Below, in pieces: positions 1 to 57,060 of a stretch of DNA of 57,060 nucleotides. Position numbers and translations under genes: made by a program. The first letter of the stretch is position 1. Each line of letters opens with the position of its first letter. The DNA comes from a virus, in IMG/VR virus record IMGVR_UViG_3300019093_000011, positions 1 through 57,060 of that record. One strand, 5' to 3'. The notes under the pieces are model-generated. The model was not told the origin of the DNA, did not search any database, and was given only the letters and a program-made list of their open reading frames with translations.

Positions 1-357
1 CAAAGAACGTGGGCAATTCATCTTCAAAATTGAACTGTGGCCATTCAAATGAAATAGTAGATCCACAAATTCTTGTTGTTCCAGTAGGTCCCATAGTGGT
101 TCAGTCTCCATTAAAGTAGTAAGGTGTAGTTCATCTCTAATGTCCTTATAAACACTGAGATTTAAAAAATCAATTTTAAAATATCCTCTATTTTCTGCTG
201 TTTTGTAATCTATACTAGTAATATTCGTTACTGGGTCATGTGGAATATGTTGTGCGTATATACCTGTATTATGATGAGTATGATCTCGTCTTGCTCGTAT
301 ATGACTAATAATATTTAATATTTTTTCTCGATTTGCAAAGTCTATGTCAATGTCCAT
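1..357 (-). CDS. DnaE-like fragment protein (DNA polymerase III alpha-related), partial
   Basis: The gene runs off the left edge, leaving the first 119 residues. It starts with MDIDIDF, the signature seen in bacterial DnaE around a catalytic acidic pair (PDIDIDF). Residues about 60-80 (SIDYKTAENRGYFKIDFLNL) match the DnaE stretch that ends in GLxKxDFLGL. Similar short DnaE-like proteins are known in marine T4-like phages. The two motifs lie far closer together than in a full polymerase, so this is a reduced derivative and probably not an active polymerase. Its start overlaps the stop of the upstream gene as TAATG, so translation is probably coupled. The family link rests on motif recall; the function is unknown. 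Confidence 0.6.
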   Translation of the reverse strand, partial: MDIDIDFANREKILNIISHIRARRDHTHHNTGIYAQHIPHDPVTNITSIDYKTAENRGYFKIDFLNLSVYKDIRDELHLTTLMETEPLWDLLEQQEFVDLLFHLNGHSSILKMNCPRSL

Positions 358-521
358 TAATGCGCTACCTCGCTATTGAAGAAAATTAATCTAGCATGTT
401 TATGTAAGAATTCACAATATTTTTCTGCGTCTTCTAGTGTGTCAAAACCTTTTAATGCAACATGAATGGACTTTTCCTCTTCATCAATTTCAAAACTTAT
501 TTCTAATTTAGTATATGTCAT
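357..521 (-). CDS. Small conserved phage protein, 54 aa
   Basis: This short ORF reads MTYTKLEISF to FFNSEVAH and has no assigned function. It sits in a tightly coupled row: its ATG overlaps the TGA of the 226-aa gene as ATGA, and its TAA overlaps the ATG of the DnaE-like gene as TAATG. The composition is mixed acidic and hydrophobic, with a beta-rich start followed by a probable helix (residues 28-43). Proteins of this size and pattern occur in the same neighbourhood of marine T4-like phages. Overlap on both sides is the main reason to treat it as real. Confidence 0.65.
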   Translation of the reverse strand: MTYTKLEISFEIDEEEKSIHVALKGFDTLEDAEKYCEFLHKHARLIFFNSEVAH

Positions 522-1198
522 AGATTACTTTCTTTGGCAATTTGTCTAGCAAAATCCACATCATCTGGCAAGGATTTAAATTTCTTAATCCAAAATTCTG
601 GATCAATAGTCGAGCCAATTGATACTAATTGTTCATCATTTAATGTACTTAATAATTTTTTTCCAGTATCGCTATTCAATAAAATCCAAGGACTGATCTT
701 GCCATCTCTAATATCAAAAGTTGCTCTATTTGTTGACACATAAAGAAAATAATGATTCCAAACACTGTCATGTGTATTTGCCCAATCAGTCATGTGCATG
801 ACTGATCTTTGTAGAGCAACTTCAACTGGTTCGTTTTTAACTAAGTTTAAAACGTATTCTTCATACAAACTTTCTCTACACCAATGATCTAGTTTTACTC
901 CGCTAGTGACCACGTAGTCAATATATTTTTCTGGATATAGGGGATTTACATTGCTTATAAAACTGCCAAACTTAACAAAGGCATTATAATAAGGACTCTG
1001 TGCGAATTCCTCATAGGTTTTTGTTTTATCGTTTTTTTGAGTGAGTTTATAAAATCTATCGTAAGTTTGATAGGCCATTTGAACATGTTTTTCATTTTTG
1101 GCTAAGTGTCTACGTTTTTGTTCGCACATATGTACAAACAAAGTTTTTTCTTTGGTAAACTTTGCTTTACAATGTTCGCAACTATATGATTCTGTCAT
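518..1198 (-). CDS. Conserved T4-like phage protein with N-terminal zinc-finger motif
   Basis: This is a 226-aa protein of unknown function. Near the N-terminus, C7 and C10 (CEHC), then H23, C25 and H31, form a C2H2/C2HC-like zinc-binding pattern followed by a basic stretch (KRRH). That suggests nucleic-acid or protein contact. The rest is helical, with ISPWILL near residue 170 and PEFWIKKF near residue 202, and resembles a conserved family of marine T4-like phages. It overlaps both neighbours as ATGA. Its place beside replication genes suggests a DNA-metabolism or regulatory role, but that is inference. Confidence 0.6.
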   Translation of the reverse strand: MTESYSCEHCKAKFTKEKTLFVHMCEQKRRHLAKNEKHVQMAYQTYDRFYKLTQKNDKTKTYEEFAQSPYYNAFVKFGSFISNVNPLYPEKYIDYVVTSGVKLDHWCRESLYEEYVLNLVKNEPVEVALQRSVMHMTDWANTHDSVWNHYFLYVSTNRATFDIRDGKISPWILLNSDTGKKLLSTLNDEQLVSIGSTIDPEFWIKKFKSLPDDVDFARQIAKESNL

Positions 1199-1662
1199 GA
1201 AAAATAATGTTTAATTTCTTCATCGCTCCATCCAAAGCTGATGGCTAGATCTTTTAAATCTTTAGCGGAGTTAATTTTAGCCAAGGTTTCAATGTCGCTG
1301 GATTTTAGTTCAGGGTAGATTTTTTCTAAAAATTTTGTTTTTTTGTTGTTGCCAGTTTTCTTTTTGTGACCAATCCATTCATGAAAATAGTTTTGTTTAG
1401 TTTCATAACCACACATACAAAGCAATTGCCAAAGTAATTTAGGATGTTTACCCAATGAATAAAAATGTTTATTAAAATATTCATTTGTGGCCAACACGTA
1501 GTGTTCTTGTATGTCTCTTTTGGGATTTTTTACAGAACTAACGTATCGATTCAAAAGGAAGAATTTTACCTCTTTTCTTTGTTCATCATCGAGGAGATCC
1601 CATATATCTCTGCCACCTTGATCAATGGCAGACAGGATTTCACTTAGTGTTATTTTGCTCAT
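1195..1662 (-). CDS. gp62: Probable clamp-loader small subunit (gp62-like)
   Basis: This 155-aa protein resembles the T4 gp62 / phage clamp-loader A family. In T4, gp62 works with the AAA+ subunit gp44 to load the sliding clamp gp45 for DNA polymerase gp43. The visible similarity is modest: LLNRYVSS, then ATNEYFNKHF, then HPKLLWQLLCMCG, then a conserved C-terminus (IYPELKSSDIETLAKI and LAISFGWSDEEIKHYF). T4 gp62 is 187 aa, so the size is compatible. No gp44 or gp45 is next to it here, which weakens the call; it could be another conserved replication-region protein. It overlaps the 226-aa gene as ATGA. Confidence 0.45.
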   Translation of the reverse strand: MSKITLSEILSAIDQGGRDIWDLLDDEQRKEVKFFLLNRYVSSVKNPKRDIQEHYVLATNEYFNKHFYSLGKHPKLLWQLLCMCGYETKQNYFHEWIGHKKKTGNNKKTKFLEKIYPELKSSDIETLAKINSAKDLKDLAISFGWSDEEIKHYFS

Positions 1663-1900
1663 AATTGTTGCTTAGTTTGTGTATTAGTATAGCACGATCA
1701 AGGGCCTTTTGTAAAGTAGGATTGGTTTTCGCTGCTGCTCTAATCTCCTGCCAAAGTACAGTTTGTTCAGCTTCCACAAGCAAATCACGTGCTCGTTCAC
1801 TCATGGAGTGCAATGTTTTTTTAGTGGAGCCAAATGGTCTACTGTAAACAGTTTCACCTCCATCAGGGCTTTCGTAAACTATCCTATCTTGATTCATCAT
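1640..1900 (-). CDS. Conserved hypothetical phage protein, 86 aa
   Basis: This small soluble protein has no known function. The N-terminal segment YESPDGGETVYSRPFGS is a recognisable signature of a short protein family in marine T4-like phages. The remainder is a predicted helix pair (SERARDLLVEAEQTVLW and LQKALDRAILIHKL). It overlaps the upstream 168-aa gene as ATGA and the next gene by 23 bases, so it belongs to the replication transcript. Either of the first two methionines could be the start. Confidence 0.6.
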   Translation of the reverse strand: MMNQDRIVYESPDGGETVYSRPFGSTKKTLHSMSERARDLLVEAEQTVLWQEIRAAAKTNPTLQKALDRAILIHKLSNNYEQNNTK

Positions 1901-2403
1901 AATATTTTACTAATATCTATGAGTTCACTTTGACGGCTAACTTCTTTGATGAAAAACACGCATTCTGGCTTTTCTTCATAATCCAATGGAGTAACCAATA
2001 AATGATTGTTACGCATTTTAGGAAAGTACCATTTGACATCATTATAAAAATTCACAATTTCAATTGGTCTATAGTCGATTTTAAAGCTACTTAGTGGATT
2101 AAACACTATGGCGTCAAAACCACGGTCATTCAAGCTGGTCAATGGTAAGATTTCTGCATCCACGTTACTGGTACTGTCCCCCACAGCAATGCTCCAATCT
2201 ATTGGCATAGAAATTTCTTTGTCGCCAATTTTTAGTACAATTGCTGGACTATTAAAACTTTCTAAAAAGATTAATGGTACAAAAAAGAAATCTGGATTTT
2301 TTGGATCGCTGTTGTCTAATATGGAAAACCGAGTATTTTCGTCTACTTCTTCTGGTAAATTATTCAATGAGAATAATTTATTTTCTAATGTCAATATCTG
2401 CAT
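1897..2403 (-). CDS. Conserved phage protein next to uvsW, 168 aa
   Basis: This is a conserved protein of unknown function that starts 2 bases after the uvsW stop. It has an internal block rich in aromatic and basic residues (FKIDYRPIEIVNFYNDVKW followed by PKMRNNHLLVTPL) that is typical of a family found beside uvsW in marine T4-like phages. It has no signal peptide or membrane segment. Its genetic linkage to UvsW suggests a role in recombination or replication restart, but nothing in the sequence shows an activity. Confidence 0.6.
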   Translation of the reverse strand: MQILTLENKLFSLNNLPEEVDENTRFSILDNSDPKNPDFFFVPLIFLESFNSPAIVLKIGDKEISMPIDWSIAVGDSTSNVDAEILPLTSLNDRGFDAIVFNPLSSFKIDYRPIEIVNFYNDVKWYFPKMRNNHLLVTPLDYEEKPECVFFIKEVSRQSELIDISKIL

Positions 2404-2405
2404 GG

Positions 2406-3875
2406 TTATTTTTGCCAGTCTATCTTTTCTAAAGAGAAAGGATAATGTGCGTCCTTATAAAATTTTTTTCGTTCTGTGAGATGACGTTTAGCGAATTTAC
2501 ATGTGCTAGTAATATCCCAAATTTTCACAAAGTCTTTGTCTTCGGCTCTTCTAATTCCTCGTCCAATGCTTTGAATAACTCTGACAAAACTTTTTCCTGG
2601 TTCCAAAAGGACCAAATTAAAAATCCTGGGGATATTAATGCCAACGGCAGCAACGCCATAAGTGGCCACGATAATTTTATTGTCGCTAGTTTTGATTTCG
2701 TCATATTCTTCTTTCCTATCTTTGGTCTTTACTTCGCCTGAAATAAACACACTGCCTTCAATTTCATTTACTATGAATTTGCCTGAATCTATTCTGTTTA
2801 CTAGTACTAAAGTATTGCCTGAGTCTGCTATTTGTTTAATTAATTTACTTACAAACTTCATCCTGTCCTCATCTGTGACAAGATACTTTAATTCTTCTGC
2901 ATATGTTCTAAATTCTGGCACATCCAATAATTGTGAAATAGTTACGTGACAATTACTAAGCACACCTTTTTCCTGTAATGCATGAGCTGAAATACCACCT
3001 ACAACTGGCCCAATTGATGCAAAAATAACTTCACTTTCATGTTTAGCTTTGGGCACAGTGCCAGTTAATCCCCAACGTATGCAAGCATTATTTAAGTTAC
3101 GTGTGAGTAAATTCTTTAGTACATCAGCTTTGGCCATATGTACTTCATCAACAATTACTGCCCTAACTCCGTCTAAAAATTCAGCCAAAGTTAATTGATC
3201 CTCCACTGCACCTTTACTTTTTTTATCTAGTATATTGAGACTTTGCCAAGTACAAATTGTATGAGTTTTGTTTAAATCTTTGCGATCACCATAGTATACG
3301 CCAACGTCCAAGCCCACGTTGATATAATCTTCTTCTGTTTGTTCAACTAGACTTTTATTGGGCACAATAGTAATTGTTCTGCCATATTGTTCACATAATT
3401 GACTCAATGTGGCAGTAGTAATAGTTTTGCCAGCACCTGTGGCAATTTCCTGTAAGCTATGTGGATTCTTTAAAAATGTGTTAATGGCGTCAACTTGATA
3501 ATCACGTAGCATGATAGGTTGTCCAGCCATTTGATGACCTTCTGGCCATACTTTTCCTTGATCATGCCAATATGTTTCTGTTACTGGTGCAAAGTCAATG
3601 TTTACGGCTGTTCTATTATCATTGACGTCAGTGACTTCAATTTTCATCTCTTCTAGTAGTTCTAGAATCTTTTCTATTTGATATAAGTAGCCACTGCCGC
3701 CAATACTAAACATGCTGATTGCGCCATCCCACCGTCCTAATTTATAGCTGGGACGATGTCTTGCGGTGGGATCTTGAAATTTAAAAGTATTAGCCAACTT
3801 TCTTCGTGCCTCAATGGGAAGCCCTTCAAGTTTTATGTTAACTTCGTCTTTGATTATTAATTTACATGATGACAT
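2406..3875 (-). CDS. uvsW: UvsW, recombination/replication DNA helicase (SF2)
   Basis: This is an SF2 ATP-dependent helicase of 489 aa (T4 UvsW is 503 aa). In T4 it unwinds R-loops and D-loops, drives branch migration and helps switch from origin-dependent to recombination-dependent replication. Helicase motifs are complete and in order: Walker A ATGAGKT (145-151), DEVH-type Walker B (243-246), motif III TGT (271-273), and motif VI QSIGRGIRR (435-443). Residues 1-100 form the small DNA-binding N-domain region. The gene overlaps the 388-aa upstream gene by 14 bases and is transcribed with it. Confidence 0.93.
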   Translation of the reverse strand: MSSCKLIIKDEVNIKLEGLPIEARRKLANTFKFQDPTARHRPSYKLGRWDGAISMFSIGGSGYLYQIEKILELLEEMKIEVTDVNDNRTAVNIDFAPVTETYWHDQGKVWPEGHQMAGQPIMLRDYQVDAINTFLKNPHSLQEIATGAGKTITTATLSQLCEQYGRTITIVPNKSLVEQTEEDYINVGLDVGVYYGDRKDLNKTHTICTWQSLNILDKKSKGAVEDQLTLAEFLDGVRAVIVDEVHMAKADVLKNLLTRNLNNACIRWGLTGTVPKAKHESEVIFASIGPVVGGISAHALQEKGVLSNCHVTISQLLDVPEFRTYAEELKYLVTDEDRMKFVSKLIKQIADSGNTLVLVNRIDSGKFIVNEIEGSVFISGEVKTKDRKEEYDEIKTSDNKIIVATYGVAAVGINIPRIFNLVLLEPGKSFVRVIQSIGRGIRRAEDKDFVKIWDITSTCKFAKRHLTERKKFYKDAHYPFSLEKIDWQK

Positions 3876-5028
3876 CAGTTTTTACGCTTATTGGAGTAAT
3901 TGTTGTATAGTATACAACAAGATCGCAGGAATTGCAATAGAGCACGCTGCGATTATTTCTAAAACTATTTGTGAATGTTATTACGGTATCTGGATACCAT
4001 TCATTATTAACCATAAATTTAGGGATTTTTCCATTTGCAGTACCCACAATTTTGGTATCTATGTTTAATTTTTTATTATATGAATTTTCAGAAATTATTT
4101 TATTAAATTCTTTACCATCATTTTTATTGTCAAATCTAAAATAAATTCCCACATTATTTTCATTTAATTCATCTAGAGAATTTTTGATGATTTTTAGCTG
4201 TTGTGTGCAATTTGTAGGTTTATACTCGTCAAAAATGAACAAAATTTTGTCTCTTTTTAGTACAGCCAAACTTTTTAAAATATCAACTAAAGTAACTTGT
4301 TCGGGATCTAAATAGACAGTGACCTTTTTTCTATTAGCAATTTTATAAGCCAATGTTTCTTCAATATTTTTGTCAAAATTTGGTGAAAATTCGTATTGAT
4401 AGCGAATTTTTCGATCTAAAATTAATAAGTCATTTTGTAGTATATCTTCTTTGATTTTTTCTTGATTAATATTTTTAAAATCAAATTTTGATTGAGTTAG
4501 TTCAACATCAATATTTTTTATTTTTTCCACTAGTTCTAAAAAATCCTCAGAAAATTCAAAATTTAGTGGGTTCAATGCTTCATAAATGGTGATTAAGTTT
4601 TTTTCCTCTAGTGCAAAAAAGACATGTTTTCCTTCATTATGTTTTTTATCAATCTGAGCAATTTTTTCTAAATCTTTTAAAATTTTTACAATGTCTCGAT
4701 CATAGGTAAAGCTAACATTTATTAAAAATTCCTTATTTGGGGCTTGAGTAATACTCACTTGCCTAATCTTATTTAGAATTTTGAAATCTTTCTTCCAAGT
4801 AAGATTATCTAGGACGCCAAGTAAACTCGAGTCCACAAAGTTCAAACATTCCGTATTTGTTTTTAGAATTTTTACTACTAAGTTGGCCTGTGATTGGGTA
4901 ATATAATCATCGGTATCCAATAATTTGGATATACTTTTTAGTATACGGTAATCTTTTGGTGGTATAGCGGGAGTTAAATTATCAGAGTCGCAATCTGCCA
5001 ATTTGAAAACAATATCATCTATATGCAT
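3862..5028 (-). CDS. Hypothetical protein, 388 aa, upstream of uvsW
   Basis: I do not recognise a function. The N-terminal part (PPKDYRILKSISKLL, then ITQSQANLVVKIL) resembles a small helical module seen in other large-phage replication proteins. The middle is lysine-rich and probably helical. The C-terminal third carries repeated hydrophobic strand patterns (ILFIFDEY, VGIYFRF) and a cysteine pair in YCNSC near residue 366. It is the first gene after a perfect sigma70 promoter, and its ATG falls where transcription should start, so the mRNA may be leaderless. It overlaps uvsW by 14 bases, so the two are probably made together early. Confidence 0.6.
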   Translation of the reverse strand: MHIDDIVFKLADCDSDNLTPAIPPKDYRILKSISKLLDTDDYITQSQANLVVKILKTNTECLNFVDSSLLGVLDNLTWKKDFKILNKIRQVSITQAPNKEFLINVSFTYDRDIVKILKDLEKIAQIDKKHNEGKHVFFALEEKNLITIYEALNPLNFEFSEDFLELVEKIKNIDVELTQSKFDFKNINQEKIKEDILQNDLLILDRKIRYQYEFSPNFDKNIEETLAYKIANRKKVTVYLDPEQVTLVDILKSLAVLKRDKILFIFDEYKPTNCTQQLKIIKNSLDELNENNVGIYFRFDNKNDGKEFNKIISENSYNKKLNIDTKIVGTANGKIPKFMVNNEWYPDTVITFTNSFRNNRSVLYCNSCDLVVYYTTITPISVKTDVIM

Positions 5029-5035
5029 GTGGTTA

Positions 5036-5064
5036 ATTATATATTAGCAAATAGTCGTTGTCAA
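5036..5064 (-). promoter_or_regulatory. Consensus sigma70-type (early) promoter for the 388-aa gene and uvsW operon
   Basis: On the minus strand TTGACA (5064-5059) and TATAAT (5041-5036) are separated by exactly 17 bases, matching the sigma70 consensus at all 12 positions. Expected initiation is around 5028-5030, at the ATG of the downstream gene (5028-5026). The promoter lies in the short gap and in the 3' end of the preceding gene. Confidence 0.85.
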
Positions 5065-5904
5065 GTTAGTATTGTCCAACAAACGTGCTAATGGTATGCC
5101 ATCTGCGATTTCTTCCACAGTCCACTCGGTATGAGTAATTTTTTCGAACCATTCAGTCCTATTAGGTAAGTAGGGCTGATTTATTTGATCAATGGTTGTT
5201 GCCACATCATGGGCCAAGCTGGAAATATCAGTAACTATTGGTGTTCCATTGATAGCTGCTTGTATGCCAACACCACTGTTATAATTAATGATAGTAGAAT
5301 ACTCAAAATTTAGGTCATACTTGTCATAAGTGCCCTCAATTTTTTTAGGCATGCTCATGAATATGTTTTTTCCTGTAAAATTACCAATATAAAATCGTGG
5401 ATGGGTTCGAACAATGATATCTCGGCCAGTATGCTCTCTTATCTTTTCTATTTGTGTTAAAACCCAATCATGCACAGTCAAAGGTGTTGTCCATTGAAGG
5501 CTATTTTCGTGCTGTGCTGCGATTAGTATTGGTGCTTGCGGGTCAATTTTTCGAGTAACCAGCTCGATACCTAATTTTTTGCCTCTGTTTGGATCTAAAT
5601 TTTCCTTATTGGCATAATTACCATATTTTGTAATATTGTTTAGGGCAACTTTCCAAGTTCTTCCACGATCCAATGCACCAACTTCCAATATAAAAACAGG
5701 TTTTCCTTGTTTTCTATAATGTTCGTAGACTAAGTGATTTTTTTGCATTCTTCCCTGCCATAGTACGCTCCATATTAGAGCAGCATCTGAGTCCATGCTG
5801 TTTTCTACGGCACTAATTTTAAATTTTTTGCAGCTATCCAAAAAACTTTGCCAAATTGGTTGAGATTTTTGAGCTGTTTGGTCTGGAAAATAGGATATAT
5901 ACAT
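5044..5904 (-). CDS. Capsule-polysaccharide transferase-like protein (KpsC/KpsS type)
   Basis: This 286-aa protein resembles bacterial capsule polysaccharide biosynthesis proteins (KpsC/KpsS-like, GT-B-fold sugar transferases). Visible motifs are RTHPR (166-170) in the second Rossmann half and NYNSGVGIQAAINGTPIV (207-224). The latter matches the family pattern in which a serine/glycine loop precedes a GTPV segment and binds the nucleotide sugar. There is no signal peptide. It starts 16 bases from the divergent glycosyltransferase at 5921. It probably takes part in building or modifying a surface glycan or a glycosylated phage component; the substrate is unknown. Confidence 0.55.
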   Translation of the reverse strand: MYISYFPDQTAQKSQPIWQSFLDSCKKFKISAVENSMDSDAALIWSVLWQGRMQKNHLVYEHYRKQGKPVFILEVGALDRGRTWKVALNNITKYGNYANKENLDPNRGKKLGIELVTRKIDPQAPILIAAQHENSLQWTTPLTVHDWVLTQIEKIREHTGRDIIVRTHPRFYIGNFTGKNIFMSMPKKIEGTYDKYDLNFEYSTIINYNSGVGIQAAINGTPIVTDISSLAHDVATTIDQINQPYLPNRTEWFEKITHTEWTVEEIADGIPLARLLDNTNLTTTIC

Positions 5905-5920
5905 ATATTATTATTTAATC

Positions 5921-6717
5921 TTGAAACTGCCACCTTTATTAGGGGAATTCCCCCAAACTGACGTTTGTTTTTATGTAGCTGCTGATGAAACGTATTTTAA
6001 TCAGCATGCCAAACCGTTGATTCACAGTATTAGACAGTATTTTTCATATCCCATACACTTTCATTTATATAATCCCAGTGATGCGTCAAAAAAATGGTGC
6101 GAAGTCAATGATATTGATTATAGTTATGAAGTAGTTGATGTAAAAATTGTTGATCCAGCATTTAAAATTTACCGTAACATGCCTACTGATATAGAATTGC
6201 AGCGTCGGCGTAGTAAAATGATCAAGCCTGGTGAAAATGTTGAAAAAATTCGTAATGAGTTGATGAAAACTTATTATGCCTGTACTAGATTTGTAAGATT
6301 AAGTGAATTATTGGTTAACCCTACTTACGTTATTATGTTAGACACTGATAGTTTAGTTAGAAATAGATTTGACTTATTAAGTAAGGATTCTGACATTCAT
6401 ATCTATGAAAAAAATCATCGAAGCCATGTAAATTATACGCAACATTGGCCAGTACTATATTTTATACTGGTACGCAGGGTAGTTATGACTTAATGCAAGA
6501 TCATGCTCGACTAATTAGAGAGGAATATGCCAAAGACACACTATATTGGTTTTTAGATCAAGAAACATTAGACATAGCCATACAAAAATATTCTAAACAG
6601 CCATTAGCGTTAAGTTTTGTAGATTTTGAAATGAAAGACGCCAGTAACATATGGTGCGCCAAAGGTCCTAGAAAGAATCTGTCTATCTGGCTCGAAGAAG
6701 TTAAAAATTACCTATAA
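5921..6717 (+). CDS. GT-A glycosyltransferase, reading frame broken by a -1 shift at an A-run
   Basis: Two frames together encode one glycosyltransferase of about 265 aa. The first frame (5921-6493) has a GT8-like start (DVCFYVAADETYF) and a DxD metal-binding motif, LDTDS (141-143). It drifts into non-conserved sequence after residue 164. Moving to the -1 frame at the seven-A run 6408-6414 continues with CKLYATLASTIFYTGTQGS and runs to a stop at 6717. The zero-frame codons AAA AAT allow a classic A AAA AAT slip, so programmed frameshifting, a mutation or a missing A in the assembly are all possible. The start is TTG, with no ATG nearby. It is on the opposite strand to most of the island. Confidence 0.7.
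6408..6415 (+). other. Frame-change site (A7 run, candidate -1 slippery sequence)
   Basis: Seven consecutive A bases followed by T are read in the zero frame as GAA AAA AAT. The -1 frame stays open from here to 6717 and carries the conserved C-terminal half of the glycosyltransferase. Both codons in the slip window can re-pair in the -1 frame. Confidence 0.6.
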
Positions 6718-6720
6718 ATA
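6713..6720 (+). promoter_or_regulatory. T4-type late promoter octamer TATAAATA
   Basis: This is an exact match to the T4 late promoter -10 element recognised by gp55-bound RNA polymerase. It overlaps the last codons of the glycosyltransferase and lies 24 bases before the ATG of the oxygenase-like gene at 6745. Confidence 0.7.
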
Positions 6721-6744
6721 TATGTAATTGTTTTTGGATAGATT

Positions 6745-7368
6745 ATGAATATTATTAATGAACGTACTGAACCTGCTATTATAGATTTTGAAATTCCATC
6801 TTTATCAAAAATTGATTTTGATAAGTTATATAGTTACCCCCCAATAGAGCAGAAGTATAATACATTGTACGTGAATCCTGGAAGGTATGATTTACCATAT
6901 CATACTCCAGAACATATTGAGTTATGCCACTTTCTTGAAAGAGACTTATATGATATTTTTAAAAAACTTATGGAAATGGATCAATTTCGTTGGCCAATTT
7001 TAGATACAGGGTTTCAAAATTTTGATTGTTTTTATAGAACAAAAGTTAAAAAAGACCAAGGACTATATCTATCAGTAATGATATACAAGCCTGGCTTTTC
7101 TATGCCGTGGCATTTAGATAATAGATTTGCTGTACTTAACGGAATTATTAATGTCAATGACCATGAAACACAGACATGTTTTTCTACAACAGGCCAAGGA
7201 TGGAATCAGGATACTCAATGTCCTTTAAATGAACACATGATTATTCATCGTGGCACAAAAAAGAAATTTCAAGGAACTGCTTGGACAAACAATGAATTAG
7301 CTTGGCATTGTGTTCCCAAAGTACCTATAGAAAGAAAAGTAATATTATTTGGTGTTAACCTTAGGTAG
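6745..7368 (+). CDS. Probable 2-oxoglutarate/Fe(II)-dependent oxygenase
   Basis: This 207-aa protein has the layout of a small double-stranded beta-helix dioxygenase. H123 and D125 in PWHLD form the HxD iron ligands, H188 (AWHCV) is the candidate distal histidine, and R197 (IERKVILFGVN) is placed to hold 2-oxoglutarate. Such enzymes hydroxylate or demethylate protein side chains, nucleic acid or small molecules; the substrate here is unknown. It has its own exact late promoter and is convergent with the methyltransferase, the two genes overlapping by 8 bases at their 3' ends. A cupin-type protein without oxygenase activity is the alternative. Confidence 0.6.
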   Translation: MNIINERTEPAIIDFEIPSLSKIDFDKLYSYPPIEQKYNTLYVNPGRYDLPYHTPEHIELCHFLERDLYDIFKKLMEMDQFRWPILDTGFQNFDCFYRTKVKKDQGLYLSVMIYKPGFSMPWHLDNRFAVLNGIINVNDHETQTCFSTTGQGWNQDTQCPLNEHMIIHRGTKKKFQGTAWTNNELAWHCVPKVPIERKVILFGVNLR

Positions 7369-8044
7369 GACGTAAGTATATAATACACATATCACACCCT
7401 TGAATAATTTCCCCGTCTGGCCGTGTAATAGTTGACGGGCATTCTAACGAAAAAGTTAAATTATTAGCAATACAAAAATCTAATGTCGTTTTTTTAATTC
7501 CCATATATACACAGTCATCAACCAAAATTATTCCTGATTTTTTCATATTAGCATGTGCATATGACAAATCAGCTAACAATGAATCAGTTGAATGGTCGCC
7601 GTCTATTATAATAAGATCAACATTAGCTACATCCATGGTATGCCAATTTCCCTCAAATAGAGCAAGATTGGTACAATTATTTTTATATATCTGTTGTATT
7701 TTTACAAGGGAATTAGCTTGAATGTTAACAGCTGGATACCAATCCTGTATCATTTTTAAATGTTTGTCATGATCAAGTTTTGTGAAATACACTTCAAAAT
7801 CATTTATATCGGCTGTAACAATTGATTTATCGGGAAAAATTTTAGCCAGTTTATACGCTGTACCACCAGCAAAGGTACCGATCTCAAGTATATTATTTAA
7901 ATTATATTTGTTTATAGTATTAATAATAAATTCTAATTTAACCCCTCCTATTAAAGATAAGGGGTTATTTATGAATATTTCTTCTATAAAAAAGTTATCT
8001 AACTGATTATCAAATTCATACATATTAAATCCATTCTGTGCCAT
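7361..8044 (-). CDS. SAM-dependent methyltransferase (class I, Methyltransf_24-like)
   Basis: This is a 227-aa Rossmann-fold methyltransferase. Motif I is EIGTFAGG (54-61), and SAM ribose contact is expected near ADI (78-80). IDGDHS (147-152) and VDD (175-177) are the acidic motifs typical of the Methyltransf_24/CmcI group found in sugar, polyketide and surface-polysaccharide clusters. It overlaps the SDR-like gene upstream by 20 bases, so the two are co-translated. It likely O-methylates a sugar or another product of the neighbouring enzymes, though the substrate is not visible. Confidence 0.75.
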   Translation of the reverse strand: MAQNGFNMYEFDNQLDNFFIEEIFINNPLSLIGGVKLEFIINTINKYNLNNILEIGTFAGGTAYKLAKIFPDKSIVTADINDFEVYFTKLDHDKHLKMIQDWYPAVNIQANSLVKIQQIYKNNCTNLALFEGNWHTMDVANVDLIIIDGDHSTDSLLADLSYAHANMKKSGIILVDDCVYMGIKKTTLDFCIANNLTFSLECPSTITRPDGEIIQGCDMCIIYLRPT

Positions 8045-8657
8045 CTTTATTAAAGCTTTTTCCGCTATCTGTTTTTTTCAAAGTTGATATCACTTTATGA
8101 ATTTGTTCTGAATCCTTTACATAATCTTCTAATGGAAACCATGATGGGTTTAATGCAAAAAATATACCTCGATGATTTTGACTAAACCCGCGCATTATGT
8201 ATAAGTTCGTTGCTTTGTGGCTAGCATAGCCAGCATGTTTAAAATATTCAGGATTATTGCCGACTATTAAACCGGTCATCATCCATCCTATTTTAGTATC
8301 ATCAGTGATAGACTGAGATAAATGTTTAATCAAAAAATATGGAAGTTGACAATCGATCCACATGTTACGATTCCATGAATCAATTGAATATTCATTACCG
8401 GGGATAAACCAATATTCGCCAACGCTACCACCTGCATTTTGATTGAAAAAAATCAAATCATAAGTTACTGAGTTGTCAATTAAAGTTTGTAATTGCTCTA
8501 GATTTGATTCATGCCAGTTAATCTTTATTACGTTAACGTTAGGATATTCAAAATTAGAACCTGTAACAAGGTCAACTTGGTATCCTATGTCAGATAAATG
8601 TTTAGTAAATGATGCTCCCCATTTGGATCCGCATCCTAATAATAGTGCTTTTTTCAT
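8025..8657 (-). CDS. Short-chain dehydrogenase/reductase-like protein
   Basis: This 210-aa protein has an SDR fold. There is a glycine-rich N-terminal strand-turn (LLLGCGSKWG, 5-14), an NQNAGG motif (72-77) equivalent to NNAG, and a catalytic YxxxK pair at Y144 and K148 (YASHK). SDRs use NAD(P)H to oxidise or reduce sugars and related compounds. The glycine motif is altered from the usual GxxxGxG, so cofactor binding may differ. No Shine-Dalgarno sequence is visible, and a TATAAATA octamer ends only 5 bases before the ATG. It overlaps the methyltransferase and follows a radical SAM gene. Confidence 0.7.
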   Translation of the reverse strand: MKKALLLGCGSKWGASFTKHLSDIGYQVDLVTGSNFEYPNVNVIKINWHESNLEQLQTLIDNSVTYDLIFFNQNAGGSVGEYWFIPGNEYSIDSWNRNMWIDCQLPYFLIKHLSQSITDDTKIGWMMTGLIVGNNPEYFKHAGYASHKATNLYIMRGFSQNHRGIFFALNPSWFPLEDYVKDSEQIHKVISTLKKTDSGKSFNKDGTEWI

Positions 8658-8662
8658 AAGTA

Positions 8663-8670
8663 TATTTATA
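8663..8670 (-). promoter_or_regulatory. TATAAATA octamer just upstream of the SDR-like gene
   Basis: This is an exact T4 late-promoter octamer on the minus strand (TATTTATA on the plus strand), 5 bases before the ATG. If used, transcription would begin at about the start codon and give a leaderless message. In such AT-rich DNA a chance match is also possible. Confidence 0.4.
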
Positions 8671-9904
8671 TTAACTTTAGGTGAGGTATAATATTTAAAG
8701 AATCAGTTCCTCTAATGGAATCTAATTGTTTTGCATAATATACTGCCTTCTGAAATTCAGTAGGATCAGATATTTGATTCAAATTTTTATTAATACTGTC
8801 AAACATATTATCTGTTAATTTATTTTTGATTAACCAAACTTTGTGTATGTCATATAATGTTTTAAATTCTTCTTTAACTGTATCAGGAACATGATGCATT
8901 TGCAAATGATGTGGGAATGCAAGAATATTAAGTTGCCATTGATTAGGTAAAATTTTAGCATGATCATATAACAATCGTTGAGTTTCAAATAAGTTTAAAA
9001 TATTAAACACACTAACAGTAGGGGTAATCTGAATATTAATTGTAGGACATTTGGTTTTTATTAAATTCAAGTTGTATAATAAACGTTCCCATTTTTGCCC
9101 CCATCTGATCCATTCGCCTACTTCTTTGCAGCCGTCTACACTAACCAACAAGGTAATATTTTTAAATTTAGTCCATAGATCTATTACATGTTGTCCCTTA
9201 AATTCTAATTCACTTAAATTAGTTGTATAGTTAATAGATTGATTAGTTTTATTATGTTCAATCCAATAATTCATAATTTTCCAATGATCTTCCATTAATA
9301 ATGGTTCACCACCAGCAAAGTTAACATTAGCCACTGTCATTAAATATGGTTGTAATTGTTCCCATACATCTAATCTAAGATTTTCTTCATGGTAAACTAT
9401 TTTTTGTAGTTTTTTCCAATCATTAACCCATTTACTACTAAACGTAGGACTACATGTTACACATGCAAAATTGCAAAGATTGCTATATCTAATATCTAAA
9501 TATCTTAATTGAAAATCGTCAACTCCACCGTCACTATTAGTCATTGATGTGATTTCTTTCCAATCCAAATAATATTTAAATCCATCAGTTCTCATTGAGG
9601 GCTGTCCCAATGATTCTAATTTATAACATTTTTCACATCCAGAAGTTTCTTTTCCTTCAATCATGTTTTTACGAATAGTTTTTATTAAAGGACTATTGAT
9701 AGTATCATTTATAGAATTATTTTTTATGTTGCCGATTGGTTGTTCACAATCAAACATACAACACGGAAATGCTTTACCATCAGCCCATGCATGTAAATGT
9801 ATCCACGGATAGACACATAACGTATTATTAGAGATAGTGTTGTTTAAGGATGTCATACCATTCAGGGAACGTTGCGGGGAAACTTTCTTTTCTATATGTA
9901 TCAT
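8666..9904 (-). CDS. Radical SAM protein with N-terminal Twitch/SPASM-like cysteine domain (A)
   Basis: This 412-aa protein binds a radical SAM [4Fe-4S] cluster through C144, C148 and C151 (CNFACVTC), followed by GGEP (198-201), which contacts SAM. Before the core lies a second cysteine set: C30 (CVYPW), C48, C49 (PCC), C53, and C90 and C93. This looks like a SPASM/Twitch auxiliary cluster placed at the N-terminus instead of the C-terminus. The reaction is unknown; SPASM-type enzymes usually modify peptides or sugars. The start at 9904 has AAGAAGG upstream but overlaps the previous gene by 77 bases; M17 (9856) would shorten this. It belongs to subgroup 1 with the next two genes. Confidence 0.85.
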   Translation of the reverse strand: MIHIEKKVSPQRSLNGMTSLNNTISNNTLCVYPWIHLHAWADGKAFPCCMFDCEQPIGNIKNNSINDTINSPLIKTIRKNMIEGKETSGCEKCYKLESLGQPSMRTDGFKYYLDWKEITSMTNSDGGVDDFQLRYLDIRYSNLCNFACVTCSPTFSSKWVNDWKKLQKIVYHEENLRLDVWEQLQPYLMTVANVNFAGGEPLLMEDHWKIMNYWIEHNKTNQSINYTTNLSELEFKGQHVIDLWTKFKNITLLVSVDGCKEVGEWIRWGQKWERLLYNLNLIKTKCPTINIQITPTVSVFNILNLFETQRLLYDHAKILPNQWQLNILAFPHHLQMHHVPDTVKEEFKTLYDIHKVWLIKNKLTDNMFDSINKNLNQISDPTEFQKAVYYAKQLDSIRGTDSLNIIPHLKLI

Positions 9905-11012
9905 GTTCTTGAACCTTCTTCAAAAACAATTTTATTTTATTTGGATTAGGGTTGCTTCCAATAAAATTTAAAATATTTAATATATCTGAATTTTTATCTT
10001 TTACGTGATCAAGTTTTTTTAATAATATTTCTTTTATTTTAGGATCTAAAGCATCAACACTATACTCGTTTGGAGAATGTAATATATTATACCAAACACT
10101 ACACCCTAAGTTATCCATAATTTCTGTAGTAATTTCATCTAGATAAAAAACATTAAAATTACTAATAGTAGCGTTTGTTGTTAGTTTAATCCATTTGACT
10201 TGTTGTAATAACTCGATATTGTTTTTTATTATTTCCCATTTATTAGGATGGCGTTGATAATTATGACGTTCATTAATGTCATCTACACTAATTTGTAAAT
10301 CAACTAATTTAAATTTTTCCCATAATGCTAATTGTTCTTGATTAGGAATAATTGTTCCATTTGTGTTATAATGAATCTTTTGATTTTTACTATACCCCTT
10401 TTCAACACTAAGTTTTAATATATTCCACACGTTTTCAATAAGCAATGGTTCTCCACCATATAAATCAAAAGATTCAATATTTGGTAATACTTCTAATAAC
10501 TCATCCCAAATTTTCTCTCCTGTATTCCATGATTGACGTTGAATTTTGAATGTATTTTTAAATTGTTGAATAGATTCTGTTCTACCACTAACGGTAAACC
10601 ATTCGTTTTCCCATTTACTACTATTCCACGGGTTGCAAATTCTGCATTTCAAATTGCAAAGGTTTCCCATTTTTAAATCTATGTTCTTTAAAATAATGTC
10701 AGGTTTATATTGCAAAGTAAGTTGCGTTTTGCTATCACGTACTCGTTTACTTTCTTTCCCAGCTCGTTCCTCATCCCAACAAAAATTACAAGCAGGATGT
10801 TGAACACCATCCATCAATGAATCACGCAAAGAATTCATCCAGTCACTATTAAATGCTGAATCAATTGAGTTAATTGGAACTGATTCAGATATAATTGATT
10901 GGTTACTCATGCAACAGGGTTTATAACTACGTTGGTCACCTGTACTATCTATGCTTAAAGAATTAAACGGATGAATACAAAAAGTATTAATATGCATTAT
11001 ACCATTCCTCAA
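9828..11012 (-). CDS. Radical SAM protein with N-terminal Twitch/SPASM-like cysteine domain (B)
   Basis: This 394-aa enzyme is a relative of its two flanking genes. The radical SAM core has C119, C123 and C126 (CNLKCRIC) and GGEP (186-189). N-terminal auxiliary cysteines are C12 (CIHPFNSLS), C33 and C34 (adjacent pair), and C75 and C78 (CNFCW). It ends in a PEWYDI-like tail, similar to the HPWFEEW tail of protein C. M6 gives an alternative start that brings CIHPF close to the N-terminus and shortens the 26-base overlap with the upstream gene. Substrate and reaction are unknown. The pattern of adjacent CC plus CxxCW matches subgroup 1. Confidence 0.85.
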   Translation of the reverse strand: MRNGIMHINTFCIHPFNSLSIDSTGDQRSYKPCCMSNQSIISESVPINSIDSAFNSDWMNSLRDSLMDGVQHPACNFCWDEERAGKESKRVRDSKTQLTLQYKPDIILKNIDLKMGNLCNLKCRICNPWNSSKWENEWFTVSGRTESIQQFKNTFKIQRQSWNTGEKIWDELLEVLPNIESFDLYGGEPLLIENVWNILKLSVEKGYSKNQKIHYNTNGTIIPNQEQLALWEKFKLVDLQISVDDINERHNYQRHPNKWEIIKNNIELLQQVKWIKLTTNATISNFNVFYLDEITTEIMDNLGCSVWYNILHSPNEYSVDALDPKIKEILLKKLDHVKDKNSDILNILNFIGSNPNPNKIKLFLKKVQEHDTYRKESFPATFPEWYDILKQHYL

Positions 11013-12222
11013 ACCATGGATGTAAGTCTAGCAAAGATTGCTTTCTGCTGTTATCCATATATTTCATACGTTCAATAAATGCTTGTTGTATTTCTACAGT
11101 AGGGTCTTCAGCATTGTATATTTTTTCAAAAGTATGTAATGTGGTAGGTGGAATATATCTAGAATTTTTAGAATCGTTGTATATATTCATGGCATTTTTT
11201 GAAAACACTTTACGAACAGAATGTGGCAATACCCATGGACTCATTGAGTTTGGATAATCAACATTTATATACATCATACTTATTTTCAAATCTTGAACTA
11301 TTATTTCAACTGACCGTTCTACATTCGGCATTGTAAGATTGCTTAATGTTTGGTGTACGCCAATTTGTCGACTTGTTGGGTTTTCATTTCCCCAAATTTT
11401 TAATTCTTTTAAATTATTGTAAATCTTATCCCACTTAGCAGGCCAACGAACATATTCATAAAATCCTTCAACGCCATCAATACTGGCATTAACTTGTACA
11501 GATTTAAATTTATCCCAAGTATTATACCAACGGGTGCCAATAGTTGTTATGTTGGTATTGTATTGTAGTTTAATATTTTTTGCAACGTCCAGTTCAATGA
11601 GTAAGTCTAGCAATTCTGCTTGTTCAGGTATGATTAACGGCTCTCCGCCTAGAAGATGTATATGTTTTATAGTTGATGCATTTGCACGTACTAAATCAAA
11701 AAATCTACTATTAGTTAACCATGATTCGGGCTTTATTGTAATTGCATTATTTTTAAATTTATTATATTCTTCTGCAAACAAACTACTAGAATGAGGTCCA
11801 CACATCCTACATGCCAAATTACATTTAGTACCTAAATCAATTTCTAATTTTTCTATTACAGGGGAATGGTCTCCGTTTAATATTTTTTCATACCGTTCCT
11901 CTGAATATTTGGCGTAGTGGGGGGTTATAGACATTTGTCTATAGCTATGCTGCCCAATATTTTCTAATTCCCAACATCTATCACATTCGGAAATTCGTTC
12001 ATTATTTAATAAACTTTTACGGATTCTTTCAAGAGCAGTTCCGTTTAACCAATTAATATCCGTACGTTCAGTAACATAAGGCGGGCTATCCTTCCCATTT
12101 AAACCATTATTAGAATTACAACATAATCGTTGACTGCCGTCTGAACCAATACTTAGTGAGTTAAAAGGCAATACACATATCGAATTGTTTTTCATATCGT
12201 ATTTCATCATATGTTTTTGCAC
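10987..12222 (-). CDS. Radical SAM protein with N-terminal Twitch/SPASM-like cysteine domain (C)
   Basis: This 411-aa protein has radical SAM cysteines C134, C138 and C141 (CNLACRMC) and GGEP (192-195). N-terminal auxiliary cysteines are C16 (CVLPFNSLS), C34 and C35 (LCC), and C80 and C83 (CDRCW). The order is a SPASM-like N-domain of about 100 residues, the TIM-barrel core, and then a C-terminal helical part. It shares PFNSLSI and the GS(T)GDQR-type turn with protein B, which points to gene duplication. It overlaps both neighbours (26 and 16 bases), so it is probably co-expressed with them. M5, M6 or M10 are alternative starts. Confidence 0.85.
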   Translation of the reverse strand: MQKHMMKYDMKNNSICVLPFNSLSIGSDGSQRLCCNSNNGLNGKDSPPYVTERTDINWLNGTALERIRKSLLNNERISECDRCWELENIGQHSYRQMSITPHYAKYSEERYEKILNGDHSPVIEKLEIDLGTKCNLACRMCGPHSSSLFAEEYNKFKNNAITIKPESWLTNSRFFDLVRANASTIKHIHLLGGEPLIIPEQAELLDLLIELDVAKNIKLQYNTNITTIGTRWYNTWDKFKSVQVNASIDGVEGFYEYVRWPAKWDKIYNNLKELKIWGNENPTSRQIGVHQTLSNLTMPNVERSVEIIVQDLKISMMYINVDYPNSMSPWVLPHSVRKVFSKNAMNIYNDSKNSRYIPPTTLHTFEKIYNAEDPTVEIQQAFIERMKYMDNSRKQSLLDLHPWFEEWYNAY

Positions 12223-13595
12223 TCATTAATAAATTCTATATACTCTGGAAATACTAAATTGAAATCAGTTTTTCTACGACGGTCGTGCTCTATAAAAAAT
12301 GCTGCAAAATCAGATTTTGCATTTGCTAGCTCATCATCAAACAATTTGTATTGCTTCATAGAAGATAATACACGTTCTAATCTTTCAACTTCAACTTTAG
12401 TGAACCCTGTATAATTTTCAGTTATATTTGACTTCATAAATTTAATATCTTCTTCTAAATATTTTTGAAAACTATCAGGCAATATATTAATGGTCCAATG
12501 TGCTGGTTCTTTTAAATGAGGCGTACAAAAATCTATCCGTTGTTGTGTCTGACTAAATTCTTGACGCCATTCTAAAATTTTTTCTAATAACGATCTAAAA
12601 GAAGCGACCGCTAAATTATTGTAAGTAATCATAATTTCTATACTAGCATCAACATTTTTAAAATCATATAATATAGTTTTGAAATTTTCTTCCCATATGC
12701 TACAATCTAAACCAAATCTAATATATTCTGCTGGTGCTCCCCATGTATCTAAACTTACATGCATACGGAAATTTTTGATACATTTAGTTTGAAGTAAATA
12801 TTGAACTTTCTTCCCTAAACGTTGAATCAATGCAGGTTTCACTCCCAAATTACTGTTAACTAACAATGTCATATTAGGGCAGGGATCTTTTTCTAATTTA
12901 TCTAATAATTGCCAAGTATTCTGATTTAGCATAGGCTCTCCGCCAGTGATGCGTAACGTTTGCAAATTTAATTTAAGTGTCGGCCACCATTGCCAAAATG
13001 CTTTTACGTATGGATTATTTTCATCATTGCTTTCGTAGTATTCTCTATCTTTAAGAAAATCTATACTGTATTGTTTACTTTTTATAGGGTAATCACCATG
13101 CTCTTTTATTTCTTCAATCCAAGAATTACTTACTGTTGGGGTACAATATCCGCATTTAAAATTACACACATTTCCAAAATTAACTTCAATCAATTTAGGG
13201 TCATAATTTGCATCCCATGGTAATTTTTTAATAATATTATAATCATCACCATTCATTGCTGGTTGAACATGGGTTGTTGTATGATGACTACTATGAATAA
13301 CTCTATCAGATAGATGACCAGTGTCTTCCACTTTCCAACAATAATGGCATTCTTGCGGTCTACCGCCCTCTAACATTATTTTTCTCTGTTCTTTTTTATA
13401 TTGTGTATTATGTAACCCACTAGGATTATTTTCAATATCGGCGGGCTGTATTTTATGAGGGAACGGGTGATAGCAACTGTGATTATCCCCAGATTGCAAA
13501 TACAATGTTTGTTGAGTCCATTTTAATAAACAAAATCCAGGGCCAACTTTATCCAATTGTAATTTAGTTTCATTAATGTGTTCAATAGAATTCAT
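12207..13595 (-). CDS. Radical SAM protein, phage Twitch-type subgroup 2 (D)
   Basis: This 462-aa protein has core cysteines C144, C148 and C151 (CNFKCGYC) and GGEP (218-221). Its N-terminal domain differs from proteins A-C. It has C22 in FCLLKW, a single C41 in SCYHP instead of an adjacent CC pair, and C83 and C86 (CHYCW). An LHNTxxK motif, GGRPQEC and an HLSDR segment accompany these. It contains a tryptophan-rich FWQWWP segment just before the GGEP strand. Proteins F and G share this whole layout. The substrate is unknown. It overlaps protein E's ORF by 4 bases, so translation is coupled. Confidence 0.85.
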   Translation of the reverse strand: MNSIEHINETKLQLDKVGPGFCLLKWTQQTLYLQSGDNHSCYHPFPHKIQPADIENNPSGLHNTQYKKEQRKIMLEGGRPQECHYCWKVEDTGHLSDRVIHSSHHTTTHVQPAMNGDDYNIIKKLPWDANYDPKLIEVNFGNVCNFKCGYCTPTVSNSWIEEIKEHGDYPIKSKQYSIDFLKDREYYESNDENNPYVKAFWQWWPTLKLNLQTLRITGGEPMLNQNTWQLLDKLEKDPCPNMTLLVNSNLGVKPALIQRLGKKVQYLLQTKCIKNFRMHVSLDTWGAPAEYIRFGLDCSIWEENFKTILYDFKNVDASIEIMITYNNLAVASFRSLLEKILEWRQEFSQTQQRIDFCTPHLKEPAHWTINILPDSFQKYLEEDIKFMKSNITENYTGFTKVEVERLERVLSSMKQYKLFDDELANAKSDFAAFFIEHDRRRKTDFNLVFPEYIEFINECKNI

Positions 13596-14863
13596 ATTAA
13601 TTTAGCATCTTCTGCATTAGGGTTTCCTAACTCACCGTTATCTAGTTTATTCCATTCTTTCCCACAACACGAAGTACATTGTTTACTACGCATATTATGA
13701 TCTAATTCAAATGAACGTGGTAGCAAGCGTTGATATAAATCACTTTCAATAATAGAGGATAAACTATGATTATGTAAATCAATTGATTTCCTGCCTCCAT
13801 ATAATTCCAACATTTTCATAAAGGAATCGTCACTTTTTATTGATGGTAAGGTTGGTGAATTGCCTCCAATAAATCTATTAGGTTCCCCACCTAAAAAACA
13901 GCAAGGATATACTTCACCTTCTGCACTTACAAAAATTTCATCATTGTAACCGTATCCGCCCTTTTTAAAGTCAATAGCCCTGCAAGCAATTTCTATTTTT
14001 TTAAAATTAATTTCTATTGAATTGCCAGTTTTAGGATCAAATTCTCTATACATATCAGAATTTTCTCCATTAACAGACGGATACATTGCATCAAATTCTT
14101 CGTTAGAAATATAATTAGGAACAATACCGATAATCTTCTTTAAAGTATCAGCATTGTTATTTCGTAACGATTCATCTGTTGGTTGTTGTAATAGATAATT
14201 ACTGTTTTTATCTGGCACTACGTAATACCCTAATCCGGCTGAATCATAATTACTCCATCTAGTTGTTTTTTTAACGTTGAAAGTTGTAAATCCCATTTCT
14301 TTAGCCATTTGCCTAGCAGTATCAATTTGATGTGCGTTATGTCTGAATGCAAGGTAGTCCCAATGAGCCACTCCCCCAGCTTCTCTAAATGCCTTCATGT
14401 TTGCTAATATTTTATTAAAATTTGTATTTCTTCTGTATAGATGATTAGTATCTTCTAGCCCGTCAACGCTGAATACGCAATAATCTCCTCGTCTTTGCCC
14501 GTTCATTAATAATCCTAACTCATAGAACCATTCAGGAGATCTAGCACTGGCATTTGTATGCATTACTAATGCCATATTAGAATTGTTTTCTCTTAAATAT
14601 TTATAAATTGGTAAAGTATCTTTAGCGGCGATGGGATCACCATAATTTCCACAGGCATATAATTTCTTTAATTGCGATACAAATGCAGGATCGAACCATT
14701 TTATAAAATCATTATATTTAATATCTGTTTCTACAAGATTAGGATTCAAATCAGCACCAGAGTTAATATACCTAGGACACATAGGGCAGCCTGCATTACA
14801 CCTATTAGTAATTTCTAAATGTATTCCATTAATTTCTTTATATGACCATAGTCCGTTATTCAT
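13592..14863 (-). CDS. Radical SAM protein with C-terminal SPASM-like domain (E)
   Basis: This 423-aa protein has the standard domain order, unlike its neighbours. The radical SAM core comes first with C22, C26 and C29 (CNAGCPMC), and HLEITNRC precedes the cluster. The C-terminal part carries C294, then C321 and C322 in VYPCCFLGGEP, then C396, C399 and C400 (CTSCC), which fits SPASM auxiliary Fe-S ligands. SPASM enzymes often act on peptides, and some on sugars. A good ribosome site (AAGGAA) lies upstream of the ATG. It overlaps the SGNH-like gene by 4 bases. It may perform a different step from the six Twitch-first enzymes. Confidence 0.85.
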   Translation of the reverse strand: MNNGLWSYKEINGIHLEITNRCNAGCPMCPRYINSGADLNPNLVETDIKYNDFIKWFDPAFVSQLKKLYACGNYGDPIAAKDTLPIYKYLRENNSNMALVMHTNASARSPEWFYELGLLMNGQRRGDYCVFSVDGLEDTNHLYRRNTNFNKILANMKAFREAGGVAHWDYLAFRHNAHQIDTARQMAKEMGFTTFNVKKTTRWSNYDSAGLGYYVVPDKNSNYLLQQPTDESLRNNNADTLKKIIGIVPNYISNEEFDAMYPSVNGENSDMYREFDPKTGNSIEINFKKIEIACRAIDFKKGGYGYNDEIFVSAEGEVYPCCFLGGEPNRFIGGNSPTLPSIKSDDSFMKMLELYGGRKSIDLHNHSLSSIIESDLYQRLLPRSFELDHNMRSKQCTSCCGKEWNKLDNGELGNPNAEDAKLI

Positions 14864-15687
14864 AGATAAGTTTCCTTGTTGTTTAACGTTTGTGCAATTT
14901 GCTGTGCAAACACTTCATGTGTTTCATTATCAAAATGTCTATCTGGAAGATAATTTATTGCACGCATGATACATTTAGGATCTATATTTAATATATTACT
15001 TCCTATAACTAATTCAGAAAATGCTAGATTATCAATTATGTTTAACTTTCGCATCTGATTCCATATAGAAATTGTCAAGAATTCGGGAGCAGCAATTATT
15101 GGGAAAGACCCTGTAAATGATTTAACCACGTTGTTCAATAAGGCAACTTCTAGCAACCATTTAATCAATAAATCCTGATCAGTAAATATTAAGATTGATT
15201 CCCTTATAATAGGTGCCAGTTTAGTACTATAATGATCATGCCCCAATACAGTCGATTCTATCCACGCACGATGGTCTCCGTCCAAAAATGATTTATTTTT
15301 GGCATGAATAGTATTAGTAATTGTGGTTAATCTAGTAGTCTCAGTTAGCATTATTATTACTTTTTTTGGAGTAATGCCCTCCATCTGTAATTTTGTTAAA
15401 TCAAGCATCGTTCGATATAATATCGAACCCATACTACTGCCGCCTTCTGCTGCATTAATTATTTCTATACCTAATATTTTGCTTAGGCGCGCTGGCCAAC
15501 TAAGTTCTTTGTTTCTTACGTTGTACATTGAACAAATTTTAGGATCTTGAATTACATTAAATCGAACTTTGTTAAAATAATCTTTTGTTGAAATATTATT
15601 TTTATTATATTTTTCAAAATCAGGCACAAACTCATGATCTGCTAATCCTATGCCAGCAGTAAAACTATCACCATTAACATAAATCAT
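14860..15687 (-). CDS. SGNH/GDSL-like hydrolase or esterase
   Basis: The start chosen is MIYVNGDSFTAG, giving 275 aa. The frame is open upstream to ATG 15744, but that would overlap the previous gene by 71 bases. The nucleophile block is GDSFT (residues 6-10). An EGGSSMGS segment about 70 residues later may supply the oxyanion glycine. DRHFDNETHEVFAQ near the C-terminus supplies the acid and histidine typical of SGNH enzymes. The family removes or transfers acyl groups on carbohydrates and other esters, often in polysaccharide clusters. It sits between radical SAM genes E and F. There is no signal peptide with the chosen start, so it would act in the cytoplasm. Confidence 0.65.
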   Translation of the reverse strand: MIYVNGDSFTAGIGLADHEFVPDFEKYNKNNISTKDYFNKVRFNVIQDPKICSMYNVRNKELSWPARLSKILGIEIINAAEGGSSMGSILYRTMLDLTKLQMEGITPKKVIIMLTETTRLTTITNTIHAKNKSFLDGDHRAWIESTVLGHDHYSTKLAPIIRESILIFTDQDLLIKWLLEVALLNNVVKSFTGSFPIIAAPEFLTISIWNQMRKLNIIDNLAFSELVIGSNILNIDPKCIMRAINYLPDRHFDNETHEVFAQQIAQTLNNKETYL

Positions 15688-17107
15688 GTTTTTTTCTTTC
15701 ATATGTTTCATAAGTTTCTTTACATAATTTAGCAAATGATTCATACAACGGAAAAGTTTTAATTAAATCAAGTTTACTTCTCTTATCATATTCAGTAAAG
15801 AAAACATGAAAATCTCTTCGTCCGCGGGTAATTAAATCTTCTGTGATTTTTGGGCCGCCCTCATTGAAGTAATCCATAACACGTTTAAATTTTTCAATTT
15901 CAACGTTGGCAAATTTAGTTGGATCATAATTGTCACCTTGACAGTTTAACCGCATAAATTCTAAATCATCTTCTAAATATTTACCAAAAGAATCTTTTGG
16001 TAAAATATTGATCATCCAGTGTGGAGGTTCTTTTAAGTATGGGGTATCAAATGTGATTCTTTGCCAATTATTGGTACTATATTTGGCACGTAACTCAAGT
16101 ATCTTTTCTAGTAATGGACGAAAGTATGCTACGCATAATATATTATAAGTGATCATAAACCCAATTTGAGAATTAGGTAGCAATGTCAAAAATTTATTTA
16201 AATTAGTTTCCCATAATTTACAATCAAGTCCTCGACGCATGTATTCTGCTTGCTCGCCCCAACTGTCTATACTGGTAAACATCTTAAATCCTTTAATCTT
16301 TCCAAGAGCTAACAGTTTTTTAACTTGAGTAATCATTCTCTCTACTCTAGAAGTAGCAACCCCTAAATTACTATTAATTATTAAAATTAAATTAGGGGCT
16401 GGTTCTTCCTCTAATTTATCTAATAATTTAAAAGTACTAGGATGCATTAATGCTTCACCACCGGTTAAGCGCAGTACTCTTAGATCATTACGTAAACTAG
16501 GCCACCATTCCCAAAATGCAGCAACATAGGGATTATTTTCATCATCAGGATAATAACTACCACTATCTAAAAATTCAATCCCATACTGATTATATGTTAA
16601 ATCGTAATTACCCTTCTTTTTAATTTCTTCAATCCATAGAGTACTGGACTGCGGGCAACAATATCCACAATTAAAATTACAGTTGTTACTGAAACTCATT
16701 TCTAAATAATAAGGATTATAATTTTTATCCCATGGTTGATTTTTTATTAATTCAATTTCTTTATCAATGTCTTGTAGCCATTCACTTGAATTATGCAATG
16801 CTCTATCACTAAAATGTTCGCCGGTCAAATCCTCTATATTCCAACAATAATAACATTCATCAGGGCGATTGCCTTCTAGCATAGTTTTTCGTTGTTCTTT
16901 TTTCCATTTAGTATTATGTAAAGCTGATACATCAACTTTTATTTCTTCTAAAGGTACTTTATTTGGCCTTGGATGATAACATGAATGATTATCCCCGGTA
17001 TGTAAGTATAAAGTCTCATGTCTCCATTTCTGGAGGCAAAATCCTTTGCCAACTGCATTTAATTTTTCTTTAACTGATCTTAATTTATTGATATAATTGT
17101 CGTTCAT
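15674..17107 (-). CDS. Radical SAM protein, phage Twitch-type subgroup 2 (F)
   Basis: This 477-aa protein has core cysteines C143, C147 and C150 (CNFNCGYC; an extra C151 follows) and a GGEA variant of the GGEP motif. The N-terminal domain has C24 in FCLQKW, C43 in SCYHP, LHNTKWK, and C85 and C88 (CYYCW), then HFSDR. The overall layout matches proteins D and G closely, including a FWEWWP segment before the GGE strand, so these arose by duplication. The stop lies inside the SGNH-like gene start region. The upstream gap to protein G is a single base. Substrate unknown. Confidence 0.85.
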   Translation of the reverse strand: MNDNYINKLRSVKEKLNAVGKGFCLQKWRHETLYLHTGDNHSCYHPRPNKVPLEEIKVDVSALHNTKWKKEQRKTMLEGNRPDECYYCWNIEDLTGEHFSDRALHNSSEWLQDIDKEIELIKNQPWDKNYNPYYLEMSFSNNCNFNCGYCCPQSSTLWIEEIKKKGNYDLTYNQYGIEFLDSGSYYPDDENNPYVAAFWEWWPSLRNDLRVLRLTGGEALMHPSTFKLLDKLEEEPAPNLILIINSNLGVATSRVERMITQVKKLLALGKIKGFKMFTSIDSWGEQAEYMRRGLDCKLWETNLNKFLTLLPNSQIGFMITYNILCVAYFRPLLEKILELRAKYSTNNWQRITFDTPYLKEPPHWMINILPKDSFGKYLEDDLEFMRLNCQGDNYDPTKFANVEIEKFKRVMDYFNEGGPKITEDLITRGRRDFHVFFTEYDKRSKLDLIKTFPLYESFAKLCKETYETYERKKHDLC

Positions 17108-17108
17108 T

Positions 17109-18674
17109 TTAAAAATCTTTATTATAAATTACGTTACACTCTTCTAAATAAAACTTTAACTCAGGGAAAATTTCATTAAAATTTTTATTCTTTCTTTTAT
17201 CATATTCAGTGATGAATAAGTAAAAATTCAGTTTATTTATTCTCTTAATCTGCTCTGGCAAGTCGTCCTCCATAATAGCTAAATCTCTTTTTAATTTTAA
17301 AATTTCATAAGGTTTGAACCCTTCAAGAGTCTCACTATAATTTTCATCTTGAACATTATCTTCCATAAATTTAATGCATTTTTTAACTTGGTCAATACCA
17401 TATTTTCCAGCATTTTGAACACTAAGCCAGTCTGGTTTATATAATATAGGCACATCAAACCATATTCTTTGAAATTTTCTTCTTAGAATAGGAGGATGAT
17501 CTATTCCATGACTTGGTGGGGAATTAACAAATTTTTCCTTTTGTGTTCTCCCGCCAAACTCTCTTCTTAATTCTAAAATTAATTCTAAAAAATTTTGTAA
17601 TTTTGGTATACTTAAAATATTTAAAGTATTAATAAAGCTAACAGTGGTATACTCTGTTTCATTTAAAAATCTTCTTAGATTTTTTAAAAGAGTTGGATAA
17701 CTTAATCCAGATCTTATATATTCTGCTTGCTCAGCTACAGAGTCTAAACTAATATATAACCAGAAATGTTTAAAGCCCTTATCCACATAGCAATGATTAC
17801 CGCTATGCTCGTTAAAATTATCTTTGTCCTCATAAGTGCGGATAGCTTCAATTGCTTGCACTTTACTAATAAATCGATCAAACAATTTAGGATCTGGCGG
17901 ACACATATTACTGGTAATACTTAGTTCTAATTGTCCGTGAGGATTTTCATTCACGTAGTCCAATACCTTGAATGTATTTTTATCCATCAATGGCTCGCCA
18001 CCGGTCATACGAAACACCCGCAGATTACGATATATCTCTGGCCACCAACGCCAAAAAGCTTCAACATATGGATTTTCTTTATTAGACAACTTTAATGGCA
18101 TAAGACCTTTTCTTTCTAAAGCTTCCAAATTATTATGAGTTTTAAATCCAGTTTCAGAATATATTTCATATGGTCCAAATTGCTTTATTTCATCTTCCCA
18201 AGTGGTACTAAGATGGGGACTACAATACATACATTTAAAATTACAACTTTGATTAAAGTTAACTTCTACATATCTAGGCTTTATGTTTTCATCTAAAGGA
18301 TTTTGTACAATTTTATCAAAATCTGGGTGTGCCCACCATTCACTACTTCTATAATGTCTATCACTCAAATGACTTTCATCATTTTCACTTTTGGCGTCTT
18401 CAATTTTCCAACAATAAGAACATCCATCTGGTCGTTCTCCAGAAATCATCTGTTTTCTATCGTGTAATTTAATTACAGTATTATGCAAAGCGCCTGGATT
18501 TTTATCTAAATTCTCCAAAGGTATCCTGTGTGTGGGAGGATGGTAACAACTTTGAGTTAACCCTTGTGGTAAATGCAAACTTACCTGTGACCATTTAGCT
18601 AAACAAAATGATGGACTTATTTCGTTTAACTTTTGTCTCATTAATTTTGCATGATTGTGATATTCACTAGACAT
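17109..18674 (-). CDS. Radical SAM protein, phage Twitch-type subgroup 2 (G)
   Basis: At 521 aa this is the longest radical SAM protein of the island and the first gene of that block to be read. Core cysteines are C144, C148 and C151 (CNFKCMYC), followed by a TGGEPLM segment. The N-terminal set is C24 (FCLAKW), C43 (SCYHP), C85 and C88 (CSYCW), with LHNT and HLSDR motifs as in D and F. The extra length lies in the core and C-terminal half, for example around RRKFQRIWFDVP. It has short spacing to the glycosyltransferase-like gene upstream (6 bases). The reaction is unknown. Confidence 0.85.
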   Translation of the reverse strand: MSSEYHNHAKLMRQKLNEISPSFCLAKWSQVSLHLPQGLTQSCYHPPTHRIPLENLDKNPGALHNTVIKLHDRKQMISGERPDGCSYCWKIEDAKSENDESHLSDRHYRSSEWWAHPDFDKIVQNPLDENIKPRYVEVNFNQSCNFKCMYCSPHLSTTWEDEIKQFGPYEIYSETGFKTHNNLEALERKGLMPLKLSNKENPYVEAFWRWWPEIYRNLRVFRMTGGEPLMDKNTFKVLDYVNENPHGQLELSITSNMCPPDPKLFDRFISKVQAIEAIRTYEDKDNFNEHSGNHCYVDKGFKHFWLYISLDSVAEQAEYIRSGLSYPTLLKNLRRFLNETEYTTVSFINTLNILSIPKLQNFLELILELRREFGGRTQKEKFVNSPPSHGIDHPPILRRKFQRIWFDVPILYKPDWLSVQNAGKYGIDQVKKCIKFMEDNVQDENYSETLEGFKPYEILKLKRDLAIMEDDLPEQIKRINKLNFYLFITEYDKRKNKNFNEIFPELKFYLEECNVIYNKDF

Positions 18675-18680
18675 TTAAAT

Positions 18681-19586
18681 TTAATCTCTTTCTATTAAAT
18701 CAACTCTATTATGAGTCTGATATACTATTTTAAAAAACTTAGATTGTATACTACCCAAAGAGGCCACACTCAAATCTAAATTATTAACTAATTCTTTTGC
18801 ATAAAAATCTAATCGTTCATCAAGATCAACGTCTTTAACTTGAGCATGCCACATATCTGTTAGGTAATCAAAATCACGTACATTACGATAATCCCAATCA
18901 GTTAAATTGGTCATATAACAGCCTTGTCTAGCACCCATCATAGCCCATAAGCCGTTATTAACATCACTACCAATATTACACCAAATCATTAACCTATGCA
19001 AATTTTTCCAATGTACACCTTCTTTTACAGTGACTTTAGTTAGCTTGGCTCCACGGTCTAAGCTCATTTTTACGCCTTCCCTAAATCCTGCTCGCCATGC
19101 TTGAAAAGGTGTGGCATTGTTATGCACATCACTATAACAACCATTCATTTGAATATATTGGTTATCCCAACAGAAATCAACTTGACCTACACTGTCTTTG
19201 GGATCAGCGTTTTCATGTGTACGCATGTTCATGACGAAATCCACAGTCCAACATTTTAACCCGCCATTGCCATACATTAGGCCATTGATGATATTGTATC
19301 CACTCCAACTGATCACGCTGTTTTCTAAATTGGGATATTTGGTCATGTCTATTTCTATGTTTAGAAAATCTGAACGAACTATATTATCGCCGTCTACTGT
19401 GGTAAATCTTGGAGTTTCACTTAATTGAGCACAGGCTTTGTGGGCACTGTCACTGCCTTTGACCCCATGTACACGCTTGGCCCAAGGCACTTTGGTCAAT
19501 AAATCTGCATAATTTTTCTCAGCATTTGGTTCATCATAACTGAGATATATGATATCATAATCGAGGGGTCTAAATACTTTTGTCAT
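18681..19586 (-). CDS. Glycosyltransferase-like protein (GT-A type), common in marine T4-like phages
   Basis: This 301-aa protein has a GT-A-like N-terminus (DYDIIYLSYDEPNAEKNYADL) and a VDGDN motif (64-68) that fits a DxD nucleotide-sugar and metal site. PWAKRVHGVKGSDSAHKAC is a distinctive stretch seen in related phage proteins. The C-terminal half has HWKNLHRLMIW and no membrane segment. Its function is inferred as sugar transfer; activity and target are unproven. It overlaps the 219-aa gene by 4 bases (ATGA), so the two are co-translated. Confidence 0.6.
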   Translation of the reverse strand: MTKVFRPLDYDIIYLSYDEPNAEKNYADLLTKVPWAKRVHGVKGSDSAHKACAQLSETPRFTTVDGDNIVRSDFLNIEIDMTKYPNLENSVISWSGYNIINGLMYGNGGLKCWTVDFVMNMRTHENADPKDSVGQVDFCWDNQYIQMNGCYSDVHNNATPFQAWRAGFREGVKMSLDRGAKLTKVTVKEGVHWKNLHRLMIWCNIGSDVNNGLWAMMGARQGCYMTNLTDWDYRNVRDFDYLTDMWHAQVKDVDLDERLDFYAKELVNNLDLSVASLGSIQSKFFKIVYQTHNRVDLIERD

Positions 19587-20242
19587 ATTTTTGTTCTAAT
19601 ATATTGATATTTTTCAAAGAGTTTTCTTGCATACACACTTACTCTGACTTCATCTTCATCTACTCGATCAAATGGCAATATGCAATAAAAGTTATTGATT
19701 AATTTGGTCATAGGAATTCGTAATGTTTTATATAACACGTTAGGGTCATTAAATTCTGTTAGGTAAATCTCGTAAGTTTGATCAAAATATAATTTTCTAT
19801 CACGTAATGATCGTGCCAGTGTGCCATTAATGAATACTTTCCAGCAAGTTTCTGCATAATCTTGTACGACAGTGATATCGTTAGTGGGATCATAATTTAA
19901 GGGAACGCTTGTATCTACTGTATATGGAAATTGAAATATTACGTCATGAACACTTTGTAATATTTCCTCTTGCTCATCTAATCGAATAAATGTATAGTCC
20001 TTAGCATCTGGACTGAAAATAACTTTATAGTTATGGATAACATCTGTGCCTTCTAATAAGTTTTTAACTTGACTAAAATTCACTGTGACTGATGGCAATG
20101 TCTGATCATTGGCCATATTGGAAATGCCTTTTATTTCACCAGTTTCAGGCTCATAAAAGACAAATCTAAAATCATCTTGTTTAAATTTGTTATTGTAGGA
20201 TTTTAAATCCTCTTCAGTGATGTCCCATTCTACTTGTAACAT
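19583..20242 (-). CDS. Conserved phage protein of unknown function, 219 aa
   Basis: This is a soluble, beta-rich 219-aa protein with many aromatic and acidic residues. It starts with LQVEWDITEEDL and contains a WKVFINGTLARSLRD segment that reads like a beta-sandwich strand pair. No catalytic motif is visible. It lies between two glycosyltransferase genes, overlapping one (ATGA) and abutting the other, so it belongs to the same translational unit. A structural or accessory protein is equally possible. Confidence 0.5.
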   Translation of the reverse strand: MLQVEWDITEEDLKSYNNKFKQDDFRFVFYEPETGEIKGISNMANDQTLPSVTVNFSQVKNLLEGTDVIHNYKVIFSPDAKDYTFIRLDEQEEILQSVHDVIFQFPYTVDTSVPLNYDPTNDITVVQDYAETCWKVFINGTLARSLRDRKLYFDQTYEIYLTEFNDPNVLYKTLRIPMTKLINNFYCILPFDRVDEDEVRVSVYARKLFEKYQYIRTKI

Positions 20243-21085
20243 TTAGTTAATTCCTGTGATTTTTTCTAATTGATGTATTATGTAATCTGTTAAAAAACTA
20301 TATTCTGTATAATGAAACAAGCCGTGTTGTTGGTAGTTACCTATTTTAAGTTCGCATTTTTTATTGAAATATGCCCCAATACTATCTTGCCAAGACTCAT
20401 TGGGACTCTCCCAATTTTGAATCATAGGCTTCATATGTGTAAAAGTTATGGGAGCATTTTTATGACTGATTAAATTTTCACAATCTAAAATCTTAGCAGC
20501 CAAACTCACTGTGACATCCATACTGGGAAATTTAGGATAATTTACATTGACATAACGTCCATAAAATAACTCCCAATTATTATTGATATCCTCAACCCAA
20601 TTGAAATATTCTTTAGCAAACTCGCTCTTTTTAAAATAAGCAGTGCCAAAATAAAAATTTGGCAAATTGTTACTGTCAAATGTTTTTCTATAGTATCTAC
20701 CAGTTATAGTTTTTCCTCTATAATCTAATACATTACTAGTTAACAATACGTCATAATTTTTTGCATAGTCCCACCAAAGATCTAAATTGGAGAAGGCTAA
20801 CATATCAGCATCTAATACAATAGTTTCATCGTATGGGCTGCAATGATAAAGTTTCCATCTATCTTCTGTCTTAAAGATAGTGTCTGATTTATTTTGATCA
20901 CGCCAAGGAACTGAAACTATTTGATCAAATACCAAACGATATTTGTCAGGAATTTTATTGTCAGTGACCAAGCTTATATCAGCATCAGGCATATGATTTT
21001 TAATACTTAAAGCCAACGCATAGGCAGATCGTGTATATTTTTTTAATTTAGCATCTTCAGCAAAAATTAGAAATCCTTTAGACAT
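20243..21085 (-). CDS. GT-A glycosyltransferase
   Basis: This 280-aa protein has the start MSKGFLIFAED and the DxD motif LDADM (D92, D94) preceded by SPYDETIV. This is the same layout as the catalytic domain of the next gene, which has SPFDETLVIDCD. The two are paralogues. The enzyme would transfer a sugar from a nucleotide donor in the cytoplasm; donor and acceptor are unknown. It overlaps the repeat-bearing glycosyltransferase by 8 bases. No insertion is present here, which makes it a useful reference for the split paralogue. Confidence 0.75.
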   Translation of the reverse strand: MSKGFLIFAEDAKLKKYTRSAYALALSIKNHMPDADISLVTDNKIPDKYRLVFDQIVSVPWRDQNKSDTIFKTEDRWKLYHCSPYDETIVLDADMLAFSNLDLWWDYAKNYDVLLTSNVLDYRGKTITGRYYRKTFDSNNLPNFYFGTAYFKKSEFAKEYFNWVEDINNNWELFYGRYVNVNYPKFPSMDVTVSLAAKILDCENLISHKNAPITFTHMKPMIQNWESPNESWQDSIGAYFNKKCELKIGNYQQHGLFHYTEYSFLTDYIIHQLEKITGIN

Positions 21086-23390
21086 TTAATTCCTCATTTA
21101 ATATTCTACTAATACTGAATTTATTCATTACATGAACATTGATACCATTAGTTTTCATAACTGTATATTCGCCTCGATACTTTTCTTTTTCAATTAAAAA
21201 TTTCATTTCAGTATCAGTATGTTCAAGCAATATGTCTTTATCAATAGTATAGTATAATTTGCCAGGTAAATTATGTGCCCATGAGCCGTTTTGATATCCA
21301 TTCATAACATGTATTGCAATACTAAAAGCAAAGTCATTTCTATATAAGCTTTGTTCTATTTGATAGACATATCTATAGTAGTTCCAATTTTCTTGTATAT
21401 GATTTAGATAATCAAAGAAAATTTCTGTGTTTTTATTTTTTCTAAAGAAAAACACAGTTGCCCAATAGAAGTCAATACTTTTATCACTTAGGGTAACTAG
21501 TCTTGGATCGTATCTATATCCGCTGAGATCTACAGCTTGTTTATGTATTAGAAAATCGTGTGGTTGTTTCCAGCAATATTGTAATATGTCATTGTTAATT
21601 AGATAATCGCAATCAATGACCAATGTTTCGTCAAATGGACTTAATTCAAAACTTTTAACACGAATATCATTTTTAAATCTTAGTTTTTTATGGGTCATTG
21701 CTCCGTCAAAATATTGACGATATTGAGGCGCACAATCATAAACTAAAAATCTTTCTTTAGTATTTTCCCACAAATCATATCTAATTTTGTCTTTAGTGTT
21801 ATGTGCAAGATCATAATTGATCAATGACATCCACAAAACTCTTTCATGAAATAATATATCACCTTTATTAAATTTGGTTTGCTGCGTTAATTCTTTAACA
21901 TTTTCTAAAACAACATCATATTGAACAAGACTAAATTCTTCTTTTTCTTCATATTCAGTGTGGCATCTATATAAAGTATTTTCATGCCAAACATGTTGTC
22001 CTACTAAGTAAGGCAAATTAGGATACCATTTGTCAATGTCAATACCTTCATAAACTCTAGTAAAATTATCTTCAATTTTATAAGTTTTCTGAATATCAAT
22101 ATTAGTTATGATTTCCTTTTTTCTCAGTCCATTAATATCACTCATCCAAAGACTACGATTAAAAAGAATGGTGTTACCTTTGGTTATTTCTTCTATAATG
22201 TCACCATCTTGAACATTTTCTAATATAATATCATATTGATTGATGCTAAACTCTTCTTTTTCTTCATATTCAGTGTGACATCTATATAAAGTATTTTCAT
22301 ACCATACGTGTTGTCCTGCCAAGTAAGGTAAATTAGGATACCACTTGTCAATGTCAATGCCTTTATAAACTGGCTCAAAATCTTCAATATTGGACGATAT
22401 AGTTTCTTTCTTTATATTAAATTTACTCATCCACAATTTGCGAGCATGTAAGACCACATCGCCTTTGGATAACTCTTCTATAACTTCACCATCTTGAACA
22501 CAATCAATTAATGAAATATATTTGTCTTTGCTAAAAGTTTCACCTTCAGTGTATTGGATAGCGCATCTATATAAAGTATTTTCATGCCATACGTGTTGCC
22601 CTACTAGGTAAGGTAAATTAGGATACCATTTGTCAATGTCAATACCTTCATATACTTTAGTAAAATTGTCTTCATTAATATTGATGATATATTTGGTCTG
22701 AGTTTCCTGTTTTTGTCTATCAATTTTGCTCATCCACAAATTGCGAGCATATAAGACCACATCACCTTTAGTTATTTCCTCTATAGTTTCACCGTCTTGA
22801 ACACGATCAATTAATGAAATATATTTGTCTTTACTAAAAGTTTCACCTTCAGTATATTGTATTGTACATCTATATAAAGTATTTTCATACCATACGTGTT
22901 GTCCTACCAAGTAGGGTAAATTAGGATACCACTTGTCAATGTCAATACCTTCATATACTGGATTAAAATCTTCTTGATTAAAAGAATAGGTTTCCAGTTT
23001 ATCTTCAATAATCTCAAAATCCTTAAGAATCTCAAAATCCTTAAGAATTTTGATTTCCTCAACGTTTTCAATAACCTCAATAGCTTCAATAATCTCAGGG
23101 CCTTCATTGACTTTACGCCATATAGTGCCATTATAAAATGCCAAACTACCTACAGGATATTGCCACGTTGGTGCCCAAGGCTGCACTTCTGCTTCTCGAA
23201 CAACTTTTATGACCATGTCAACATCATCTTTGTAATTGGGGTATTGTTGATATAACCAATCAGCACTGTCTGTGACTAGGGCTACAGGCACGCCCAAATG
23301 CTGTTTTACTTGCCTTGCTGCATTTAAGGCTAATTTAGCATAGTCAATCTGCTCATTGTTTAGAGCATAGATTAGAACTCCTTTGCTCAT
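21078..23390 (-). CDS. Glycosyltransferase split by tandem CBM5/12-like repeats
   Basis: This 770-aa protein consists of a GT-A domain in two parts with a large insert. Residues 1-65 (MSKGVLIYALNN to DMVIKVV) match the start of the paralogue at 20243-21085. Residues about 545-770 hold the rest, with DETLVIDCDYL (D593, D595) as the DxD site. Between them are a degenerate first module (about 72-97), a low-complexity isoleucine/glutamate/lysine stretch (99-135), and four repeats starting near residues 148, 249, 344 and 449. Each repeat has DKWYPNLPYL, GQHVWYENTLYRC and a second KGDxVLxxRxLWMS element. The modules resemble carbohydrate-binding CBM5/12 folds. They may hold the enzyme on its glycan or on a virion protein. 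Confidence 0.75.
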   Translation of the reverse strand: MSKGVLIYALNNEQIDYAKLALNAARQVKQHLGVPVALVTDSADWLYQQYPNYKDDVDMVIKVVREAEVQPWAPTWQYPVGSLAFYNGTIWRKVNEGPEIIEAIEVIENVEEIKILKDFEILKDFEIIEDKLETYSFNQEDFNPVYEGIDIDKWYPNLPYLVGQHVWYENTLYRCTIQYTEGETFSKDKYISLIDRVQDGETIEEITKGDVVLYARNLWMSKIDRQKQETQTKYIININEDNFTKVYEGIDIDKWYPNLPYLVGQHVWHENTLYRCAIQYTEGETFSKDKYISLIDCVQDGEVIEELSKGDVVLHARKLWMSKFNIKKETISSNIEDFEPVYKGIDIDKWYPNLPYLAGQHVWYENTLYRCHTEYEEKEEFSINQYDIILENVQDGDIIEEITKGNTILFNRSLWMSDINGLRKKEIITNIDIQKTYKIEDNFTRVYEGIDIDKWYPNLPYLVGQHVWHENTLYRCHTEYEEKEEFSLVQYDVVLENVKELTQQTKFNKGDILFHERVLWMSLINYDLAHNTKDKIRYDLWENTKERFLVYDCAPQYRQYFDGAMTHKKLRFKNDIRVKSFELSPFDETLVIDCDYLINNDILQYCWKQPHDFLIHKQAVDLSGYRYDPRLVTLSDKSIDFYWATVFFFRKNKNTEIFFDYLNHIQENWNYYRYVYQIEQSLYRNDFAFSIAIHVMNGYQNGSWAHNLPGKLYYTIDKDILLEHTDTEMKFLIEKEKYRGEYTVMKTNGINVHVMNKFSISRILNEELNV
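21825..22949 (-). repeat. Four tandem coding repeats (CBM5/12-like modules)
   Basis: Blocks of about 85-90 bases, nearly identical at DNA level, occur at about 21964-22050, 22277-22365, 22563-22652 and 22866-22955. Each encodes the WYPNLPYLxGQHVWxENTLYRC core. The spacers between them diverge more. High DNA identity points to recent duplication or recombination within the gene. Confidence 0.85.
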
Positions 23391-23734
23391 TGAGTCAATG
23401 CCTCTACGCTTCTATTCTTTTTAAGCAGTTGATAATCGTTATAATAACTGTTTGAAGCAATAAAATATTGATCAATTACGTCATCTAAAAATTGTTGTAA
23501 ATCACTTACTCTAACTGGCAAGTCGTTGTCGTCAATTACCACAACATCAGTGATATTGCCCATGTCAATAAGAGTTTTCAAAAAAGTGATGAGATCTTTA
23601 GTAATAGTAAATGTGCCACCATTTTGATAGTAGACACAATCAGTATGATATTTTTCTTTTAGGGCTCGTTTTTGATTATTTAGAGTTACCATAAAGTTGG
23701 CAAACTCTAGAGCCTTTTCCAGTCTTTCGTCCAT
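23387..23734 (-). CDS. Conserved marine T4-like phage protein, 115 aa
   Basis: This is a small helical protein of unknown function. MDERLEKALEFANFMVTLNNQKR at the start and LQQFLDDVIDQYFIASNSYY near the end are characteristic of a short family in marine T4-like phages. It overlaps the glycosyltransferase start as ATGA. A clear AGGAG ribosome site sits 7 bases before its ATG and lies inside a hairpin (23738-23774), so its translation may be controlled. Confidence 0.6.
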   Translation of the reverse strand: MDERLEKALEFANFMVTLNNQKRALKEKYHTDCVYYQNGGTFTITKDLITFLKTLIDMGNITDVVVIDDNDLPVRVSDLQQFLDDVIDQYFIASNSYYNDYQLLKKNRSVEALTQ

Positions 23735-23737
23735 AGA

Positions 23738-23774
23738 AACTCCTGCATTGTATATTAATTATCTGCTAGGAGTT
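23738..23774 (-). promoter_or_regulatory. Hairpin covering the ribosome-binding site of the 115-aa gene
   Basis: On the minus strand AACTCCT pairs perfectly with AGGAGTT (7 base pairs), extended by GCA/TGC past one bulged base, around an AT-rich loop. The 3' arm contains the AGGAG Shine-Dalgarno sequence. No T-run follows the stem, so an ordinary terminator is less likely. Confidence 0.5.
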
Positions 23775-23787
23775 GGTGTTAGAAAAT

Positions 23788-24723
23788 TTATGGACCGCTA
23801 GTGGTAGCTATTGTAGGTGCATTAACTGCCACATTGGTGCCAGTAGCACGATAGTGTTGTACACGACTAGTAGTAGTGCCACCAACAGCTTCGTCAATGT
23901 TATTACTACCAGAGGTAGAATTTCCAGCGTCGTTAAATTTAATAGTCAAGGTTAAAACGGTAGCTGTTCCTGTATTGTTGTTAGCAACATTACAATAAGC
24001 TTCCACACTGAAAATATTATTTGCATAAGTAAGAGTACTGGTACTAGTTAAAATTGTCTGAGCTGAACTAGTTAACCCATACCAACCTATACTAGATCCA
24101 GTAACACCAGCTGTTGTATTAGTATATCCAAATTTTACGGTGCCAATAGTGGATAGAAAATTGACCCAAGCATTGCCTTTTGCAATAGTATCGGCAGCAG
24201 CACCTGATGAACTATGACTAGGAACTATTCTTATTTCTCCGCCTGCATTGAAAAAATATCTAGCATTGGCAGCATCGGCAAAAGTCACGGTCACAATATG
24301 AGTACGTAGTCCATTCCAATTAGTAAAGGTCGGTGTTACCCCGTCTACTGCTGTTGCTTGATTAGCACTTAATATAAATCTATTAGTGTTTAAAGTGTCT
24401 GCTTGAGTTTTATAAGTATTCCATTCGCTATAGCCAATAGTGCCGCCAACTGATATACTGGGTGCTGTACTAGCTGAAAAAGTTTGATGAAAAGAAATCT
24501 TATCCAAGTCAGTTTTTAAATTTTGCATCTGACTGGCTGTTATATTAGTGTCAGCAGCAATTTGACTGCTACTCACTGTTTGTCCATAACCAGTCTGGGT
24601 ACTTAATGTAGCCGCACCACTTCCAGTGCCTAATACATTAGCCACAATAGTTTGAATAGCATTGTAATCTGCTAGATAAATCGCGTCGCCAGTTGCTTTT
24701 GGAAATACACCTGCTGTGGCCAT
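23788..24723 (-). CDS. Putative virion structural protein, 311 aa
   Basis: This 311-aa protein is rich in threonine, serine, alanine and glycine and poor in charge, as is usual for tail-fibre or capsid decoration proteins. It starts MATAGVFPKATGDAIYLADYN, and a central segment has alternating hydrophobic strands (HIVTVTFADAANARYFFNAG). No enzymatic motif is seen. It has an exact late promoter octamer 15 bases upstream and a good ribosome site (GAGAGGA). It directly follows the fibre genes in the tail module, so it is probably a distal fibre or accessory structural protein. Confidence 0.6.
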   Translation of the reverse strand: MATAGVFPKATGDAIYLADYNAIQTIVANVLGTGSGAATLSTQTGYGQTVSSSQIAADTNITASQMQNLKTDLDKISFHQTFSASTAPSISVGGTIGYSEWNTYKTQADTLNTNRFILSANQATAVDGVTPTFTNWNGLRTHIVTVTFADAANARYFFNAGGEIRIVPSHSSSGAAADTIAKGNAWVNFLSTIGTVKFGYTNTTAGVTGSSIGWYGLTSSAQTILTSTSTLTYANNIFSVEAYCNVANNNTGTATVLTLTIKFNDAGNSTSGSNNIDEAVGGTTTSRVQHYRATGTNVAVNAPTIATTSGP

Positions 24724-24738
24724 CTTAAATCCTCTCGT

Positions 24739-24746
24739 TATTTATA
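24739..24746 (-). promoter_or_regulatory. T4-type late promoter octamer TATAAATA
   Basis: An exact TATAAATA on the minus strand in the gap before the 311-aa structural gene, 15 bases from its ATG. Confidence 0.75.
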
Positions 24747-26592
24747 AGATTATACATTCTACTAATTTAATGCCGGCTTCAACATTAGTCTCCAGTGCAA
24801 TAGCAAATGTATCATTGTGATTGCCAAATGCCTGTGCTGTACCGTTAGGAGCTGCCACTAGTCTTTGACCTTTGATAACGCTGCCATTAACCTTAACTAA
24901 TACACGACCCTTTAGCGCAACTGCCACTCCGCCCTCTAGTTCATTGTTCATCAAATAAGCTGGATTCTTAGATACAACACCTATGGCACGGAATCCTGTT
25001 TGAGCTGCTGTAACTTCTTTTTCTCCGCCAACCATTAGTACAGTGCCTACTTCATAATTAGCGTCTGGCAAATATTTTTCCGCCAAGTCCGCATATTTTG
25101 CTGTGGTCGAGACTCCATCAAAATTAGTACATTTTAATGTGTTTGTGCTTGGATTATAAGTAAGACTATCATCATCAATTCTTAATGTTTCACTAGTGGT
25201 TTTACCACTAGTAAATGTAACATAATAATTAGTATTTGTGCTAGTAGTATTAGTAATGCCAATGCTGTCAGCTTTAATTGTTACGCCACTAATTAATGTA
25301 CTCAATGAAGTCCAAGTTGGTAAGCCGGACTGAACGGACAATACTTGATTTGGTGTGCCAATGCTTAAAAAATTAGTTAAATTTGGCGAACTTTGATAAA
25401 CTAGTGCCCCGCTAGCACCACCACTGATTGTACCAGTGGCATCTACAAGACCAATAAATCTACGGGCTGTGATATCACCGTTATTATCCCTGACAGCTAC
25501 TGTATTGGCTGTTGCAGCAGTTGCACCAGTTCTATAAGTTCCGCCAACGTTTAAATTGTCTGCTCCAGTAGCAGTTCCACTAATATTGCCATTAAAATTA
25601 ACAGCATATACATTGCTGAATTTATTATCATTTGAACCTATAGTGCTATATTCAGAACCTGGTAATAATGCTAAACCTTGTAATTTAACAGGAATTTTTT
25701 CAGTTGCCCCACCACCCAAAACATTTACTGTAGTTTTAAAAATTATAGATTTATCAGCTGAATTATTTTTAATAACAGTATTAGTGTTATCAATAAACAC
25801 AGCTAAGTCATTAATATCCCCAACAGTAAAGCCTGGATTAAGGAATCTTGTCCGATTATTAAAAATTGGGTTAGATGTTTTTATAAAATCAGTGTCAGTA
25901 AATCCGTTTAGTTTTGCTGCATTAGATGCAGTTCCCCAGTAGATATACCCGCTATCACTAGTAGTAACTCCGCCACTGGGAGTATTAGCTAAAGTAATAC
26001 CTTTTTTGATTACAGTAAATATTGCTTCGGAATTTTCAACTAGATCAGGATCCAGTTGAGTAATAGTTGCTGGGAGCGTAAACGCTGTCTTGCTTATGAT
26101 AAAAATAACTTTACCGTCAATAATGCCTTTAATAATTGGGTGCGGATCGCCATTATTGTCGTCAACGCTGGTACTTTTAAGTTCTGTAGTTTGTGCATTT
26201 TGTACGGCTTGTGGTCCAATAAGAACAAAATTGTCATTTCCAGAGCAACTATATAGTTGATTTGTATCAGTGTTGTACCAAAAATCGCCTATTGATAGCC
26301 CGCTTGGTTTTAAACCGCCTATTTCGGTGCCGCCTGCACTTTTGAATTTATTGCCATCAAAAAACTTTAATTTTTTAACACGGGTATCATACCAAATTTG
26401 ACCTGTGACTTTTCTTGGTGGTTCAGAGCCACTGGCAAAGTTTTCTAAAAGATGTACGATATTTTCATTTTGAACTTCACCGTAGCCGGCATAATTTCTG
26501 CCAATAAGACTGATATCTAATGTATTATCCACTGTGCCATCTTCTACGATTGCTACCAGTGTACCATCATATTTGTTAATATTATATGGCAT
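24742..26592 (-). CDS. Tail-fibre-like structural protein with C-terminal processing-type domain
   Basis: This 616-aa protein is one of three related fibre proteins. Residues 1-85 contain the shared head (MPYNINKYDGTLV, then LLENFAS, then GQIWYDT). The middle is a beta-rich fibre shaft with NG and TN turns. The last 130 residues (AEKYLPDANYEVGTVLMVGG, GVVSKNPAYLMN, VALKGRVLVKVNG) match a C-terminal domain common on marine phage fibres and thought to aid folding or maturation. It lies downstream of a near-consensus late promoter. It probably forms a receptor-contacting fibre. Confidence 0.7.
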   Translation of the reverse strand: MPYNINKYDGTLVAIVEDGTVDNTLDISLIGRNYAGYGEVQNENIVHLLENFASGSEPPRKVTGQIWYDTRVKKLKFFDGNKFKSAGGTEIGGLKPSGLSIGDFWYNTDTNQLYSCSGNDNFVLIGPQAVQNAQTTELKSTSVDDNNGDPHPIIKGIIDGKVIFIISKTAFTLPATITQLDPDLVENSEAIFTVIKKGITLANTPSGGVTTSDSGYIYWGTASNAAKLNGFTDTDFIKTSNPIFNNRTRFLNPGFTVGDINDLAVFIDNTNTVIKNNSADKSIIFKTTVNVLGGGATEKIPVKLQGLALLPGSEYSTIGSNDNKFSNVYAVNFNGNISGTATGADNLNVGGTYRTGATAATANTVAVRDNNGDITARRFIGLVDATGTISGGASGALVYQSSPNLTNFLSIGTPNQVLSVQSGLPTWTSLSTLISGVTIKADSIGITNTTSTNTNYYVTFTSGKTTSETLRIDDDSLTYNPSTNTLKCTNFDGVSTTAKYADLAEKYLPDANYEVGTVLMVGGEKEVTAAQTGFRAIGVVSKNPAYLMNNELEGGVAVALKGRVLVKVNGSVIKGQRLVAAPNGTAQAFGNHNDTFAIALETNVEAGIKLVECIIL

Positions 26593-26611
26593 TCCCTAAA
26601 CCCCTTTAGAA

Positions 26612-26619
26612 TATTTATC
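26612..26619 (-). promoter_or_regulatory. Near-consensus late promoter octamer GATAAATA
   Basis: One mismatch to TATAAATA, on the minus strand in the 31-base gap before the 616-aa fibre gene, 19 bases from the ATG. Confidence 0.55.
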
Positions 26620-26623
26620 AAAA

Positions 26624-29467
26624 TCAAGCATTATCATAGACCCACCCTCTAGTAGCACCCGTATAGACTAAGTTAAAAGCTCGTCCCGAAGTAGTAATAT
26701 TAATATCACTAGTAGTTGCATTAATTAAATTGCCGTTTCTTCTAATAAACAATTGAGCAGTGATACTAATTCCAGTTTGGTCAACAAATCGAATCTCATC
26801 GCCCACTGTTGGTGTTGTTGGCAAAAACACTTGAATATTATTGTTTTTAAAACTTGTATCTATGAACAGTCGATCCCCGGCCTTTGCGTCATAGTTATCT
26901 CTAATTACTTTCCAAGCAAGCTTTAAATTGCCAAGGATATTCACAACGGTGTTATTATTGCCTAAATTAATAGTATCAACTTGAGTACCAACGCCAGTGC
27001 CGGTGTCAACAAAAAGATTCGCAATATTTGTTAAAGATTTGATCTTACCTTCTTCTAATATAAGATCTTTTTCTATTTGAGCATTCAAAATTGTGGCTGT
27101 AGAATTGGGGCCGTAAATTTTTCCAGTGACATATATATCCCCAGTAACATCTAACGCACGAGCTGAACCACGTGTTCTTACTACATCTGATGCTTGAATT
27201 ACATTTTTACTGGTGTCTTTAAATAATAGACCAGATCCTTGAAGGGTTCTGGCATTAGGATCAAGTTTGGGTATAATTAATTCATTAACAATATTTAAAT
27301 CATGTTGAATATATACGGTTCCACCAAGTTGTAGATTAGCAGTATCCTCAATTCGGCCTATTTTGATCTGACTAGCGACTGCTCCAATTCCTAAAGCAGT
27401 AACATAATTTGGTAGAAGGTCAAATTCTGTAGTAAACTGACCTACTGTAAGTGTTGCCTTACTATTGGCACCCCTGCCACTAATTGTAACAGTTCCATTA
27501 ACTTCTAAATTATTTTTAATTATTGTTTGGCCAAAGGTATTGCCCATTTCAATATTGAATGCGCCACCCCCAATGGCTAAGGAAGTTACAGTTTGATTGA
27601 ATACGCTGGCTGATGTTGTAGCGGCACTAGCTCTAATGTCAGCTGATGCTTGACCAGTTATTGCTCTTCCTTGAATTACAATGTCACCTTCAAAATATGC
27701 CGAATCATTACGAACTCGAAATTCACCGTTAGTAGAGCCAATGACAATGTTATTAGCTCTTCCACCAAGGTTTATGTTTTTAACTTTATCATCAAAAATA
27801 TAAATTTGCTCTGATGTACTCTTCATATAAGCAGGTGTACTGTCATCATATCCTATGAAAAATTGACCGTTAATAATATGCAAATTGTTATTAACATAGG
27901 TATTGCCTGCTACAGAACCTATGGAGATAAAAGTAGCTTCCCCGCCAAAATTTATATTTTTCACATTTTCTGGTAAGAAGTCAAAATTTTCACCAGAAGT
28001 AACGGTTGTTGTAATTTTGGAAGTTCCACCTACATCAAAAATTAATTCTTTTCTTAAAACTAAATCTTGTTTGGCTAATGCATTTGTTTCAAATTCAATA
28101 GCATTACTGGCGTTTAATAATAAACTTCCAGTTGTAGATCTAACTGTATTTGTTTTAAGTAAAACATTTCCTGTTTGAATTTCACCTGAAACTGTTAGAC
28201 GATTTTGTACATCCGCATCATTTTTAAATTTAACTATACCAGTGGTAACACTACCAATGTTTATGGTATTAGTTTCAGCACCTATATTAATTGTTTTAAC
28301 TGTGGTATTGAGTAGATTAAAATTAGTTAAGGTAGAACGTAAACTCCCGCCATCAATATTAACATTTTGAACAACATTTAAATTGTTATTTACAGTGGTT
28401 GTACCAGTAACAGCACCAATATTCATTGCCGTGGCAGCACCCGCTAAATTTACTGTAGTAGCTGTGGTATTAACAATTTCAATTGTGGGCTTATTAGTTA
28501 CAATATTTTTACGGAAATTAACATCACCGTCGATGTCTAATACAGCCAATGGGTCCGAGTTATAAATTCCTACCCTACTTCTAACAGCATCAATAAAAAT
28601 TGCATTACTTGATCCAGCAGCATTTTTTACATTCAAAGCTAAATTTGAATTTTGAATGTTGCTTTTAAGAGTACTTAGGTTGGATAATAGTTCAAATGTT
28701 AGATTATTAGATGATCCCAAAGTTAAAGGAGTAGTACCTGCTATAGCCAATGTGCCATTAATAAAATTATTACCAGTTGTCTGAACAAAGTTACTAACAT
28801 TAATAACATTGCCAAAACCATCAATTAGGTTTTGAGCATTTAATGCTGTGCCATAAAAGTTAAATTCAGATATTGCTGGGGTAAACCCCTTTCTAATAAT
28901 GCCAGTTATGCCTTCATTTTTTAAAATGCGTCCATTTGCAGTTAAATAGTTTGGCGTAAAGGTATCTTTACTGAATATGCCTAAAAGAATATCACCAATT
29001 TTTAATTTAATTAAAGTTTTTGTTACTCCGGCAACATCAGTTAAGTTAACGATTTCATTTCCAGATACACCTTGCTGAGCAGTGTATATGGGACCCGCAA
29101 GTCTTGTCCCTTGGCCATCATTAAAGTAAAGTTGTCTTCTTAAACTGTCAATCCATATATCGCCAGGTCCTAGACTAGGTTCCGAACTGCTGACTTGTGG
29201 TCTATTTGGTTCTTTAAAGATACTGCCATTAAAAATTCTAATTTTTTCTTCACTGGTATCATACCAAATTTGACCTTTAATAGGTGCTTTTGGAGCGGTC
29301 GTACTAGCAAAATTTTCTAATAATTTAACAAAATTTTGGTTAAATTCTAAACCATAGTTATTAGTGCTTTTACCTACTAAAGTTAAATCAGTAGATATTT
29401 TATCTGTACTATTATCTAAAATATCAGCTAGTATAGTTCCGTCAGTTTTAATTATAGTATATGGCAT
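26624..29467 (-). CDS. Long tail-fibre-like protein with repeated beta units
   Basis: This 947-aa protein has the same N-terminal head as its two neighbours (MPYTIIKTDGTIL, LLENFAS, KGQIWYDT), probably the attachment end. The shaft is a long series of short beta units built around the pattern [hydrophobic]-INIG-x-n-TxVNNNLxVxG, repeated at least ten times. The C-terminus (GDEIRFVDQTG to GWVYDNA) is a small domain seen at the end of many phage fibres. Start ATG overlaps the stop of the collar-type gene as TAATG. It most likely forms a trimeric fibre. Confidence 0.75.
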   Translation of the reverse strand: MPYTIIKTDGTILADILDNSTDKISTDLTLVGKSTNNYGLEFNQNFVKLLENFASTTAPKAPIKGQIWYDTSEEKIRIFNGSIFKEPNRPQVSSSEPSLGPGDIWIDSLRRQLYFNDGQGTRLAGPIYTAQQGVSGNEIVNLTDVAGVTKTLIKLKIGDILLGIFSKDTFTPNYLTANGRILKNEGITGIIRKGFTPAISEFNFYGTALNAQNLIDGFGNVINVSNFVQTTGNNFINGTLAIAGTTPLTLGSSNNLTFELLSNLSTLKSNIQNSNLALNVKNAAGSSNAIFIDAVRSRVGIYNSDPLAVLDIDGDVNFRKNIVTNKPTIEIVNTTATTVNLAGAATAMNIGAVTGTTTVNNNLNVVQNVNIDGGSLRSTLTNFNLLNTTVKTINIGAETNTINIGSVTTGIVKFKNDADVQNRLTVSGEIQTGNVLLKTNTVRSTTGSLLLNASNAIEFETNALAKQDLVLRKELIFDVGGTSKITTTVTSGENFDFLPENVKNINFGGEATFISIGSVAGNTYVNNNLHIINGQFFIGYDDSTPAYMKSTSEQIYIFDDKVKNINLGGRANNIVIGSTNGEFRVRNDSAYFEGDIVIQGRAITGQASADIRASAATTSASVFNQTVTSLAIGGGAFNIEMGNTFGQTIIKNNLEVNGTVTISGRGANSKATLTVGQFTTEFDLLPNYVTALGIGAVASQIKIGRIEDTANLQLGGTVYIQHDLNIVNELIIPKLDPNARTLQGSGLLFKDTSKNVIQASDVVRTRGSARALDVTGDIYVTGKIYGPNSTATILNAQIEKDLILEEGKIKSLTNIANLFVDTGTGVGTQVDTINLGNNNTVVNILGNLKLAWKVIRDNYDAKAGDRLFIDTSFKNNNIQVFLPTTPTVGDEIRFVDQTGISITAQLFIRRNGNLINATTSDINITTSGRAFNLVYTGATRGWVYDNA

Positions 29468-31332
29468 TATACAAACCTACCAGTAAAAATTATAAATTTC
29501 AGCTTGTCTATGGGACTACTATTACTAAGATTAGGCAATTTAAATACTGGAATGCCATCTTGAATTTTTTCGTTACTGTTAGTATATTCATATCCTATAA
29601 TTGAAAACAAGTCTGAATATGTACTCACTGGCAGTGCTGAACCATCACAAATTCTATAACCAGATGGAATAGCAGCAATAGGCGTACCAGCCCAAATAGT
29701 TATTGTTCCTATTGGCACCAGTGCCAATGTGTTAAGAAAATTAGGTTTGGAAATTTTACTTAATTGTCTAACACCGTTTACTTCTCTACTGACCAATAAC
29801 AAATCATTGGAAATTAAACTAGTTATTTCAGGTTTATTAAAGATAACATCAGGAGTTAATGAAATTGATATAAGATTTGTGTTTAGAGAATTTGTATTTA
29901 CAGAATTTATATTAAATGAACTTTGAGTGTTAGATAATTTAATATCGCCATCAAATTTAATATTAATTCCATTAGTTAACGAGTCTGCTGATCCAGTAAT
30001 ATTCCCATCCAAATTGCCTTTAAAATTTCCAAAAATTTGAACAGGATTATTAGTATCGCCTATTTGGTCTACCCAAATGTTTTTCCATCTCATGCCATTG
30101 GGATACGTAGTAGTAATAGGGGATCCTAAAATATAGGTGCTATTGGATTTTGGTAAAATATTAACCATTCTGCTAGTTTCATCAACATAAAGACCTTTTG
30201 CAACAGACAATGTTTTGGCCACAAACATTCCGCCAGTAGTATGTATACTTGGAAAATTAGGAGCTATTACATCGGTATCATTAGTTCCTGTGACTATTAA
30301 TGATTCATTAGTTTTTATATTGCCCACTACATCTAAACTTTGATTAGGTGCTGTATTATTAATGCCTACTCTGCCAGTTCTAATATTTGGTAAACCAGCG
30401 TCAATAGTTAGAATAATTTCTGAGGATATTGATTTTTGAATTTTAAAATTTATTTTAGACCCAGTGTTTTTATTAGTGAATACACTTGCTCCATTATCGA
30501 CACCTATGCTTAATGATAGGTCAGTGCCTAATAATAAGCCACTATCATTTTGAAGATGAAATTCATATTTTGTTGTACTGAGTTGATCAGACCTAAGAAA
30601 ATTTCTAGCACCAACAACTGTGTCACCCACAATCAATGATTCTGCTTTTTCACTAGTGCCCCAAAACTTAATACCTTTTGAATTTGTTTGTGGAATATTA
30701 GCGTTTAAGTTTAATCCTTGTTTAATTACAGGAAATCCTGGTTCAACAGTTTTAGGAGTAAATTCTCTATCGCTGACAATAGCCACTCTGCTATTTTTAA
30801 CATATAACCCCAGTATTGACCTTGTACTATTATCAGCAGCATCTATAATTAAATCAACTTCAGCGGTAGTTTTTTCGTCTTCGTTATATTTTGGACCAAT
30901 TAATTGCCACGGAAAACTCCCAACGTTTGTATACATATAAAGTTGTTTTCTACTAGTATCAACATACAAATCACCTTTGCTTAATCCAGCAATACGCCCT
31001 GTAGGTGTATTGGCTGATTTTTTTACAATGCCTAATTGTACCCAAGTTGTTCCGTCAAATACTTTTAATCCGCCACCTAGATCGTCTAATGTGTTATACC
31101 AAATCTGTCCTTTTACTGGATTTTGAGGTCCAGCGTTTATATCCGAATTAGAATTTTGAGCAGGACTGGCAAAATTTTCTAATAAGTGTAAAAAATTTTC
31201 CCCAATAATCTGAGTATATCCGGAGTAATTCTTGCCTATAAAAGTAAGACTAGTATTTGTATTTGTTCCGCCATCAGGCACTGAATACACATGATCTTGG
31301 GCACTATTAGTTATAGGTGTAGTATTTGCCAT
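29467..31332 (-). CDS. Tail-fibre-like protein with C-terminal tail-collar domain
   Basis: This 621-aa protein shares the fibre head of the two following genes (DGGTNTNTSLTFIGKNYSGY, LLENFAS, KGQIWYNT). Near residue 535 begins a phage tail-collar domain: PIGTITIWAGT, then IPSGYRICDGSALP, then FSIIGYEY and VFKLPNL. Such domains are found in T4 gp12 and many short fibres. The gene follows the 201-aa gene by one base. It is probably a short fibre or fibre tip that contacts the host surface. Confidence 0.75.
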   Translation of the reverse strand: MANTTPITNSAQDHVYSVPDGGTNTNTSLTFIGKNYSGYTQIIGENFLHLLENFASPAQNSNSDINAGPQNPVKGQIWYNTLDDLGGGLKVFDGTTWVQLGIVKKSANTPTGRIAGLSKGDLYVDTSRKQLYMYTNVGSFPWQLIGPKYNEDEKTTAEVDLIIDAADNSTRSILGLYVKNSRVAIVSDREFTPKTVEPGFPVIKQGLNLNANIPQTNSKGIKFWGTSEKAESLIVGDTVVGARNFLRSDQLSTTKYEFHLQNDSGLLLGTDLSLSIGVDNGASVFTNKNTGSKINFKIQKSISSEIILTIDAGLPNIRTGRVGINNTAPNQSLDVVGNIKTNESLIVTGTNDTDVIAPNFPSIHTTGGMFVAKTLSVAKGLYVDETSRMVNILPKSNSTYILGSPITTTYPNGMRWKNIWVDQIGDTNNPVQIFGNFKGNLDGNITGSADSLTNGINIKFDGDIKLSNTQSSFNINSVNTNSLNTNLISISLTPDVIFNKPEITSLISNDLLLVSREVNGVRQLSKISKPNFLNTLALVPIGTITIWAGTPIAAIPSGYRICDGSALPVSTYSDLFSIIGYEYTNSNEKIQDGIPVFKLPNLSNSSPIDKLKFIIFTGRFV

Positions 31333-31333
31333 A

Positions 31334-31939
31334 TTATGTTCCTAGCCCAGTTAAACTTTGTATTCTAACTGTGTAATCTATTTGAATAAGACGATTCAAA
31401 CTCTTTTGTACTGGGTGAAATACCACATGAGTTAATAATTTACTTTGGTTAGTTTCACTATATGATTTTAATCCTAGTTCATCAAACACATATTCTGATT
31501 CGTTATTGGTTATGTTATCAAAAGCACTTTGACCGCTAGGTTCGCCATAGTCTAAAAAACAAGTGACAAATACATCTGTATAATTTGTGCCAGTGACATG
31601 CCTAGTTTCTATGTAATTCCTTATGGGATCGATATTGGTGATACTTCTATCATCCACCACTTTAGTATAAGTTGGGTTATATAAATCGGCGTTGATCCCG
31701 GTAGAATTTGGGGTTAGATATGTAATAATACCTGTGGGGTCCACCGCAGTTCCGCCGTTGCCAAAGGCCATTTCATAAATAAATCCTTGCCCAGAATTGG
31801 ATATACTACTAGCTAGAGCTACACTCATATTTTCATAATGGATGGCATTACGTTTATTAACGTAAATTTCTTTGGAACTTGGGTCCCAAATCTTAATATG
31901 TCCTTCTATATGAATACCGCCAAAGTCTTTGTTTTGCAT
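31334..31939 (-). CDS. Putative tail/baseplate structural protein, 201 aa
   Basis: This 201-aa protein starts MQNKDFGGIHIEGHIKIWDP and has a predicted beta-rich core, with no enzyme motif. The internal sequence LASSISNSGQGFIYEMAFGNGGTAVDPTG resembles conserved tail-module proteins of marine T4-like phages. It is positioned between the giant wedge protein and the fibre genes, where T4 encodes connector proteins such as gp8-gp10. It may join the baseplate to fibres. It has its own near-consensus late promoter upstream. Confidence 0.55.
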   Translation of the reverse strand: MQNKDFGGIHIEGHIKIWDPSSKEIYVNKRNAIHYENMSVALASSISNSGQGFIYEMAFGNGGTAVDPTGIITYLTPNSTGINADLYNPTYTKVVDDRSITNIDPIRNYIETRHVTGTNYTDVFVTCFLDYGEPSGQSAFDNITNNESEYVFDELGLKSYSETNQSKLLTHVVFHPVQKSLNRLIQIDYTVRIQSLTGLGT

Positions 31940-31958
31940 GATTATTTCTCTATCAAAA

Positions 31959-31966
31959 TATTTATT
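31959..31966 (-). promoter_or_regulatory. Near-consensus late promoter octamer AATAAATA
   Basis: One mismatch to TATAAATA, on the minus strand in the 27-base gap between the giant gene stop and the 201-aa gene, 19 bases from the ATG. Confidence 0.55.
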
Positions 31967-34900
31967 TTATCCGCTACCTAGTTTTTTAGGGGCAAACTTT
32001 AAAAAATATGCTACGCTATTGGTCGAATTAGCTATATCTTTGCCTGAGTCTTCCCAAACGGTCAATGTTTTTCTTACAACCTGTGTTTTAATTCCAAGTC
32101 TTGGGATGGTATTTAAGTGAATTTGAGCTGTAGTTTCGTCAATTGTAAAGTCTGCAGGATGTTCAACATCACCTTGTGGGCTTTCTGGATGAATTCTTGC
32201 ATCATGTAGTTTATATGGATTTTTTCTTTGTCTAACTCCGCCCACAAATATTTCAATACCGTCCTTACTTGGAATATAAGGTAAATTGGAATTAGGCATC
32301 CACTCATGAATTTCTGTTTTATCATCATAAGGGATTGTTTCTGCAAACCCAATATCAAATACTTCTGTACCTAAAGTATGTACTTGGGGTATACCTGTCC
32401 CCCAAGTACCTCTACGAAGTTGAGTAATTTTATTTTGATTTTTAATAAAGTATTCAATTCTTTCGCCATTGATATAAACAACACCTGGTTGATTTGAAGA
32501 TATATCTGGATCATTTAATGTCGATGAGTCATGAACTTCAATTTCTTTATCAGAAAACTTTAATTCTTTAATCAAATATGTTGTTCTATTTTTGCTTATT
32601 CTTTTATAATGCGATCTATTTAGGATATCCTTAAATTGCATAAATGCAATTGGGTCCCTAGTAATATTAGATCCAAACGTTAATACTGAGAACCTATCGT
32701 CCTTTGTTGGAATAGTATTAAGAATAACTTCCATTTTATTATCAGATAATATATAATCCATGTTGGGCATTAACAACGTTTTATTTTTAATAACCCATAC
32801 ATAATTAGCATTGATTATTGGTCTGTTAAGTGACAATATACCGCCACTAACTCTAATAGCATCCAAATAGTAGATACTATTTTGATAATTCTGTATGTTA
32901 GATTTAATTTTATAGCTACTTCGTTGAATATTTAAGATATCATGATTATACATAGAAATTACTTCTATTTGAGTGTTATCTGGATAAGAGTTTTTAAATT
33001 CAATGAAATTAGAATTTCCATCCTTTCCTATCTTATAATCTGAATTTTTTACTAGTGTAACTATAACTTTGGAATTCTCTGTATAATAATTTGGTAATAT
33101 ACTAATTTTTTGAGTGATCAAATCTATTTTATAAGCCATACCTAGTTGAACTTCATTATTATCAATATATACTTTGTAATCTTCAAGAATATTGAACACT
33201 TCCTCATCATTGACACTTCCCTTACCTAAGGGAATATCATAAGCATACACATTATTTTTTAATATAAAAAAGAATGAATCAGTAGAATTTAATATTTCAT
33301 TGCCAACTCTAACAATAGTATTCTGTGTTAAAGGAAAACTTTTTCCAATAGGATTTAATAAATTATATTTTAATGTAGTTCCATCTGAAGTTAATGTTTC
33401 TCTACTTACTATACTGGTAGAAATATTAGATGTCTTTTTAAAAATTATGTAGTTTACTACTTGACCAACAACAAGCTCATCGACAAACTTAATAGCTAAT
33501 TTATTTTTAAGATTATAAGTTTCATCAGTTTTGATTATAGTATAATTTACAACTTCACCTGACACTAATACCATTAATTCTAAATCATCTCGCCAATTAA
33601 AATTTAATATTAGTTCTTTAGAGGCTGTTTCTATAATTTTATAATCAATATCTAAAATATTGTTACCGTTAAAGCCTAAATTAATAATTGATATAATTTT
33701 ACCTTGAGTCGGGACTGTGAGTAGTTTAATTGAAACCCTGTTAAAATCCACAATATAATCTAAATTAGGACGTAATATATTATCACCAACTTTGACAATT
33801 GCCGCAGATTTATTATTAGGGTACTGACTTATTTTATATTCAGACATACGGCCATCGGAGATATAATTATCGCAGGTAATATCTGCTGATTCGTTAATCA
33901 AAAAATCCGTTACCTTGATTACCAATGTGTCTGCCACATGTCCAGGTAGCATTTCCTCAGGTGCTGGACTGGTCAACGGACTAATAAAACGATCACCGTC
34001 AATTATAATATCATCAGCAGCCATCCCCGATGCAGTTACATAAGGAATACCATTATTTTTTCCAAACTTTCCACCCTGTATTAGTGCATCATATATTCTA
34101 GTATCATCATTAACAGTCCTTGGGTCCCATAATTTCTCTCCCCAAGGATTATTTTCGCTATCCCATTTCTCAGGAGGATCAAAATTTATCCCAACAATGC
34201 TCACACCGCCATAATCAATGCCAGTCATTAGTTGAGCAAAATCCTTGCCTATCATGCCGCTTTCTGGAGCATAATAATAGGCAATTCTATCTAAGGCTTT
34301 TAGATGATTGAAATCTTTTTTATAATTAATGGTTATAAGATATGTCTTGTTTTCGTCCTTTACTTGCGGGTCATCAAGAACTAGTTTACCATAATAAACA
34401 GTATGAGTGCCATCAGGACTAGGTTTACTAGTTTTTACTAATGAATAACTGCCTTTTAAAGCATCAATTTCAATGCCATCAATAGTAAATGTCACTGAAC
34501 TTTGATTTTTTTCAATATTTGGACTGTATATTAAATCAAAAGAAATAGTGTCTTTGTTGCCAATAAAAGTTTCAGTTTTAGTCAAAGGTAGTATGTTTTC
34601 TATGGGCTCTTTGGCATATCTATCAAATCGTAAACCTAAAGTATTAGATCTAACTAGATCATTTTTTATTACAGCAGTGGCCCTAGCCTCTACACCATCA
34701 ACATCTAAATGACCTTTTATTTTAATAATTGGTGCTTTATAATATCCAGAACCTCCATTTAATACTTCAATTTGTATAACTTGACCTTTAGCTATAAATG
34801 CCCTAGCTGTTGCTGGGGTTGTACAATCACCTATGATTTCAACTATTGGTCTAGAAAGATAATTACTGCCGCCATCAAATACTATAATTTCTTTAATGGT

Positions 34901-37900
34901 AAAACTGGCGTTTTCTCTCCATAAACGCCAAGGATAATCATCAACTACTTTGTCAAAATATACTAATCCGTTTGATGCTCTTGTTTGAATAGCTTTTATT
35001 TGATTTTGAGAAACATATGATGGCAAATCAAAATCAGTAACTAAACTTTGTGTATTTTCCATGTCATTATAGATACTGACAAATTCCCTTATTTTAGTTC
35101 TATAAGGTTTAACCTCAGCAATATAATTTTCAAAATCTTCTAAGTTATCATTACTATATGTTATTTTTTGACGAAGTTTTCCTACATTATGTAATGCCTT
35201 AACAAAACTAGTTTTAAAAATCCAATCTACAAATGGTTGTTCTGATAATGCATATTTGATACTTAAAAAGAAAAGATTTAAGTAAAGTATTCTACGATTG
35301 TCTATGAGAATTTTGTCTTTTAATGAATTTAAAATAATTCTTAATTCAATACTACCTGAATTATCAAATTTATTAATATCATATAGACTGCTATCGTAAC
35401 CAAGTCTATTAGATTTAAAATTATAAAATTTATTACTTAATTGAAGTGAACCATTTTGACGACCTATTACTTGAAAACTTTGCGTATAATCTATTGATTC
35501 TATGTCAGAATATTTTTCTAATAATAACCATCCAGAACTGCCTACGTTATTAACTTTAATAACTTGCCCTATTTTACAATCACTTGAAAATAATTGATAT
35601 GTACCATCCACCACAAAATCCACCCTAGTGAATTGATCATAACCATCTTCATACCAATCAATATAATTCCAAAAATTAGTAACATCATAATCTTGGATTT
35701 TTATTTTACTCCAAGTGCTACCGCTATAGGTATAAATGCACCAATTGCCAAATACTGTACTATCACTTCTTACTAATACCGTAATATTTCTTAATGATAA
35801 CCCAGTATTTGAAATATCGTAACCCTCACCCTGTGATAGAATTTCAACTCTATCTATTCCGCCTGTATTGTTTAAGACTGCTCGAGCTTTGGCATTTTCT
35901 CCCGATCCAGCAATAGTTATTGGCGGAGCATATTGATACCCATACCCACTGTCCAGTACACTTATTCCTACTAGTTTACCATTCTCAATATTCAAAGAAA
36001 GACTGGCTTTTTTAAATGCATCAACATTTATAAACCGCAATTCTTTTTCGGTATCGATTACATAATCATATAACCCAAAAATTTCACTAGGCGCTTGATC
36101 TTTCTTTAATAAATCAGTTAAATCTATATTATCTATTTGAATTTTTTTGAATTCACTATTGAATCGTTCTATAACTTGTTTGATTGCTTCCAATCTATTG
36201 ACAAACATACTTTGTCTTGGTTTGAATTCTATGCCGTAACGTTGTTTAGGTGACAAAGAAATATCAGGAATCATCTTGCCATTTTCATCAAATCCCACCA
36301 AACTATCAATCCATTTTCTTTCAAGCTGTTTAGGGATTTCAGTTTTTTCATTTTCACTAATGATTTTCCATTCACTGTGAATATTTGTATTACGATCAAT
36401 ATTTGGCAACCAATATTGCACTGACAAAACTACATCCTTAGATGATAATAAATTTTTAATATTGGTCAAACTAACACTATTAGTATTAATAAATTCAATA
36501 TACTTTAATCCTTGTCCTTTAGGATTGCTAATAATATTTGAAATTTCTAAAGCTGAATTTATTCTACTAGTTGAATTGGGCAATGTTGATTTATTTTTTA
36601 CCCAAAAGTAATATAATGATGTAAATTGCTTGGAGATTGAATCATATTTTCTTTTCACACTATAAACTGAATTGCCATAGAGTGTAGTACCAGTAATATT
36701 TTGAGTTATTCCATCAATAGTATTTGATACAATATCCCAGTCCCCTGGCAAAATTTTAGATTCCACCCATTCATAAATATCAACACTGGCTGTTTCGTAT
36801 AAGGTATTCCAAGTGGAATTTTTATAGGTTATATCGCCTATATGAGCATCTAAAAACTTAGCCCTACGTAAATCCCACCATAATGTGCCAACTTGCGGAT
36901 CTAACCAGCACATGCCATCATCCACATTTACATCTAATGTGGAATTAAGTACTTTGTATGAATATGTTGCAGGATCGTAATATGTTTTATATTTGATCTG
37001 CTCTTCGGCTTTGCCAGGAATTTTACCTTGAGTTATATCTATAATATCCAAGTAGGTTAATAACTCGTTGGATCGTCTGTTATATAAAAATATTTTTTTA
37101 AATAAACTTAGATCAATTTTTGGACTTTCTTTTTCGATAATTTTCCAACTATAATCACTTCTATAATGTGTGTAAACGGCACCACTTCTACGATCATTTT
37201 GAGCATTTGGCGCAGATACTATGATATCATTATCAGCAGCGGCAACTCGATCACCATATTCATCAGTGCCATTGGTTTCTACGCTTAATGATTCAGCATA
37301 GATAAACTTATTTTCATATCGATCATAAACATCTACCCTGCCAGAGTCAAGATTAATTACGGAACTATCATCATAATTTACAGTGCTATCATCATAATTA
37401 AACAAATTATTTCTAGAGCTGTCGCCTAGTCTATTATAAACAACTAAAGTTCGTTCATTATTGACAAATTTTAAATATGTGCCAAATTGCTCATTGGCGT
37501 CAAGAGCCTTATTTCTATCAGTTAATGTTTGAAATAGATTGAAATCTTTGTAAACATATACTGCTTCTTTAGATGACACAGCTAGATAAGTTCCATTTTC
37601 TGATAGAGATACTGCTTGACCAAAATTTGTTTTACCTAAAAATCCTATTTCACGAGTTGGATGAAAATCATAATCGCTGCGTTTTTCGAAGAGTATTACC
37701 TTGCCAGGACAATTATGACTTAATGATGCGGAAACTACAAGTATTTTAGCTGTTTGATCAATATCAAAATCATAGGCAAATGGATGATCTACATCAATTG
37801 GCTTAATACTCGTCATAAATTGCCAATTAGAACTGTCTCCAAAATTCTTAAAATAATATATTATACCACTAATACTATCACCATCTGTACTGCTAACAGT

Positions 37901-40834
37901 TAATGAATATGCTTGATCATAGGCAAATTTTATTTTATATCCAAAGTAAGGATCTAATATCAATTCTGGATTTGAGATTGTTTCTTTAGGAATATATTTG
38001 TGATTAAAATCATCTAATAAAAATACTTTAATAACGCTATTGCCATTTAGTTTGCCACTAACAGCTAACCATTGACCATCATCACTAAATGCTAAACTAT
38101 TGCCAAATTCATCTAAATTTGAATTTATAATTTGAAATAAAGACCAATCTGATATAATAGAAGGTTTATAATAAACAAAAACTTGATTTTGAGCATTGGT
38201 AATTGCTAGATAACTTGCTGATTTGCTAATAGTTATAACTTTTCCAAATCTACTAGCATTTGCTAGATTTAATCTGTATATTTTATTTCTATTATAAACT
38301 GAATTATTTGCCCATATTGCATATTTGTTATCAATTGATCTATTGACCCAAGCTAATTCATTTACTTTGAGATAATAAGGAACTGCTAAATTATCTATTG
38401 TATCAAATCTTTGTTTGGTCAATTTAAAGAGCTTGATAGACTTTTGCGGGTCCACTGAAGGAGGAGGACTATAACTTTTTAAACCTGTTGAAACTGTAAT
38501 AGTGTCAATATTAATGGATTTAATTTTACAAAATATGTTTAATGGTGCATAATTATTTGTTATTCCAATTAACTCGCCTACTACAAAATTAGGACGATTA
38601 TCTAATTTTAATACCAAATCACTGTTGCTATTGTTATATGTTAAGGTAAGAACTTCATATGGCATATGCGTAAATCTATGCACATTCCAGTCATCATTAA
38701 ATTCATTTAATACTGGTTCAAAAGCTGTCCAAATGTAGTCACCTGAAGTAAAATTAAGTGTACTAACTGTTAATAAATCTTCTAACTTATCTGTATTAAA
38801 TGTAACTTGATCGTATTTGACAAATCCAGGGGTACGTAAAAATGGTTTAAAGTTATTATTAATAACCCAAAGATCATTTTGATAATTTTTAGGTGCTAGA
38901 TATATGTCCTTTTTAGTTTGTTTAATTACAAAATCTAATTTACTATTATCAATAGTAGATACTAACTCAAGTGGCTGCGGATTAATTTTAAATTGACTTT
39001 CATCTAAAATAAATTCCACTTCATCAAATGCATCTTTGGCGCCATATTGGCCCACTCTTATGGCCCATTCTTCAATGAAGTCTATGCTATCTTTGTCCTC
39101 TGCACTTAATACATCAAAAAGTTTGTCTAAGGAATTGATGGTGCCTTTATCTTGAATCATTCCTTGATAAAATTTAAATTCACTTACATCATTTTTAATA
39201 ATATTTTCCAAATACTGACGTTTTTGATATCCAATTAAATGCTGTGCCATTTTTTGTTGACCAACATCAAAATTATCACTGTCTAAATCATAAAAATCTG
39301 TGAACTGTAAAGCCTTGTAGTCCCAGTTGGGTAATAAATCACTAACAGGCTTTTTATCTAATTTAATCCAATTATTTTTATCAAAAGCTTCAGTACCTGG
39401 TAAGAAATTATTTGCACTATAATAAAATTCTTTATATTTTACTATGTCTCCAAGGTGATAGTCATTCCAAGGGGCCCAATCATCAATATTAGCTTGATCG
39501 TAAATGAATCCTGGAGCATCTAAACTGCCATCCCAATTAATTGTTTTATAACCTGCAATTTGAATTTTTTCTTGTCTATATCCTGTTTCTAGGTTATAAA
39601 TTAAATCATTAAATTGAGTAACATTGTCAATTAGTAAGACATGTTCTTTTTGTACTAGATAAAAAGTAGCGCCATATATTCCTAAATTTTCTTTTTTAGG
39701 ACTAAGCGTAAAAGTATTGTCATATCTAAGATAATTTAATAAATTTGGATCATATTTTTGACCATCTGCTGAAAATATTTCATAATTAGTATGTTGTTCT
39801 CTAAGATCATTTACTGTGTTGTATTGTAATTTTAAATCTAATTGCAATGCTGCTGGACTTAAACTAATGGCCGCAGCACCGTCTGAATTTAAGTTTTCTA
39901 ATTTAAAATAATTAGCAATATTAAACGTCTCACTTGGCAATTGATCTTGTTTTGATCTATAATAATCGCCATTATAGAACACAATTTCTCCAAGTTTATA
40001 TGACTTTGTTTCTTCCCAATCTACATATTGATCACTTCCTGAACTCCAATTTTGAGTAGTCCAAAATAAAAATTCTTTTACACTAACTTCCCAACTGGCT
40101 ACATTTCTTAAATCTGCATTAAAATTATCAAAACTAAACCCTTGATCTTTTAAATATTCCCCATGGCCCTGTAAAAAATCAACTACTTCTTGAATAGAAT
40201 CCAATATAGTACCATAATTTAAAATTAATCTTTCTTTTTCCCACTTCTTTCTCAAATTAGCTGTCACACCGCCAACCAATGGCAAAGCTGGAATTTTTTG
40301 TAATAGATCATAACTAGGATTATCTTGGCTAGCATGACTAATTTTGACTCTGTAATAATTCCTATCGATTAATACGATATTGCCAACTAGATATTGTTGA
40401 TTAGACGCCCATTCAATATAACTTTCACTAATTCCACCTACATTAATATTAATTCCAGATTGTGACCAAGCATAATAATAAAAATAAGGATTTGTTTGAT
40501 TATAACCTTTTATTGAATACCCAATGCCTCGTTTGGTCTTGATTTTAGTTATAATGACCCCAGTATATGATACTTTTTTAGTAGGACTACTAACATTTAA
40601 AAATATTTTATAATTTTCATTTGGGATAAAAACTCCAGCTTTAGCCGTTGAACTTTTGCTATCCAAAATAAGTTGATATTTTTCTTTATTGGTAAATCCT
40701 GCTATTTTATGACTTAATTTATTGTTAATTAATTTTAAATTACTCTTATATATGTCTAGGAAACTACTGTTATCCCCTTGTAAATAATCAGTAACATAAT
40801 TAACTAACCCAGAAGTAAAAACTCTAGTGGTCTC
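31967..40834 (-). CDS. Giant tail/baseplate protein, C-terminal reading-frame segment
   Basis: This open frame encodes 2,955 residues and belongs to the same protein as 40824-44708. The first in-frame start (TTG 40666) would skip about 56 well-formed residues (RVFTSGLVNYVTDYL and on), so it is not the true start. It contains three CBM5/12-like modules (about residues 80-115, 212-236 and 392-417 from the TTG), a beta-propeller region (about 790-1175) and several GGSGYxxxP-type beta repeats. The C-terminal part has INGERIEYF and QLRRGTWGTG, typical of large marine T4-like virion proteins. Position after gp6 corresponds to T4 gp7, a wedge protein, which also contains a propeller. It is structural. 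Confidence 0.75.
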   Translation of the reverse strand, partial: ETTRVFTSGLVNYVTDYLQGDNSSFLDIYKSNLKLINNKLSHKIAGFTNKEKYQLILDSKSSTAKAGVFIPNENYKIFLNVSSPTKKVSYTGVIITKIKTKRGIGYSIKGYNQTNPYFYYYAWSQSGININVGGISESYIEWASNQQYLVGNIVLIDRNYYRVKISHASQDNPSYDLLQKIPALPLVGGVTANLRKKWEKERLILNYGTILDSIQEVVDFLQGHGEYLKDQGFSFDNFNADLRNVASWEVSVKEFLFWTTQNWSSGSDQYVDWEETKSYKLGEIVFYNGDYYRSKQDQLPSETFNIANYFKLENLNSDGAAAISLSPAALQLDLKLQYNTVNDLREQHTNYEIFSADGQKYDPNLLNYLRYDNTFTLSPKKENLGIYGATFYLVQKEHVLLIDNVTQFNDLIYNLETGYRQEKIQIAGYKTINWDGSLDAPGFIYDQANIDDWAPWNDYHLGDIVKYKEFYYSANNFLPGTEAFDKNNWIKLDKKPVSDLLPNWDYKALQFTDFYDLDSDNFDVGQQKMAQHLIGYQKRQYLENIIKNDVSEFKFYQGMIQDKGTINSLDKLFDVLSAEDKDSIDFIEEWAIRVGQYGAKDAFDEVEFILDESQFKINPQPLELVSTIDNSKLDFVIKQTKKDIYLAPKNYQNDLWVINNNFKPFLRTPGFVKYDQVTFNTDKLEDLLTVSTLNFTSGDYIWTAFEPVLNEFNDDWNVHRFTHMPYEVLTLTYNNSNSDLVLKLDNRPNFVVGELIGITNNYAPLNIFCKIKSINIDTITVSTGLKSYSPPPSVDPQKSIKLFKLTKQRFDTIDNLAVPYYLKVNELAWVNRSIDNKYAIWANNSVYNRNKIYRLNLANASRFGKVITISKSASYLAITNAQNQVFVYYKPSIISDWSLFQIINSNLDEFGNSLAFSDDGQWLAVSGKLNGNSVIKVFLLDDFNHKYIPKETISNPELILDPYFGYKIKFAYDQAYSLTVSSTDGDSISGIIYYFKNFGDSSNWQFMTSIKPIDVDHPFAYDFDIDQTAKILVVSASLSHNCPGKVILFEKRSDYDFHPTREIGFLGKTNFGQAVSLSENGTYLAVSSKEAVYVYKDFNLFQTLTDRNKALDANEQFGTYLKFVNNERTLVVYNRLGDSSRNNLFNYDDSTVNYDDSSVINLDSGRVDVYDRYENKFIYAESLSVETNGTDEYGDRVAAADNDIIVSAPNAQNDRRSGAVYTHYRSDYSWKIIEKESPKIDLSLFKKIFLYNRRSNELLTYLDIIDITQGKIPGKAEEQIKYKTYYDPATYSYKVLNSTLDVNVDDGMCWLDPQVGTLWWDLRRAKFLDAHIGDITYKNSTWNTLYETASVDIYEWVESKILPGDWDIVSNTIDGITQNITGTTLYGNSVYSVKRKYDSISKQFTSLYYFWVKNKSTLPNSTSRINSALEISNIISNPKGQGLKYIEFINTNSVSLTNIKNLLSSKDVVLSVQYWLPNIDRNTNIHSEWKIISENEKTEIPKQLERKWIDSLVGFDENGKMIPDISLSPKQRYGIEFKPRQSMFVNRLEAIKQVIERFNSEFKKIQIDNIDLTDLLKKDQAPSEIFGLYDYVIDTEKELRFINVDAFKKASLSLNIENGKLVGISVLDSGYGYQYAPPITIAGSGENAKARAVLNNTGGIDRVEILSQGEGYDISNTGLSLRNITVLVRSDSTVFGNWCIYTYSGSTWSKIKIQDYDVTNFWNYIDWYEDGYDQFTRVDFVVDGTYQLFSSDCKIGQVIKVNNVGSSGWLLLEKYSDIESIDYTQSFQVIGRQNGSLQLSNKFYNFKSNRLGYDSSLYDINKFDNSGSIELRIILNSLKDKILIDNRRILYLNLFFLSIKYALSEQPFVDWIFKTSFVKALHNVGKLRQKITYSNDNLEDFENYIAEVKPYRTKIREFVSIYNDMENTQSLVTDFDLPSYVSQNQIKAIQTRASNGLVYFDKVVDDYPWRLWRENASFTIKEIIVFDGGSNYLSRPIVEIIGDCTTPATARAFIAKGQVIQIEVLNGGSGYYKAPIIKIKGHLDVDGVEARATAVIKNDLVRSNTLGLRFDRYAKEPIENILPLTKTETFIGNKDTISFDLIYSPNIEKNQSSVTFTIDGIEIDALKGSYSLVKTSKPSPDGTHTVYYGKLVLDDPQVKDENKTYLITINYKKDFNHLKALDRIAYYYAPESGMIGKDFAQLMTGIDYGGVSIVGINFDPPEKWDSENNPWGEKLWDPRTVNDDTRIYDALIQGGKFGKNNGIPYVTASGMAADDIIIDGDRFISPLTSPAPEEMLPGHVADTLVIKVTDFLINESADITCDNYISDGRMSEYKISQYPNNKSAAIVKVGDNILRPNLDYIVDFNRVSIKLLTVPTQGKIISIINLGFNGNNILDIDYKIIETASKELILNFNWRDDLELMVLVSGEVVNYTIIKTDETYNLKNKLAIKFVDELVVGQVVNYIIFKKTSNISTSIVSRETLTSDGTTLKYNLLNPIGKSFPLTQNTIVRVGNEILNSTDSFFFILKNNVYAYDIPLGKGSVNDEEVFNILEDYKVYIDNNEVQLGMAYKIDLITQKISILPNYYTENSKVIVTLVKNSDYKIGKDGNSNFIEFKNSYPDNTQIEVISMYNHDILNIQRSSYKIKSNIQNYQNSIYYLDAIRVSGGILSLNRPIINANYVWVIKNKTLLMPNMDYILSDNKMEVILNTIPTKDDRFSVLTFGSNITRDPIAFMQFKDILNRSHYKRISKNRTTYLIKELKFSDKEIEVHDSSTLNDPDISSNQPGVVYINGERIEYFIKNQNKITQLRRGTWGTGIPQVHTLGTEVFDIGFAETIPYDDKTEIHEWMPNSNLPYIPSKDGIEIFVGGVRQRKNPYKLHDARIHPESPQGDVEHPADFTIDETTAQIHLNTIPRLGIKTQVVRKTLTVWEDSGKDIANSTNSVAYFLKFAPKKLGSG

Positions 40835-40837
40835 TTA
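40824..40837 (-). other. Frame change within the giant tail gene
   Basis: The upstream frame ends in a TAG at 40826-40824 and the downstream frame opens after a TAA at 40837-40835. The two frames overlap only in this stretch. A +1 shift, for example one extra base at the CC of 40829-40830, joins them. Downstream codons have no ATG, GTG or TTG before 40666. Confidence 0.65.
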
Positions 40838-43800
40838 TATTATTTGGTAATTTAATATCAGTCAAACGTAACCTTAAATTTGTATCCTTGTATACTAATT
40901 GATTAGTTCTGTTTTTAATTATTCTAGATCTGTCCAAATAACAGCCTAATACACGATTTGGCTGCATTAAAATCATAGTAATTAATAGGCTAAATGGATA
41001 ATAACTACTACGTCTCCATGCTGTTTCTACTGGGCCTTGATCACCAAATGAATAATTTGAATTACCAGTAGTATCAAACACCCCTTGAGCTAGATTGCAA
41101 ACAATTGGGTTTGTTAGGTTTCCTGATTCGTCAACAGGAATATTATTTAAAACTGGTCTGACAAATTTATGATTTCTATTAACTGGTTTACCAGGTTCTT
41201 TAATCACGCCGTCGCGTAGATCCTGCCAAAGTATTAGATTATTAGATGTATATGGGGCAGGACCATAAGTATCCTCCCACCATTTTGGCTTAATACTAAA
41301 TCCTAGACTTTCCCAAGGTGTTAAATTTATACGATCTGTGTCAAAGTATAATTTATAAATTCCACGCCAAAATCCTGGAATATTTCCACCGTCTATGCCA
41401 ATTGCTTCACTGTAATTGAATGTAAATGGATTTGATGAATCGTATATTAAAGGTTGGCTAAAATCTTTGTCAATTAAACTAGTCCATTTAAAAAAGTTAG
41501 GAGCTAGTATTTCATTAAACTCAGCTAAGGAGTATTCAGTTGGTCTATTAGCTCCTGGTATAAAATCATATATGTCTAATATAGTTTCATCATAACGAAT
41601 TTTAATATTATTAAAAATTCTTTTTTCTAATTCTAATATTATATCATCTCTATAATCATTATAAGCTAATATAACACTACCATCATGTCCTTGTATCAAA
41701 TATTTTGGTTCTAATAAAGTAGTATCTAAATATTTTTGAGGCTCAAATTTAGGATATAATCCTAATGTAGTTGGGGTTGGTGGGATAAAGCAGCCATCTG
41801 TGCTTTCATATTCATAAACAGTTAAAATATCATTTTCTTTAATAGCTGTTAATACTTCAATAAAACCATCAAATCCAAATAGATAATCTCGTTCATGAAT
41901 TAATTGAACATCGTTTAGGTAGACATTTACACTTTTATAACTTAATGTTTCTAATGTAAAGGGAGCAGATAAAGGATATTTGACTGTTCTGTAATCTTGC
42001 ACTGTGAAATCAGTTTTTTTATTTGCACCAAAACCTAGGACATCACTAAAATAATAGGGTGCTGTTTTAGGCGTTCCTTGATTAATATCAAATAATATTT
42101 GATCTACTGAATCCTTAACTGATACATCACTTGTCAAATTTGTTAGGTGATTAATAAAATTTCTTTTAAATTTGCCATACTCATCTCTAGCTTTTTCTAA
42201 TGCTGATATAATATTGGCATTTTTATTTGTCAAATGATATAACGCTGAATTTATACTTCCACTATGTTGAACAAATTTTGTGCCATAACTACTAGTATTA
42301 GAAAGATCTCTAAGATTTCCCACTCCTGGATAGACGCCATTAAATGAACTAAGATTATCTATAATGGAATCTACATGATCGATGACTTCACCTAGAGTAA
42401 AATCATTAATATTATTGTTTAATGGATTATTTTGAAAATTTATTGGGAAGTCATATTTGCCGTTATTGTTTTTAGTCTGTTTACTATAGCATTTTAATGT
42501 AACTATATCTAAATCTGTTACATCATTTTTTAATACAACTATTTTATAAGCAACTTCATCCTCAATATGAAATAAGTTTTTATCTAATCTTTTACCATTT
42601 ATATAAACTTTTACTAATAAATCATCGAGATTATCTTTATCATCATATACATCTACGGGAAACTTATTTGTTAAATTAGAATTTTTATAGATTCTTATAA
42701 TAGGCTGAACATTTTTTAGCGTATTTTTAGTCCATCCATTTAGATATTCACTGCCTAATTTATTATTCTTTTTAATAAATTTATTATCAGTATTTTCAGT
42801 TATTACTTCAGCTTGTATTTTATAAGAAAAAGTATTTTGTAATAGATCATAATTAAAAAGAATATCCCCTACGTTGTTGATATTCTTGTAACTTAAGGCA
42901 AATCTCAATTCAGAATCTTGTTTACCAGTGCCTATTTTATAGGAAAAAATCTTATTACCTGAAAAGGTTGAGCCATCATATTTGCTAGCATCAGTTAAAT
43001 TAACACCATCTTCGTCGAATAAATCAAATAATGGCTGCTGATTTTGAGTCGTTTTTGTTTGGCCAAGTATCCATTTTGCACCATCATACCATAGCATTTG
43101 TGCTGTATATTTTACACCAGTTTTAACTAATACCACATCATGCAAATTTGGATTAGTATCAGGTTCTTCTTCTAAATGGATTCGTCTAATGCCAAAGTCA
43201 TTATTATTTTCATGTGTGGTAATAAAATTTACTCGATATATTTTACCATTGACTAATGGATCATTATCCCCAGTGAATAATATTCTATGACCGTCAAGTA
43301 AAGATACATTATCAATATTATAACCTAAGGACCCTTCTATAATTGAAAAAACATCACTGGTAAAATCGTCAACTAAATCAATATCCTGTTTAGGGGTTAT
43401 ACCAAAATTAAAAAGTTTAATATTTGCATTAAATTCTATAATTGGACGTTTGGCTCGTTGTAATTGATCAAATACTGGCTGTTGTCCAAGTTCAATGGCT
43501 GTTTTCTCTATTATAGACTCGTGAAACCAACGATTATATCTGCTCCAAGGATTTCTATCTGTACTAGCCCTATTAATTGTGATGTAATCTTTGACCGTTG
43601 GAACATACTTAACATCATTATAGGCTAACTTGTCATAGCCTGTGTCATCAAATGTTACCTCAAAGTTTTTGGTATAAGGTGCTATAATTTCTAATTGCTT
43701 TTCAGGAATGAGTTGAATTTTATCACCCACTCCCTCTACATAAAAATCGCCTTCACTATAAAAGGACGGTGTCACACGCCCTTTGAAATTAACCTTCATA

Positions 43801-44708
43801 CCATTACTCAAAGACAGCCCGCTACGCAATGTATATGTTTGGCTATTAATTATTTCATTTTCAACATCTATTGCAGTATTTTCTGTAATGTCAAATACTT
43901 TAATTATGCCTGAGGTATCTGGTGAATTTTCACTGACATAATATAGTACATCTGGACACTCTAATGGAACTGTGAAAGTTATTATGCCATTTTCCACAGC
44001 ATAATTATCCACGCCATCTATAAATCTATATGCTTCACCAACTTGCCTTTGAGTTTTTATACTAAATGGTTCATTAAGACATTTATTAATTTCAAAACGA
44101 TATGTCTGCCCACGATATAAAGTTAATGATGGGTTTCTAGTTAGCCCATCTGGTGTAAAAAGAAATGCTCTATTATCGCCTTCATCACTGAGTTCAACTT
44201 TATATGTTTTAATTATCTCTAGTTGTTGCCCAGGAATTGTTATAGCATCAGGACCAAATGGCAACCAATAGTAATGAGCAAAATTGACAATTTTATCCCA
44301 ATCTATATGAGGTTCCCAACTATAAAATTCTTGTTGATTAACTCTTTCATGGTTATCAGGCTTGCCGCCCAATACTGTTAAAGTATTGATATAATCTAAA
44401 TAATCCTTATAAAAATTTACATTGCCTAAGGCATCCTCGATAACTAAACTTGGTTCAAGTTGATAATTTTGTCTATCTTGTACAGGCTCATTTAAAAAAA
44501 TGTCATTGGCTGCTGTTGCTTTGGAGTTTTCCCTTCCTATGTATCCATTGAGACGACGTACAGTACCACTTTGAATAAGTTGATTAATTGTTCCAGAAAT
44601 AAATTTTTTATTACTGTCAGTTCTATAAAATCTAGGTAGAAGATTTTCAGCCTTTCTTTTTTGATTGGGGTTATTTGATGGTGTATTTTCTAATTGATTA
44701 TCGGCCAT
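40824..44708 (-). CDS. Giant tail/baseplate protein, N-terminal reading-frame segment
   Basis: These 1,294 residues form the N-terminal part of a protein of about 4,246 aa. It begins with ENLLPRFYRTDSNKKFISGT and continues with a VRRLNGYIGRENS segment, FYSWEPHIDWDKIVNFAHYYWLP, and long beta-rich stretches. This N-terminus is typical of large virion proteins that follow gp6 in marine T4-like phages, in the position of wedge protein gp7. The ATG overlaps the gp6 stop as TAATG. It ends in NNIRDH at a TAG, where the next frame continues. It probably forms part of the baseplate wedge or a fibre-attachment scaffold. Confidence 0.75.
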   Translation of the reverse strand: MADNQLENTPSNNPNQKRKAENLLPRFYRTDSNKKFISGTINQLIQSGTVRRLNGYIGRENSKATAANDIFLNEPVQDRQNYQLEPSLVIEDALGNVNFYKDYLDYINTLTVLGGKPDNHERVNQQEFYSWEPHIDWDKIVNFAHYYWLPFGPDAITIPGQQLEIIKTYKVELSDEGDNRAFLFTPDGLTRNPSLTLYRGQTYRFEINKCLNEPFSIKTQRQVGEAYRFIDGVDNYAVENGIITFTVPLECPDVLYYVSENSPDTSGIIKVFDITENTAIDVENEIINSQTYTLRSGLSLSNGMKVNFKGRVTPSFYSEGDFYVEGVGDKIQLIPEKQLEIIAPYTKNFEVTFDDTGYDKLAYNDVKYVPTVKDYITINRASTDRNPWSRYNRWFHESIIEKTAIELGQQPVFDQLQRAKRPIIEFNANIKLFNFGITPKQDIDLVDDFTSDVFSIIEGSLGYNIDNVSLLDGHRILFTGDNDPLVNGKIYRVNFITTHENNNDFGIRRIHLEEEPDTNPNLHDVVLVKTGVKYTAQMLWYDGAKWILGQTKTTQNQQPLFDLFDEDGVNLTDASKYDGSTFSGNKIFSYKIGTGKQDSELRFALSYKNINNVGDILFNYDLLQNTFSYKIQAEVITENTDNKFIKKNNKLGSEYLNGWTKNTLKNVQPIIRIYKNSNLTNKFPVDVYDDKDNLDDLLVKVYINGKRLDKNLFHIEDEVAYKIVVLKNDVTDLDIVTLKCYSKQTKNNNGKYDFPINFQNNPLNNNINDFTLGEVIDHVDSIIDNLSSFNGVYPGVGNLRDLSNTSSYGTKFVQHSGSINSALYHLTNKNANIISALEKARDEYGKFKRNFINHLTNLTSDVSVKDSVDQILFDINQGTPKTAPYYFSDVLGFGANKKTDFTVQDYRTVKYPLSAPFTLETLSYKSVNVYLNDVQLIHERDYLFGFDGFIEVLTAIKENDILTVYEYESTDGCFIPPTPTTLGLYPKFEPQKYLDTTLLEPKYLIQGHDGSVILAYNDYRDDIILELEKRIFNNIKIRYDETILDIYDFIPGANRPTEYSLAEFNEILAPNFFKWTSLIDKDFSQPLIYDSSNPFTFNYSEAIGIDGGNIPGFWRGIYKLYFDTDRINLTPWESLGFSIKPKWWEDTYGPAPYTSNNLILWQDLRDGVIKEPGKPVNRNHKFVRPVLNNIPVDESGNLTNPIVCNLAQGVFDTTGNSNYSFGDQGPVETAWRRSSYYPFSLLITMILMQPNRVLGCYLDRSRIIKNRTNQLVYKDTNLRLRLTDIKLPNNIRDH

Positions 44709-47700
44709 TAATAACCTCCAGTGCTACTAGAAATATTTTGCTGTGATACAATTGTATTAGATGAACTTATGGATCCATCAGCTGATATATTACTGGCTGT
44801 TATAGCACTGATTACTTCAATGTCATCAGTGGTAGCTCCATTAATAAAAATTTGATCACTCTCTGCTTTAATTTCAAATAAACTACCAAAATGTAAGTCT
44901 GGTTGTCTAGGCACTATAACAATATTAACTAGATAAGGAGTAGTTTTATTCATAACATAGGCCACTAATTCACTGAAATAAAAGCTATCGCCAAAATCCC
45001 AATTTTCTATAGAAAAGAATTCGTTTATAGCAGATAACACATTAGTTTTTATTTCATTATCACTAATTATTAGTTCAGAATTTTTAATTACTTTAAAACT
45101 AGCTCTAAGATTTAAGCTAGCATTATTACCAAATAACACTTTATATTTTACTGGGTGATAGATAATTTCATCACTCATAGCTTTAATAGAATTTAATTCT
45201 TTAGATAGAGTTAAACTTAATTGATCTGAACTCAATGGCAAAGGCTCTACATCTAATTTACCAATTAACCATCTTCTAAAATCCAAATCATATTGTCTAG
45301 TTAACACATAAAGATCCATAATATTAATTTGACCAGGATCTATTCTTGTCTCATAATCTGCACTATGTATGTATTGAAATTTTAAATCTGATCTGCCTTG
45401 AAATACTTTATAATCCAAACTGGCTATAAATCTTCCCTTTGTTGCGTTCCATTGTTGTACAGTGTTAGTGTCTAGGAAGTAGTAATATTGATCAGCAATT
45501 TTGTTAATTACAGATCCAATACTGGGCCTTATTTCTACTATATTTTTATCATTACTAATTTTATTTTTAACATATCTGTAATCTGTTTGACCATTCGCTA
45601 TTTCATATTTTTCTAAAATTATATATTTTGATGTATCAGTAGTGGGATCTACTACGATATCAAAAATGTTAGGATCATCAACTATTCCATCATCGTTGCT
45701 ATCATTAAAAGTTATTTCTATTTTTTTGGTATCCACATAACCATCTGTACCTAAAAATTCTCTATATATTTCCCAATCTAAATTGTAAGTAAAAGGTGTT
45801 GCTTGATTTATATCAGCTGGGTTAGTATTGATGTTTAATACTCTTATTTGATCTTTGACAATTAAATTACTTCTAGTGTCATAAATTTTATTATTACTGT
45901 CATAATAAAAACGAATTTGGCTATCACTTTCAAAAATATATTTTAATTTTCTAGATTTAACATTATAAAATTCAGTATCAGTGGTGAACAATAATAACCA
46001 ACTACTATCTAATTTTTGGTTAGTAGTGTCCCCAGTTTTGCCAATATTAAAATTATCAATAATATTAAGATTGCTTTCAAATACAATTTTCCAATTTTTA
46101 GATACTAAATCGTATCTAAGACCAAATGGTTTATTAGCAAAAACTAGATCAATAATAATTGAAATAGTTGCAGTATCTAATATAGTTCTCCATCTAGGTA
46201 TGATGTTTACTAATCGAGCATTAGTTGGGATTTGAACATTTAATGTAATTGCTCCATTACCATTAGTTAATTTTCCTGTTGGGTCTTCTACGTTGCTCCC
46301 TAACCCATTATTAGTAACGCTGACAACTTTGGCCCAAATGTAAGTTGACCCGCCAATTGGGATACCTGAATTTGGAATAATTTTAAAAGCATTTTCATTT
46401 AATCTATCAAAATAAAATCCAGTTTTTGCTTCAAATTTGATCAATGCTCCTGGTTCTATATTTTTTAAATCGTTATTAGTTGTGCCAATAATTATTTGAT
46501 TAACATTTTTAAAATACCCAGTGCATTGATTGGTATCTTGTGTTACTTGATTCCAAGATAAATTATCGTATATTACTATTGTTTTGCCATAATTGTCATA
46601 GTAAAAATTACGGAGATTTATATCCTTAATGACATTAAAAACTTGATTATAAATTACCCCTTCGATGTCTGTTTTATTAATATAATTAAATCTAAAACTG
46701 TCTTCATAAGTCTGTTTGTAAAGTACACCATCATCACCAAATAAATTTGTACTACTATATTTGCCAGTTGGATCATTTAGATCAAAATATCTGCTAATTC
46801 CGCTGCTGGATCTATTAATGGCTTTAATTTTTATTATTTCTTGACTAACGCTTAATGGACTAATATTATAATCCTCTGCTGTGATCATACGATTTTGTGT
46901 ATAATATGTAGCAGGCGCCGTAGCTTTTATTTGTTCATTACTTTCAAATGCCGCACTATTGTTTACACTAGTTTGAAGTCCCATGGTTATGGTTATAACT
47001 TCACTTTGGCCAGTATTAGAAATATATTGAATATCTACTACAACGTTTTTAATATCTTTGGGATTAATAGTATACCTAAGACCATTACTGATTCGATAAT
47101 ATATTCTAAAATTACCTAAAGGCAATGTACCAAAAGTTCCATCACTGAATGCAATACTAACTCGATCGTTGGTTCTAGTAATAACTGAATAGATATTTCT
47201 AATGTTTTTCTTTAAACTGTTGTATATTACATTGTTGCCTTCAAAACTTGGTACTTTAGCCCAATATTCAGATTCAACACCTCTGGTATTCAATTTATAT
47301 AACCAAACATCTGTGTTATTAATATTGTCAGCATCAATATCCACAATTTCATTTGTATTAGGATTTGAAATAGTAAAAGTGCCAGTATTTAAACTGCCCT
47401 GTCTAAAGTGAGAGAAAAATCCAGAACTAGGACTGGCTGGGCCCCTACCGTCGTCTTTATAAAGGAAAGATAAACTTTTTCCTGCCTGAGGAGGATCCTC
47501 AACAATGTCAGTACCATTTTCTATAACTGTACTGACAACTTCAAAATTCATAGTTCTGCCATCTACAACTTTGCTAAATGTGAATACAGGAATAGATGTA
47601 TTTAAAGTTTGTAATCTATACTGTTCTGTAGGTATATTATAAATTACTGCTTTATTATCTGGATTACCAAATTGGCTTGTTGCTGGCAACGCTGCATTAA

Positions 47701-48178
47701 TTACTTTAATAAATTGCTCATACCAGTTATTATTAGCGTTATCATTCCAAACTATTTCTTGACCGCGTAAATTTCTGCCATTACTATCAATAATATCCTG
47801 TGTGGTACTGACACTTTGAAATTTAAGTAGCCCATTAGCAGCAAGATTACGTTTGGCATTATAGCCAATAGTTCTCGATAACCTTAAAACACTTTCTCTA
47901 CGTTCAGCTAGTTCTAAAAAATTATCCCTAGCATTTAGATCTACCCTAAAAGCAATACTTTGTCCTAAAAAAGCAATCATATCTATTAAGGCTAGATATT
48001 CACTGCTTTCAATATAATCATTAAAGTCTTCTGGATAGTTTTCCCTTAGGTAGTCCACCATGACTCTACGAAGATTTTCAAAATCGTAACTTTTAAAGTT
48101 CGCGTTGCGATAACTTTGATAGATTTTTTTCCAATCTTCACTAACTAATAATCTATTTTGTCTATTGGTGGACGACAT
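44708..48178 (-). CDS. gp6: gp6, baseplate wedge protein
   Basis: This 1,156-aa homologue of T4 gp6 (660 aa) is part of the wedge that forms the ring linking baseplate sectors. The diagnostic N-terminal block is present: SSEYLALIDMIAFLGQS, then FRVDLNARDNFLELAE, then RLSRTIGYNAKRN. The C-terminus has a conserved VKYKVLFGN and ENWDFGDSFYFSELVAYV region. It is much longer than T4 gp6, with inserted beta-rich domains in the middle. It is read after an exact late promoter and is followed directly by the giant wedge protein. Confidence 0.9.
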   Translation of the reverse strand: MSSTNRQNRLLVSEDWKKIYQSYRNANFKSYDFENLRRVMVDYLRENYPEDFNDYIESSEYLALIDMIAFLGQSIAFRVDLNARDNFLELAERRESVLRLSRTIGYNAKRNLAANGLLKFQSVSTTQDIIDSNGRNLRGQEIVWNDNANNNWYEQFIKVINAALPATSQFGNPDNKAVIYNIPTEQYRLQTLNTSIPVFTFSKVVDGRTMNFEVVSTVIENGTDIVEDPPQAGKSLSFLYKDDGRGPASPSSGFFSHFRQGSLNTGTFTISNPNTNEIVDIDADNINNTDVWLYKLNTRGVESEYWAKVPSFEGNNVIYNSLKKNIRNIYSVITRTNDRVSIAFSDGTFGTLPLGNFRIYYRISNGLRYTINPKDIKNVVVDIQYISNTGQSEVITITMGLQTSVNNSAAFESNEQIKATAPATYYTQNRMITAEDYNISPLSVSQEIIKIKAINRSSSGISRYFDLNDPTGKYSSTNLFGDDGVLYKQTYEDSFRFNYINKTDIEGVIYNQVFNVIKDINLRNFYYDNYGKTIVIYDNLSWNQVTQDTNQCTGYFKNVNQIIIGTTNNDLKNIEPGALIKFEAKTGFYFDRLNENAFKIIPNSGIPIGGSTYIWAKVVSVTNNGLGSNVEDPTGKLTNGNGAITLNVQIPTNARLVNIIPRWRTILDTATISIIIDLVFANKPFGLRYDLVSKNWKIVFESNLNIIDNFNIGKTGDTTNQKLDSSWLLLFTTDTEFYNVKSRKLKYIFESDSQIRFYYDSNNKIYDTRSNLIVKDQIRVLNINTNPADINQATPFTYNLDWEIYREFLGTDGYVDTKKIEITFNDSNDDGIVDDPNIFDIVVDPTTDTSKYIILEKYEIANGQTDYRYVKNKISNDKNIVEIRPSIGSVINKIADQYYYFLDTNTVQQWNATKGRFIASLDYKVFQGRSDLKFQYIHSADYETRIDPGQINIMDLYVLTRQYDLDFRRWLIGKLDVEPLPLSSDQLSLTLSKELNSIKAMSDEIIYHPVKYKVLFGNNASLNLRASFKVIKNSELIISDNEIKTNVLSAINEFFSIENWDFGDSFYFSELVAYVMNKTTPYLVNIVIVPRQPDLHFGSLFEIKAESDQIFINGATTDDIEVISAITASNISADGSISSSNTIVSQQNISSSTGGY

Positions 48179-48197
48179 TACCTATCCTTATTCTTGA

Positions 48198-48205
48198 TAT
48201 TTATA
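48198..48205 (-). promoter_or_regulatory. T4-type late promoter octamer TATAAATA
   Basis: An exact octamer on the minus strand in the 47-base gap between gp25 and gp6, 19 bases from the gp6 ATG. Confidence 0.8.
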
Positions 48206-48225
48206 GTAGATAATAAACTACTAGT

Positions 48226-48666
48226 TTAACCGATTAATCCATTATCCTGATCAAATCTAAATCTCAATGATTCTGATATGTTATAAGGCAAATAAGTTAA
48301 GTCACATTCAATTTGAATCCCACTTTCATAAGCTGTAACAATTATATCATTGGCTATTACTCTAGGTTCATAGTTAATAATATTCTCTACATTTTGTGCT
48401 ATCAGAGCTTGTAAATCCTCCGTTAGTGGTTCAAAAATCACGTCCCAAATTACGGTGCCAAACTCTGGATTCATCAATCGTTCACCCTGTCTAACATGGA
48501 AATGATTGATAATATCCTGTTTAATTAAGGCCAAATCATATAGAGCAAATGATTCGCTTTCATCACTTATTGTGCTGAATCCTCTGTACGTTCTTGGCAG
48601 TGGGGGTGTTGCCTTAGGTGTACGTCCTTTTACTACTAATTTTTCATAAAGGCGTTGAATAGCCAT
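48226..48666 (-). CDS. gp25: gp25, baseplate wedge protein (gp25-like lysozyme fold)
   Basis: This 146-aa protein (T4 gp25 is 132 aa) belongs to the conserved gp25/TssE family that starts sheath assembly at the baseplate. The signature is ALYDLALIKQDIINHF followed by GERLMNPEFGTVIWDVIFEPL. The C-terminal half has a beta pair (VTAYESGIQIECDLTYLP). Despite the lysozyme-like name, the family is structural. It overlaps gp5 stop/start by one base and precedes gp6, matching the 25-6 gene order of T4. Confidence 0.92.
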   Translation of the reverse strand: MAIQRLYEKLVVKGRTPKATPPLPRTYRGFSTISDESESFALYDLALIKQDIINHFHVRQGERLMNPEFGTVIWDVIFEPLTEDLQALIAQNVENIINYEPRVIANDIIVTAYESGIQIECDLTYLPYNISESLRFRFDQDNGLIG

Positions 48667-50411
48667 TACTGCCTCTCCTTATTAATTTTAGCAAAAGTAT
48701 CTGTACTAGTTGTATATTTTTGCTTGTCGTCAGTCCAACCCGACCAATATTCTGGCGAATCTTTATCCACTAATAGAATTGATTCGCTATTGTCTTCATT
48801 TCTACCATCAATATCTCTATCTGTTTTTTCAGGAGTAAATTGTTCTGGATCTAAATTTTCATGATGTGCCCAAGGTTCATGTGTTGGAACACGGCGCATA
48901 ATAGTATCAAATAAAGTTGAACCTGTTTCATCTGGCACACTGTGAGTTTTTAATACTTTAGGTAATTCAGCTTCGTCAGCCTCGGCCGCAGTGGCTGCTT
49001 CAGGTGCTGCTGGTCCATTAAGATTAATTTTACTGGCACTGAGTACTAAACTGGCCCCACCAATACTAGTTGCCCCGCCGCCCGTCCATTTACTGGCACC
49101 GCCGCTTTTAATATCCAGTGCTCCGCCGGCAGTGATAACATTATTACCTCCAGAATTAAGTTCTGAATTTCCTCCAGCAGTTAATTTATTATTGCCACCA
49201 CTTTTTAAATCAAAATTGCCACCATTTTTATGCAAATGATTTCCATCAATAGTGGTATTGACATTGCCCTTGACCCAATTAGATTGATTGCCTTCTATTA
49301 TGGTATTTTGATCAGCAACCACTTCAGTTTGCATTTCACCGCCTACTTTGGTATTAAAATTTCTACCACATTCCATATTGATGTCACGATCAGCATAGAA
49401 ATTTAAATCATTTTTAGTATGAACACTGATACTATCCTCTGCATAGATATCTATTTTACCATTACTGGTCATCTCTATCCATGTAGTGCCGCGAGCATTT
49501 CCAATATAAATTAAATCTTCGCTATTATGTAATAATATTTGATGCCCAGTTCTAGTTCGTAATCTAATTAATTCATTATGTGGAATAGTGACATCACCCC
49601 CTTCTTCCTTTCCTTCAACTGAAACGTATTCCGGAGGACCTTCGCCTGCTGTTTTTTTTCTAAGAAATTTATCATCACCGTCATCCATAACAAAGCTAGA
49701 ACCGCCTAGTCTACTAACAAAGGTTGTAGCTTCGTTATCTGTCTTGCCTGTTTTAGCCTTTTTTGCGCCATTTTGTTTGTCTATGGGCCCTGGTGTGCTG
49801 ATGCCAAATACGGCACTGGGCCATTCTCTTCTAGCACTGCTGCTAGTAATTCCTCTAATGTCGTCTAATAATAATCCTTGTTGATCTAATATATCTTTAA
49901 AGGGATGTATGGCCTTTTTAGTTTTGCTCAAATCTAAAGGTACTATTTCTGCTGATTTTAAATTAAACTCGGCCACAGGTAATCGTTTTTTGACATCCTC
50001 ATCATTATAGGTTGTAGAAGCATAACCAGGTGTCATAAAATTTACGCCAGGATTTTGTGCATTATGAACGCAGCCAATCCAATAGCCTTTTTTAGGATCC
50101 CCTTGTACAAATATGACCATTACAATAGATCCAATATCTGGCGGAATCATCCACAGGCCATAACTTTTTTGTGAATTATTATAGTCCAATTCTGCTGTGG
50201 CAAATTCAGAACCAGTATATCCCATAAAAGGACTCATATATCTTACTTGATGTAGTTGACCCTCTTTATCTTTTTCAGTACCAACTTCAGATAAAATTTG
50301 CACTTGTAAATTGCCCATATATGCTGGATCTAAAAAACTAACAATTTTAGCGAGATATGGTCCTGGATTATTGTTACCTACGCCTGTGGCTTCCCTTGTT
50401 TCACTTGCCAT
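48666..50411 (-). CDS. gp5: gp5-like central spike / baseplate hub protein, no lysozyme domain
   Basis: This 581-aa protein has an N-terminal OB-fold (PYLAKIVSFLDPAYMGNLQVQI and SYGLWMIPPDIGSIVMVIF, QGDPKKGYWIGCVHNAQN) as in T4 gp5. The C-terminal part is a triple-stranded beta-helix spike with VgrG-type repeats (ITSNGKIDIYAED, DINMECGRNF, GGNNKLTAGGNSELNSGG). The T4 gp5 lysozyme domain is absent. It sits next to gp25 and the hub protein. It would form the membrane-piercing tip; cell-wall digestion must come from elsewhere. Confidence 0.85.
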   Translation of the reverse strand: MASETREATGVGNNNPGPYLAKIVSFLDPAYMGNLQVQILSEVGTEKDKEGQLHQVRYMSPFMGYTGSEFATAELDYNNSQKSYGLWMIPPDIGSIVMVIFVQGDPKKGYWIGCVHNAQNPGVNFMTPGYASTTYNDEDVKKRLPVAEFNLKSAEIVPLDLSKTKKAIHPFKDILDQQGLLLDDIRGITSSSARREWPSAVFGISTPGPIDKQNGAKKAKTGKTDNEATTFVSRLGGSSFVMDDGDDKFLRKKTAGEGPPEYVSVEGKEEGGDVTIPHNELIRLRTRTGHQILLHNSEDLIYIGNARGTTWIEMTSNGKIDIYAEDSISVHTKNDLNFYADRDINMECGRNFNTKVGGEMQTEVVADQNTIIEGNQSNWVKGNVNTTIDGNHLHKNGGNFDLKSGGNNKLTAGGNSELNSGGNNVITAGGALDIKSGGASKWTGGGATSIGGASLVLSASKINLNGPAAPEAATAAEADEAELPKVLKTHSVPDETGSTLFDTIMRRVPTHEPWAHHENLDPEQFTPEKTDRDIDGRNEDNSESILLVDKDSPEYWSGWTDDKQKYTTSTDTFAKINKERQ

Positions 50412-50413
50412 TA

Positions 50414-52825
50414 TTAAGCTCCTGCCGCCATTGCATCATCAGCAGTTCTAGGCGGAGTGAATACAGATGTTGAAGGGGCGTTCTCTGAGGATTCTGTGGG
50501 TTTTAAATCTTGATTCATCATTCTCACTAATTTTAATTGCTGTAAAAAAATATTCTTTTCAAAGCTACTTTCAACTTGAAATACTCTATATAACCCACTG
50601 AACTCAGGAACTAGTCTTCCTTTGCCACCAAAATCATATAAACCTGCATTGGGATTAAGATCAATGGGATTTCTAAAATTCACTACCACATAAACCTCGC
50701 CGTCTTGTGTGTTCATAGCACCATCTGCATTCATTTCAGGAATATTAGTTGCCTTTGCTGAATAATTGCCTATTCCACTATCAGCTATATAAAACGGATC
50801 ACCTAAAATTTTCATGTTAAGTGATATCATGTCGCCCCCAGCGTTTAAGGCTTTGTTAAATTGTCTAGCAGCAATTGTACTAGCATCCTCTCCAGCAGTA
50901 ACACCACCTCCCCTAGCGTTCATTGATGTTTCTGAATATCTTGTAATAACTTTAGTTTGAGCCTGACCTGGAGTGGAATTATTATCGCCTAAACTAGATG
51001 CTACTAAAATATCAGAGGCATCTCTTTCATTGTCAGTAGTTATGCCCCCTTGCTCTTTTTCCTCTTCTTGAATATTTTGTTCTAATGATTCATTATTTTT
51101 ACCTGCATCAGCATTGAGTGCTTGATAAAAACTTGTTTTAAACTCAATATTAAAATCTAGTATATCAATATTTTTTCCAGTATACAAATATTCATATTTT
51201 TTAACAGCATTATATTTTTTTTCTTCAAGTTTTTTAGCTGGTTGATTTCCTGGAACAAAATTTGAGTAATCAATTTTATAAGGCACTATTCTAAAAACAC
51301 TTAGTGTGGGGTTACGTTGAGGGCCTTTTAATCTTTTAGAGGTTGATAGTATATAATATTGTGTCTCGATTCTCCACCAATTTACTTTTTGATCGCTATC
51401 AATGTTAGCTGGATCCAATGCTCTTCTTCCATAATCACTGGCCAATATTATTTCGTTAATGGCATCGGTAATACTGGTTCCCTGACCAAATTTTGCTATA
51501 CCTTTATTTTTTGTAATCTGCATGTCACCTCTGGTATAAGTGCCAGTTTTTTCGTCATAGACAACATTCTCTTTGGCAAATATTGCTTCTGCTCTTTTAA
51601 CATCTTGTTCAAATCCCATTGGTGCTTTACCAATGGGGTTAGTATTTGCTTCATTTTGAAACAAAGTATCTTCTTGTGATTCAACACCTAGTTTTGAAAA
51701 AACAAGTTTATCAGTATTTTCAGTTGTTGCTGTTGGGGACATGGTTGCCCCTTGAGGGTTTGAGTTATCATCAGTTTTAACAATATTTTTACCTGTTTGC
51801 AAATCTATAGGAAATAATATTAATATTCTATCTGGATCTAAGTTTTTTCCTTTGACCAAGGCTTTAAGTGCATCATTAATAACTTTTTGTAAACTTAGTT
51901 TATCTGTTTTAGATCCAGTTTGTAACATTTCTTGGACAGTGCCACCCTGTATAGTAGGAGTACCTGTTATTTTATTGTTATCAACACTGAATGTTCTTTC
52001 ATTCCATGGAATAGCCGAACAATCATATACTGTGCCCTGACCACTGACACGCATTTCAATAGCATTAAGTTTAAGAGGGATATGCTTTCTAGACAATTTT
52101 GCTCTGAAATTTTGTTGATTTGCGGTTAAATGACCTTTAAATTCTATACTTAAAAGCATGGGCATACTTAACCAATTATCATATCCAGCTTGAAATGCTG
52201 CAACTTGCACTGTTTGAAAGAATAATCCTGTACTATAAGGCTCTGTAATTTGAAAAGTTATAGAGGTAGAGTTAGTATTTCCTGTAGCTTTGTTGTATCC
52301 AATAATACCACTTATTTTGATATTATCTATAAAAGCATCAAATCTTCCAGATGGATTTGCTTTGCTTTTAAAATTGGTTAATTTAATAGCATTACTATTA
52401 ATTATATCACCAGTTCCGCCACTTTTTACTATTATAGGACCAAGTAGATCTCTTCTATAAGTTTCATCAGGAAAGTTTATGGAATTACCATTAAGCACAC
52501 TTAATGTAAAAATACAATTATAACTGTCAAACTCACCAAGTTCATTGGGAAATGGTTCACCTGGTATTCTTTCAATATAGGCCAAATCTTTTCCAGCTAG
52601 CAATTCACCATTTATGTCTATATTTTTTTTATTATCAACTTCATCATCAACAACTTTTCCAGGTATGGGTTTAGGTATTCCCCCTGTAATACTGCCTAAC
52701 CCTGCAATTTTATTTTGTAATTGACTTATACCGCCTGAAATATTACTGGCTAAATTGATATTTTCTAATTTTTTAGTAACAAAGTTTTTGGCTGCTGTGG
52801 TGGCACTGGCTAAATTAAATCCCAT
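50414..52825 (-). CDS. Large baseplate hub/structural protein (gp27-like position)
   Basis: This 803-aa protein is encoded just before gp5, where T4-like phages place hub components. Segments such as SIEFKGHLTANQQNFRAKLSRKH and YLYTGKNIDILDFNIEFKTSFYQAL resemble hub proteins of marine T4-like phages. The N-terminus is alanine-rich and helical, and the middle has an acidic and glutamine-rich low-complexity linker. No enzyme motif is seen. It likely binds the spike and the tail tube; exact equivalence to T4 gp27 is not shown by sequence. Confidence 0.55.
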   Translation of the reverse strand: MGFNLASATTAAKNFVTKKLENINLASNISGGISQLQNKIAGLGSITGGIPKPIPGKVVDDEVDNKKNIDINGELLAGKDLAYIERIPGEPFPNELGEFDSYNCIFTLSVLNGNSINFPDETYRRDLLGPIIVKSGGTGDIINSNAIKLTNFKSKANPSGRFDAFIDNIKISGIIGYNKATGNTNSTSITFQITEPYSTGLFFQTVQVAAFQAGYDNWLSMPMLLSIEFKGHLTANQQNFRAKLSRKHIPLKLNAIEMRVSGQGTVYDCSAIPWNERTFSVDNNKITGTPTIQGGTVQEMLQTGSKTDKLSLQKVINDALKALVKGKNLDPDRILILFPIDLQTGKNIVKTDDNSNPQGATMSPTATTENTDKLVFSKLGVESQEDTLFQNEANTNPIGKAPMGFEQDVKRAEAIFAKENVVYDEKTGTYTRGDMQITKNKGIAKFGQGTSITDAINEIILASDYGRRALDPANIDSDQKVNWWRIETQYYILSTSKRLKGPQRNPTLSVFRIVPYKIDYSNFVPGNQPAKKLEEKKYNAVKKYEYLYTGKNIDILDFNIEFKTSFYQALNADAGKNNESLEQNIQEEEKEQGGITTDNERDASDILVASSLGDNNSTPGQAQTKVITRYSETSMNARGGGVTAGEDASTIAARQFNKALNAGGDMISLNMKILGDPFYIADSGIGNYSAKATNIPEMNADGAMNTQDGEVYVVVNFRNPIDLNPNAGLYDFGGKGRLVPEFSGLYRVFQVESSFEKNIFLQQLKLVRMMNQDLKPTESSENAPSTSVFTPPRTADDAMAAGA

Positions 52826-52826
52826 A

Positions 52827-53132
52827 TTACCCTCCTAATACTTTCATTAAGCTATTAGCTTTTGGTATATAAAATTGAACTCCTGGGACAAAATCAAATA
52901 TGGGATCTTGGATAACGTCCAAATTACGTTGCATAAAAACCCACCAAAGATCTGGTGTTTGATATAAGTCATAACTTAATAGATCTGGTCTATAGGCATA
53001 TTGACTTTCTAATGTATAGTAAAAATCATCTAGTTCAGCACTAACTGGTCTGATTGTAAGTACTCCCAAATAGTCTCTAGTTATTTCTGTAGTATACCAA
53101 GGGCTGTTTGAATTATAAGCTGTTACATTCAT
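52827..53132 (-). CDS. gp53: gp53-like baseplate wedge protein, short
   Basis: This 101-aa protein has a motif close to the conserved core of T4 gp53. The segment YRPDLLSYDLYQTPDLWWVFMQRN is comparable to the T4 region with ANAIYGNPQLYWVLLM, and DPIFDFVPGVQFYIP follows. T4 gp53 (196 aa) closes the baseplate wedges. The short length means only the core is present. The genes are tightly packed, with 1-base spacing to its neighbours, in the order expected for a baseplate operon. Confidence 0.55.
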   Translation of the reverse strand: MNVTAYNSNSPWYTTEITRDYLGVLTIRPVSAELDDFYYTLESQYAYRPDLLSYDLYQTPDLWWVFMQRNLDVIQDPIFDFVPGVQFYIPKANSLMKVLGG

Positions 53133-54169
53133 TATAGATATCCCTGTCCTTTATATCCGCCTTTGACAAATTCCTCTAAATTGAATCGACGTACTTGAGT
53201 TCTACTATACACTGGCGTGACTGTTACACTAAATTGACTTTGCGTGGGTACATGTGTTGGTGCAGATAACATTTCTTTACTAATTGATTTATCCCCTGCT
53301 CCACCACTAAGAACTTTTGCTACATTGGCTCCATTAGAAATAAAATTCAATACTTTTCCAGCACTAGTGGCACCAACTGCACTAGCAACTCCAGACAGTA
53401 GTTTGGCTGTTGACCCAATTTTATCTAGGTTAGACCCCCCTCCTCCGCCGCCTCCACCCCCGCCAGCGCCAGGTGCTTGTTTCATTATGTCTGCACTGAT
53501 ATAATCAACTTCTTTAGGCAATGTCACATTGAAGCTTTTAACTACAACTGGCACATTTTTAAAAACATAATCCCCATAAGCACTAAACTTTAATATAGGC
53601 GGTGGGTTTCCCACGTAGGCATTTTCCCCTGCATACATCTTAGTAACACTTCTTAAAAAATGTACTGCGGCAATCCAATATAATGCTTCATTCCAATCTT
53701 GAACATAAAAGTCGCCATTTATTTGTATATCGCTAACTTTGCTATCTTGATAGGCTATAAATTGATAATTCTGGTGAGTAAGACTTTGTTCACCGTAACT
53801 AACATTATGACTAATAGTTATGGTAGGAGTATAGGGAAATATTAATCCCCCAGATGCTCTGATTGGCTCTAATATTTGACCTTTGCTAAAAACTTCATTG
53901 ATCCTATCATCCATTCCTGGAAGATATAATCTAGCTCGCCAATCTTTACTGGCATCAGTGACAAAAGTAGCATTAGCTCCGGCAGCACCTCCACCACCCC
54001 CGCCACCTTTTGGCAAGTTGATACTACGAATTGCGCTAAGTAATTTACTAGGGTCACCAGAAGTTAACGCAGACCCTAAATTTGAGACTGCATTGATGCC
54101 GCTAGCTATATTACCAAGCGCACCAAGCGCACTTTTTGCACCAGCAATTGGGTCGAACGCCATATACAC
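53132..54169 (-). CDS. Baseplate/tail-tube cap protein (gp48-like), with poly-glycine linkers
   Basis: This 345-aa protein heads the baseplate operon. The core (FPYTPTITISHNVSYGEQS, then VQDWNEALYWIAAVHFLR, then NPPPILKFSAYGDYVFKN) resembles gp48/gp54-like tail-tube proteins of marine T4-like phages. Similarity to T4 gp48 itself is only in layout. Two glycine runs interrupt it, the second about 10 glycines long (coded around 53440-53465), separating the core from a C-terminal part ending VTPVYSRTQVRRFNLEEF. A near-consensus late promoter lies 15 bases upstream. In T4 such proteins begin tail-tube polymerisation. Confidence 0.6.
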   Translation of the reverse strand: MYMAFDPIAGAKSALGALGNIASGINAVSNLGSALTSGDPSKLLSAIRSINLPKGGGGGGGAAGANATFVTDASKDWRARLYLPGMDDRINEVFSKGQILEPIRASGGLIFPYTPTITISHNVSYGEQSLTHQNYQFIAYQDSKVSDIQINGDFYVQDWNEALYWIAAVHFLRSVTKMYAGENAYVGNPPPILKFSAYGDYVFKNVPVVVKSFNVTLPKEVDYISADIMKQAPGAGGGGGGGGGGSNLDKIGSTAKLLSGVASAVGATSAGKVLNFISNGANVAKVLSGGAGDKSISKEMLSAPTHVPTQSQFSVTVTPVYSRTQVRRFNLEEFVKGGYKGQGYL

Positions 54170-54183
54170 TACTCCTTGGCTAA

Positions 54184-54191
54184 TATTTATT
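54184..54191 (-). promoter_or_regulatory. Near-consensus late promoter octamer AATAAATA
   Basis: One mismatch to TATAAATA, on the minus strand, 15 bases before the ATG of the tail-tube cap-like gene. It abuts the sigma70-type promoter on the opposite strand. Confidence 0.6.
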
Positions 54192-54219
54192 TGACTTTAT
54201 AATGTACGTATATTATAAT
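54191..54219 (+). promoter_or_regulatory. Sigma70-type (early) promoter for gp55-gp47-gp46
   Basis: TTGACT (54191-54196) and TATAAT (54214-54219) are separated by 17 bases; only one -35 base differs from consensus. Expected start is near 54226, followed by an AGGA ribosome site (54231-54234) before the ATG at 54242. Confidence 0.8.
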
Positions 54220-54241
54220 ATACCTATAACAGGACTGACTG

Positions 54242-55064
54242 ATGACCGTAAACTATCTCAATAATCGTGATCTATTAGAGGAAATTCACAGAAGTAAAAA
54301 ATTCCTATAGCGTTTATGCTAGCCCAGAATATCATCAATATGATATTATTCTTCCCGGTTTGGAAAAAATTAATATTAGAACCACAGCCGAAGCCAAACG
54401 TAATCGTGCTAAAAGAATTGGGGACGAAAATTACTCACGTAGAAAAGCCTCAGGTGAAAAAATCAAAATGGCTGACTGCGAAATAGATTATAAAAAAATC
54501 CCAAAAATTGATTTGGTATTTAGAATTATGACTTATGAACATGTTCCCGTAAACAAGACACGTAAGAAAAGTCAAAAGACTGAAGCTGACGGCAGAGATA
54601 AAGTAAACTTTCCTCCTTTCCAACATTGGAAGTTTGACGAGAATGATGAACTTGTCTGCGTAGGTAAGAGTCATTGGAAAGGCTCATTGGACAAGGGCAA
54701 GTTTAGTAAGGATCATGGACAGATTTCAAATAATCTTGCTCGCATGTATATCAAATTGTGTGAACGCTATGCTACCCGAGGCAATGTCAGAGGATACACA
54801 TATAATGATGAAATGCGAGCGCAGGCCATACTGCAATTAACCCAAATAGGCTTGCAATTCAACGAGTCGAAAAGTAATAATCCCTTTGCATACTTTACTG
54901 CCGCAGTAACTAACAGTTTTGTACGCATTATCAATATTGAAAAGAAAAATCAAAACATTCGAGACGATATACTAGAAATGAACGACATGGCACCCAGTTA
55001 TACTAGAACCAGTAACGCTGAATACTCAGCTGGAGTACGTAGACATGAACGCGAGGAAGAATGA
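54242..55064 (+). CDS. gp55: gp55, late-transcription sigma factor (frame broken near the 5' end)
   Basis: This is the sigma factor that directs host RNA polymerase to late promoters. The C-terminal half has the gp55 signature: QISNNLARMYIKLCERYA, YTYNDEMRAQAILQ, then SNNPFAYFTAAVTNSFVRI, followed by EKKNQ. The start MTVNYLNNRDLLEEIHRSK is in a different frame and stops at 54310. A +1 change at the six-A run 54296-54301 joins it to SYSVYASPEYHQYDIILPG and gives about 273 aa. T4 gp55 is 185 aa, so this one carries an N-terminal extension. It overlaps gp47 as ATGA. The late octamers elsewhere in the window are its expected targets. Confidence 0.8.
54296..54301 (+). other. Frame-change site in gp55 (A6 run)
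   Basis: Six A bases are read in the start frame as AGT AAA AAA TTC CTA TAG. Removing one A, or a +1 shift, restores an uninterrupted frame to the gp55 core. No conventional start codon explains the conserved residues just after the run. Confidence 0.6.
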
Positions 55065-56074
55065 CAAATCTTTTTAAACGTGTGGCCTTATTCACAGACA
55101 TACACTTTGGACTTAAAAGTAACAGCGCCACACATAATCAGGACTGTGAAGATTTTGTAGATTGGTACATTGCCAAGGCCAAGGAGTTAGATTGTGATGT
55201 GGGAATTTTTATGGGCGATTGGCACCATAACCGTAATAGTCTTAATATTACCACAATGGATTATAGTCTTAGGGCCTTGGAAAAATTAGGGCAAGCCTTT
55301 GATCGTTTCTACTTTTTTCCTGGTAATCATGACTTATACTACAAAGACAAGCGCGACATTCATAGCGTAGAATTTGGCAAATATATTCCTGGAATCACTG
55401 TAGTACACAAGCCTATGACAGAAGGCAATGTGACCATGTGCCCTTGGTTAGTAGGCAATGAATGGAAGAGCATAGGTAAAAAAGGTGGCAAATATATCTT
55501 TGGTCACTTTGAACTGCCTAGCTTTTTCATGAACGCCATGGTACAGATGCCAGATCACGGTGAAATTAAATTAGAACATTTTCAAAATTACGAACTTGGG
55601 TTTAGTGGACACTTCCATAAACGCCAACAACAACGTAACATGATCTATATTGGCAACGCATTCCCACATAATTACGCCGATGCGTGGGACGATGATCGTG
55701 GAATGTGTGTACTTGAGTGGGGCGGGCAACCAGAATATTATAGTTGGCCAGATCAACCCACTTTTAGAACTGTTAAACTTAGCGAACTGATTGATAACGG
55801 TGCAAAGATCATTAAACCCAAACAACATCTTAGAGTTACACTGGATATTGATATTAGCTACGAAGAGGCTAGTTTTATTAAAGAAACTTATCTAGCAGAT
55901 TATGATATTAGAGAATTGACCTTGATTCCAGAAAAACGTGAAGTGGAATTGAGCAGTGACACTAACATTAAAGCATTTGAAAGTGTAGATCAAATTGTGA
56001 TGAATCAATTAGTCAGTGTGGAAAGTGACACATATGACGTAAACCTTCTTTTAGATATCTATAACAACTTATGA
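55061..56074 (+). CDS. gp47: gp47, recombination nuclease subunit (Mre11/SbcD family)
   Basis: This 337-aa metallophosphoesterase nuclease partners gp46 to resect DNA ends for recombination and recombination-dependent replication. Catalytic motifs are complete: D13 and H15 (TDIHFG), GDWHH (52-56), GNHD (88-91), GHFE (148-151) and SGHFH (182-186). T4 gp47 is 339 aa, so the length fits. It overlaps gp55 and gp46 as ATGA on both sides, giving coupled translation of the three genes from the upstream early promoter. Confidence 0.93.
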   Translation: MTNLFKRVALFTDIHFGLKSNSATHNQDCEDFVDWYIAKAKELDCDVGIFMGDWHHNRNSLNITTMDYSLRALEKLGQAFDRFYFFPGNHDLYYKDKRDIHSVEFGKYIPGITVVHKPMTEGNVTMCPWLVGNEWKSIGKKGGKYIFGHFELPSFFMNAMVQMPDHGEIKLEHFQNYELGFSGHFHKRQQQRNMIYIGNAFPHNYADAWDDDRGMCVLEWGGQPEYYSWPDQPTFRTVKLSELIDNGAKIIKPKQHLRVTLDIDISYEEASFIKETYLADYDIRELTLIPEKREVELSSDTNIKAFESVDQIVMNQLVSVESDTYDVNLLLDIYNNL

Positions 56075-57060
56075 TTCGTATTAAAGATTTAACTGTTAAG
56101 AATTTCATGAGCGTGGGTAATCAAACTCAGGCTGTAGATTTTTGTAAAGAACAACTGACATTGGTCCTAGGTGAAAATCTAGATCAAGGCGGCGATGACA
56201 GCGGCAGTCGAAACGGCACTGGCAAAACTACTATTGTCAATGCCTTAAGTTATGCCTTATTTGGTCAGGCTCTTACTAATATTAAAAAAGATAATTTAGT
56301 CAATAAGACCAATAATAAGAACATGATAGTCACATTGAATTTTGAAAAAAATGGTGTGAGCTATAAAATAGAACGTGGTCGCAGACCTAATATTTTTAGA
56401 TTTTTTATCAACGGAGAAGAACAAGACACTGATAACGTTGACGAAAGTCAAGGTGATGTACGCGAAACACAACGCGACTTAGACACACTGTTAGGCATGA
56501 GTCACGACATGTTCAAACATATTGTGGCACTTAACACCTATACTGAACCATTTCTCAGTATGCGATCTGCTGATCAACGAATGATCATTGAACAATTACT
56601 GGGCGTGACATTGCTCAGTGAAAAAAGCGAAAGCTTAAAGGAACAAGTTAGACTAACTAAAGACGAAATTAATCAAGAATCTGCCAATATTGAAGCTACT
56701 AAAAAGAGTAATGATCGTATTGAACAAAGTATTACAGGGCTAGCGACCAAACAACGAGCATGGGCAAAACAACAAAAAGATGATTGTGAAAAAGTTGCTG
56801 AAAAGATTTTGGAACTGCAAAACATTGACATTGAACAAGAACTAGCCCAACATGCTCTATTAAAAAGTTATGACGAGCTAGCAGCTAAAATTCGTAGTCT
56901 CAATAAGGAAAAAGCCACATTAGAAACTGCTGTTGGGCAGGCTGAAAAGTCTGTGAACAAGTACAAAAAAGAAGTGGAACAACTTGCTGACAAATCTTGT
57001 CCTTCTTGTCAACAACAGTTATTAGATCATAAACATGGCGAAATGACTGAGACTGCCTTG
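56071..57060 (+). CDS. gp46: gp46, recombination nuclease ATPase subunit (Rad50/SbcC family), partial
   Basis: The first 330 residues are present; the gene continues past the right edge. Walker A is GTGKT (49-53), preceded by a conserved GEN loop. A long coiled coil follows (about residues 185-300). The zinc hook CPSC (C310, C313) lies at its turn, as in Rad50 proteins, where it joins two molecules. With gp47 it forms the end-resection complex. The ATG overlaps the gp47 stop as ATGA. Confidence 0.93.
   Translation, partial: MIRIKDLTVKNFMSVGNQTQAVDFCKEQLTLVLGENLDQGGDDSGSRNGTGKTTIVNALSYALFGQALTNIKKDNLVNKTNNKNMIVTLNFEKNGVSYKIERGRRPNIFRFFINGEEQDTDNVDESQGDVRETQRDLDTLLGMSHDMFKHIVALNTYTEPFLSMRSADQRMIIEQLLGVTLLSEKSESLKEQVRLTKDEINQESANIEATKKSNDRIEQSITGLATKQRAWAKQQKDDCEKVAEKILELQNIDIEQELAQHALLKSYDELAAKIRSLNKEKATLETAVGQAEKSVNKYKKEVEQLADKSCPSCQQQLLDHKHGEMTETAL

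Follow-up and report, generated by a model that had tools for sequence, protein, structure and literature searches.

An ordered set of seven radical SAM genes downstream of glycosyltransferase and tail genes in a phage genome, probably serving glycan tailoring

Why some phages carry many radical SAM (rSAM) enzymes is a question dating at least from the 2010 Campylobacter phage genomes, with 11-12 rSAM genes each (PMC2853527). It is raised again by seven rSAM genes within 10 kb of IMG/VR virus record IMGVR_UViG_3300019093_000011, the 57,060 nucleotides of which are referred to as the window. In the original prediction, this cluster was read as a dedicated pathway and set against single rSAM genes known in marine phages. 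The latter contrast was too strong, because rSAM clusters have been known in T4-like phages since 2010: besides the Campylobacter phages, a TARA T4-like genome has 12 radical SAM genes (described as Fe-S genes in the part of the report considered here, which gives no order, family, or pathway; PMC5332604), and the pelagimyophage host-recognition cluster, a variable tail-fibre island, contains glycosyltransferases and radical SAM cassettes (PMC7029224). The features that look new are the ordered N-twitch set, its linkage to glycosyltransferase and tail genes, and its kinship with Bdellovibrionota enzymes.

All seven genes were full-length ORFs on the minus strand (8666-18674), and the observation is far beyond chance. 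Six were assigned to NCBIfam NF033640 (N_Twi_rSAM, twitch domain-containing radical SAM protein) at 277-350 bits, by a wide margin over the curated cut-off of 170 bits for the whole-protein score: R1 (17109..18674; 521 aa; 277 bits), R2 (15674..17107; 477 aa; 296 bits), R4 (12207..13595; 462 aa; 294 bits), R5 (10987..12222; 411 aa; 300 bits), R6 (9828..11012; 394 aa; 310 bits), and R7 (8666..9904, with the true start probably at ~9856; 412 aa; 350 bits). R3S (13592..14863; 423 aa) scored 52.7 bits, below this cut-off, and was not assigned to the family; it passed Pfam SPASM (PF13186) with 26.0 bits against a gathering score of 21.5. This family is defined by sequence only, and our literature search on NF033640 found neither a published function nor an account of ordered multi-gene sets. 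The predicted CxxxCxxC core was found in all seven proteins, while the predicted GGEP/GGEA motif held for six at the usual place (GGEP, but GGEA in R2) and failed for R3S, the sole GGEP of which was at residue 325 in the C-terminal region. Among 108 N_Twi_rSAM members, C12, C33, C75, C78, C119, C123, C126, and GGE186-188 (R6 numbering) were invariant.

R6, the sole rSAM protein folded, gave a confident AF2 model (pLDDT 92.1), and its top PDB matches were all radical SAM enzymes (TM 0.3-0.4 to the query); the model predicts a partial TIM-barrel core that would bind a 4Fe-4S cluster. A lack of Fe-S sites, which would have spoken against the prediction, was therefore not observed. Since the nearest folds span enzymes for peptides (CteB, anSME, and SuiB), a nucleotide (viperin), and sugars (BlsE and DesII), the structure leaves the substrate unsettled. 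Recent tandem duplication was ruled out as the origin of the genes, because the tree resolved old paralogues in positional groups; the diversity of a six-protein alignment was too high for a pattern search.

The rSAM genes were part of a gapless operon in the order of three glycosyltransferase-like genes, R1, R2, SGNH, R3S, R4-R7, SDR, and methyltransferase, with intergenic distances of -77 to +8 bp from GT21078 through the methyltransferase gene. GT21078 (21078..23390, minus strand) is interrupted by four repeated CBM5/12-like modules (Pfam CBM_5_12), and GT20243 (20243..21085, minus strand; no Pfam assignment) resembles its C-terminal part. GT18681 (18681..19586, minus strand), 6 bp upstream of R1, has a GT-A fold according to its AF2 model (pLDDT 91.5), with Foldseek matches to the WrtF fucosyltransferase, SunS, TarP, and RmlT. 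Between the glycosyltransferase-like genes lies g19583 (19583..20242, minus strand), which has weak relatives in the corresponding position of L165 and L190. Upstream of them are g23387 (23387..23734, minus strand), a small conserved protein syntenic in related loci, and g23788 (23788..24723, minus strand), a tail-region protein with 26% Ser+Thr that is syntenic in ~30 loci. No tRNA genes were found in the window.

The accessory enzymes of the prediction were borne out by a Pfam match only for the methyltransferase (Methyltransf_24; 7361..8044, minus strand; 36.5 bits, GA 26.3), while the other three were recognized by motifs, without a Pfam match: the SGNH-like hydrolase/acyltransferase (14860..15744, minus strand, with the true start probably at ~15687-15705) by GDS at residue 25, the SDR-like oxidoreductase (8025..8657, minus strand) by YASHK (YxxxK), and the oxygenase-like protein OX6745 (6745..7368, plus strand, with NATAAATA at 6713) by HxD. 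The SGNH-like protein has distant relatives in L031, L056, and L074, and gave no matches as a query against viral contigs. Relatives of the SDR-like protein occurred in two viral loci, L164 (58%) and L165 (48%), adjoining R1/R2/R5.

No membrane segments were predicted in the operon proteins (Kyte-Doolittle, 19 residues, no segment >1.5), which differs from GtrABC-type serotype conversion with its integral-membrane flippase and glycosyltransferase. Nor was a RiPP precursor peptide gene found beside a maturase, either in the window operon or in the contiguous L158 set described below. This bears on the explanation that the rSAM enzymes directly modify residues of tail proteins (by epimerisation, thioether, or C-C cross-links) and that the glycosyltransferases add sugars separately. 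Twitch/SPASM rSAM enzymes commonly act on peptides, which counts for this explanation, as do the peptide maturases among the nearest folds to R6 and the late operon in which the array follows the tail-fibre genes. However, neither arrangement leaves room for a small precursor ORF, the set also occurs away from tail genes, and chromosomal homologues accompany nucleotide-sugar and polysaccharide-export genes (see below); we consider direct protein modification unlikely.

Scanning for NATAAATA placed a T4-type late promoter at 24739..24746 (minus strand), the final such promoter at the start of a gene ahead of the glycosyltransferase/rSAM operon, and g23788 starts after it. Among tail-linked loci, NATAAATA was found ahead of TF24742 in 24 of 29, and was rare or absent ahead of the following genes: GTa, 0/104; GTb, 0/63; rSAM genes, 4/354. 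The reading as late promoters is plausible because the window itself encodes a gp55-type late sigma factor (54360..55064, plus strand; PHROG 12791, E 8e-62), and the two elements together indicate a predicted T4-type late transcription unit. In sigma-70 and terminator scans, the site counts were about equal to those of shuffled sequence.

The check set in advance, namely conservation of the whole set in marine viral contigs, gave a clear answer. The order R1-R2-R3S-R4-R5-R6-R7 was complete in L158, L159, L160, and L162; in L161 and L163, the contig ends within the set, and the part inside the contig was present. Amino acid identities of the seven genes in L158-L163 to those of the window were 41-64% (R3S orthologues in L158-L162, 55%). 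One-to-one orthology was resolved for R3S, R4, R5, R6, and R7, with R4 in an exclusive clade together with its L158/L159/L162 orthologues and R5, R6, and R7 each in an orthologue clade, and dN/dS values of 0.008-0.042 indicated strong purifying selection on all seven genes. The ordered set, orthology, and selection support the reading as a dedicated pathway, and a random scatter of single genes, the other case that would have counted against it, did not occur. The SGNH-like gene was missing from L158-L163, relatives of OX6745 (37-41%) were directly upstream of the set in L158-L160 and L162, and a T4-type late promoter preceded R1 by 24 bp in four of these six contigs.

The set in L158-L163 was at a different genome place. 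Its neighbours there were genes for a DNA polymerase and a fatty-acid desaturase and an endolysin-like gene rather than glycosyltransferases, which counts against a glycan role. Horizontal transfer, weighed in view of these differing locations, was not supported: the rSAM identities were similar to that of gp47 (52-53%) and only somewhat above that of gp6 (37%), so transfer was not demonstrated.

In the window and ~30 relatives, the rSAM genes form arrays of 1-9 that come after genes for tail fibres and glycosyltransferases, with R1 first and, in most loci, directly after the GT18681 gene. A core of g23788-g23387-GT21078-GT20243-x-GT18681-R1 recurs even when a single rSAM gene is present, and GT20243 is syntenic in ~30 loci. 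R1, the first enzyme of the array, is also the most widely conserved (94 relatives in viral contigs), and R2 belongs to an orthologue group common to many phages. Array membership varies widely, and this range of sizes, with distal members differing between phages, would fit a loose, fast-changing collection of independent enzymes that have separate targets and form no single pathway. Such a collection is distinctly unlikely in light of the exact seven-gene order in L158-L162 at the identities given above, the selection on every member, and the positional orthologue groups, which the tree also placed in other arrays. Neighbours in related loci included carbamoyltransferase, RmlB-like, UDP-sugar dehydrogenase-like, cytidylyltransferase, and SGNH genes.

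Among 50,697 records of isolate phages, no relatives of R1, GT18681, or GT20243 were found; the only matches, at 23-25%, were from Vibrio phages for R7 and, for a portion of R3S, from Campylobacter phages and Mosig. The predicted T4-like character of the genome is valid only at the supergroup level, because comparisons of the baseplate wedge and the UvsW-like helicase gave the jumbo phages Atu_ph07, Phosso, SCTP-2, and RaK2/GAP32 as the nearest isolates.

A close published parallel in gene content was in CP220 and CPt10, T4-like phages with a cluster of five rSAM genes that also encodes nucleotide-diphospho-sugar transferase domains as well as an amidinotransferase (PMC2853527). However, their rSAM proteins are distant (23%) relatives of R3S plus another SPASM-like type, only two score with the N-twitch profile, weakly (38 and 45 bits), and the clusters of the two phages are unlike each other; in a sequence comparison for homologous members, the window set is distinct from a CP220-type module. 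For such many-rSAM phages, a role as general auxiliary metabolic genes boosting host metabolism has been proposed (PMC2853527). The window set speaks against this in its late-promoter architecture and its fixed order and orthology. Moreover, none of 14 control genomes had an N_Twi member over the cut-off, indicating that the family does not belong to common host pathways, and we regard the auxiliary role as extremely unlikely here. The pelagimyophage Mosig EXVC030M has Asp_Arg_Hydrox, fatty-acid desaturase, MoaA-like, DegT-like, and carbamoyltransferase genes, and the stretch of its genome covered contained no visible N-twitch array.

N-twitch homologues over the cut-off were concentrated in predatory Bdellovibrionota, which depend on recognising bacterial prey and attaching to it: 30 of 114 genomes, compared with 1 of 119 in the control phylum. 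On Halobacteriovorax contig PBIO01000014 (L194-L196), R1/R4-, R7-, and R5-like N-twitch rSAM genes occurred within a polysaccharide island together with genes for epimerases, glycosyltransferases, an ABC-2 exporter pair, SIS, cytidylyltransferase, DegT, and carbamoyltransferase; the link to polysaccharide islands comes from this one island, examined in detail. It resembles the phage loci in combining N-twitch enzymes of both phage clades with glycosyltransferases, sugar enzymes, and a carbamoyltransferase, and differs in being chromosomal, having its own ABC exporter, and carrying interspersed rSAM genes rather than one array. In many other Bdellovibrionota loci, the neighbours were ordinary genes. 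A Pfam tally around 145 bacterial genes was mixed (mainly single housekeeping families, with more radical SAM, Asp_Arg_Hydrox, and GT2 at the top), and would not by itself support a role in glycans. Flagellin glycosylation was set aside, as flagellin-like genes were near rSAM genes in one locus only (L112).

Production of a small-molecule metabolite (antibiotic-like or sugar/amino-acid) during infection was also weighed. It has been suggested for sugar/amino-acid modification clusters of jumbo cyanophages, which likewise combine glycosyltransferase, carbamoyltransferase, and oxygenase genes but are described without mention of radical SAM enzymes (PMC7824862); the aminotransferase, amidinotransferase, and QueC-like genes observed near related arrays would also suit it. 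The strong linkage to glycosyltransferase and tail genes and the ABC-exported polysaccharide island in Halobacteriovorax make this explanation very unlikely.

Because the order is kept in other phages and relatives occur in a bacterial surface-sugar island, we favour, as somewhat probable, a single dedicated, late-expressed, cytosolic glycan-tailoring pathway in which the seven rSAM enzymes act with the glycosyltransferases encoded upstream. The GT-A enzymes would build a short glycan, on which R1, usually adjoining GT18681, may perform the first radical modification. R2-R7 could then catalyze different C-H reactions, e.g. epimerisation, dehydration, and deoxygenation, on successive sugars or positions, and the SGNH, SDR, methyltransferase, and oxygenase proteins may finish the decoration. 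The glycan may be destined for the virion tail or a host envelope polysaccharide; we lean slightly to the tail on account of the late tail operon, the lack of membrane proteins, and the Ser/Thr-rich tail-region protein directly upstream. For either target, the expected use would be in adsorption: host recognition, masking, or the exclusion of rival or sister phages.

Seven genes that are fixed in order, under selection, and headed by a late promoter of their own define a pathway suited to expression and assay as a unit, and the polysaccharide-type neighbourhoods point to a concrete class of substrates for testing. That this enzyme family is concentrated in prey-attaching bacteria suggests, by analogy, that the phages and these bacteria alike need unusual glycans at the surface. 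More tentatively, and with rather low confidence, jumbo phages and predatory bacteria may share an undescribed class of multi-enzyme rSAM glycan tailoring, in which an ordered N-twitch series reworks sugars position by position and the phage places an exotic glycan late on its tail (or the host envelope), thereby controlling adsorption. If true, phage adsorption would join the processes served by radical SAM chemistry, and a set of uncharacterised carbohydrate-active radical enzymes would become available.

Seven long radical SAM (rSAM) genes, with an SGNH-like gene among them, were found in the ORF list on the minus strand at 8666-18674, and are referred to in the order of transcription as R1, R2, R3S, and R4-R7. 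The original prediction that all seven encode radical SAM proteins was borne out: R1, R2, R4, R5, R6, and R7 scored 277-350 bits with NCBIfam NF033640 (the N-twitch family; cut-off of 170), while R3S scored 52.7 bits, yet passed Pfam SPASM. CxxxCxxC was present in all seven proteins in a motif check, and six had GGE at its usual position; in R3S, the GGEP was located far downstream, in the C-terminal part. As for the proposed toolkit of neighbours, the methyltransferase had a Pfam match, while the SGNH, SDR, and oxygenase assignments remained motif-based. From GT21078, a glycosyltransferase-like gene upstream of R1, through the methyltransferase gene, the intergenic gaps were -77 to +8 bp, indicating a single operon too tightly packed to accommodate a precursor peptide gene, and a simple hydropathy scan detected no membrane-type hydrophobic segment in the proteins of this stretch. 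GT21078 itself (21078-23390, minus strand) carried four tandem ~100-aa modules (CBM5/12-like match) inserted in a glycosyltransferase-like protein; in related loci, its counterparts were shorter, at about 270-300 aa. Another glycosyltransferase-like gene (5921-6717, plus strand) occupied two overlapping frames (5921-6493 and 6445-6717), a split consistent with a frameshift or sequencing error.

The predicted model of R6 (pLDDT 92.1) had a radical SAM core, with CteB, viperin, BlsE, anSME, and DesII as the best PDB matches (TM 0.35-0.40). The N-terminal cysteines, CxxxCxxC, and GGE were invariant across 108 family members. The model of GT18681 (pLDDT 91.5), also encoded upstream of R1, matched GT-A glycosyltransferases, including WrtF, SunS, RmlT, and TarP, with low TM. 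These two predicted structures do not settle the choice of substrate.

The interpretation of the island as a dedicated pathway, for which conservation of the whole set in viral contigs had been proposed as the test, was supported. Among the contigs retrieved with R3S (L158-L163), R1-R2-R3S-R4-R5-R6-R7 occurred in this exact order in L158, L159, L160, and L162, and was interrupted by contig ends in L161 and L163. Identities of L158 to the window were 47, 57, 55, 62, 50, 54, and 41% for R1, R2, R3S, R4, R5, R6, and R7, respectively. A relative of OX6745, the oxygenase-like gene of the window, was upstream of all four complete sets; the SGNH gene was not found in the set of L158-L163. In the phylogeny, five window genes (R3S, R4, R5, R6, and R7) formed separate clades, each with the same-position gene of L158/L159/L162, and dN/dS among the set-bearing contigs was 0.008-0.042 for all seven genes wherever dS was unsaturated. 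In L158-type phages, the set was near DNA polymerase, fatty-acid desaturase, and endolysin-like genes, while these genomes held the core of tail, glycosyltransferase, and R1 genes at a separate site; the set, therefore, constitutes an independent unit. Its lateral movement was not demonstrated because the set identities were comparable to that of gp47 (52-53%), though most exceeded that of gp6 (37%).

A search of viral contigs with R1 gave 94 relatives, 80 of which were kept for locus comparison. Approximately 30 loci shared the order tail-fibre gene, g23788, g23387, GT21078, GT20243 (glycosyltransferase-like), a small gene, GT18681, and R1, after which the number of further rSAM genes varied; in some phages, R1 was the sole rSAM at this core. 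Runs reached 9 genes, with at least three in a row in 43/80 loci, and whole records had up to 16-17 matches, some below the cut-off. In 51 of 77 loci, a member of the GT18681 family preceded the first rSAM by no more than two genes. Recent duplication was rejected as the source of the arrays: a tree of 153 array proteins revealed positional orthologue groups instead. The same tail/GT/R1 order was noted in contigs assigned to Candidatus Pelagibacter (L081), Betaproteobacteria TMED41 (L082), and Verrucomicrobia TMED56 (L114), probably phage sequences that were placed in bacterial bins.

The window, a linear IMG/VR virus record of 57,060 bases, is best called a member of the jumbo branch (Atu_ph07/Phosso/SCTP-2/RaK2/GAP32) of the T4 supergroup. 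Its baseplate wedge protein was 34-36% identical to the counterparts of Atu_ph07 (Agrobacterium), Phosso (Sinorhizobium), SCTP-2 (Salicola), RaK2, and GAP32, and its UvsW-like helicase shared 52-54% identity with the Phosso and Atu_ph07 helicases; several related contigs were 170-520 kb. A gp55-type late sigma factor is encoded in the window. In a window scan, NATAAATA preceded, by about 20-27 bp, five minus-strand structural genes (54191, 48205, 31966, 26619, and 24746) and also OX6745 (6713), and was at no glycosyltransferase or rSAM gene start. Over the 80 related loci, it preceded the TF24742-type gene of the tail-linked arrays in 24/29 cases, GTa in 0/104, GTb in 0/63, and rSAM genes in 4/354; three permuted control motifs did not have this distribution. 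The sequence AATAAATAATCTACGCAGTTAATTATG put this motif directly before the R1 start in the detached sets of L158, L159, L160, and L162, these contigs being kin and not four independent events. We infer that the rSAM and glycosyltransferase genes are read late: in the window, transcription would read through from the tail promoters, and in the detached set, it would start at a promoter of the set's own before R1. TATAAATA was scarcer than expected in the window (1-57060; 5 sites vs 16.5 expected), and four of the five sites were just before gene starts.

Of the 77 loci retrieved from genome contigs with R5-R7, 41 belonged to Bdellovibrionota. In a direct sample, 30/114 genomes of the Halobacteriovorax phylum encoded a protein exceeding the cut-off, compared with 1/119 of the Paenibacillus phylum, each sample including the genome from which it was drawn. 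A glycan role of the rSAMs was chiefly supported by a region of ~57 kb in one Halobacteriovorax chromosome, containing epimerases, group 1 and 2 glycosyltransferases, an ABC-2 permease/ATPase pair, transketolase, SIS and cytidylyltransferase genes, a carbamoyltransferase, and a DegT aminotransferase, together with N-twitch proteins similar to R1/R4 (35-38%), R7 (31%), and R5 (31%). Since a Pfam tally of neighbours over many Bdellovibrionota loci was mixed, this support consists of one well-examined case and shared toolkit genes, not a tested enrichment. Marine MAG contigs assigned to Gammaproteobacteria, Rickettsiales, Acidimicrobiaceae, and Chloroflexi (L100, L113, L126, and L149), which may be of phage or chromosomal origin, had runs of as many as 10 rSAM genes in which the N-twitch and other types were combined.

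According to the portions of published reports consulted, Campylobacter phages CP220 and CPt10 carry 11-12 radical SAM genes, with an exchangeable five-gene module including an amidinotransferase (PMC2853527), and a TARA T4-like genome carries 12 (PMC5332604); in the CP220 record, we found sugar-transferase domains at the module. Pelagimyophages acquire radical SAM cassettes in a tail-fibre island that also encodes glycosyltransferases and was suggested to serve surface modification (PMC7029224), and capsule decoration or metabolite production was proposed for jumbo cyanophage clusters (PMC7824862). In such portions of the open-access literature on phage rSAM clusters, no description was found of the N-twitch family, the ordered set, or the Bdellovibrionota link. 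The tail-region island of Pelagibacter phage Mosig EXVC030M (48461-77009) contained two Asp_Arg_Hydrox genes, an FA desaturase, MoaA-like radical SAMs, an ArnB-like aminotransferase, and a carbamoyltransferase; an oxygenase-like gene and a desaturase gene likewise adjoin each other beside the set in L158. Vibrio phage K566 (255 kb) had a cluster of four distant N-twitch-like proteins close to a PagP-like gene for lipid A acylation (153697-174848).

Collectively, the seven-rSAM observation was confirmed, and the best explanation for the set is a predicted late, cytosolic, radical-SAM glycan-tailoring pathway. Its target may be the virion tail, which is slightly favoured over the host envelope.
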